Part shown: positions 1 through 33,858 of the stretch, one piece after another
How positions within the stretch are numbered: position 1 is the first letter of the stretch
Layout of the letters: each line of letters begins with the position of its first letter
Assembly (NCBI GenBank): GCA_902805545.1
Contig: CADCTD010000176.1
Location: forward strand, 1-33,858
Source: an uncultured Craurococcus sp.
Lineage (GTDB): Bacteria > Pseudomonadota > Alphaproteobacteria > Acetobacterales > Acetobacteraceae
Direction of reading: 5' to 3'
DNA length: 33,858 nt
Notes under the pieces: model-generated
The model's database searches: none
What the model saw: the letters and a program-made list of their open reading frames with translations, nothing else
Told to the model about the DNA's origin: nothing
Program-made: the position numbers and the translations under genes

Positions 1-316
1 GCGGCGGCGGAGCGGCCGTGGGGGGCGGTGGGGGTGGCGGCGGCGGGGTCGGCAGGCGATCCTCGCGCACCGGCTCCGGTGCGGGCGACTCGGGCCGCGG
101 CGGCTGGGGGACGGAGGTGGGGGCGGCGACGGGGGCCGCCTCCGAGGCGCCCTGGGCCTGCTGGGCAGGCAGGCTGGCGACGAGCTCGACGGCGATCGCC
201 TCCTCCTTCGGCTCCTCCAGCTTGGGGGGCAAGCCGAAGACCAGGCCGAGCAGGAGGGCGACGACGTGCAATGCCGCCGAGACGAGCCCCCAGAAACGCA
301 TTCCCCGATTCTGCAT
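1..316 (-). CDS. tolA: TolA-like envelope protein, N-terminal part (cut by window edge)
   Basis: Only the first 105 codons are inside the window; the gene continues past base 1. The translation from ATG at 316 starts MQNRGMRFWG and has one hydrophobic segment (about residues 9-29), the signal anchor expected of TolA/TonB-type proteins. After it comes an acidic stretch (KLEEPKEEAIAVEL) and then an Ala/Pro-rich region ending in a run of nine prolines. TolA spans the periplasm and links the TolQ-TolR motor to TolB/Pal during outer-membrane constriction. The position 30 bases downstream of tolR supports this name over a generic TonB. The C-terminal domain cannot be seen. A second ATG at 301 is an alternative start. 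Confidence 0.8.
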   Translation of the reverse strand, partial: MQNRGMRFWGLVSAALHVVALLLGLVFGLPPKLEEPKEEAIAVELVASLPAQQAQGASEAAPVAAPTSVPQPPRPESPAPEPVREDRLPTPPPPPPPPPTAAPPP

Positions 317-346
317 GACCGCGCCCCCGCGCGTGGCCTCCGTGGC

Positions 347-847
347 TCAGCGGGCCGGAGGCGTCGTGGGACGGGCGGCCGGGGCTGCGGCCCCGGGGCG
401 GCCCGCCGGCTGCTCGGCGAGGAGCGCGACCTTGCTGAAGCCGCCGGCGCTGATGACGCCCATCACCTCCATGACGCGGCCATAGCTGATCGCCCTGTCG
501 CCGCGGACGAAGATGCGGCGCTCCTGCGCGTTCGGCCCCTGGGCATTGGCCCCGCCGATGGCCTGGAGCTGGCCGACAAGCCCCTCCAGCGGCACCTCGG
601 TCTCCTGCAGGAAGATTTTGCCCTCGGGATTCACCGTGATGGTGATCGGCTCGTTGTCCTGGTTCAGTGCGCTGGCCTGGGTCTTCGGCAGGTCGACGGG
701 CACGCCGACCGTCATCAGCGGCGCCGCCACCATGAAGATGATGAGCAGCACCAGCATGACGTCGACCAGCGGCGTGACGTTGATCTCGGCCATGGGGCGG
801 TAGCGGCCGCGGCCCCTGCCACGGCCGCCGTTCAAGGAAGCGGCCAT
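347..847 (-). CDS. tolR: TolR, proton-channel subunit of the Tol-Pal motor
   Basis: This 166-residue ExbD/TolR family protein has a short basic Gly/Arg N-terminus, then the family signature MAEINVTPLVDVMLVLLI at residues 19-36. Asp29 lies in the single transmembrane helix at the position of the proton-carrying aspartate. A periplasmic domain follows, with a final Ala/Pro-rich tail of about 22 residues that is longer than in many homologues. TolR works with TolQ to convert proton-motive force into movement of TolA. The ATG at 847 is preceded by GGAG about 7 bases away, overlapping the TAG stop of tolQ, so translation of the two is probably coupled. The family assignment is secure. Confidence 0.95.
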   Translation of the reverse strand: MAASLNGGRGRGRGRYRPMAEINVTPLVDVMLVLLIIFMVAAPLMTVGVPVDLPKTQASALNQDNEPITITVNPEGKIFLQETEVPLEGLVGQLQAIGGANAQGPNAQERRIFVRGDRAISYGRVMEVMGVISAGGFSKVALLAEQPAGRPGAAAPAARPTTPPAR

Positions 848-851
848 GGGG

Positions 852-1610
852 CTACTCCGCCACCGCGGCGGGGGTGCGGGTCTCGGTGCCGATCACCGCG
901 CTCTCCGACTGGCGGGAGAGGATGCCGCCGAACTCGCCCGCGAAGCCCTCCAGCCGGCTGGCGAAGCGGGCGAGGTCGGTGCTGATCTTGTTGTAGGCGA
1001 GCACGGCCGGGATGGCGGCGACGAGGCCGATGGCGGTGGCGAAGAGCGCCTCCGCGATGCCCGGCGCGACCACGGCGAGGTTGGTGTTCTGCATGCCCGC
1101 GATGGCGGCGAAGCTGTTCATGATGCCCCAGACCGTGCCGAAGAGGCCGACGAAGGGCCCGACCGAGCCGACCGAGGCGAGGAAGACCATCCAGCGCTCC
1201 AGCCGGTCCATCTCGCGCTGCACGGCGAGGTTCATGCTGCGGTCGATGCGCTCCTTCAGCCCGGCCGCGACCAGGTCGGAGCCGGCGAGGCGCTGGGCGC
1301 TGCGGCGCCATTCGCGCATGGCGGCGGCGAAGACGGCGGCCATCGGGTGCGAGGGCTGCTCGCCCTCCTTGCGGAAGAGGTCGTCGAGGCTGCCGCCGGA
1401 CCAGAAGCTGTCCTCGAAGGCATCGGCCGCGCGGTTGGCGCGGCGGAGGCTGGTGACCTTCTCGAAGACGATGGCCCAGACCCAGACGGAGGCGAGCAGC
1501 AGCCCGACCATCACGAGCTTCACCACCCAGTCGGCCTGAAGGAACAGGCCCCAGAGGGACAGGTCGTGCAATGCGCCGCCCAGATCCGTCGCCGTCACGC
1601 TGCGGTCCAC
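852..1610 (-). CDS. tolQ: TolQ, membrane stator subunit of the Tol-Pal motor
   Basis: This 252-residue protein of the MotA/TolQ/ExbB family has a first transmembrane helix at about residues 30-50 (VVKLVMVGLLLASVWVWAIV), a long cytoplasmic loop, and two further helices. The helix after the loop contains the typical GPFVGLFGTVWGIM stretch. With TolR it forms the proton-driven stator that energises TolA. The start is GTG at 1610, chosen because GAGGAGAG lies a few bases upstream. The gene sits 12 bases after ybgC and 4 bases before tolR, so all three are probably on one transcript. Confidence 0.95.
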   Translation of the reverse strand: MDRSVTATDLGGALHDLSLWGLFLQADWVVKLVMVGLLLASVWVWAIVFEKVTSLRRANRAADAFEDSFWSGGSLDDLFRKEGEQPSHPMAAVFAAAMREWRRSAQRLAGSDLVAAGLKERIDRSMNLAVQREMDRLERWMVFLASVGSVGPFVGLFGTVWGIMNSFAAIAGMQNTNLAVVAPGIAEALFATAIGLVAAIPAVLAYNKISTDLARFASRLEGFAGEFGGILSRQSESAVIGTETRTPAAVAE

Positions 1611-1622
1611 CGCTACTCTCCT

Positions 1623-2057
1623 CTATCGAGCCTCGCCCGGGGCGCCGCCAAGGGCGGCACGCCAGGGCTCGGGTATGCGCCTCGGCCGCAGGGTGTCCCG
1701 GTCGATGCAGGCCAGTTCCACATGCAGGGCGGCCAGCGCCTCCTCCTCGCGGACCATGCGCTGGTCGAGCAGGAGGGTGACACCGCGGACCGCCATCACC
1801 CGCGTCTCGACCACGATTGCGTCATCGAGCCGCGCGGGGCGCCAATACTCTACTTCGATGCGCCGCACCACGAGTATCGAATGGTGACGCTCCATCATAA
1901 GCTGATGCGGCAAGCCCATGTCGCGCAAGGATTCCGTCCGGGCCCGCTCGGCCCAGCGGAGATAGTTGGCGTGATAGGCGACGCCGCCCGCATCGGTATC
2001 CTCGAAATAGACCCGAATTGGGAATCCATGCGCGGGGCCGGGCGGCGGAAGCTTCAC
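1623..2057 (-). CDS. ybgC: YbgC-type acyl-CoA thioesterase of the Tol-Pal cluster
   Basis: This 144-residue hot-dog fold thioesterase carries the family motif [17 protein letters not shown] at residues 16-32. Asp22 corresponds to catalytic Asp18 of E. coli YbgC, and the YWRPARLDD segment is also conserved. YbgC hydrolyses acyl-CoA thioesters at the inner membrane and is linked to phospholipid metabolism, and it is usually the first gene of the tol-pal operon, as here. The GTG start overlaps the ruvB stop as GTGA, which implies coupled translation. The substrate in this organism is not known. Confidence 0.93.
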
Positions 2058-3139
2058 GGCTCGCTGCCCGAGAGCAGGTCGGGCTGGATGGCGAAGCTGG
2101 CGGGCGGGCTGAGTCCGAGATGGGTCCAGCCGGGCATCCCCAGCATCCGGCCGCGCGGGGTGCGCAGCACCAGGCCCTCCTGGATCAGGTAGGGCTCGAT
2201 GACATCCTCCAGCGTGTCCCGCGCCTCGGCCAGCGCCGCGGCCAGCGTCTCGACGCCGACCGGGCCGCCATTGTGGTGCTCGGCGATGCGGCGGAGATAG
2301 CGGCGGTCCATCGCGTCCAGCCCCTTGCTGTCCACCTCCAGCCGGTTCAGCGCGCCATCGACCATGGCGCGGTCGGCGGCGATGCCGGCGACGCTGGCGA
2401 AGTCCCGCACCCGGCGCAGCAATCGGCCGGCGATGCGGGGCGTGCCGCGCGATCGCCGGGCGATCTCCCAGGCACCGTCTTCCGACAAGGCGAAGGACAG
2501 CTTCTGCGCGCCACGGGTGACGATCCGCAGCAATTCCTCCGGCGTGTAGAATTGCAGGCGCAGCGGGATGCCGAAGCGGTCCCTGAGGGGTGTCGCCAGC
2601 AGGCCGGCCCGGGTCGTCGCGCCGACCAGGGTGAAGGGCGGCAGGTCGATCCGCACCGTGCGGGCGGCCGGGCCCTCGCCGATGATGAGGTCGAGCTGGA
2701 AATCCTCCATCGCGGGATAGAGGGTCTCCTCCAGCGCGGGCTGCAGGCGGTGGATCTCGTCGACGAAGAGCACGTCGCGGGGCTGCAGGTTGGTGAGGAT
2801 CGCCGCCAGGTCGCCGGCGCGCTGCAGGATGGGGCCGGAGGTGGCGCGGAAGCCGACTCCCAGCTCGCGGGCGACGATCTGCGCCAGGGTCGTCTTGCCA
2901 AGGCCGGGCGGGCCGTGCAGCAGGACGTGGTCGAGCGCCTCGCCGCGGGCGCGGGCGGCCTGGATGAAGACGGCGAGGTTCTCGCGCAGCGATTGCTGGC
3001 CGGTGAAGTCGGCCAGGACCTGGGGGCGGAGCGTCGCCTCGGCCGCATCCTCGTCGGTGCGGGCGGGGCTGGTGATGCGGTCGTCGGCCTCCGTCTCGGG
3101 CGGCGGAGGCGGAGGGGGGCGACGGCGGGAGCCGCTCAT
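2054..3139 (-). CDS. ruvB: RuvB, Holliday junction branch-migration ATPase
   Basis: This 361-residue AAA+ motor drives branch migration with RuvA. Walker A is GPPGLGKTT (76-84), Walker B is LFVDEIH (124-130), sensor 1 is GATTRAG (173-179), and the LRDRFG segment around residue 188 is the arginine-finger region. The C-terminal winged-helix domain follows, with [13 protein letters not shown] and the IEPYLIQEG signature. The N-terminus is longer than in E. coli and contains seven consecutive prolines at residues 8-14, probably a flexible extension. The ATG at 3139 overlaps the ruvA TGA stop by 4 bases. Confidence 0.97.
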
Positions 3140-3744
3140 CGGGCGAGCTCCTTCAGGCTGTCGCGGATCAGGGATTCGAGCGCCACGCCCTCGCCGAGGC
3201 GGGATTGCGCGCGATTGACGGCGGCCTGCGCCTCGGGGCGCTTCCAGCCGAGGTTGATCAGCGCGGAGACGGCATCGGCGGCGGCGCCGGCGGGCGGCGG
3301 CGCGCTGGCCGGGCCCACGGCGATGCCACTCGGCGGCTGGATGCCTCCCGCCCAGTCGCGCAGCTCGGTGACCAGGCGGTCGGCCAGCTTGGCGCCGACG
3401 CCGTTGGCCTGGCGCAGGCCGGCGCGGTCGCCGCGGCGGACGGCCTCCGCCAGGTCCTCGGGCGCGAAGGCGGAGAGGATGTCGAGGGCGAGCTTCGTGC
3501 CGACGCCCTGGATGGAGGTGAGCTTGCGGAAGGTGTCGCGCTCCGCCGTGCCGGCGAAGCCGACCAGGGTGAGCGCGTCCTGCCGCAATTGCGTCTCGAC
3601 CAGGACCGAAGCACCGCCCGGCAGGTCTCGCAGCCGGTCGAGGGTCTTGGTGGAACAGGACAGGAGATAGCCCACGCCGTTGACGTCGAAGATGCAGCCG
3701 CCCTCGAGTAGCCCGTCGAGCTTGCCAGTCAGTTTCCCGATCAT
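3136..3744 (-). CDS. ruvA: RuvA, Holliday junction-binding subunit
   Basis: This 202-residue protein has the usual length of RuvA. It begins [13 protein letters not shown], the OB-fold domain I, followed by two helix-hairpin-helix motifs around [13 protein letters not shown] and [13 protein letters not shown] that bind junction DNA. A linker rich in Pro and Ala leads to the C-terminal domain III ([14 protein letters not shown]), which contacts RuvB. The ATG at 3744 was chosen over longer in-frame extensions because GGAGGG lies about 6 bases upstream and the product then aligns with known RuvA N-termini. It lies 55 bases after ruvC. Confidence 0.96.
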
Positions 3745-3799
3745 GCCTGCCCTCCGATGACCGGAGGGCCGGGCGGCCCGGAGGTCTGAACCGGCGGGC

Positions 3800-4315
3800 T
3801 CATGCGGGCACGTAGCCCTTGGCGAAGGCGATGCGCGTGCCGCGGTGGTGGGCGTGGCAGATGGCGACGGCCAGGGCATCCGCGGCATCGGCACGGCGGA
3901 TGGTGGCGCCGGGGAGCAGGCGGCGGACCATCGCCTCCACCTGCGCCTTCTCGGCATGGCCGGTGCCGACCACGGCGCGCTTCACCTCCATCGCCTGGTA
4001 CTCGGCGACATGGATGCCCGACAGGGCGGGAGTGAGCAGCACGACGCCCCGGGCCTGGCCAAGCTTGAGCGCGGCGCCGGGGTTCTTGTTGACATAGGTA
4101 TGCTCGACGGCGGCCTCCTGCGGGCGCCACTGCTCGATCAGGGCCATGAGGCCGCGGTGGAGGGTGCAGAGGCGCTCGGCCAGCGGCTGGTCGGCATCGG
4201 TGGAGATGACGCCGTCGGCGAGGTGACGGAGGCGGTTGCCCGTGCTCTCCACCATGCCCCAGCCGGTATGCTGCAGCCCCGGGTCGAGGCCGAGAAGGCG
4301 GACGGGCCCGGTCAG
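3800..4315 (-). CDS. ruvC: RuvC, Holliday junction resolvase (probable CTG start)
   Basis: This 171-residue endonuclease resolves Holliday junctions delivered by RuvAB. The first acidic residue lies in [14 protein letters not shown] (Asp11), followed by the [10 protein letters not shown] segment with the catalytic Glu and the C-terminal [17 protein letters not shown] stretch with the remaining Asp residues. The start is unusual. The frame has no ATG, GTG or TTG for about 48 codons upstream of the conserved N-terminus, and the first ATG downstream lies after the catalytic Asp. A CTG at 4315 gives [13 protein letters not shown], as expected for the family, and forms a CTGA overlap with the yebC stop. 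No separate ribosome-binding site is visible, so coupled reinitiation is likely. Confidence 0.92.
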
Positions 4316-5061
4316 GCGGAGAGCCGCTGCGACACGGCCTCCGACACCTCGAAATTGGCGTAGACGTTCTGCACGTCGTCGCTCTCGTCGAGGCGGTCGA
4401 TCAGCTTCAGGATGTCGCCCGCCTTCTCCTCGTCGAGGTCGATGCGGACATTCGGCACCCATTCGATGCGGGCGCTCTCCGGGCTGCCGAACCGGGCCTC
4501 GAGCGCATCGCGGACGGCGAAGAAATCCTCCGGGGCGCAGCTGACCTCGTGACCCTCCTCGTCCGACTCGACGTCCTGGGCGCCGGCCTCGATGGCGGCT
4601 TCCAGCATCGCCTCGTCCTGGCCGGGGAGGCCGGGGAACCAGAGGACGCCGCGCCGCTCGAACTGGAAGGAGACGCTGTTGGTCTCGCCCAGCGCGCCGC
4701 CCGCCTTGGCGAAGGCGCTGCGGATGTCGCCGGCGGTGCGGTTGCGGTTGTCGGTGAGCGCCTCGACGATGATGGCGACGCCATAGGGGCCGTAGCCCTC
4801 GTAGCGGACCTCCTGGTACTCCTCGCCCTGGGCGCCCTGGGCGGCGCGCTTGATGGCGCGGTCGATCGTGTCGCGCGTCATGTTCGCGGTCAGCGCGGCC
4901 TTCACCGCGGCGCGCAGGCGCGGGTTCATCGCCGGGTCCGGCAGGCCCATCTTGGCGGAGACGGTGATTTCGCGGATCAGCTTGCCGAAGGCGCGCGCCT
5001 TCTTGGCGCCCTGGGCCGCCTTGCGGTGCATGATGTTCTTGGCGTGCGAGTGGCCGGCCAT
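4312..5061 (-). CDS. yebC: YebC/PmpR family regulatory protein
   Basis: This 249-residue protein has the family length and the signature start [21 protein letters not shown]. Other conserved blocks are [23 protein letters not shown] and [23 protein letters not shown]. YebC proteins have been described as transcriptional regulators and more recently as factors that help ribosomes translate proline-rich stretches. The latter would fit a cluster whose products (RuvB, TolA) carry polyproline runs, but that link is my inference. The ATG at 5061 has AGGAGAAGG about 8 bases upstream. It is the first gene of the minus-strand cluster, so the promoter should lie in 5062-5181. Confidence 0.95.
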
Positions 5062-5181
5062 GGCCCCAGCCTTCTCCTGATCCTGAGATTCCGGTTGAGA
5101 AGCGGCTTATAGCGGGCGGCGGGGGCGAATGCCACGGGGAGGGTTGCGGGCCGGGGCAGCAGGCTGGCACGCTCCCTGGCC

Positions 5182-5811
5182 ATGGACGCCATGCCCCCTG
5201 CCGACCTCTTCGCCGTCACCACCCTCGAGGAGCTCGCCCGGCATTACGACCCGCCGCGGGAGCTGGTGCTGAAGAAGGTGATCCCCCGGCTGGAGGCGAA
5301 GGCGATGGCCTTCATCGCCGCCTCGCCCTTTGCGGTGCTGGCGACTGTTGGGCCGGAGGGGGTGCATGCGACGCCGCGGGGGGATGCGCCGGGCTTCATC
5401 CACTCGCTCGACGACCGGACGCTCGCCTTGCCGGACCGGCGGGGGAACAACCGCCTGGATGCGCTCCGGGACATCATCGCCAACCCGGCCGTCGCGCTGC
5501 TCTTCCTCGTGCCGGGGGCGGGCGAGGCGCTGCGGGTGAACGGGATGGCGCGGATCACGGCCGACCCGGCGCTGCGGGCGCGCTTCGCCGAGCGGGAGAA
5601 GCTGCCGGCGACGGTCGTGCTGGTCGAGGTGCGGGAGGCCTATATGCAGTGCGCCAAGGCGGTGATGCGCGCCAGGCTGTGGGGCGAGCGGGCGCGGCCG
5701 GAGGCAGTGCCGAGCATGGGCGAGCTCATCGCCGCGCATACGGGTGGGATGGTGGAGCCCGCCGCCTACGACCGCGAGGCGCCGCAGCGGCTGATCGATA
5801 CGATGTATTGA
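5182..5811 (+). CDS. PPOX-class FMN-dependent flavoprotein
   Basis: This 209-residue protein belongs to the pyridoxamine-5'-phosphate oxidase-like split-barrel superfamily, of the subgroup annotated as probable FMN-dependent PPOX enzymes. Recognisable pieces are FIAASPFAVLATVGPEGVHATPRGDAPGF in the first half, LALPDRRGNNRLDALRDI (the usual FMN phosphate-binding region) and the C-terminal AYMQCAKAVMRARLW. These enzymes bind FMN or a related flavin cofactor and act on unknown small substrates. The gene is transcribed away from yebC and stands alone. ATG at 5182 and ATG at 5191 are both possible starts, since neither has a clear ribosome-binding site. Confidence 0.88.
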   Translation: MDAMPPADLFAVTTLEELARHYDPPRELVLKKVIPRLEAKAMAFIAASPFAVLATVGPEGVHATPRGDAPGFIHSLDDRTLALPDRRGNNRLDALRDIIANPAVALLFLVPGAGEALRVNGMARITADPALRARFAEREKLPATVVLVEVREAYMQCAKAVMRARLWGERARPEAVPSMGELIAAHTGGMVEPAAYDREAPQRLIDTMY

Positions 5812-5839
5812 GCGAGGATGGCCGGGCCCTGGCGGGGTG

Positions 5840-6055
5840 TCAGGCCTGCGCCGATTCGGGCTGGCGCTCGTGCCGGGGCTGGGTCTGCGGGGCGGGGACG
5901 CGGTGCAGGCGACCGGCCTCGCGGCGCTGGACTGCGGCGTCGCGGGCGACGGCGTCGCGAAGCGCTCCCTCGTAGCTCAATCCGCCGGCGGCGCCGCCAA
6001 GAATCGAGGTGCCGAGGCCGAAACGGCGCGTGTCCTCGCGGTCCATGTCTGCCAT
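5840..6055 (-). CDS. Small protein of unknown function
   Basis: This ORF encodes 71 residues starting MADMDREDTRRFGLG. I do not recognise it. The reading frame is open further upstream, to an ATG at 6142 that overlaps the sugar dehydrogenase gene, so the start is uncertain. Codon third positions are almost all G or C, as in neighbouring real genes, which is the main support for coding. The first half has a Gly/Ala-rich patch and the second half is basic, rich in Arg, Gln and Pro. There is no signal peptide or membrane helix. It lies 73 bases after the stop of the upstream dehydrogenase on the same strand and could be its distal partner. Outside this ORF, the 5812-6128 interval shows nothing else I can support. 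Confidence 0.4.
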   Translation of the reverse strand: MADMDREDTRRFGLGTSILGGAAGGLSYEGALRDAVARDAAVQRREAGRLHRVPAPQTQPRHERQPESAQA

Positions 6056-6128
6056 CCCCGGTTGTCTGGCGCGATCGTGCACACTGGGCGACTCGATCGC
6101 GATGACAAGCTCGCGAGGCAAACGGAAC

Positions 6129-7496
6129 TTACGCTTTAACAATATGCGGCCCGGTCAGGCCGAGCCGGGCGCAGACATTGCGGGTGTCGACCAGGAGGGG
6201 CAGCGCCGCGGCGAGCGTTGCATAGTCGATGTCGTCATGGTCGGTGACGATGAGGCCCGCCGCGAAGTCCGAAAACGCCTCCCGCCCCTGGCCGATGCTG
6301 CGGCGGCCAGCGAGGCGCGGGTGCTCGGCCTGCGGCGGGATCACTGGCACCAGCGGGTCGAGATGGCGGACCTCGGCGCCGCGCGCCTCCAGCATCTCCA
6401 TCAGCACCAGGGCGGGACTGTGGCGGAGGTCGTCGAGGTTGCGCTTGTAGCCGAGGCCGATGACGAGGATCCGGCTGCCGCGGAGGCCCCGGCCCTGGGT
6501 GCGGTCCAGCGCCTCGGCCAGGCGGTCGAGCACATGGCGGGGCATCGCTGCGTTGATCTCGCTGGCGAGGTCGATGAAGCGGGTGGCGACGCCATGCGCC
6601 CGGGCCTGCCAGGTGAGGTAGTGCGGGTCGACCGGGATGCAGTGGCCGCCGAGGCCGGGGCCGGGGAAGAAGGGCATGTAGCCGAAGGGCTTGGTGCGGG
6701 CGGCTTCGATCACCTCCCAGATGTCGATTCCCATCGGCTCGAAAACCAGCTTCAGCTCGTTCATCAGCGCGATGTTGACGGCGCGGAAGGTGTTCTCCGT
6801 GAGCTTCACCGCCTCCGCCACATCGGCCGAGGCGACCGGGACGGTGCGGGCGACGAAGGCGCCGTAGAGGGCCAGCGCCAGGTCGAGCGAGGCCGGGTCC
6901 GTCCCGCCGATGACCCGGGGGATGGTGGCGGTGCGGTGCTGGGCATTGCCCGGGTCCTCCCGCTCGGGCGCATGGGCCAGGAAGACATCGCGGCCGCAGC
7001 GGAGGCCGGTTTCCTCGAGGATCGGCTGCATCACGCTGCGGGTGGTGCCGGGATAGCTGGTCGACTCGAGGATGATGAGCTGGCCCGGGCGGAGATGGGC
7101 TGCGATCAGGCGGGTGGCGGATTCGACGGCCGAGAGATCCGGCTCCCGGTGCGGGCCGAGCGGCGTCGGAACGCAGACCAGGATGGCATCCGCCTCGGCA
7201 AGGGCCCTCCCCTCCCCGGTCAGGCGAAGCCGGCCGGTCTCGAGCGCCGCGGCAATGGCGCCGGGCGCGAGCTGGCGGAGAGGGCTGCGGGCGGCGGCGA
7301 GATCGGCGATGCGGGCGGGGTTCGAGTCGAGGCCGATGGCGTGGAAGCCGGCTTCGACGAGGGTGAGGATCAGCGGCAGGCCGACATAGCCGAGGCCGAT
7401 GACCGCGATGGTCGCGTCCCGCATGCGGAAGCGGGTGGCGAGCGACTCCAGCAGCCCGGCGGAATGCGGCAGGAAGGGCGGGAGCGAATCCGGCAT
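6129..7496 (-). CDS. UDP-sugar 6-dehydrogenase (UDP-GlcNAc/UDP-ManNAc/UDP-glucose type)
   Basis: This 455-residue enzyme of the UDP-glucose/GDP-mannose dehydrogenase family oxidises the C6 hydroxyl of a UDP-sugar to a uronic acid using NAD+. The NAD-binding motif is IAVIGLGYVGLPL (GLGYVG at 34-39). The middle domain includes ESTSYPGTT and the ELKLVFEPMGIDIWEV helix. The catalytic Cys286 lies in GLGGHCIPVDPHY, and the C-terminal domain has LVIGLGYKRNLDDLRHSP. The whole resembles the WbpA/TviB branch that acts on N-acetylated sugars, but the substrate cannot be fixed from sequence alone. ATG at 7496 gives the usual short helix before the Rossmann fold. Its product would be a donor for surface glycans, which fits the glycosyltransferases in the neighbouring RTX locus. 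Confidence 0.88.
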   Translation of the reverse strand: MPDSLPPFLPHSAGLLESLATRFRMRDATIAVIGLGYVGLPLILTLVEAGFHAIGLDSNPARIADLAAARSPLRQLAPGAIAAALETGRLRLTGEGRALAEADAILVCVPTPLGPHREPDLSAVESATRLIAAHLRPGQLIILESTSYPGTTRSVMQPILEETGLRCGRDVFLAHAPEREDPGNAQHRTATIPRVIGGTDPASLDLALALYGAFVARTVPVASADVAEAVKLTENTFRAVNIALMNELKLVFEPMGIDIWEVIEAARTKPFGYMPFFPGPGLGGHCIPVDPHYLTWQARAHGVATRFIDLASEINAAMPRHVLDRLAEALDRTQGRGLRGSRILVIGLGYKRNLDDLRHSPALVLMEMLEARGAEVRHLDPLVPVIPPQAEHPRLAGRRSIGQGREAFSDFAAGLIVTDHDDIDYATLAAALPLLVDTRNVCARLGLTGPHIVKA

Positions 7497-7505
7497 GCGG
7501 TATTC

Positions 7506-7543
7506 TTGCGAAATCGATACGGATAAATCAAACGATTTCGTAA
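7506..7543. promoter_or_regulatory. Inverted repeat in the AT-rich leader of the UDP-sugar dehydrogenase
   Basis: The arms TTGCGAAATCG (7506-7516) and CGATTTCGTAA (7533-7543) match as inverted copies at 10 of 11 positions with a 16-base spacer. They lie in the only clearly AT-rich patch between the RTX gene terminators and the dehydrogenase start, about 10 bases upstream of the ATG at 7496. On the minus strand a loose sigma-70-like pair (TTGATT, 18-base gap, AAGAAT) overlaps the repeat. This is probably an operator for a dimeric regulator; an RNA stem is the alternative. Confidence 0.4.
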
Positions 7544-7568
7544 CGTATTTGGGAGGGCCGGAACGGGA

Positions 7569-7596
7569 CAAGGCCGGGCTTTGGGGCCCGGCCTTG
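7569..7596 (-). terminator. Strong hairpin, likely terminator of the RTX gene
   Basis: An uninterrupted 11-base-pair stem (CAAGGCCGGGC with GCCCGGCCTTG) closes a 6-base loop. It lies 44 bases downstream of the RTX protein stop on the minus strand. The downstream minus-strand sequence begins TTGTCCCGTT, so there is only a short T-rich start and no long U tract. Confidence 0.6.
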
Positions 7597-7610
7597 TTGA
7601 TCGGCCTGGT

Positions 7611-7632
7611 CGGAGGGGCGGACGCCCCTCCG
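7611..7632 (-). terminator. Second hairpin directly after the RTX gene stop
   Basis: CGGAGGGGC (7611-7619) pairs perfectly with GCCCCTCCG (7624-7632) around a 4-base loop. The stem begins 8 bases downstream of the RTX stop codon on the minus strand. With the hairpin at 7569-7596 it forms a tandem terminator insulating the RTX gene from the dehydrogenase gene. Confidence 0.5.
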
Positions 7633-7640
7633 GGCTGGCC

Positions 7641-10322
7641 TCAGACGAAGAGGAAGTCGCCGAGGGTGAGCGCGCCATCGGCCAGGATGGTGATCTGGCC
7701 CGCCTCGGAGTCGAGGGAGACCTCGCCATCCGCGGTGAAGGTGAGGTCGTCGGCGGTGATGCCCACGAACTCCAGCTTGTCGACGCCCGCCTTGAAGTCG
7801 AGGATAATGTCGCTGCCGAAGCTGCCCGAGAAGCGGAAGGTGTTCGCCCCGGCGCCGCCCGTCATGACATCGTCGCCCGTGCCACCGAGGATGGTGTCGG
7901 CCCCGGCACCGCCGGTGATCTCGTCATTGCCGGCGCCGCCGTCGAGCAGGTTGCCGGCGTCGCTGCCGGTGATGGTGTCGTTGCCGGCGCCAGTCCTGAC
8001 GCCTTCGATCGAGACGAGGCTGAGGGCGAGGGCCGGGCTGGCCGGCTGGGTCAGATCGATCGCCTGCGAGGTCCCGATCGCGCTGTTGTCCAGGATGTCG
8101 AAGTCCGCGCCGCCATCCAGCGTGCCGCTGGCGAACCCGGCGAAGGTGTCGGCCCCGTTGCCGCCGGACGCCGTATCGGTGCCGCCGCCGTAGTTGAACA
8201 GGTCGTCTCCGTCGCCGCCTTCCAGCAGATTGGCGCCGGTTCCGCCATCGATGGTGTCGCCGCCCTCACCGCCGAGGACGATATCGTCGCCGGCACCGCC
8301 CATCAGGCTGCTACCGGTCGACCCACCCATGATGAAGTCGTCACCCGAACCACCGTCGATCGTGTCGGCCCCGCCGCCGCCGGTGATCTCGTCATTGCCG
8401 GCGCCGCCCTCGAGCAGATTGGCCGCATCGTTGCCGGTGATGGTGTCGCTGCCGGCGCCGGTCCTCACACCCTCGATCGAGACCAGGTTCAGGTCGAAGG
8501 CCGGGCTGAACGGCTGGGTCAGATCGATCGCCTGGGAGGTCCCGATCGCGCTGTTGTCGAGGATGTCGAAGTCCGCACCGCCATCGAGCGTGCCGCTGGT
8601 GAACCCGACGAAGATGTCAGCCCCGTTGCCGCCGAGCACCGTATCCGTGCCGGCACTACCAAGGAGGGAATCCGCCCCGTCGCCGCCGACGATGTAGTCG
8701 TTGCCGTCATCGCCAGAGATGGTATCGGCGCCAGCGCCACCAATGATCGTGTCCGCATCGGCGCCGCCACGGGCCTGGGCGCCGTCGCCGCCGAGGCGGA
8801 TCTCGTCGCTGCCTGCGCCGCCGTCGATGGTATCGGCCCCGCCGCCGCCGAGGATGTAGTCGCTGCCGTCGTCGCCGGAGATGCTATCGGCGCCGGCGCC
8901 GCCGATGATGACGTCCGCGTCGGCGCCGCCACGGGCCTGGGCGCCCTCGCTACCGAGGCGGATCTGGTCGCTGCCCGCGCCGCCGTCGATGGTATCGGCC
9001 CCGCCGCCGCCGACGAGGTAGTCGTTGCCGCCGTCGCCGGAGATGCTGTCAGCGCCGGCGCTACCAATGATGACGTCTGCGTCCGCGCCGCCACGAGCCT
9101 GGGCGCCGTCGCCGCCGAGGCGGATCTCGTCGCTGCCTGCGCCGCCGTCGATGGTATCCGCCCCGCCGCCGCCGACAAGGTAGTCGTTGCCGTCGTCACC
9201 GGAGATACTGTCGGCACCGGCGCCGCCGATGATGACGTCCGCGTCGGCGCCGCCACGAGCCTGGGCTCCCTCGCCACCGAGACGGATCTGGTCGCTGCCC
9301 GCGCCGCCGTCGATGGTATCGGCTCCGCCGCCACCGACGAGGTAGTCGTTGCCGTCGTCACCGGAGATGCTGTTGGCGCCGGCGCCGCCGATGATGACGT
9401 CCGCGTCCGCGCCGCCACGAGCCTGGGCGCCCTCGCCGCCGAGGCGGATCTCGTCGCTGCCTGCGCCGCCGTCGATCATATCGGCCCCGCCGCCGCCGAC
9501 GAGGTAGTCGTTGCCGCCGCCACCGCTCACGCTGTCAGCACCGGCACCGCCGATGATGACGTCAACATCCGCACCACCGACCAGGGTGCTCGCGGAGCCG
9601 CTGCCGAAAATGGAGTTGGCGCCGTCGCCGCCGTCGATCGAGTCGGATCCAGCGCCGTAGATGATATCCGCACCGATGCCACCGAGGATGGTCGCGGCCG
9701 CGGACGCACCGATGAGCAGGTCGTCGCCTTCGCCGCCGATCATCAGGGTCGTGGCGGTGCCGGCGCGCACGGTATCGTTGCCTGCACCGCCATCAACGGA
9801 GGCCGGCGCGCCCCAGATCTCGTCGCCGAAATCGGTGGCGATGATCCTCTCGAAGCCGTTGAAGTAGACGTCGCTGCCGACGATGGTGCCCGCCGCTGCG
9901 TAGATCACGTGCCCCTGGGCGGCGTTCGACATGTCGAAGGTGTCGGTGCCGCTGCCGGCGAGGATCGCGCCGCCGACGCCCTCGGTCCAAGCGACCGTGT
10001 TGTTGCCGTTGCCGACATTGATGTAGTTCGCGCCGCCGCCGGCGATGATCGTGTCGTTGCCGGCGCCAGTGATGATCTGGTCACCCAGCGCGGTCGGGCC
10101 GACATCGGAAGCGGCAGTTACGAAGTGGTTGCCATCGCTCAGATGCGCCTCGTCGGCACCAGTGCCGAGATCGACGAGGTTATCGCCGAGACCGGCCCAG
10201 ATGGTGTCGTTGCCGGCGCCGGCGACGATCGTGTCGTTGCCGGTCAGCGCCAGGATCTCGTCGTCATCCGGCGTACCCAGAAGACTGTCGGAGCCGGTCG
10301 TGCCGGGAATAATGTTGGCCAT
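7641..10322 (-). CDS. Large RTX calcium-binding protein, predicted type I secretion substrate
   Basis: This 893-residue protein is built mostly from RTX nonapeptides of the form GGxGxDxxx, which fold into calcium-loaded beta-rolls outside the cell. It has no N-terminal signal peptide. Residues 1-250 are a looser RTX region. Residues 249-518 are five 54-residue tandem units, followed by a sixth decayed unit. Two copies of a 97-residue block containing DILDNSAIGTSQAIDLTQP come next, 156 residues apart. The C-terminus (NTFRFSGSFGSDIILDFKAG onward, ending GDFLFV) matches the type I secretion signal type, an acidic residue then a hydrophobic tail. I see no enzymatic domain, so a surface or matrix role is likely. 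ATG at 10322 was chosen because GGGGG lies about 9 bases upstream and the product starts directly in RTX-like sequence. The gene diverges from the RTX-exporter arm. Confidence 0.9.
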   Translation of the reverse strand: MANIIPGTTGSDSLLGTPDDDEILALTGNDTIVAGAGNDTIWAGLGDNLVDLGTGADEAHLSDGNHFVTAASDVGPTALGDQIITGAGNDTIIAGGGANYINVGNGNNTVAWTEGVGGAILAGSGTDTFDMSNAAQGHVIYAAAGTIVGSDVYFNGFERIIATDFGDEIWGAPASVDGGAGNDTVRAGTATTLMIGGEGDDLLIGASAAATILGGIGADIIYGAGSDSIDGGDGANSIFGSGSASTLVGGADVDVIIGGAGADSVSGGGGNDYLVGGGGADMIDGGAGSDEIRLGGEGAQARGGADADVIIGGAGANSISGDDGNDYLVGGGGADTIDGGAGSDQIRLGGEGAQARGGADADVIIGGAGADSISGDDGNDYLVGGGGADTIDGGAGSDEIRLGGDGAQARGGADADVIIGSAGADSISGDGGNDYLVGGGGADTIDGGAGSDQIRLGSEGAQARGGADADVIIGGAGADSISGDDGSDYILGGGGADTIDGGAGSDEIRLGGDGAQARGGADADTIIGGAGADTISGDDGNDYIVGGDGADSLLGSAGTDTVLGGNGADIFVGFTSGTLDGGADFDILDNSAIGTSQAIDLTQPFSPAFDLNLVSIEGVRTGAGSDTITGNDAANLLEGGAGNDEITGGGGADTIDGGSGDDFIMGGSTGSSLMGGAGDDIVLGGEGGDTIDGGTGANLLEGGDGDDLFNYGGGTDTASGGNGADTFAGFASGTLDGGADFDILDNSAIGTSQAIDLTQPASPALALSLVSIEGVRTGAGNDTITGSDAGNLLDGGAGNDEITGGAGADTILGGTGDDVMTGGAGANTFRFSGSFGSDIILDFKAGVDKLEFVGITADDLTFTADGEVSLDSEAGQITILADGALTLGDFLFV
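7870..8160 (-). repeat. Downstream copy of a 468-base-spaced duplication in the RTX gene
   Basis: About 291 bases encoding the block from NGADTF to GTGDD recur at 8338-8628 with an offset of exactly 468 bases (156 codons). Stretches such as DILDNSAIGTSQAIDLTQP are identical in protein and nearly so in DNA. Edges are approximate. Confidence 0.8.
8338..8628 (-). repeat. Upstream copy of the 468-base-spaced duplication in the RTX gene
   Basis: This is the partner of the block at 7870-8160. It encodes NGADIF to GSGDD with the same DILDNSAIGTSQ core. The region between the copies holds ordinary RTX nonapeptides. Edges are approximate. Confidence 0.8.
8769..9578 (-). repeat. Five tandem 162-base units inside the large RTX gene
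   Basis: The phrase GATGGTATCGG or a close variant recurs at 8826, 8988, 9150, 9312 and 9474, exactly 162 bases apart, which defines five 54-codon units. A sixth, diverged unit continues to about 8607. The units alternate in a few residues, for example SDE/SDQ and GGD/GGE. This indicates repeated unequal duplication, so copy number may vary between strains or be collapsed in assemblies. Confidence 0.9.
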
Positions 10323-10398
10323 CAAGGCGCCCCCAAAGCTGCGAAGCGAACAGAAGCCGCCCCATCCGCGGGACGCCCCATTCAACCGATACCGGCTT

Positions 10399-10427
10399 TT
10401 AATACGGGATTCACAACCGCTGGTGAA
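10399..10427 (-). promoter_or_regulatory. Candidate promoter of the large RTX gene
   Basis: On the minus strand TTCACC (10427-10422) and TATTAA (10404-10399) are separated by 17 bases, each matching 4 of 6 sigma-70 consensus positions. They lie about 75 bases upstream of the RTX start at 10322, in an AT-richer stretch. The -35 element overlaps one copy of the CAACCGCTGGT repeat. Confidence 0.35.
10414..10424 (+). repeat. CAACCGCTGGT element, copy 1
   Basis: This 11-base sequence occurs identically at 10682-10692 in the same intergenic region. The core ACC-GCT-GGT is itself an inverted repeat. One copy sits on each candidate divergent promoter, as expected for a shared regulator of both RTX genes, but this is inference from position. 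Confidence 0.4.
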
Positions 10428-10477
10428 GAAGGCACACCGTCTCAATTTGTACCGGAGATAGAGAAACAAGCCCGAAA

Positions 10478-10492
10478 CTCATTGGTAATGAG
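10478..10492. promoter_or_regulatory. Inverted repeat CTCATT-GGT-AATGAG between the RTX genes
   Basis: Perfect 6-base arms flank a 3-base centre, near the middle of the divergent region. The size and symmetry are those of a small operator. No known regulator can be named. Confidence 0.35.
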
Positions 10493-10510
10493 CACCATCG
10501 GAGCTTCCTT

Positions 10511-10524
10511 TCGCGATTTCGCGA
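10511..10524. promoter_or_regulatory. Symmetric element TCGCGA-TT-TCGCGA between the RTX genes
   Basis: Two copies of the palindrome TCGCGA are separated by TT, giving a 14-base symmetric site about 20 bases from the CTCATT inverted repeat. It is a candidate operator. A further short palindrome, TGAC-TT-GTCA, lies at 10643-10652. The rest of the 433-base interval from 10323 to 10755 holds no credible gene. Confidence 0.3.
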
Positions 10525-10669
10525 TCTTGTCTCCTGACAGGTCAGCTCGTTCGGCTTCGGCTGTGCATAAGGGAAAACTCAGGCGCGCTGTGTCGCGGCA
10601 TGAGGAAGCCTCCGTCTCCGACCGCGCCTGAGTCCGGTGTAATGACTTGTCACTTTCGGTGCCTCCAGA

Positions 10670-10697
10670 TTGACCATTATGCAACCGCTGGTTAAAG
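10670..10697 (+). promoter_or_regulatory. Candidate promoter of the rightward RTX-exporter operon
   Basis: TTGACC (10670-10675) and TTAAAG (10692-10697) are 16 bases apart, a fair sigma-70-like pair about 60 bases upstream of the RTX start at 10756. The second copy of CAACCGCTGGT (10682-10692) lies between the two boxes. Confidence 0.35.
10682..10692 (+). repeat. CAACCGCTGGT element, copy 2
   Basis: Identical to 10414-10424. It sits inside the spacer of the candidate rightward promoter. Here the flanking base extends the symmetry to AACC-GCT-GGTT. Confidence 0.4.
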
Positions 10698-10755
10698 ATC
10701 ACTTTCATAGGACGGCGCCTCGTTGGCGCTCGGCATCGGCGGTGGGGTATTGGTC

Positions 10756-11601
10756 ATGGCGGATTTTGCATCGGTTGCGGGGGGCGGTACCTACGACCTC
10801 GCCCAGTTCAGCTCGGTCCCGGGCGGCGTTGACGCGTTTTACCACATCGAGACGGGTGGCCTCTTCATCGATCGTGGCCTCTCGACCGGCAACACCCAGG
10901 TCGATGCCAGCGGCGCCAGCGGCGGCGTCGCGTTCAAGGATGGCTCGGTCGACAACGGCCCGGGCTTCGGCTTCCAGGGCAGCGCATTTGCCGACACCGT
11001 CAACGCAGGCGGCGGCGACGACAGCATCTCGGCCGGCGGCGGCAACAACTACGTCACCGGTGGCGACGGCAATGACTCGATCACGGCAGGCGACGGCAAT
11101 GACACGCTGATCGGTGGCTCTGGCAACGACCAGATCTTCGGCGGCAACGGCAGCAACAACATCCAGGGCGGTGACGGCAACGACACCCTGGCTGGTGGCA
11201 CCGGCAATGACAGCATCTCCGGCGGCGTCGGCGATGACAGCATCTGGGGCGGTGCCGGCAACGACACGCTGCTCGGTGGCGACGGCTTGGATACGCTGGC
11301 GGGCGGCGCCGGCAACGACATGCTCGTCGGTGGCGGCGGCGCCGACCTGTTCACCTACGAGCAGGGCTTCGGCGGCAGCGACACGATCGTGGGCTTCAGC
11401 TACGGCGAGGATGTCGTGCAGATCAAGGCCGGCATGGACGGCGTCAACAGCCTGAGCGACCTGGCCGGCAAGATCACGGTGGACGGCTCGGGCGTGAAGA
11501 TCACCCTGAGCGGCGGCGACACCATCCTCATCAAGGGCGTGACCGGCGCAAGCGCCACCGACCTGATTGCGAACCCGGAGAGCTGGATCAAGATTGTCTA
11601 G
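10756..11601 (+). CDS. Small RTX calcium-binding protein, predicted type I secretion substrate
   Basis: This 281-residue protein has no signal peptide. Its unique N-terminal domain is residues 1-82 (MADFASVAGGGTYDLAQFSS onward). Thirteen uninterrupted RTX nonapeptides follow at residues 83-199, for example TGGDGNDSI, IGGSGNDQI and WGGAGNDTL. The 82-residue C-terminal domain ends in PESWIKIV, a plausible uncleaved type I export signal. Secreted RTX domains fold on binding calcium outside the cell. The ATG at 10756 is preceded by GGGG about 11 bases upstream; an in-frame TTG at 10723 is less likely. It is the first gene of the rightward cluster that continues into glycosyltransferases and an exporter, which makes it the most likely dedicated cargo. 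No catalytic domain is recognisable. Confidence 0.88.
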   Translation: MADFASVAGGGTYDLAQFSSVPGGVDAFYHIETGGLFIDRGLSTGNTQVDASGASGGVAFKDGSVDNGPGFGFQGSAFADTVNAGGGDDSISAGGGNNYVTGGDGNDSITAGDGNDTLIGGSGNDQIFGGNGSNNIQGGDGNDTLAGGTGNDSISGGVGDDSIWGGAGNDTLLGGDGLDTLAGGAGNDMLVGGGGADLFTYEQGFGGSDTIVGFSYGEDVVQIKAGMDGVNSLSDLAGKITVDGSGVKITLSGGDTILIKGVTGASATDLIANPESWIKIV

Positions 11602-11611
11602 CAGCCAGCTC
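11580..11611 (+). other. Weak inverted repeat spanning the small RTX gene stop
   Basis: GAGCTGG (11580-11586) can pair with CCAGCTC (11605-11611) across an 18-base loop that contains the stop codon. There is no T tract. It might reduce read-through from the abundant cargo message into the downstream genes, but the stem is short. Confidence 0.25.
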
Positions 11612-11653
11612 CAGGTAAAGACTGCAGAAAGCTTTCCCTGATACCCGTGCCTC

Positions 11654-13885
11654 ATGATGACGGGGGCAAGGGTTCTGAATACGACCGACCCGATGCCGGC
11701 GACATCCTCGGATGTCGCCGGTTGCGCTTCTGCCGTGCTGCTGGCGCTCTCGCCCGCCGTTGCGCTGCTCGTCCTGAAGGGCGGGCTTCCGGGCGTCGAT
11801 ACCGGCAGCCTCTCCCTCACCTCCGCCTATGGGCCGATCCAGCCTCCCATGTCCTGGCATTCCGTGCCGGGGACGGAACCGCCGCTCTCGCTGCTGCTGC
11901 TGCGGGCGCAGCCGGGGCTCGCGGTGGGCGAGCCCCTGGAGGCGAGCGACGAGGCCGGCGGGCGACTGAGGCTGCTCCTCGGGCCGGGCACGATCGCCGG
12001 TGAGTTCGATGGGTTGGCCCCGGCCGCGATCCTGCGCGTGGCCGGCTTCCTTGCCTCGCGCGAGCGGCGGCTGCTGCGTGGCGTCGAGGACCCGGCCTTC
12101 GCCGCGGCATGCCATGACGTTGCAGGGCTCGCCCCCGCGCCGGAGCGGATGGCAAAGCCCGTCGCGCTCTGCGGGGCGGATGCGGTGCTCTGGTCCCTCC
12201 CCCGCGGCCTGGCGGCGGAGCCCGCCACCTCCTACGTCATCGGCCGGCACAGGGTCCGGCAGGTCAGTCACGCGGCCGGGGCGCTGGTTCTGGCCGACCG
12301 CGGATTCGAGGGCGCGTTCCTGGTGCCGGCCGGGGCTGAGGGGCCGATTCGCCTCGCGCCCACGCCGGCCAGGCTGCCGACGCTCGGGGATCTGGCCCGG
12401 CGGCAGGATCCGGCCGGGCGCAGCCTCTACCGCCTGGCGACGACCGAGCTGGCGCGGCGTGCCCAGGCGGAGGAGGAGGCGCGGCGGCTGCTGCGGGACC
12501 ATCAGCTCGTGCAGCCGGCGCAGCAGGCAGCGCATGTCAGCCAGCCGGAGGAACCCTTCGGCGGGGCGCTCGAGCTCGCGGTCGATGATCACGGAGGCGG
12601 GCTTTTCCTGCGCGGCTGGCTGCGGGATCCGCTCGGGCTGGTCGGGCGGCTCGTCCTGCAGGGGCGATTCGGCGAGCAGAGGCTGCTGCCGGAGCAGATG
12701 CTCCGATTCCCGCGGCCGGACATCGTCAAGAAGTACACCGAGGCGCCGCATGGGGCGCCGGAGGTGAAGGCCGGCTTCATCGCGCATCTGCCGCGGGCGG
12801 CCTTGCGGCCCTCGGCCCAGTGGCGGCTGCAGGTGAAGCTCAGCACGGGCGATGAGGTGGCGCTGGTGGCGCCGCCGGCCATCACGACGCCGCTGCTGGC
12901 GCGCGACCGGGTGCTGGGCGGCATCGCGCCGGTGCATGTCACGCCGGAGATCATGGCCCGCTGCATTGCCCCGCCGGTGGAGCGGCTGCATCGGCGGGTG
13001 ATGGCGGCGCGGCAAGCGCCGGAGGTGGTGCGCATCGGCAAGCCGGTTGCGGCGCCGGCGGTCAGCCTGGTGATCCCGATCTATCGCAACGTCTTCTACC
13101 TGCGGCATCAGCTTGCGGCCTTCGCGCGGGATGCGAGCCTCGACGAGGCCGAGCTGGTCTTCGTGCTCGACAGCCCGGAGCAGCGGGAGGATCTGGAGCA
13201 CAACCTGCGGGGCTACCGCGGCATCGGCGGCAGGCCGGTGACCTTGGTCGTGCAGCCGGCCAATTACGGCTACGGCAGCGCCTGCAACGCGGGCGCCGCG
13301 GAGGCGCGGGCGCCCATCCTGCTGCTGCTGAACTCCGATGTGGTTCCGGCGCGGCGCGGCTGGCTGCGGCCGTTGCTCGGCATGCTCGAGGCCGCGCCGG
13401 ATGTCGCCGCGGTGGGGCCGAAGCTGCTCTACGGCAACGACTCGCTGCAGCATGCTGGGCTCTACTTCGAGCGGCTCGGCGACGGCGGCGATTGGTACAA
13501 CAGCCACTACTACAAGGGCCTGCCGCGCCATTTCCCGGCGGCGGATGTCGCGCGGGAGGTGCCGGGCATCACCGGCGCGGCCTTCTGCGTGCGGCGGGCG
13601 GCCTTCGAGGCGGTGGGCGGGGTTACCACCGACTATGTCGTCGGCGACTACGAGGATTCGGATCTCTGCCTGAAGCTGCGGGCGGCGGGGCATCGCATCG
13701 CCTACGTGCCGGGCTCGGAACTCTATCATTTCGAGCGGCAGTCGATCACGCTGCATGGCGGCTACGCCAAGACGCTGACGGCCGCCTATAACCGCGGCCT
13801 GCATCATCGCCGCTGGGCGGATGACATCGCGGCGCTGATGGCGCGGGATTGGCCGGCGGGCACGCTGCCGGGTGACGGGGCATGA
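11654..13885 (+). CDS. Large GT2 glycosyltransferase with N-terminal unknown region and GW module
   Basis: This 743-residue protein has three parts. Residues 1-300 resemble no family I know. At about residues 305-380 there is a beta-rich module with RGWLRDP (320-326), related in pattern to the module in the membrane protein at 15230-15946. A family 2 glycosyltransferase domain fills about 470-720. It starts VSLVIPIYRN, contains the metal-site-like NSD (560-562) and ends with the GDYEDSDLCLKLRAAGH acceptor region (Glu667, Asp668). Such enzymes transfer a sugar from a nucleotide donor in the cytoplasm. It lies 52 bases after the small RTX gene and overlaps the next glycosyltransferase by 4 bases (ATGA). 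The substrate is unknown: either polysaccharide synthesis or glycosylation of the RTX cargo is possible. The start codon has no clear ribosome-binding site. Confidence 0.85.
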   Translation: MMTGARVLNTTDPMPATSSDVAGCASAVLLALSPAVALLVLKGGLPGVDTGSLSLTSAYGPIQPPMSWHSVPGTEPPLSLLLLRAQPGLAVGEPLEASDEAGGRLRLLLGPGTIAGEFDGLAPAAILRVAGFLASRERRLLRGVEDPAFAAACHDVAGLAPAPERMAKPVALCGADAVLWSLPRGLAAEPATSYVIGRHRVRQVSHAAGALVLADRGFEGAFLVPAGAEGPIRLAPTPARLPTLGDLARRQDPAGRSLYRLATTELARRAQAEEEARRLLRDHQLVQPAQQAAHVSQPEEPFGGALELAVDDHGGGLFLRGWLRDPLGLVGRLVLQGRFGEQRLLPEQMLRFPRPDIVKKYTEAPHGAPEVKAGFIAHLPRAALRPSAQWRLQVKLSTGDEVALVAPPAITTPLLARDRVLGGIAPVHVTPEIMARCIAPPVERLHRRVMAARQAPEVVRIGKPVAAPAVSLVIPIYRNVFYLRHQLAAFARDASLDEAELVFVLDSPEQREDLEHNLRGYRGIGGRPVTLVVQPANYGYGSACNAGAAEARAPILLLLNSDVVPARRGWLRPLLGMLEAAPDVAAVGPKLLYGNDSLQHAGLYFERLGDGGDWYNSHYYKGLPRHFPAADVAREVPGITGAAFCVRRAAFEAVGGVTTDYVVGDYEDSDLCLKLRAAGHRIAYVPGSELYHFERQSITLHGGYAKTLTAAYNRGLHHRRWADDIAALMARDWPAGTLPGDGA

Positions 13886-15135
13886 CGGCGATGCGCGTGC
13901 TCTTTCTCTGCCACAACCACCCGACGCTCCAGCCTGGCGGGACGGAAGTCTTCGCCCGCAACCTGTTCCGCGAGTTGCGCGACCGGCACGGGGTGGAGGG
14001 GCTGTTCCTCGCCGCCGTCACCAGCGCCCACCGCGAGCCGCTGCCGGGAACGGTGGTGCAGGCGGTCGGCCAGGCGACCGATGAGATGCTGCTCTGGCTG
14101 AACAGCTTCGACCGGTTCTTCCTGTCGCAGCCGGATACCTATGGGCTGGCGACGCTCGCCCCGCTGGTCGAGGCGCTGGCACCGGATGTGGTGCATGTCC
14201 ACCACGCGCTGCAGCTCGGCACCGAGACCATCGACCTGGTGCGGCGGCTGGCGCCGCGGGCGCGCTTCGTCTTCACCGCGCATGACTTCTTCCCGATCTG
14301 TCCGCAGGAGGGGCAGCTGCTCACCACGGACGGGCGGCTCTGCTCGGGGCCGACGCTCGATGGCTGCCTGCGCTGCTTTCCGGACCGGGGGGCGACGGAT
14401 ATCGTCATGCGGCAGCTCGAGCTGCGTGATGCCTTCGCCGATTTCGACCATATCCTGGTGCCGAGCGCCTTCGCTCGCGGGCGCTATGTGGCGAGCGGAT
14501 GGCCGGCAGAGCGTTTCAGCGTCATGCCGAACGGCGTGCCGGAGCTGCCGGCGGCGCCCTTCCGCGCGGCGCCGGATGGGCGGCGGGACCGGTTCGGCTT
14601 CTTCGGCCACATCAACCGGTTCAAGGGCAGCCTGATGCTGCTGCGCGCCTCGCTCCGGCTGAGCGAGGCGGGCGTCGCGCACCGCGTCACGCTGAACGGT
14701 GGCGCGGCCTACCAGTCCGATGCCTTCATGTCGGAGTTCAACGCCGCCCTCGCCGCGGCACCGGCGGCCAACTACCGCGGCGCCTATGTGGCCGAGGAGT
14801 TGGCCAGGCTGATGGAGCAGGTGGATTGGGTGGTGATCCCCTCCATCTGGTGGGAGAACGCGCCGCTCGTGGTGCAGGAAGCCTTCCGCCATCGCCGCCC
14901 GGTCATCTGCAGCGGCATCGGCGGCACGGCCGAGATGGTGCGCGACGGCGTCGACGGGCTGCATGCGCCGGTGAAGGACCCGGCCGGGCTCGCCGAGGTG
15001 ATGCGCCGGGCAGTCGAGACCGAAGGGTTGTGGGAGCGGCTGGTCGAGGGCATCGCCCCGCCGGTGACGCTGGCCGAGACGGCTTACCGGCACCTTAAGT
15101 TGTATAAAGCTGCGCTGGCGGACGCTCCCCGTTAG
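13882..15135 (+). CDS. GT4-family glycosyltransferase
   Basis: This 417-residue enzyme has the GT-B fold of family 4. The N-terminal domain starts MRVLFLCHNHPTLQPGGTE, with the Gly-Gly-Thr-Glu typical of the acceptor-binding loop, and contains DVVHVHHALQLG and FTAHDFFPICP. The C-terminal domain has GFFGHINRFKG and the nucleotide-sugar binding E-x7-E motif at Glu325 and Glu333 (WENAPLVVQEAF), followed by GGTAEMVRDGVDGL. There is no membrane segment, so it works in the cytoplasm or at the membrane surface. Its start overlaps the GT2 gene as ATGA, so the two enzymes are probably made together and act on the same glycan. Confidence 0.92.
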   Translation: MTAMRVLFLCHNHPTLQPGGTEVFARNLFRELRDRHGVEGLFLAAVTSAHREPLPGTVVQAVGQATDEMLLWLNSFDRFFLSQPDTYGLATLAPLVEALAPDVVHVHHALQLGTETIDLVRRLAPRARFVFTAHDFFPICPQEGQLLTTDGRLCSGPTLDGCLRCFPDRGATDIVMRQLELRDAFADFDHILVPSAFARGRYVASGWPAERFSVMPNGVPELPAAPFRAAPDGRRDRFGFFGHINRFKGSLMLLRASLRLSEAGVAHRVTLNGGAAYQSDAFMSEFNAALAAAPAANYRGAYVAEELARLMEQVDWVVIPSIWWENAPLVVQEAFRHRRPVICSGIGGTAEMVRDGVDGLHAPVKDPAGLAEVMRRAVETEGLWERLVEGIAPPVTLAETAYRHLKLYKAALADAPR

Positions 15136-15148
15136 AATGCAGCCCGAT

Positions 15149-15169
15149 CCGGGGCGCCTGCCGCCCCGG
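15149..15169 (+). other. GC-rich hairpin between glycosyltransferase and exporter genes
   Basis: CCGGGGCG (15149-15156) pairs perfectly with CGCCCCGG (15162-15169) around a 5-base loop, 13 bases after the GT4 stop. No T tract follows. It may attenuate transcription or stabilise the message between the two halves of the cluster. Confidence 0.4.
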
Positions 15170-15229
15170 GATGTCATCTGGTCGAGCGCACTGCCCTGAC
15201 AGGGGCCTGCTCAAGGGAAGTTTTCGCCG

Positions 15230-15946
15230 ATGCCGATGGATGCCACGCTGGCCGAGGAAGCCCCACCGGCGGGAGAGGCGGTCGCCCCCTCCGATCTGCG
15301 CGGGCTGATCGACAACGCCACGGCCGATCGCCTCTACGGCTGGGTCTGGGATGCGGCGCATCCGGGCTACCGGGTGACGGTGGAGCTGCGCCTGGCGGGC
15401 GAGGTGGTGGCCACCGGCATCGCCGGCAACCAGCGGCCGGACCTCGCCAGGCACGGCATCGGCGATGGCGGCCATGCCTTCGAGTTTGCCCTGCAGCGCC
15501 AGTGGTTCCGCCAGCTGCGGGATCTCACCGTCATCGCCCATGGCCGCGACGGCACCACCATGCAGGTGCCGGTGCATGCCCGCCGGCAGGAGGAGGCGCT
15601 GGTGCCGGCCACGGCCACGGCGCAGCTGCAGGTCGCGGCCGAGGCGCTGATCGGCGAGCAGGCCGCCATCCGGCAGGAGATGGAGGCGATGCGCCGGCGC
15701 ATCGCCGGCCTGCCAAACAACGCGGCGCTCGAGGCCGTCGCCCAGGCCGGGCAGGAGATGCAGCGCCGGGTGGACACGATGGAGCTCTGGCTCACCCGGC
15801 TGGACGACAAGCTGGCGCAGCTCGCGGCGCCGCCGGAGCCGGGGGCGAAGGGCGGGGTCGATGTCTGGCAGGTGGTGCTGATCGCGCTGCTCGTCGGCCT
15901 CGGTTGCGGCGTCATGGCCTTCATCTTCGCCCGCTACGGGGCCTAG
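15230..15946 (+). CDS. C-terminally anchored membrane protein with GW module and coiled coil
   Basis: This 238-residue protein has no known name. Residues 20-90 form a module with the pattern L(R)GLIDNAT...GWVWD (37-41)...VELRLAGEVVATGIA...RPDLARHGIGDGGHAFEF. I know this pattern as an uncharacterised domain common in alphaproteobacterial glycosyltransferases and surface-polysaccharide proteins. Residues 120-200 are rich in Ala, Gln, Glu and Leu with heptad-like spacing, probably a coiled coil. The last 27 residues are one transmembrane helix (212-234) followed by only RYGA, so the protein should be tail-anchored with its domain in the cytoplasm. GGGAAG lies about 10 bases before the ATG; ATG at 15236 is an alternative. 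It ends 4 bases before the first ABC gene, so a role beside the exporter is likely, perhaps as an adaptor. That role is inference. Confidence 0.75.
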   Translation: MPMDATLAEEAPPAGEAVAPSDLRGLIDNATADRLYGWVWDAAHPGYRVTVELRLAGEVVATGIAGNQRPDLARHGIGDGGHAFEFALQRQWFRQLRDLTVIAHGRDGTTMQVPVHARRQEEALVPATATAQLQVAAEALIGEQAAIRQEMEAMRRRIAGLPNNAALEAVAQAGQEMQRRVDTMELWLTRLDDKLAQLAAPPEPGAKGGVDVWQVVLIALLVGLGCGVMAFIFARYGA

Positions 15947-15950
15947 GCCC

Positions 15951-17687
15951 TTGGCCCGCGCGACGCTCGAGAGCGGCCTCCAGACCACGCTGTCGGAGGC
16001 GATGGCCTCCGTCCGGCACACGGTCCGGCGGCTGGTGGCCTTCCTGGTGATGCTGGGGCTCTTCGCCGCGGGCGCGGGCTTCGCCATGGTCGAGACGGGG
16101 GCGACGCTGCTGGTTTCCGTGCCGCAGACGCGGAGCGCGGAGACGGCCGTCACCATCCTCTGCGTCTGGGCGCTGCTGCTGGTGATCGCCGCGGCGCTCG
16201 GGCTGCACCAGGGGGCAGGGCTGCGGCGGCTCGGGCGGTTCGTCGCGGGGCGGCTGGGCGTGGCGACGGCGGTGGCCATGGCGCAGCGGGCCGGACGGCC
16301 GGAGGCGATCGGCAGCGCGGCGCTCGAGGATCTCGCCGTGTTGCGCCGGGGCGTCGCGGGGCTGGCCGCGCGGGCGCTGGTGCAGATCCTCGCCCTGCCG
16401 CTGCTGATCCTGCTCGCCTTCGCGGTGCATTGGGCCTTCGCCGTGCTGGCGATGCTGTTCTACGGCGTGGCCGGGCTGCTGAGCCATGCGCTGGTCGCCG
16501 CGCTGCGGCGGGAGATGGAGCTGATGCGGGCCGGCGGCGCGCAGGCGCAGGGCCTTGCCGCCGATGCGATGCGGGCCGGCGAGGCGATCCTCGCCATGGG
16601 AATGCTGCCGCGGCTCGCAGGGAGCCTGCTCTCGACCGAGGCGGAGGCGGCGGGCGAGGCCTTCCTCGCGCGGCGGCGGGCGAGCCGGCTGCGTTTCGGG
16701 CTGGATGCGGTGCTCGGCCTGTTCGGCGGCAGCTTCCTGTTCCTGATGGCCTTCCTCGTCCTGGGCGAAATGGCCGGGCGCAGCGTCGGGATGGGGTTTT
16801 TCTTCCTCACCTTCGCCCTGATCGGGCCCTTCGCCGCCTTCGCCGGCAGCAGCCGGGAGGTGGCGGAGGCGATGGCGGCCTGGCAGCGGCTGCGGCGGAT
16901 GCTGGCGGAGACGCCGAGCTTCAACCGCGGCACGGCCTTCCCCTGCCCGCAGGCGCGGCTGGTGGCGGAGCACATGACCTTCACCTTCCGCGGACTGCAG
17001 CCGGTGCTGCTGCGCAATGTGGACCTGGCGCCCGAGCCGGGCGAGGCGGTGGCGATCGTCGGCCCTTCCGGCTGCGGCAAGTCGACGCTGCTGCGGGTGC
17101 TGGTCGGGATGTTCCCGCCCTCCGCCGGCGGCGTCTATCTCGACGGACATGCGGTGCACCAGTGGGACCGCGAGGCGCTGGCCGGGCATCTCGGCTTCCT
17201 GCCGCAGCAGCCGCTGCTCGGGCGCGGGACGGTGGCGGAGGTCATCGCCCGGCTCGGCACGCCGGACATGGCGCAGGTGCTGGAGGCGGCGCGGCGGGCG
17301 GGGGTGCATGAGGCGGTCGCCGCCCTGCCGCTCGGCTATGCGACGCCGGTGGACGGGGCCTGGCCGCTCTCGATGGGGCAGCAGCACCGGCTGGCGCTGG
17401 CCCGGGCGCTCTATCGGCGGCCGCGGGTGCTGGTACTGGACGAGCTGGCCGCCGGGCTGGATGCGGCGGGCGAGGCGGAAGTGATCTTCCTCCTCGCCGA
17501 GTTGCGGCGGGAGGGGGTGGCGGTCGTCTTCACGACGCATCGGCCGGCGCTGGTCGGCGCGGCGGACCGGGTGCTGGCGCTGCGCAACGGCTCGCTGGTG
17601 CGGGCGGGGGCGCAGGACGGCCCGCCGCGGCTCGGCGCGGCGGCGCAGGCGCCGATGCTGCCGGGGCGGAAGGCGGCGGCGGCATGA
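15951..17687 (+). CDS. Type I secretion ABC exporter subunit A (half transporter)
   Basis: This 578-residue protein has an N-terminal membrane domain with about six helices (residues 20-290) and a C-terminal nucleotide-binding domain. It has no C39 peptidase or C39-like domain, so it resembles the short PrtD/AprD-type exporters. Walker A is GPSGCGKST (371-379), the Q-loop is GFLPQQP, Walker B is VLVLDE with Glu498, and the H-loop His is at 530. The ABC signature is LSMGQ (473-477) instead of LSGGQ, an atypical third residue. The start is TTG at 15951, just 4 bases after the upstream stop; an ATG near 16002 is possible. It is followed with a 4-base overlap by a second, different half transporter, so the two probably form a heterodimer in the inner membrane. 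Confidence 0.85.
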   Translation: MARATLESGLQTTLSEAMASVRHTVRRLVAFLVMLGLFAAGAGFAMVETGATLLVSVPQTRSAETAVTILCVWALLLVIAAALGLHQGAGLRRLGRFVAGRLGVATAVAMAQRAGRPEAIGSAALEDLAVLRRGVAGLAARALVQILALPLLILLAFAVHWAFAVLAMLFYGVAGLLSHALVAALRREMELMRAGGAQAQGLAADAMRAGEAILAMGMLPRLAGSLLSTEAEAAGEAFLARRRASRLRFGLDAVLGLFGGSFLFLMAFLVLGEMAGRSVGMGFFFLTFALIGPFAAFAGSSREVAEAMAAWQRLRRMLAETPSFNRGTAFPCPQARLVAEHMTFTFRGLQPVLLRNVDLAPEPGEAVAIVGPSGCGKSTLLRVLVGMFPPSAGGVYLDGHAVHQWDREALAGHLGFLPQQPLLGRGTVAEVIARLGTPDMAQVLEAARRAGVHEAVAALPLGYATPVDGAWPLSMGQQHRLALARALYRRPRVLVLDELAAGLDAAGEAEVIFLLAELRREGVAVVFTTHRPALVGAADRVLALRNGSLVRAGAQDGPPRLGAAAQAPMLPGRKAAAA

Positions 17688-19381
17688 GCGCGAGCATCTC
17701 CAACCGGCGCAGCTGGCTGCGGGCCATGGGGCTCGGGCCGGGAAGCGTGCTGGCGATCCTGCTGCTGAGCCTTGGCGGCGTGCTCGGCCTGTTCGACCTG
17801 GTGCTCAGCGTCGCGCACATCACCGATGGCGTACTGGAGAGCAAGAACGGCAACACGGTGCTGGCGCTGCTGCTGGTCTTCGCGCTGGCGACGCTGCTCT
17901 CGGCCTATTACCGCCACCGGCGCGAGGCGCTGCTGCAGGCGATGGCGGAGCGGCTCGGCCTCGCGCTGCGGGCGGAGGCGCTGCAGGCGGCGATCCGGCG
18001 GGCGGCGCGGCGCGACATGGTGGCGGGGCTCGGCGTGCTGCAGGACGTCGCGGCGGCGCAGCGCCTCATCGCGGGCGAGGCGGTGGCGGGGCTGCTCGAC
18101 CTCGCGGGCGCAGCGGCGGCGGTCGCGCTCGTCTTCCACCTGAATCCGGGCTTCGGCTGGATCCTCCTGGCGGGGATGGCGGCGACGGCGGTGCTCGCCC
18201 TGGTGCTGCAGCGGGTGGCGGGGCCGGCCGGGGCCAAGGCGGAGGCGGAGATGGGCGCCGCGGCGCATGAACTCGCCGGGCAGCTCGTGCACGCCGACCT
18301 GGCGCGCGGGCTCGGCCAGGTGCCGGCACTGCTGGCGCGCTGGCAACAGCGCTCCGAGGCGGCGCTCGGCCTTGCGGAGCTGGCGGAGGCGCGGGGGGAT
18401 GCGCTGCGCGAGCTGCAGGCGCTGGCCGCGGCGCTGACCGCGATCGGGCTGATCGGCTTCGGCATCCTTGAGATCATCGAGGGGCGGGGGACGATCGGGC
18501 TGGTGCTCGGCGCCGTGCTGCTCGGGCAATTCGCGCTGCGGCCGCTGGCCGGGCTGGTGCAGCATTTCGAGGCCTGGCAGGCCGGGACGCGCGCCTGGGG
18601 GCGGCTGCGCCGGGCGCTGGCGGAGGAGGCGGAGGTCGTCGCCCGGCCGCCGGTCGCCGGGGCGCCGGACGGGCTGGTCGCCGAGGGGCTCGGCTTCCAC
18701 CCGGCGGGACCGGACCGGCCGATCCTCGCCGGGCTCGGCTTCGCCCTGGCGCCGGGGGAGGTGCTGCTGGTCGAGGGCGGCAACGGCGCGGGCAAGACGA
18801 CGCTGCTGCGCCTCCTCCTCGGCCTGGTGCCGCCCGATGCGGGGCGGGTGCTGCTCGACGGGCAGGACACCTGCTTCTGCGACCGCAGCGTGCTCGGGGC
18901 GCGGATCGGCTACCTGCCGCAGGATATCCAGCTGCTGGAGGCGGATATCTTCACCAATATCGGCCGCGGGCCGGGGGCGCCGGCGGAGCTGGTGGTGGCC
19001 GCGGCGCGGATGGCTGGCGCGCATGAGATGATCGGCCGGCAGCCGATGGGCTACCAGACCCAGGCGGGCAACAGCGCCGGGCTCTCGGCCGGGCAGCGGC
19101 GGCTGGTCGGGCTGGCGAGGGCGCTCTACGGCATGCCGCGGCTGCTGGTGCTGGACGAGCCGGAGATCGGCCTCGACGGCGCGGCGCGGCGGGCGATGCG
19201 GGCGGCGGTGAGCCAGGCGAGCGCGGCGGGTGCTGTCGTGATCCTGGTGACGCATGAGCCGGCGACCTGGGCGGACCTCGCCGGGCACCGGCTGCGGCTG
19301 GAGGCGGGCGGCGGGTTCGAATGGCTCGCCGGCGGGCCTGGCGAGGCAGGAATGGAGCAGCATCGTGCAGCAGCTGGTTAA
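17684..19381 (+). CDS. Type I secretion ABC exporter subunit B (half transporter)
   Basis: This 565-residue half transporter has a membrane domain (about residues 15-300) and a nucleotide-binding domain. Walker A is GGNGAGKTT (365-373), the Q-loop is IGYLPQDIQL, the signature is LSAGQ (467-471) as in PrtD-type exporters, Walker B Glu is 492 and the H-loop His is 524. The pattern GYLPQDIQLLEADIFTNI is characteristic of type I secretion ATPases. It is clearly different in sequence from subunit A, so the pair is not a recent duplication. The ATG overlaps the upstream stop as ATGA. Its 3' end overlaps the membrane fusion gene by 17 bases, which ties the three into one translational unit. Confidence 0.88.
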   Translation: MSASISNRRSWLRAMGLGPGSVLAILLLSLGGVLGLFDLVLSVAHITDGVLESKNGNTVLALLLVFALATLLSAYYRHRREALLQAMAERLGLALRAEALQAAIRRAARRDMVAGLGVLQDVAAAQRLIAGEAVAGLLDLAGAAAAVALVFHLNPGFGWILLAGMAATAVLALVLQRVAGPAGAKAEAEMGAAAHELAGQLVHADLARGLGQVPALLARWQQRSEAALGLAELAEARGDALRELQALAAALTAIGLIGFGILEIIEGRGTIGLVLGAVLLGQFALRPLAGLVQHFEAWQAGTRAWGRLRRALAEEAEVVARPPVAGAPDGLVAEGLGFHPAGPDRPILAGLGFALAPGEVLLVEGGNGAGKTTLLRLLLGLVPPDAGRVLLDGQDTCFCDRSVLGARIGYLPQDIQLLEADIFTNIGRGPGAPAELVVAAARMAGAHEMIGRQPMGYQTQAGNSAGLSAGQRRLVGLARALYGMPRLLVLDEPEIGLDGAARRAMRAAVSQASAAGAVVILVTHEPATWADLAGHRLRLEAGGGFEWLAGGPGEAGMEQHRAAAG

Positions 19382-20744
19382 GCATGGCGAGGCCGCGGCG
19401 CTGCCGGCCTCCCTCCCCCAGGAGTCGCTGCAGAAGCAGCTGGAGCGGGCGGTGCAGAGCCCGCCGGTCCATCGGCTGGTGCGGCGCTCGCTGCTGACGC
19501 TCGCCATCACCCTGCTGCCGATCGCGGGCTGGGCGACGATGACCGTCGCCGAGCGGGCGGTGCTGGCCGGCGGGCAGCTCGTGCCCGAGGGGCGGCGGAA
19601 GACCGTCAACCTGCTGGAGCCGGGCATCCTGCGCCGGCTGCTGGTGCAGGAAGGGACGATGGTGCAGGCCGGGCAGCCACTGCTGCAGCTCGACGTGACG
19701 CAGGCGGAGGCGACGGCAGGGCAGGCCAAGGCGGCCTATTGGAGCGGGCGCGCGCGCATTGCCCGGCTGCGGACGGAGCAGGCGGAGCAGAGGCAGCTCG
19801 CCTTCCCGGTCGATCTCGAGGCGGAGGCGAAGGCGGATCCGGCGATCCAGGTCTTCCTCCGCGCCGAGCAGGCGCTGTTCGCGGCGCGCTGGGCGAATTT
19901 CGACGGACAGGTCGGCGTGCAGGAGCGGGCCATCACCCAGCTGCAGGAGCAGGTGGCCGGCGCGCAGGCGCAGCGCGAGGGTGCCGGACGGCAGCTGATG
20001 GCCGTGCGGGAGCAGATCGCGGGCTACAACCGGCTGCTGACGCAGGGCTATGCCTCGCGCTTCACCGTGTTGAACCTGCAGCAGCAGGAGGCGGGCTTCG
20101 TCGCCACGATCGGGCAGGCGAATGCGCAGGAGGCGCAGCTGCGCGAGGGCATCATCCAGGCGCAGCGGCAGCTCGAGGGGCTGCGGCTGACGCGGCTCTC
20201 CGAGATCGCCAACGACATGCAGGCCACCGAGGCGACGACGGCCGCGGCGCTGCAGCAGCTGCGCGCGGCGCAGGACGTGCTGAACCGGCGCGAGGTGCTG
20301 TCGCCGGAGGCCGGCACGGTGACGAACATCCAGGCTTTCACCCCAGGGGCGACGATCCAGACCGGGCAGCCGATCCTCGACCTGGTGCCGCTGAACGACC
20401 GGCTGGTGATCGAGGGGAGGGTGCAGCCGACGGATATCGAGCAGGTCGCAGTCGGGCAGCGGGCGAATATCCGGCTGAGCAGCTACCGCACGCGCAACGT
20501 GCCGATGCTGCAGGGGCAGGTGATCGTCGTCGGCGCCGATGTGCAGGTGCCGCCGAACAACAACGGCAACCCGTATTTCCTCGTGCGGGTGGAGTTCGAT
20601 CCTGGGCAGCTGGACTCGGTGCCGGACCTGGCGCCGGTCGCGGGCATGCCGGCGGAGCTGTACATCCTCGGCGAGCGACGCACGCCCTTCGCCTATCTCT
20701 GGGGCCCGCTGAGCGCTGCGGCGCGGCGCGCCCTGCGGGATTAG
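19365..20744 (+). CDS. HlyD/PrtE-type membrane fusion protein
   Basis: This 459-residue periplasmic adaptor has a short cytoplasmic N-terminus, one transmembrane helix (about 42-61) and a lipoyl half-motif (NLLEPGILRRLLVQEGTMVQAGQPLLQLD). A long Gln/Ala/Glu-rich coiled-coil hairpin follows (about 100-310), then the second lipoyl half and beta-barrel (SPEAGTVTNIQAFTPGATI, VQPTDIEQVAVGQ). Such proteins join the inner-membrane ABC exporter to a TolC-type outer membrane channel. The GTG at 19365 was chosen because GGAG lies 7-8 bases upstream and the reading frame starts inside the preceding gene. No TolC gene follows, so the channel must be encoded elsewhere. Confidence 0.92.
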   Translation: MQQLVKHGEAAALPASLPQESLQKQLERAVQSPPVHRLVRRSLLTLAITLLPIAGWATMTVAERAVLAGGQLVPEGRRKTVNLLEPGILRRLLVQEGTMVQAGQPLLQLDVTQAEATAGQAKAAYWSGRARIARLRTEQAEQRQLAFPVDLEAEAKADPAIQVFLRAEQALFAARWANFDGQVGVQERAITQLQEQVAGAQAQREGAGRQLMAVREQIAGYNRLLTQGYASRFTVLNLQQQEAGFVATIGQANAQEAQLREGIIQAQRQLEGLRLTRLSEIANDMQATEATTAAALQQLRAAQDVLNRREVLSPEAGTVTNIQAFTPGATIQTGQPILDLVPLNDRLVIEGRVQPTDIEQVAVGQRANIRLSSYRTRNVPMLQGQVIVVGADVQVPPNNNGNPYFLVRVEFDPGQLDSVPDLAPVAGMPAELYILGERRTPFAYLWGPLSAAARRALRD

Positions 20745-20764
20745 GAGGGGCGAGAGGCCCCTCC
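20744..20764. terminator. Bidirectional hairpin between convergent genes
   Basis: GGAGGGGC (20744-20751) pairs with GCCCCTCC (20757-20764) around GAGAG. It fills the 22-base gap between the membrane fusion gene stop and the convergent DctP stop, as expected for a shared terminator, although no T tract is present. Confidence 0.55.
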
Positions 20765-20766
20765 CC

Positions 20767-21846
20767 TCACCGCCGCTGCGAAGCCTGGGCGATGTAGTTG
20801 TCGAAGGACAGCTCCGCCACGCGGAACCAGGCCCGCATGTCGTCGCGCGACTTCGACCAGGCGGCGTGGATCCTGGCGTATTCCGGGCTCCTTTGGGCGA
20901 GCTCCGCCTCGAGCGCCATGGCCTCGCGGTAGCAGGCATCCATCACCTCGCGCGGGAAGCCGCGGAGCTGGGTGCCGCTGGCCAGCAGGCGGCGCAGCGC
21001 CTCGGGGTTGCGGGTGTCGTAGCGGGCGACCATCCAATGCGTCGCCTCGGCGGCGGCGGTGCGGATGGCGGCCTGATAGCTCTTCGGCAGGGCGTTCCAC
21101 TGCTCGAGATTGGCGACGAAGGTGGTGTTGGCCGCGCCCTCCCACCAGGCGGGGTAGTAGTAGAAGGGCGCCACCTTGTTGAAGCCGAGCTTCTCGTCGT
21201 CATAGGGGCCGAGCCATTCGACGGCGTCGATCGTGCCGCGCTCGAGCGCCGGGTAGATGTCGCCGCCGGCGAGCTGCTGCGGCACGCCGCCGACGCGTTG
21301 GAGCACGGTGCCGCCGAGGCCGGCGATGCGCATCTTGAGGCCGCGCAGGTCCTCGACGGTCCTGACCTCCTTGCGGAACCAGCCACCCATCTGGGCGCCG
21401 GTGGTGCCGAGCGGCAGCGCGTAGGTGTTGTACTGGCGGAAGAGCTCGTTCAGCAGGTCGATGCCGCCGCCTTCATACATCCAGGCATTCTGCTGACGGG
21501 TGTTGAGGCCGAAGGGCACGCCGGTGGCGAAGGCGAAGGCCGGGTTCTTGCCGACGTAGAAGGAGGCGGTGGTGTGGCAGCACTCCACCGTGCCGGCCTG
21601 GACGGCATCCAGCGCCTGGAGGGCGGGGACAACCTCGCCGGGACCGAAGACGCGGATCTGGAAGCGGTCCTCCGTCAGCTCGGCGACGGTGCGGGCGAAG
21701 ACTTGGGCGGCGCCGTGGATGGCATCGAGCGAGGTCGGGTAGCTGCTGGTCAGGCGCCAGCGGAGCGCGGGCGCAGTCTGCGCGAGGGCGGGCGTCGCCA
21801 GGGTGGCGGCGAGCGCGGTCTGGCCGAGGATGGCTCTGCGGTTCAT
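20767..21846 (-). CDS. TRAP transporter substrate-binding protein (DctP family)
   Basis: This 359-residue periplasmic protein begins with MNRRAILGQTALAATLATPALAQ in two parts: a twin-arginine-like basic start and a hydrophobic stretch ending in an Ala-x-Ala cleavage site. The mature part has family features including LRGLKMRIAGLGG with the conserved ligand-binding Arg, and GTIDAVEWLGPYDDEKLGFNK, typical of the branch that binds keto acids or similar carboxylates. DctP proteins deliver a substrate to DctQM membrane partners, but none lies next to it. ATG at 21846 is preceded by GGAGGAAACCC. The gene is convergent with the exporter operon. The ligand is not predictable with confidence. Confidence 0.92.
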   Translation of the reverse strand: MNRRAILGQTALAATLATPALAQTAPALRWRLTSSYPTSLDAIHGAAQVFARTVAELTEDRFQIRVFGPGEVVPALQALDAVQAGTVECCHTTASFYVGKNPAFAFATGVPFGLNTRQQNAWMYEGGGIDLLNELFRQYNTYALPLGTTGAQMGGWFRKEVRTVEDLRGLKMRIAGLGGTVLQRVGGVPQQLAGGDIYPALERGTIDAVEWLGPYDDEKLGFNKVAPFYYYPAWWEGAANTTFVANLEQWNALPKSYQAAIRTAAAEATHWMVARYDTRNPEALRRLLASGTQLRGFPREVMDACYREAMALEAELAQRSPEYARIHAAWSKSRDDMRAWFRVAELSFDNYIAQASQRR

Positions 21847-21972
21847 CTCTGGGTTTCCTCCGGGTACTTTCGGAGGCGGGAAGAACCATGGATGGGGCCG
21901 CCGGGGAAGTCCCCGGCTGGTGGATTGCGCCGAGGGGTATAAGCTCCGGCAAAACCCGGGGGAGCGTCCGCC

Positions 21973-22728
21973 ATGCTGGATGACGAGGTGCGGGTCTATT
22001 GGATGACCGGCTGCACCAGCTGCCTGCGCACCAAGGAGTTCCTGGCGCGCCACCGGGTGCCCTTCGCCTCGCGCAATGTGCTCGCCGACGAGGCGGCCTA
22101 TGCGGAGCTGGAGCGCTTCGGCCTGCGCCAGGTGCCGATCGTGACGCGCGGCGAGGCCTGGGCCAATGGGCAGGTGCTGCGCGACGTGGCGGAGCTGGTC
22201 GGGATCGATCTCGGGGCGCCGCAGATCCTGCCTGTGGCGGAGCTCAGGCGGCGGCAGGAGGCGATCCTCGGCGGGGCGCGGCGCTTCGCGGCGCAGCTGC
22301 CGGAGGCGAGCCTCGCGACGCTGCTGCCGGACCGGCCGCGCTCCCATGCCGACCTCGTCTACCACATCGTCAACATCGTCGATGCCTTCCTCGAGCATGA
22401 GGCGGGGATCCCGCTCCGCTACGAGGCCTATTTCCGCCTGCCGCCCCGGGCCGAGAAGGCCGCGCTGCTGGCCTATGGGGCGGATGTGGAGGGGCGGCTC
22501 GCGGCCTGGTTCGCCGGGCCCGGGCGCGGGCGGGATTGGACGGAGGCGGCGCAGGTCTATTACGGGCGGCAGTCGCTGCACGAGTTCCTCGAGCGGACGG
22601 TCTGGCACAGCGGACAGCACACGCGGCAGCTGATCTGGGTGCTGGAGCGGATGGGAATCGAGCCCGAGGGAAAGCTGGGGCCGGAGGTCTTCGCCGGCCT
22701 GCCGATGCCGGAGGAGGTGTGGGGATGA
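21973..22728 (+). CDS. Glutaredoxin-DinB fusion protein
   Basis: This 251-residue protein joins two domains. Residues 5-80 are a glutaredoxin-like thioredoxin fold with redox motif CTSC (Cys14, Cys17) and the cis-proline region QVPIV (53-57). Residues 85-251 are a DinB/YfiT-type four-helix bundle with the metal-binding histidine pattern: His131 in the first helix and His212 and His216 in WHSGQHTRQL. DinB-type proteins include thiol-dependent transferases that act with bacillithiol, mycothiol or glutathione. The fused glutaredoxin suggests a thiol-coupled reaction, but the substrate is unknown. Its stop overlaps the next gene as ATGA, linking it to the monooxygenase and hydratase that follow. 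Confidence 0.82.
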   Translation: MLDDEVRVYWMTGCTSCLRTKEFLARHRVPFASRNVLADEAAYAELERFGLRQVPIVTRGEAWANGQVLRDVAELVGIDLGAPQILPVAELRRRQEAILGGARRFAAQLPEASLATLLPDRPRSHADLVYHIVNIVDAFLEHEAGIPLRYEAYFRLPPRAEKAALLAYGADVEGRLAAWFAGPGRGRDWTEAAQVYYGRQSLHEFLERTVWHSGQHTRQLIWVLERMGIEPEGKLGPEVFAGLPMPEEVWG

Positions 22729-23792
22729 AGCTCGGGCTCTCGATCGGCTATTCGAATGCACGGCTGGACGTGCCCGTCGCGCTGATCCAGCGGGCGGAGG
22801 AGCTTGGGTACGATTCCGTCTGGACGGCGGAGGCCTATGGCTCGGATGCGGTCTCGCCGCTCGCCTATCTGGCGGCGGTGACGAAGCGCATCAGGCTCGG
22901 CACGGGCGTGATGCAGCTCGCCGCCAGGACGCCGGCGAATGCGGCGATGTGCGCGGGCACGGTGGACAGCCTTGCAGGCGGCGGGCGCTTCATCGCGGGG
23001 CTCGGGGTGAGCGGCCCGCAGATCGTCGAGGGCTGGTACGGACAGCCCTGGGGCAAGCCCTACTACCGGGTGAAGGACTATGTGGCGATCATGCGGAAGA
23101 TCTGGGCGCGCGAGGCGCCGGTGACGCATGACGGGCCGGAGATCCCCCTGCCCTATACCGGCCCCGGCGCGCTCGGCATCGGCAAGCCGCTGAAGTCGAT
23201 CCTGCACATGAACCCAAGCATCCCCGTCTATCTGGGGACGGAGACGGATGCGATGGTGCGGCTGACGGGCGAGATCGCGGATGGGTGGCTGGCGCTCGGC
23301 TTCGTCCCCGGCACGCTGCCGCATTTCATGCCGCTGCTGGAGGAGGGCTTCCGCCGGGCGGAAAAGGCGACGGGCCGGCCGAAGACGCGGTCGGATTTCA
23401 CCATCCATGCGAGCGTGCATGTCGAGGTCTCGGACGACGTGCGCGGGGCGCTGGCGAAGCTGAAGCCCGAGATCGCGCTTTATGTCGGCGGCATGGGGCA
23501 CAAGGACAAGAATTTCCACCGCGACATGATGGAGCGGCGCGGCTTCGGCGGGGCGGCGGCGCGCATCCAGGAGCTCTATCTGGCAGGACGGAAGGAGGAG
23601 GCGATCGCCGCCGTGCCGGACGACTGGGTGGACATGAAGTCGCTGGTTGGGCCGCCGGCGCGGATCAAGGAAAGGTTCAAGGCCTGGGCGGAGAGCGGGG
23701 CGGATGCGCTCAGCGTTCGCTCGCGCCAGCCCGCGGCGATCGAGGTCATGGCGGAGGCGGCGGGGCTGGCTCCGGCGGGAGGCATGGCATGA
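22725..23792 (+). CDS. Luciferase-like monooxygenase (LLM class, flavin/F420-dependent)
   Basis: This 355-residue TIM-barrel protein begins MKLGLSIGYSNARLDVPVAL and has family blocks AEELGYDSVWTAEAYGSDA, RLGTGVMQLAARTPANAAM and LAGGGRFIAGLGVSGPQIVEGWYG. The C-terminal half includes PVYLGTETDAMVRLTGEIADGWL. LLM proteins oxidise or reduce small molecules with reduced FMN or coenzyme F420; which cofactor is used here cannot be told. The ATG at 22725 overlaps the upstream gene by 4 bases, and its end overlaps the hydratase by 4 bases. This three-gene coupling suggests a shared catabolic step. Confidence 0.88.
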   Translation: MKLGLSIGYSNARLDVPVALIQRAEELGYDSVWTAEAYGSDAVSPLAYLAAVTKRIRLGTGVMQLAARTPANAAMCAGTVDSLAGGGRFIAGLGVSGPQIVEGWYGQPWGKPYYRVKDYVAIMRKIWAREAPVTHDGPEIPLPYTGPGALGIGKPLKSILHMNPSIPVYLGTETDAMVRLTGEIADGWLALGFVPGTLPHFMPLLEEGFRRAEKATGRPKTRSDFTIHASVHVEVSDDVRGALAKLKPEIALYVGGMGHKDKNFHRDMMERRGFGGAAARIQELYLAGRKEEAIAAVPDDWVDMKSLVGPPARIKERFKAWAESGADALSVRSRQPAAIEVMAEAAGLAPAGGMA

Positions 23793-24565
23793 GCGAGGCA
23801 GTGCTCTTCGAGGTGGTGGAGCCGCATGTCGCGCTCGTCACCATCAACCGGCCGGAGGCGCGGAACGCGGTGAATGCCGCGGTCGCCGCCGGGCTCGAGG
23901 CCGCGGTCGACCGGGCGGAGGCAGACCCGGAGATCTGGGCCGTGGTGCTGACCGGGGCGGGGCCGCACGCCTTCTGCGCCGGGGCCGACCTGAAGGAGGT
24001 CTCGGCCGGGCGGAGCGCGGGGCTGGCGACGGAGCGGCATGGCTTCGCCGGCTTCGTCCGGGCGGCGCGGACGAAGCTCTGGATCGCGGCGGCGCAGGGG
24101 CATGCGCTGGCGGGCGGGCTGGAGCTGCTGCTGGCCTGCGACATGGCCGTCGCGGCGGAGACGGCCAATCTCGGCCTGCCGGAGGTGAAGCGGAGCCTGG
24201 TCGCGGCGGCGGGCGGGGTGTTCCGGCTGCCGCGTGCGCTGCCGAAGGCCATCGCCCTCCAGATGATTGCAACCGGCGAGCCGATCCCGGCATCGCTCGC
24301 CCTGCAGCATGGGCTGGTGAATGCGGTGGTGCCGGCGGCGGATGTCCGGGAGGCGGCGCTCGGCCTTGCACGGCGCGTCACCGCCAATGCGCCGGTGGCG
24401 GTGCGGGAGAGCCTCGCCATCGCGCGGCAGGCCCTCGTCCTGGACGACGAGGCGCTCTGGCGGATGAGCCGCGAAGCGAGCGCGCGCATCAAGGAAACCG
24501 AGGATTTCCAGGAAGGCCCGCGAGCCTTCGTGGAAAAGAGGCCGCCGCGCTGGGTCGGGAGATAG
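23789..24565 (+). CDS. Enoyl-CoA hydratase/isomerase family protein
   Basis: This 258-residue crotonase-fold enzyme has the oxyanion-hole segments HAFCAGADLKE (60-70) and GHALAGGLELLLACD. Both glutamates that match the catalytic pair of rat enoyl-CoA hydratase are present, Glu112 in AGGLE and Glu132 in GLPEVK, 20 residues apart as in the model enzyme. The end EDFQEGPRAFVEKRPPRWVG is typical of hydratases. It probably adds water to an unsaturated acyl-CoA. The ATG overlaps the upstream stop as ATGA. The exact substrate is unknown. Confidence 0.9.
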   Translation: MSEAVLFEVVEPHVALVTINRPEARNAVNAAVAAGLEAAVDRAEADPEIWAVVLTGAGPHAFCAGADLKEVSAGRSAGLATERHGFAGFVRAARTKLWIAAAQGHALAGGLELLLACDMAVAAETANLGLPEVKRSLVAAAGGVFRLPRALPKAIALQMIATGEPIPASLALQHGLVNAVVPAADVREAALGLARRVTANAPVAVRESLAIARQALVLDDEALWRMSREASARIKETEDFQEGPRAFVEKRPPRWVGR

Positions 24566-24603
24566 GATCCGGCGCGGAGGGGGTTTTGGGGAGGAGAGAC
24601 AGA

Positions 24604-25554
24604 ATGAAGCGCAGAACGCTTCTCGCCGGGATGACGCTCGCCGCGCCGGCACTGGCGCAGGGCGAGCGATGGCCGAGCCGGGAGATCAGCCTCGTCACCG
24701 GCTTCGGGCCGGGCGGCGGCACGGATGTCGTGGCGCGGGCCATCGCCGCGCATATGGAGCGGACGCTCGGCGTCGCCATCCCGGTGCGCAACACGCCGGG
24801 GGCGGGCGGGACGCTCGGGCCGGGGCGGATCGCGCAGTCGCGGCCGGATGGCTATACCTTCGGCCTGGTCGGGCTCTCGGCGCTGGTGGTGGCGCCGCTG
24901 ACGATGGAGGTGCCCTACAAGCCCTGGGAGAGCTTCGACTTCCTCGGCTGCACATCGGAATTGCGGATCGGCGTGCCGGTCGGGCCGTCCATGCCGAATG
25001 TCCGGACGCTGGCGGATTTCATCGCGGAGGGGAAGCGGCGGCCGATCACCGTCGCCAGCACCAACCCGGGCTCGGCCGTCAGCTTCTTCGACTTGGCGCG
25101 GCTGGCGGGCATCCAGATCAGCTATGTGCCCTTCGGCAGCATCGCCGAGGCGGCGAGCCAGGTCGCGGGCGGGCATGTCGACACCTACACCGGCACCTCG
25201 GAGATGATCGGGCTGGTGCGCGGCGGGCAGCTCCGGATGCTGGCGAGTGCCAGCGTTGATCGCTGGCCGGACTTCCCGGATGTGCCGACGCTGATCGAGC
25301 AGGGCTACGAGACGGCGACGCGGCAGCTCATCATCTGGGCCGGGCCGGCGGGGATGCCGGCGCCGGTCCGCGAGCGGCTGGAGGCGGCGCTGATGGCGGC
25401 GGCGCGGGACCCGGAGGTGCAGGCGCGCCAGGCGGCGGGCGGCATCGCCAGCCGGGTGATCGAGGGGGCGCGGACCCTGGCCGCGATCCGCGAGGTGCAG
25501 CCGGGGGTGGAGGCGGCGCTCATCGCCTCCGGCATGAGCCGGAAGCGAAGCTGA
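24604..25554 (+). CDS. Bug/TctC-type tripartite tricarboxylate transporter binding protein
   Basis: This 316-residue protein starts MKRRTLLAGMTLAAPALAQ, a short signal sequence with a basic start and an Ala-rich cleavage site. The mature part has the family blocks REISLVTGFGPGGGTDVVARAIA, NTPGAGGTLGPGRIAQSRPDGYTF and DVPTLIEQGYE. Bug proteins bind carboxylates or other small polar compounds in the periplasm. No TctA/TctB membrane genes are adjacent, which is common for this expanded family. GGAGGAG lies about 10 bases before the ATG. It follows the hydratase by 38 bases on the same strand and may report or import that pathway's substrate. Its TGA stop directly abuts the stop of the convergent tspO gene. 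Confidence 0.92.
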   Translation: MKRRTLLAGMTLAAPALAQGERWPSREISLVTGFGPGGGTDVVARAIAAHMERTLGVAIPVRNTPGAGGTLGPGRIAQSRPDGYTFGLVGLSALVVAPLTMEVPYKPWESFDFLGCTSELRIGVPVGPSMPNVRTLADFIAEGKRRPITVASTNPGSAVSFFDLARLAGIQISYVPFGSIAEAASQVAGGHVDTYTGTSEMIGLVRGGQLRMLASASVDRWPDFPDVPTLIEQGYETATRQLIIWAGPAGMPAPVRERLEAALMAAARDPEVQARQAAGGIASRVIEGARTLAAIREVQPGVEAALIASGMSRKRS

Positions 25555-26016
25555 TCAGGCGGCGCGCGGGTTGCGCTGCCAGATGGCGTAGTTCAGCGCG
25601 CCGGCGAAGGTCACCCAGGCGAGGTAGGGCACCATCAGCCAGGCCGCCGTCGCGCTGATCGGGGCGAAGAGGAGGATGCAGCCGAGGATGGAGAGCCAGA
25701 GCAGCACCAGCTCGGCGAAGGCGAGGTCCGGCCGGCGCATCCCGAAGAAGACGCCGGACCATCCCGCATTCAGCAGGAGCTGCACGGCGTAGAGGCCGAG
25801 CGCGGGGCCGAAGCCCACCTCGCGCCATACCAGCCAGCCGGCGATGGCGATCAGGATGTAGAGCAGCGTCCAGGCCGGGGCGAAGAGCCAGTTGGGCGGG
25901 TTCCAGCTCGGCTTCGACAGGTTCTCGTACCAGTCGTCCGGGCGGAAGACGGCGCCCGAGCAGGCGACGAGGAAGCAGGCGGCGAAGAAGCCGAGCAGGG
26001 GGAGAAAGTTGTCCAT
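25555..26016 (-). CDS. tspO: TspO/MBR family membrane protein
   Basis: This 153-residue protein has five hydrophobic helices and the family signatures WYENLSKPSWNPPNWLFAPAW (given in part: KPSWNPPNW, residues 35-43) and LLLNAGWSGVFF. TspO proteins bind porphyrins and related tetrapyrroles and influence stress responses and, in photosynthetic alphaproteobacteria, pigment gene expression. The ATG at 26016 gives the usual length; longer in-frame starts would add an unlikely N-terminal tail. It is divergent from the kinase-like gene and convergent with the Bug gene, with no bases between the two stops. Confidence 0.92.
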   Translation of the reverse strand: MDNFLPLLGFFAACFLVACSGAVFRPDDWYENLSKPSWNPPNWLFAPAWTLLYILIAIAGWLVWREVGFGPALGLYAVQLLLNAGWSGVFFGMRRPDLAFAELVLLWLSILGCILLFAPISATAAWLMVPYLAWVTFAGALNYAIWQRNPRAA

Positions 26017-26105
26017 GCGGGCAGGATAGCGCATTCCGGCGGAGTGGTTGCCCCCCTCCGCGTCCGCGGCCATGCTCGCGGCGACTGACAGGGGAGGATG
26101 CGGCC

Positions 26106-27125
26106 ATGGGCGAGGCGCCTGAATTCGATGCCGCGCGGCTGGATGGCTTCCTGCGCCGGGCGATCCTTGGGCTTGCGGGCGAGATGGCGGTCGAGCGCAT
26201 CTCGGGCGGGCAATCCAACCCGACCTTCTTCGTCAGCTATGCCAATCGCCGCCTGGTGCTGCGGAAGAAGCCGCCGGGCGAGGTGCTGCCCTCGGCCCAT
26301 GCCGTCGACCGGGAGGCACGGGTGCTGCGGGCGTTGGCGGGGAGCGATGTGCCGGTGCCGCCGGTGGTGCTGTTCCATGAGGGGGCGGAGGTGGTCGGGA
26401 CGCCCTTCTATGTGATGGAGCGGGTGGAGGGGCGGGTGTTCGGAACCTGCGACCTGCCCGGGGCATCGGCCGGGGAGCGGAGGGCGATGTACCTCTCCTT
26501 CGCCGAGACGCTGGCGCGGCTGCACGATGCCGATTGGCAGGCGGCGGGGCTCGAGGGGTTCGGGCGGCCGGGAAGTTACTTCGAGCGGCAGGTCGGGCGC
26601 TGGACGAAGCAGTGGGAGGGGCAGCGCTTCCGCGACATCCCGGAGCTGGCCGAGCTGGCGGGGTGGGTCGCGGCGCATATCCCGCCCGATGACGGCGAGG
26701 CGAGCATCGTCCATGGCGACTACCGGCCGGGCAACGTGATGTTCGCCCCGGACGGGCCGCGGGTGGTGGCGGTGCTGGACTGGGAGCTCTCGACCATCGG
26801 GCATCCGCTGGCGGACCTCGCCTTCAGCACCATCCCCTGGCGGAGCACGCCGGAGGAGTATGGCGGGATGCGGGGGCTCGACCTCGCGGCGCTCGGGATA
26901 CCGGCGGAGGAGGAGTATGTGGCGCATTACTATGCCTGCCGCAGGACGCCGGCGCCGCGCCTCGCGCCCTTCCACCGGGCCTTCGCCATGTTCCGCTTCG
27001 CGGTGATCTTCGAGGGAATCGCGGTGCGGGCGCGGACGGGGACGGCGGCGGCGGCGGATGCGGCGAAGGTCGGGGAGCTGTCGGTGGCCTTCGCGCGGCG
27101 GGGACTGGAGTGCATCGAGGCGTAG
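26106..27125 (+). CDS. APH-like phosphotransferase (ACAD10/11-type kinase domain)
   Basis: This 339-residue protein has the aminoglycoside phosphotransferase/choline kinase fold. It starts with a glycine-rich loop region (ISGGQSNPTFFV) and a Lys/Arg-rich strand (LVLRKKPPGEV). The catalytic loop is HGDYRPGN (His203, Asp205, Asn210), and the metal-binding Asp225 lies in VLDWELSTIGHPLADLA. This subgroup resembles the kinase domain fused to acyl-CoA dehydrogenases in ACAD10/11, which phosphorylates hydroxyacyl-CoA. A role in unusual fatty-acid breakdown is therefore more likely than drug resistance. ETF-QO encoded next door fits acyl-CoA oxidation. GGGGAGG precedes the ATG by about 8 bases. Confidence 0.87.
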   Translation: MGEAPEFDAARLDGFLRRAILGLAGEMAVERISGGQSNPTFFVSYANRRLVLRKKPPGEVLPSAHAVDREARVLRALAGSDVPVPPVVLFHEGAEVVGTPFYVMERVEGRVFGTCDLPGASAGERRAMYLSFAETLARLHDADWQAAGLEGFGRPGSYFERQVGRWTKQWEGQRFRDIPELAELAGWVAAHIPPDDGEASIVHGDYRPGNVMFAPDGPRVVAVLDWELSTIGHPLADLAFSTIPWRSTPEEYGGMRGLDLAALGIPAEEEYVAHYYACRRTPAPRLAPFHRAFAMFRFAVIFEGIAVRARTGTAAAADAAKVGELSVAFARRGLECIEA

Positions 27126-27156
27126 CGGCACCCGGAGGCGCCGCCACGGCGATCCT

Positions 27157-28860
27157 TCACATCCCGCCGATATAGTTCGGCCCGCCGCCCCCTTCCGGGG
27201 TGCGCCAGTCGATGTTCTGCGTCGGGTCCTTGATGTCGCAGGTTTTGCAGTGGACGCAGTTCTGCGCGTTGATGACGAGGCGCGCGCCGCCATCGCCCGC
27301 CTCGACATCGCCGCCGGGGCCGGTGGCCTCGGGGTCGGGCGTGCCCTTCAGCTCGCGCTCGGCATCGGGGCCGACGGCCTCGTAGACGGCGGCGGGGCAG
27401 TAGCGGCTCTCGGGGCTGCGGAACTGGTCCCAGTTCACGCCCTTCCAGCGGCCCGGGTCGCGGAGCTGGAGGTGGGCGGGCTGGTTCTCCTCATGGTTGG
27501 TGTTGGAGAGGAAGACCGAGGAGAGGCGGTCGAAGGTCAGCACGCCGTCCGGCTTCGGGTATTCGATGCGCTTCGCCTGGGAGGCGGGCTTCAGCGTCTC
27601 GTGGTCGGCATGGTGCGGCCAGGTCCAGGGCGCCTTGCCGCGGAAGACATAGGTGTCGAGCGCGGCGCTCGCCATGCCGCCCCAGAAGCCGTACTTGGCG
27701 AAGCCCGGGCGGATGTTGCGGACGCCCTTCAGCTCCGCCCAGACCCAGCTGCCCTCGAGGGCGGCGGGGTAGCTGTCGAGCACGGCGGGGCGGGTTTCCT
27801 CCGCGATGGCGGCGGCGGCGGCCTCGGCGGCGAGCATGCCGGTCTTCATGCTGGTATGCGTGCCCTTGATCTTCGGCACGTTGAGGAAGCCGGCGCAGTC
27901 GCCAATCAGGGCGCCGCCGGGGAAGACCAGCTTCGGGATCGCCTGGAAGCCGCCCTCGTTCAGCGCCCGGGCGCCATAGGCGACGCGCTTGCCGCCCTCC
28001 AGCATCGCCCGGACCGTCGGGTGCGTCTTGAAGCGCTGGAACTCGTCGAAGGGCGAGAGCCAGGGGTTGGAATAGTCGAGGCCGACGACGAAGCCGATCG
28101 AGACCAGGTTCTCGCCCAGCATGTAGAGCCAGGAGCCGCCATAGGTGTCCGAGGTCAGCGGCCAGCCCGTCGAGTGCCAGACGAGGCCGGGCTTGTGCTT
28201 CTCCTTCGGGATTTCCCAGAGCTCCTTGACCCCGAGCGCATAGGTCTGCGGCGCGACGCCCTGGCGCAGGTCGTAGCGCTCGACGAGCTGCTTGGTGAGC
28301 GAGCCGCGGCAGCCCTCGGCGAAGAGGGTGTAGCTGGCGCGCAGTTCCATCCCCGGCTCATAGGCCGGACCCTTGGTGCCGTCCTTCTGGATCCCCGCCA
28401 CGCCGGCGACGACGCCCTTCACCTGCCCGTCCTCGATGATCGTCTCGGAGGCGGAGAAGCCCGGATAGATCTCGACGCCGAGCGCCTCGGCCTTGGCGCC
28501 AAGCCAGCGGCAGACATTGCCGAGCGAGACGATGTAGTTGCCGTGATTGTTCATCTGCCGCGGCGTCGGCATCCTGATCGCGCGCGTCGCCGTCAGCAGC
28601 ATGAAGCGGTCATCGGTCGCGGGCGTCGAAAGTGCCGGCGGGTCCTCGCGCCAGTCGGGCAGCAGCTCGTCGAGGGCGCGGGGCTCGAGCACGGCGCCCG
28701 AGAGGGTATGGGCGCCGATCTCGCTGCCCTTCTCGACAAGGCAGACCGTGGCATCGGGCGCGACCTGCTTGAGGCGGATCGCAGCGGCAAGGCCGGCGGG
28801 CCCGCCCCCCACGATCAGCACATCGAATTCCATTGCTTCGCGCTCTTCGGCCCCGGACAT
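27157..28860 (-). CDS. Electron transfer flavoprotein-ubiquinone oxidoreductase
   Basis: This 567-residue protein transfers electrons from reduced ETF, fed by acyl-CoA dehydrogenases, to ubiquinone in the membrane. The FAD-binding motif GGGPAG is at residues 18-23, followed by VEKGSEIGAHTLSGAVLEP. The C-terminal ferredoxin-like part contains SRYCPAAVYE and the CVHCKTCDIKDPTQNIDW cluster region, which provide the cysteines for one 4Fe-4S centre. It ends GPNYIGGM, as is usual for the family. The ATG at 28860 was preferred over one at 28881 because a perfect AGGAGG lies about 8 bases upstream of it. The gene is convergent with the APH-like kinase. Confidence 0.95.
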   Translation of the reverse strand: MSGAEEREAMEFDVLIVGGGPAGLAAAIRLKQVAPDATVCLVEKGSEIGAHTLSGAVLEPRALDELLPDWREDPPALSTPATDDRFMLLTATRAIRMPTPRQMNNHGNYIVSLGNVCRWLGAKAEALGVEIYPGFSASETIIEDGQVKGVVAGVAGIQKDGTKGPAYEPGMELRASYTLFAEGCRGSLTKQLVERYDLRQGVAPQTYALGVKELWEIPKEKHKPGLVWHSTGWPLTSDTYGGSWLYMLGENLVSIGFVVGLDYSNPWLSPFDEFQRFKTHPTVRAMLEGGKRVAYGARALNEGGFQAIPKLVFPGGALIGDCAGFLNVPKIKGTHTSMKTGMLAAEAAAAAIAEETRPAVLDSYPAALEGSWVWAELKGVRNIRPGFAKYGFWGGMASAALDTYVFRGKAPWTWPHHADHETLKPASQAKRIEYPKPDGVLTFDRLSSVFLSNTNHEENQPAHLQLRDPGRWKGVNWDQFRSPESRYCPAAVYEAVGPDAERELKGTPDPEATGPGGDVEAGDGGARLVINAQNCVHCKTCDIKDPTQNIDWRTPEGGGGPNYIGGM

Positions 28861-28953
28861 GCCTGGCTCCTCCTGGTTCACCCCGCATGTAGCGTCGCTT
28901 CGGGTTGCACGGAACCCCGGAGGCAGGAATATAGGCCGTGAACGGGGGCACGG

Positions 28954-29757
28954 ATGGAGGCGGAGACACAGGACGCGCTGATCGCGGCGCTCCGGCTGCA
29001 GCTCGACTGGGGCGTCGACGAGGCGCTCGAGGGGGAGCCGCAGGACCGGGTGGCGCGGCTGCCCGAGCGGACGGAGGCGCCGGCGGCACCCCCTCTCAGC
29101 CCGGCCCCGGCTCCCCTGCGCGCCCAGCCGTCGCTTTTGCCAGCGAGCGCGGCGGGCACGCGGGCGCAGGAGCTGGCGGCCGGGGCCGGCAGCCTCGCCG
29201 CGTTGCGCGAGGCCATGGCACGGTTCGAGGGCAGCCCGCTCAAGGAGACGGCGATGAACCTCGTCTTCGCCGATGGCGTGCCGGAGAGCGGGCTGATGTT
29301 CATCGGCGAGGCGCCGGGGGCGGATGAGGACCGGCTAGGGCGGCCCTTCGTCGGCGTCTCCGGCCAGCTGCTCGACCGGATGCTGGCCTCGGTCGGGCTC
29401 AGCCGGGAGCGGGACTTCTACATCACCAACATCCTGCCCTTCCGCCCGCCCGGCAACCGGACGCCGACGGATGCGGAGATCGCGCTCTTCCTGCCCTTCA
29501 TCCTGCGCCATGTCGAGCTGGCGCGGCCGCGCCTGCTGGTGCTGCTCGGCGGCGTCTCGGCCAAGGCCTTGCTGCGCTCGCGGGAGGGAATCACCAGGCT
29601 TCGCGGACGTTGGCATCAAGTAACGGTCGGCGATGCGCAAGCCTTGCCGGCGCTCGCCACCTTGCATCCTGCCTATCTGTTGCGAACGCCCTCGGCCAAG
29701 CGCGAGGCCTGGAGCGACCTGCTGATGCTGCGGCGGAGGATCGACGGCACCGATTAG
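28954..29757 (+). CDS. Uracil-DNA glycosylase-like protein lacking all cysteines
   Basis: This 267-residue protein belongs to the family 4/5-like uracil-DNA glycosylase superfamily. Motif A is [17 protein letters not shown] (starting at 118), followed by [14 protein letters not shown] and [20 protein letters not shown]. The C-terminal motif is HPAYLLR. The first 80 residues are a Pro/Ala-rich extension. Family 4 enzymes normally hold a 4Fe-4S cluster through four cysteines, but this protein has no cysteine at all. The expected first ligand position appears as Ser94 ([10 protein letters not shown]), and a later one as Phe in LFLPFI. The fold may persist without the cluster. It would remove uracil from DNA; catalytic activity is likely but unproven. 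Confidence 0.85.
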
Positions 29758-29790
29758 ATGCCAACGGGATTGTTATACATGCCTGTGGCT

Positions 29791-29803
29791 CCGGGATGCC
29801 CGG
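29791..29803 (+). other. Small hairpin between UDG and lytic transglycosylase genes
   Basis: CCGGG-ATG-CCCGG forms a perfect 5-base-pair stem 33 bases after the glycosylase stop. It may be part of a terminator, but it is short and has no T tract. The surrounding 29758-29893 interval is less GC-rich than the genes and probably carries the transglycosylase promoter. Confidence 0.25.
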
Positions 29804-29893
29804 CAATTCACGCCGCGGTGGAAACTGTCTCATCCTTGTCCCGTAATTGAGGGGTTGCGCTCCACTGCTCGCGACCGCTAACGGGAACGGGCC

Positions 29894-31756
29894 ATGCGCG
29901 CGATCAGACCCATGGCCCGTGGCTCCCTTCGCCCCCTGCTCCGCGGGGTCCTGCTGGGGGCGGCGCTGACGGCGGGGGCCACGGCCTCGGCCCAGGCGCA
30001 GAGGGCCGCAGCCTCGACCGCCATTCCGGCCCCGTCCGGCCAGACCGCGATGATCCTGCCGCGCCCTGCCACGCCCGGCGGGGTGGCCGGCCTGCCGCAG
30101 GTGCTCGCCCCCTCCGAGGTGGCGCGGCTCAGGCGGGTGTTCGAGGCGCAGGCGGCGGGCGACCTCGCCCTGGCGGAGCGGGAGACGGAGCGGCTGGAGG
30201 ACCGGCGGCTGCTCGGCGCCGTGCTCGCCGATCGCTGGCTGCGGCCGGCGGCGCGGCCGAGCCCGGCGGCGCTGCAATCCTGGCTGGCGCATTACCCCGA
30301 TCATCCGGACGCGTTGCGGATCCATCAGCGCCTCGCCGAGTTGCTGCCGCGGGGCACTGCGCTGCCGGCCCCGCCCGATGCGGCCGGGGCGCTGCCGCCC
30401 GACCAGTCGCTGGCGCCGGAGGAGCGGGACGGCGCGGCCGTGATCCGCAACCCGGCGCTCGACCGGGCGGTGCGGGACCGGGCGCGGGAGGGGAATGCGG
30501 CGGCGGCGCTCGGGCTGATCGCCAGGACCCGGGGGGTTTCTCCAGCCTATGCGGCGCTGCTGCGGGCGGATCTCGCCATCGGCCTGTTCCGCGCCGGGCG
30601 GGATGAGGAGGCCTTCCGCATCGCCTCGGAGACGCTGCGGCAGGCGCCGGGTAACAGCGAGAATGGCGTGGCCGCCTTCGCCGCCGGGCTCGCGGCCTGG
30701 GGGATGGCGCGCTACGACCTCGCGCTGCCCTATTTCGAGCGCGCGGCGCGGACCGAGGCGGCGGCGCCGGCCCTGCGGTCGGCGGCCGCCTTCTGGACCG
30801 GGCGGGCGGCGGTCAGGGCGCGGCAGCCGCAGCTCTACGTGTCCTGGATGACCCAGGCGGCGCAGGAGCCGCGGACCTTCTACGGCCAGGTGGCGCGGCG
30901 GGCGCTCGGGCTGCCCAACAAATTCGCCTGGGAGGGCGAGCTGGCCGGCGAGGCGGAGACCGCGGCGCTGGCCGAGACCGCCGGCGGCTGGCGGGCGCTG
31001 GCGCTGCTGCAGATCGGCCAGGGCGCACGGGCCGAGGCGGAGTTGCGGCAGCTCTGGGGGCAGGCGCGGAACAACCCCACGCTGGTCCGGGCGATGCTCG
31101 CCGTCGCCTCGGCGGCGGGGATGAACGGGCTTGCATCCCAACTCGCCGCAGCGAGCCAGGGGGCGGATGGCCGGCCGCGCGACTTCGCGCGCTTCCCGCT
31201 GCCGCGGCTGCAGCCGCAGGGCGGGTTCCGCGTCGATCCTTCGCTACTGTACGCGCTGGCCTTGCAGGAGAGCCGCTTCGACGCCGCCGCCGTCTCGCCG
31301 GCGGGGGCGCGGGGGCTGATGCAGCTGATGCCGGCGACGGCGAGCTATGTGGCGGGAGACCCGTCGCTCTCGGCGGAGAACCGGGACCGGCTGCATGATC
31401 CGGGCTTCTCGCTCGATCTCGGGCAGCGCTACGTGCATTACCTGGCGCGTCACGAAGGGGTGGAGGGCAACCTCATCCGGCTGCTCGCGGCCTACAACGC
31501 AGGGCCGGGCAACCTGCAGAAGTGGCTGCCGGCGAACGGGCACCGGGACGACCCCTTCCTCTTCATCGAGGCCATCCCGATCGACGAGACCCGGGCCTTC
31601 GTGCAGCGGGTGATGGCCTATTCCTGGATCTATGCCAGCCGGCTCGGCCTGCCGGCGCCGAGCCTCGACCAGCTCGCGGCCGGCAGCGTGCCGAGATTCG
31701 CTCAGCCTGAGGAGGTCGCCGCCATGCTGCGCCGGCGGCCGTCTGCGCTACGGTAG
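29894..31756 (+). CDS. Soluble lytic murein transglycosylase
   Basis: This 620-residue periplasmic enzyme has a signal-like N-terminus ([24 protein letters not shown]). A long alpha-helical superhelix of about 400 residues follows, then the C-terminal transglycosylase domain. The catalytic Glu459 lies in [22 protein letters not shown] in the ES motif, followed by [10 protein letters not shown] and [10 protein letters not shown]. It cleaves peptidoglycan glycan strands to 1,6-anhydromuramyl products. The layout is that of Slt70-type enzymes. The ATG at 29894 gives a complete signal peptide. It lies 29 bases before moaB on the same strand. Confidence 0.93.
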
Positions 31757-31785
31757 CGCCCGAACGAGATCACGGAGCGCCAGCC

Positions 31786-32325
31786 ATGCCGATCGACGAG
31801 AGCCTGCCCTTCATCCCGGTGAACATCGCCGTCCTCACCGTCTCCGACACGCGGGACCTGGCGTCCGACCGCTCCGGCCAGACCCTGCAGGAGAGGATCG
31901 AGACCGCGGGGCATCGCTGCGTCACGCGGGAGATCGTCCGCGACGAGGCGGATGCGATCGAGGCGGTGCTCAGGCGCTGGATCGCGGACCCCGCCATCGA
32001 TTGCGGGATCACCACCGGCGGGACGGGCATCACCGGCCGCGACGTGACGCCGGAGGCGTTCAAGCGGGTGCTGGAGAAGGAGATCGAGGGCTTCGGCGAG
32101 CTGTTCCGCATGCTCAGCTACCGCAAGATCGGCACCAGCACGATGCAGAGCCGGGCGATCGGCGGGGTGGCGGAGGGGACCTATTTCTTCGCCCTGCCCG
32201 GCTCGACGGGGGCCTGCAAGGATGCCTGGGACGACATCCTGCTGTTCCAGCTCGATGCCCGGCACCGGCCCTGCAACCTGGTGGAGCTGATGCCGCGGCT
32301 GAAGGAGCATATGCGGGCGGCCTGA
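31786..32325 (+). CDS. moaB: MoaB/MogA molybdenum cofactor biosynthesis protein
   Basis: This 179-residue protein of the MoCF-binding fold starts [17 protein letters not shown] and has the molybdopterin-binding loop [11 protein letters not shown] (76-86), followed by [23 protein letters not shown] and [18 protein letters not shown]. It adenylates molybdopterin before molybdenum insertion, as MogA does. The length and the LSYRKIG block favour the MoaB subgroup. It is separated from the transglycosylase gene by 29 bases, and GGAG lies about 9 bases before the ATG. Confidence 0.93.
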
Positions 32326-32336
32326 CGTATCCCCTT

Positions 32337-32356
32337 GCCTTCGCAGCTGCGAAGGC
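32337..32356. terminator. Perfect 20-base palindrome after moaB
   Basis: The sequence from G32337 to C32356 (GCCTTCGC, AGCT, GCGAAGGC) reads the same on both strands. As RNA it would form an 8-base-pair stem with an AGCT loop, 12 bases after the moaB stop, so a terminator is the simplest reading. No T tract follows, so a DNA-binding site remains possible. Confidence 0.45.
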
Positions 32357-32423
32357 GCATGTAGTCGTCACCGGCGGCGCCATGCCCCGGTGGTGCCCGG
32401 CCGCGTGAGCGGCCACCCTGTCC

Positions 32424-32549
32424 GGTTTCAGTCCGCGCGCGGCCCTCCCGGCCGCCTTTGCTGGGCGAAGCGGGACCCGGTCGAACTGCCGGCGCACAGG
32501 AAGCCATCTTCCGGATCGACCCAGCCACGCGGGGTCTCCACCTGAAACC
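32424..32549 (+). other. Inverted repeat spanning the helicase leader region
   Basis: GGTTTCAG (32424-32431) and CTGAAACC (32542-32549) are perfect inverted copies 110 bases apart, within the 283-base gap between moaB and the helicase gene. They could close a structured leader RNA. I see no convincing gene in this gap. Confidence 0.25.
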
Positions 32550-32608
32550 CCGCGGCGACCCATGACCGGGTCCGCGTCAGGCGCCGCGTGTCTGGGATAC
32601 TCCATTTC

Positions 32609-33858
32609 GTGACAAGCTTCACCGAACTCGGCCTCGCCACGCCGCTCCTGCGCGCGCTCGACGAGGCCGGCTATACGACGCCGACGCCGATCCAGGAGCA
32701 GGCGATCCCGCTCGTGCTCCAGGGGCGCGATATCCTCGGCATCGCCCAGACGGGGACGGGCAAGACGGCGGCCTTCGCGCTGCCGATCCTGCACCAGCTC
32801 GCGGCCAAGGGCGGCCGGCCGCCGCGCGGCGGCAGCCGGGTGCTGGTGCTCTCGCCGACGCGCGAGCTCGCCACCCAGATCGCCGACAGCTTCAAGAGCT
32901 ATGGCGCGCATCTCGGCTTCAGCGTGACGACCGTCTTCGGCGGCGTGCCGCATGGCGGGCAGCGCCGGGCGCTGGCGGCGGGCATCGACGTGCTGGTGGC
33001 GACGCCCGGCCGCCTGCTCGACCACATGGCGGCCGGCACGGCACGGCTCGACCGCGTCGAGGTGCTGGTGCTGGATGAGGCGGACCAGATGCTGGACAAG
33101 GGCTTCCTGCCCGCCATCCGCAAGCTGATCCCCACCCTGCCGAAGGCGCGGCAGACCCTCTTCTTCTCCGCCACCATGCCGACCGAGATCGGCCGGCTGG
33201 CCGGCGAGCTGCTGCGCGACCCGGCGCGGGTCGAGGTGGCGCCGGTCGCCACCACCGCCGAGCGCGTGGCGCAGCGCATCCTCCATGTCGAGACGGCGCG
33301 GAAGCGCCTGCTGCTGGCGCGGCTGCTGAAGGGCGAGGGCGTCGGCCGCACGCTGGTCTTCGCCCGCACCAAGCATGGCGCGGATCGCGTCGTGAAGCAG
33401 CTGGCCCAGGACGGGCTCTCGGCCAATGCCATCCATGGCAACAAGAGCCAGGGGCAGCGCGAGCGGGCCCTGCAGGAGTTCCGCGAGGGCTCGGCGCCGA
33501 TCCTGGTGGCAACCGATATCGCGGCGCGCGGCATCGACGTCGATAACGTGACCCATGTGGTGCAGTACGACCTGCCGGACGTGCCGGAGAGCTATGTCCA
33601 CCGCATCGGTCGTACGGCGCGGGCCGGCGCCTCGGGCGAGGCGGTGGCGCTGGTCGCGGCGGAGGAGCTGGACAAGCTCTGGGCCGTCGAGAAGCTGATC
33701 CGCACGGCGATCCCGGCGGAGGACCACCGGCAGGACCAGTCGAGCCCGGTGGCGCGGCCGGTGCACACGGGCCGCCCGGCCGGGCGGCCCCAGGGGAACC
33801 GCGACGGGCACCGGGGCGGCGGCCAGGGGCGGGCGCCGGCGCGGCGGCGGCCGGGGTG
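32609..33858 (+). CDS. DEAD-box RNA helicase, RhlE-like (cut by window edge)
   Basis: The reading frame is open from GTG at 32609 to the end of the window (416 codons). It starts VTSFTELGLATPLLRAL. The Q motif is PTPIQEQ (25-31) and motif I is AQTGTGKT (46-53), followed by PTRELA, TPGRLLDH, the DEAD box (VLDEADQML), SAT, and the C-terminal domain with ATDIAARGIDVDNV and HRIGRTARAG. The tail after about residue 370 is rich in Arg, Gly and Pro, as in RhlE-type cold-shock and ribosome-assembly helicases. Its end is outside the window. There is no ATG near the start, and the GTG has no obvious ribosome-binding site. Confidence 0.94.
   Translation, partial: MTSFTELGLATPLLRALDEAGYTTPTPIQEQAIPLVLQGRDILGIAQTGTGKTAAFALPILHQLAAKGGRPPRGGSRVLVLSPTRELATQIADSFKSYGAHLGFSVTTVFGGVPHGGQRRALAAGIDVLVATPGRLLDHMAAGTARLDRVEVLVLDEADQMLDKGFLPAIRKLIPTLPKARQTLFFSATMPTEIGRLAGELLRDPARVEVAPVATTAERVAQRILHVETARKRLLLARLLKGEGVGRTLVFARTKHGADRVVKQLAQDGLSANAIHGNKSQGQRERALQEFREGSAPILVATDIAARGIDVDNVTHVVQYDLPDVPESYVHRIGRTARAGASGEAVALVAAEELDKLWAVEKLIRTAIPAEDHRQDQSSPVARPVHTGRPAGRPQGNRDGHRGGGQGRAPARRRPG

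Follow-up and report, generated by a model that had tools for sequence, protein, structure and literature searches.

A putative Acetobacteraceae version of the wgd-wge module with two ABC half exporters beside glycosyltransferase genes

A secreted RTX protein and its type I exporter were reportedly shown by Moreira in 2000 to be needed for galactoglucan in one symbiont, the title leaving it at 'biosynthesis or secretion'. In the alfalfa symbiont Sinorhizobium meliloti, secretion of WgeA by WgdA-WgdB is described as required for galactoglucan, or EPS II (PMC2912261), and this requirement is a precedent for linking RTX export to glycan assembly. Other systems share part of the arrangement: the atypical type I system of Vibrio MARTX (RtxB, RtxD and RtxE) is described as using a pair of ABC proteins with a single membrane fusion protein for its RTX cargo (PMC3034196), while the accessory Sec systems for serine-rich repeat (SRR) glycoproteins in Gram-positive bacteria are described as bringing together cargo, glycosyltransferases (GTs) and dedicated exporter (PMC7948813). 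In addition, the p2 locus of Azospirillum brasilense Sp7 (L161), whose record gives family names only, contains a T1SS ABC protein, HlyD, a calcium-binding protein, a GT, a methyltransferase, a GT4, a WgeF-like protein, another GT4, a pyruvyl transferase and a GW protein. Among the papers listed by literature searches, none dealt with the present locus or described a wge module from Acetobacteraceae.

The window, that is, the whole stretch of 33,858 nucleotides analysed here from an uncultured Craurococcus sp., contains a locus in which genes for a small RTX protein, GT2, GT4, a tail-anchored GW protein, ABC1, ABC2 and HlyD lie on the same strand from 10756 to 20744, with a second RTX gene running divergently (Table 1). 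The genes, order and coordinates of the first-pass annotation, together with its short overlaps (13882, 17684 and 19365) and its gap at 15946/15951, were all reproduced: GT2/GT4 and ABC1/ABC2 each overlap by 4 bases and ABC2/HlyD by 17 bases, while the stop of the GW gene is separated from the start of ABC1 by 4 bases. That annotation had placed two RTX proteins in one locus; both genes are present, but RTX1 is on the divergent strand and outside the operon, and the operon-tied cargo is probably RTX2, directly upstream of GT2. Family searches (Pfam, NCBIfam) were confined to nine proteins of the window, and scans with Rfam (gathering score) and for tRNA gave no matches.

Table 1. Genes of the locus and its flank, with the evidence for each assignment (scores in bits)
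Feature	Position	Strand	Evidence and remarks
Nucleotide-sugar dehydrogenase	6129..7496	-	TIGR03026 396 bits, cut-off 190; flanking gene
RTX1, large RTX protein	7641..10325	-	PF00353, 27 HemolysinCabind stretches; divergent
RTX2, WgeA/ExpE1-type small RTX protein, 281 aa	10756..11601	+	4 HemolysinCabind stretches
GT2, WgeB-type, long N-terminal region	11654..13885	+	PF00535
GT4, WgeD-type	13882..15135	+	PF13692/PF13439
GW-domain tail-anchored membrane protein, WgeE/ExpE5-type	15230..15946	+	Homology, AlphaFold2 model
ABC1, PrtD/WgdA-like half exporter	15951..17687	+	TTG start; TIGR01842 282 bits, below cut-off 510
ABC2, second PrtD/WgdA-like half exporter	17684..19381	+	TIGR01842 303 bits, below cut-off 510
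HlyD/WgdB-type membrane fusion protein	19365..20744	+	GTG start; TIGR01843 288 bits, cut-off 209

Judged by homology, what the locus encodes is an Acetobacteraceae form of the wgd-wge (expD-expE) module from the galactoglucan cluster on pSymB of S. meliloti. Two other pSymB stretches were rejected as the exp cluster: in L173 (1376-1414 kb), where ABC and HlyD genes form a pair, the RTX, GT and GW queries matched nothing, and L174 (1148-1186 kb) gave one 43-bit RTX2 match and none to the GT and GW queries, its reading frames looking like those that we take to make up the exo cluster. In a third stretch, L160, mapping places the RTX gene at pSymB 980278 and downwards, and another gene at 970797 and downwards, while the wgeA promoter site is given at 980325-980305 and the wgeH site at 970887-970867 (PMC12542648), the latter 70-90 bases ahead of the gene at 970797; L160 is therefore identified as the wg cluster. 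Identification of its RTX gene as SMb20838 was rejected, as that gene is placed in a capsule region (PMC4468178).

The window and 28 other stretches are homologous to L160 genes, and six types of protein correspond one to one: RTX2 to WgeA (45% identity over 208 aa, reaching the C-terminus), GT2 to WgeB (40% over 429 aa), GT4 to WgeD (43% over 412 aa), the GW protein to WgeE (34% over 173 aa), ABC to WgdA and HlyD to WgdB. The window thus has a WgeA-type RTX gene next to a WgeB-type GT2 gene, a WgeD-type GT4 with a WgeE-type protein, and a WgdA/WgdB-type exporter. By score alone WgeA matches RTX1 (233 bits) better than RTX2 (146 bits, measured in the reverse direction), which is put down to repeat number; RTX repeats are the only Pfam matches of both proteins. 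The GT2 domain retains many invariant residues across 17 aligned rows. A homology search with L160 genes found no match in the window to WgeC, WgeF, WgeG, WgeH, WggR or WgcA, although two partial matches to WgeC occur in other parts of the source genome; given the lack of WgeC, WgeF, WgeG and WgeH matches in the window, the glycan made is unlikely to be galactoglucan itself. The window also has two ABC genes where S. meliloti has one, and its exporter genes follow the GT genes rather than standing ahead of the RTX gene; the A. brasilense locus likewise differs in its single ABC gene and fuller enzyme set.

The tail-anchored GW protein, which had first been regarded as an extra 'adaptor', is not new: it is related to WgeE/ExpE5, which is recorded as a putative membrane protein (PMC12542648). 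Neither Pfam nor NCBIfam has a family that it matches at E<=0.01, and the single match of GW profile A3 on pSymB is the WgeE-position protein (E 1.8e-54). Its AlphaFold2 model comprises a beta domain at about residues 23-112 (pLDDT mostly >90), long helices at 127-199 and a C-terminal helix at 212-237 that fits C-terminal anchoring. In profile alignment the GW domain shows a weak, suggestive relation to the middle region of GT2 (hhalign probability 27%, E 7e-4), while four other GT2 segments gave no match to the domain.

Among 200 sampled Acetobacteraceae genomes, at least 24 carry the ABC pair, and in 18 of these 24 the GW gene lies immediately 5' of ABC1, each time with GT4. The other six comprise three that stop at contig edges and three true exceptions from one genus (G015, G106 and G161), in which the ABC pair and GW gene are kept but separated from each other and from GT2/GT4. 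As a control, 20 other ABC loci were taken from 13 of the 18 genomes; none had a GT4 or GW profile match or a second adjacent ABC gene, and a single locus gave a GT2 match, weak at 22 bits and some 4 kb distant. The adjacency of GW and ABC1 in 18/24 against 0/20 indicates that the gene order is not due to chance. The co-occurrence of GT and GW genes with exporter genes, which the first-pass annotation had proposed to look for in related genomes, is therefore found, and together with the homology to wgd-wge it supports the suggestion that RTX export is coupled to glycan assembly. Outside the family, 10 of the 12 loci fetched have a type I secretion gene together with both GW and GT4, and these 10 come from 6 of the 8 families fetched. 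The sample shows a shared core of RTX, GT2, GT4, GW membrane protein, ABC and HlyD in six further alphaproteobacterial families; new here are this distribution, the reduced version of wgd-wge and a transporter split into two co-inherited halves.

The flanking dehydrogenase is a possible source of a uronic-acid donor, as far as its sequence family tells. Homologues flank the locus in L065, L066 and L075, in L068 (where the edge of the stretch leaves only part of the gene) and in the Belnapia loci L001, L002 and L004; none was seen in the remaining compared Acetobacteraceae stretches, several of which stop close to the expected place.

As for the exporter, TIGR01842 is the best NCBIfam match of each ABC protein, yet both stay below its cut-off, while HlyD passes the curated cut-off of TIGR01843; a TolC homologue above cut-off is encoded elsewhere in the genome. 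PADLOC also matched ABC1 and ABC2, but through ATPase-domain models only, and a defence system was rejected. The earlier expectation of one ABC protein per PrtD-type system holds for 19 of the 20 control loci, which have one ABC beside HlyD, but two-ABC type I secretion is described for RtxB and RtxE of MARTX (PMC3034196). The window differs from MARTX in its 281-aa RTX cargo, in the GTs within the operon and in that both ABC proteins best match PrtD, not HlyB; neither a large toxin cargo of MARTX type nor an rtxC acyltransferase was found among the nine proteins scanned.

The whole model, which we hold with a probability of roughly 0.6, is that of a wgd-wge-type module with a heterodimeric exporter of RTX2, GTs tethered by the GW protein and a surface glycan for which RTX2 is needed. 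ABC1 and ABC2 would form one heterodimeric PrtD-type transporter that, with HlyD and the TolC encoded elsewhere, would export RTX2, while GT2 and GT4, kept next to the exporter by the tail-anchored GW protein, would make a surface glycan on the cytoplasmic side of the inner membrane. Once exported, RTX2 would fold with calcium outside the cell and be required for glycan assembly or release, as WgeA is for galactoglucan. We infer the heterodimer, the tethering, the identity of the glycan and the carry-over of the S. meliloti dependency.

It is somewhat unlikely that RTX2 is instead the glycan acceptor, glycosylated by GT2 and GT4 in the cytoplasm, passed by the GW protein to the exporter and secreted as a glycoprotein, in the manner of accessory Sec but via type I. 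SRR proteins are described as glycosylated prior to dedicated export (PMC7948813), and glycosylated RTX proteins, SwmA and oscillin, are reported (PMC3034196). The accessory Sec exporter is, however, Sec-type with demonstrated cargo glycosylation, whereas that of the window is type I and its cargo a candidate glycoprotein. No flippase, polymerase or priming phosphoglycosyl transferase was found among the nine proteins scanned, as an acceptor role would allow, and in 15 of the 16 Acetobacteraceae genomes that could be assessed RTX2 is the gene immediately before GT2 (G166, the exception, has no RTX2 at the usual place), just as an RTX gene precedes GT2 in 7/7 assessable loci outside the family. 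The S. meliloti product, on the other hand, is described as a polysaccharide, and inspection of the RTX2 alignment by eye gave no conspicuous Ser/Thr-rich acceptor stretch.

It is unlikely that, in place of a heterodimer, ABC1 and ABC2 make up two homodimeric exporters, each with a cargo of its own (RTX2 and RTX1). Both ABC proteins of the window have complete ATPase motifs, and in both groups every row retains the Walker A lysine, the Walker B Asp and the signature Ser, with the H-loop His missing from a single row, as would suit two working homodimers, and the operon is flanked by two RTX genes. In L065-L068 and L071-L074 an opposite-strand RTX gene likewise adjoins the locus, and L069 and L070 have a fragment of one close to a contig end; such a gene was nevertheless not seen at some loci, while the ABC pair was seen at all of them. 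There is also a single HlyD, the two ABC genes of the window overlap, and they are paired at every Acetobacteraceae locus whose contig continues. ABC2 is 37% identical to ABC1 over 244 aa, chiefly in the ATPase domain, and in the ABC tree each falls on one side of a branch, with 83% support for the ABC1 group and one of ten single ABCs (L132) clustering with the controls instead. Their distances correlate across 22 loci (r=0.96), which points to co-divergence but is also expected from shared descent. Outside the family, moreover, the same module has a single ABC in 9/9 assessable loci.

That what the exporter carries is the glycan itself or a complex of glycan and protein, with RTX2 just a coupling or plug protein, is highly unlikely: a potential part in EPS II polymerization is ascribed to wgdA and wgdB (PMC3233446) and expD1/expD2 mutants are described as blocked in synthesis and secretion (PMC1403797), but for type I ABC exporters the threading of unfolded polypeptide is assumed (PMC8277102) and the RTX gene is retained at all but one of the 16 assessable family loci. 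A chance or purely regulatory neighbourhood of sugar genes and RTX exporter is hardly credible, since, although GW domains are common (113/200 genomes, many inside long frames) and one genus has the parts at separate places, it is contradicted by the control and by the recurrence of the combination in other families.

Finally, WgeA-type RTX proteins might be protein primers, on which soluble GTs held at the exporter by the GW/WgeE membrane protein build the glycan in the cytoplasm while the RTX protein is unfolded, the type I exporter, here heterodimeric, then exporting the glycoprotein in one step. We consider this doubtful; if true, surface glycans would have a distinct export route in addition to Wzx/Wzy, ABC-2 and synthase, and the dependence of galactoglucan on secreted WgeA would be accounted for. 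WgeE/ExpE5, for which no function was found in those parts of the galactoglucan literature that were consulted, is the likely coupling part. A lineage with two GTs and a split transporter makes the relation between RTX protein and glycan testable in a seven-gene system.

The RTX locus of the window has a precedent: it represents a reduced variant, with two transporters, of the wgd-wge (formerly expD-expE) module of the S. meliloti galactoglucan (EPS II) cluster. Searches against named plasmids with the tail-anchored GW membrane proteins returned matches in Sinorhizobium, Azospirillum, Ensifer, Phyllobacterium and a few other genera. The match on pSymB of S. meliloti 1021 falls in a locus (L160) whose gene row reads ABC, HlyD, RTX, GT2, methyltransferase-like, GT4, GW, 720-aa protein, GT4 and 325-aa protein, and is identical in an annotated sister strain. 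In the part of the source consulted, the wgeA promoter site of pSymB has been placed at 980325-980305 and the wgeH site at 970887-970867 (PMC12542648); the RTX gene of L160 lies at 980278 and below, the final gene of its row at 970797 and below. This agreement in position identifies the small RTX protein upstream of GT2 (RTX2) as WgeA, the glycosyltransferases GT2 and GT4 as WgeB and WgeD, the GW protein as WgeE, the ABC exporter as WgdA and the membrane fusion protein HlyD as WgdB, with the letters between wgeA and wgeH given by gene order.

Window proteins compared with their positional counterparts in L160, and other located features
Feature	Position	Counterpart or description	Extent
RTX2		WgeA-position protein	45% identity over 208 aa
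GT2		WgeB-position protein	40% identity over 429 aa
GT4		WgeD-position protein	43% identity over 412 aa
GW protein		WgeE-position protein	34% identity over 173 aa
RTX1	window 8670-9563	162-base tandem repeats	5.5 copies, 88% matches
RTX1	window 7870-8850	468-base repeat	2.1 copies, 78%
G121 gene between GT4 and GW gene	L065 8823-10043 (-)	resembles transposase, putative	406 aa
Belnapia moabensis GT2	L002 6406-8651	spans two frames (break or sequencing error)

Among 29 stretches compared by best match, short contigs included, WgeE was found in all 29, WgdA in 27, WgeD in 26, and WgdB and WgeB in 24 each, while WgeC, WgeF and WgeG were, weak matches aside, confined to the fuller stretches. The top WgeA match of the window was the large divergent RTX protein, RTX1; RTX scores are inflated by repeats, which makes gene position a better guide to WgeA. 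Given the two repeats listed for RTX1, the length of this gene may change through recombination.

The genes named by the first-pass annotation are present where it had placed them, with their short overlaps and 4-base gap, and the closest named relatives found for this genome are four Belnapia genomes. Pfam and NCBIfam searches of nine window proteins recognised RTX repeats in both RTX proteins and both glycosyltransferases by family; the top NCBIfam match of the half exporters ABC1 and ABC2 was the PrtD exporter model, below its cut-off in both cases, while HlyD matched the type I HlyD family above cut-off. The GW protein had no match in either Pfam or NCBIfam. In its AlphaFold2 model (21 sequences; mean pLDDT 78.7, pTM 0.47) a beta domain is predicted with confidence; long helices and a helix at the C-terminus are also seen.

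Since some ABC match occurs in 200 of 200 Acetobacteraceae genomes, a bare count is uninformative, and the comparison was based on the ABC1 clade, present in at least 24 of the 200 (24 tree rows, two of them from G172, plus a near-identical G121 copy omitted from the tree). Among the matches listed, the GW gene lies immediately upstream of ABC1 in 18 of these at least 24 genomes. The contig stops upstream of ABC1 in three (G027, G108, G177), and three of a single genus (G015, G106, G161) are true exceptions, carrying the ABC pair and HlyD without an adjoining GW gene; a GW gene is found at a separate locus lacking this GT2/GT4 (L082, L083, L086 and L092-L094 are the ABC-pair and GW loci of these genomes). 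GT4 is upstream in all 18 and the WgeB-type GT2 in 17, the contig of G050 stopping before that place; RTX2 immediately precedes GT2 in 15 of the 16 genomes with enough sequence (G166 lacks it), and HlyD follows in all 15 loci whose contig extends that far. G121 carries the inserted gene listed in the table. G172 has, in addition to its full locus, a second ABC1-ABC2-HlyD set on a 6.5-kb contig (L085, G172:C73) in which no GT2, GT4 or GW match was seen.

As control, 20 further loci that the ABC search had also returned were taken from 13 of the 18 genomes. In 19 a single ABC gene is followed by HlyD; the remaining one (L142) has ABC alone, a distant protein in the tree. None of the 20 has a GT4 profile match, a GW profile match or an adjacent second ABC, while two stretches (L148, L156) contain another weak ABC match, of 91 and 94 bits respectively, and one (L159) a GT2 match of 22 bits about 4 kb off. 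The sugar genes thus accompany one exporter type rather than type I secretion generally, and their co-occurrence with the exporter in related genomes, which the coupling proposed in the first-pass annotation implied, was borne out (18 of at least 24, against 0 of 20).

Beyond the family, 385 genomes of the class were searched with the GW profile; 26 had a match, a number that includes the window's own genome and one other member of the family, and many of these matches covered the beta domain only. The 12 best places outside the own genome, from 8 families, were fetched, and 10 of them (6 families) have GW together with a WgeD-type GT4 and a gene for type I secretion within a single stretch; of the other two, L129 has glycosyltransferases and GW without exporter, and the short contig of L138 shows GW and HlyD. 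Wherever the fetched sequence extends far enough, the WgeB-type GT2 has an RTX gene ahead of it (seven of seven loci, 4 families), and the ABC gene is single in all nine whose sequence continues past it. Several also match WgeC (methyltransferase), WgeG (second GT4) and WgeF, and a polysaccharide pyruvyl transferase is Pfam-confirmed in L080 and annotated in the Azospirillum brasilense Sp7 p2 locus (L161). L080 belongs to G176, so that a fuller gene set of this kind also occurs within Acetobacteraceae, parts of which are present on contig pieces from G050, G027 and G108. In the phylum sample, 39 of 398 genomes gave any GW match, and all seven near full-length ones (E < 1e-40) came from the own class. 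WggR-like matches in L130 and L131, from other families (156 and 158 bits), raise the possibility that the regulator of galactoglucan moves together with the module.

In the ABC tree, whose root is arbitrary, ABC1 (24 rows) and ABC2 (22 rows) each lie on one side of a branch, with support of 83 and 100. Nine of the ten single ABCs taken from sugar-linked loci are placed close together; the tenth, that of L132, falls among the controls. Between-locus distances of ABC1 and ABC2 correlate at r=0.96 over 22 loci, which none of 2000 permutations reached, though shared descent alone would also yield a high r. The Walker A lysine and Walker B aspartate are kept in every row, while the catalytic glutamate is replaced by Asp in one and the H-loop histidine is absent in one of the 24 ABC1, and in the ABC2 signature Gln is changed in three and Gly in one of the 22; the window's own pair retains all these ATPase residues. 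At the level of sequence, this is compatible with a single duplication within Acetobacteraceae and with a heterodimer in which both sites work, and MARTX provides a precedent for a two-ABC type I system.

In the parts of the literature consulted, ExpE1 (WgeA) has been described as secreted and calcium-binding, WgeE/ExpE5 (SMb21310) as a putative membrane protein (PMC12542648), and the lack of galactoglucan in a tolC mutant has been explained by missing WgeA secretion (PMC2912261). With a probability of roughly 0.6, a heterodimeric type I exporter would secrete RTX2, the WgeA-type protein, GT2 and GT4, held at the exporter by the WgeE-type membrane protein, would produce a surface glycan, and the RTX protein, once exported, would be required for assembly or release of the glycan. 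Glycosylation of RTX2 itself ahead of its export is a less probable alternative. GW-domain matches are present in 113 of 200 Acetobacteraceae genomes, many in open frames >400 aa; outside the family, the GW domain of L139 lies within a GT2-like frame, and the middle region of GT2 has weak similarity to the GW domain. This domain may be an accessory part of glycosyltransferases that has no name as yet, and these occurrences would fit a docking role for WgeE. The central proposal of the first-pass annotation, that RTX export is coupled to glycan assembly, was largely right, given the wgd-wge homology and the co-occurrence relative to the controls. Together with WgeE, the shared part to which the portion of the literature consulted assigns no role, the interest of the locus lies in its conserved core.
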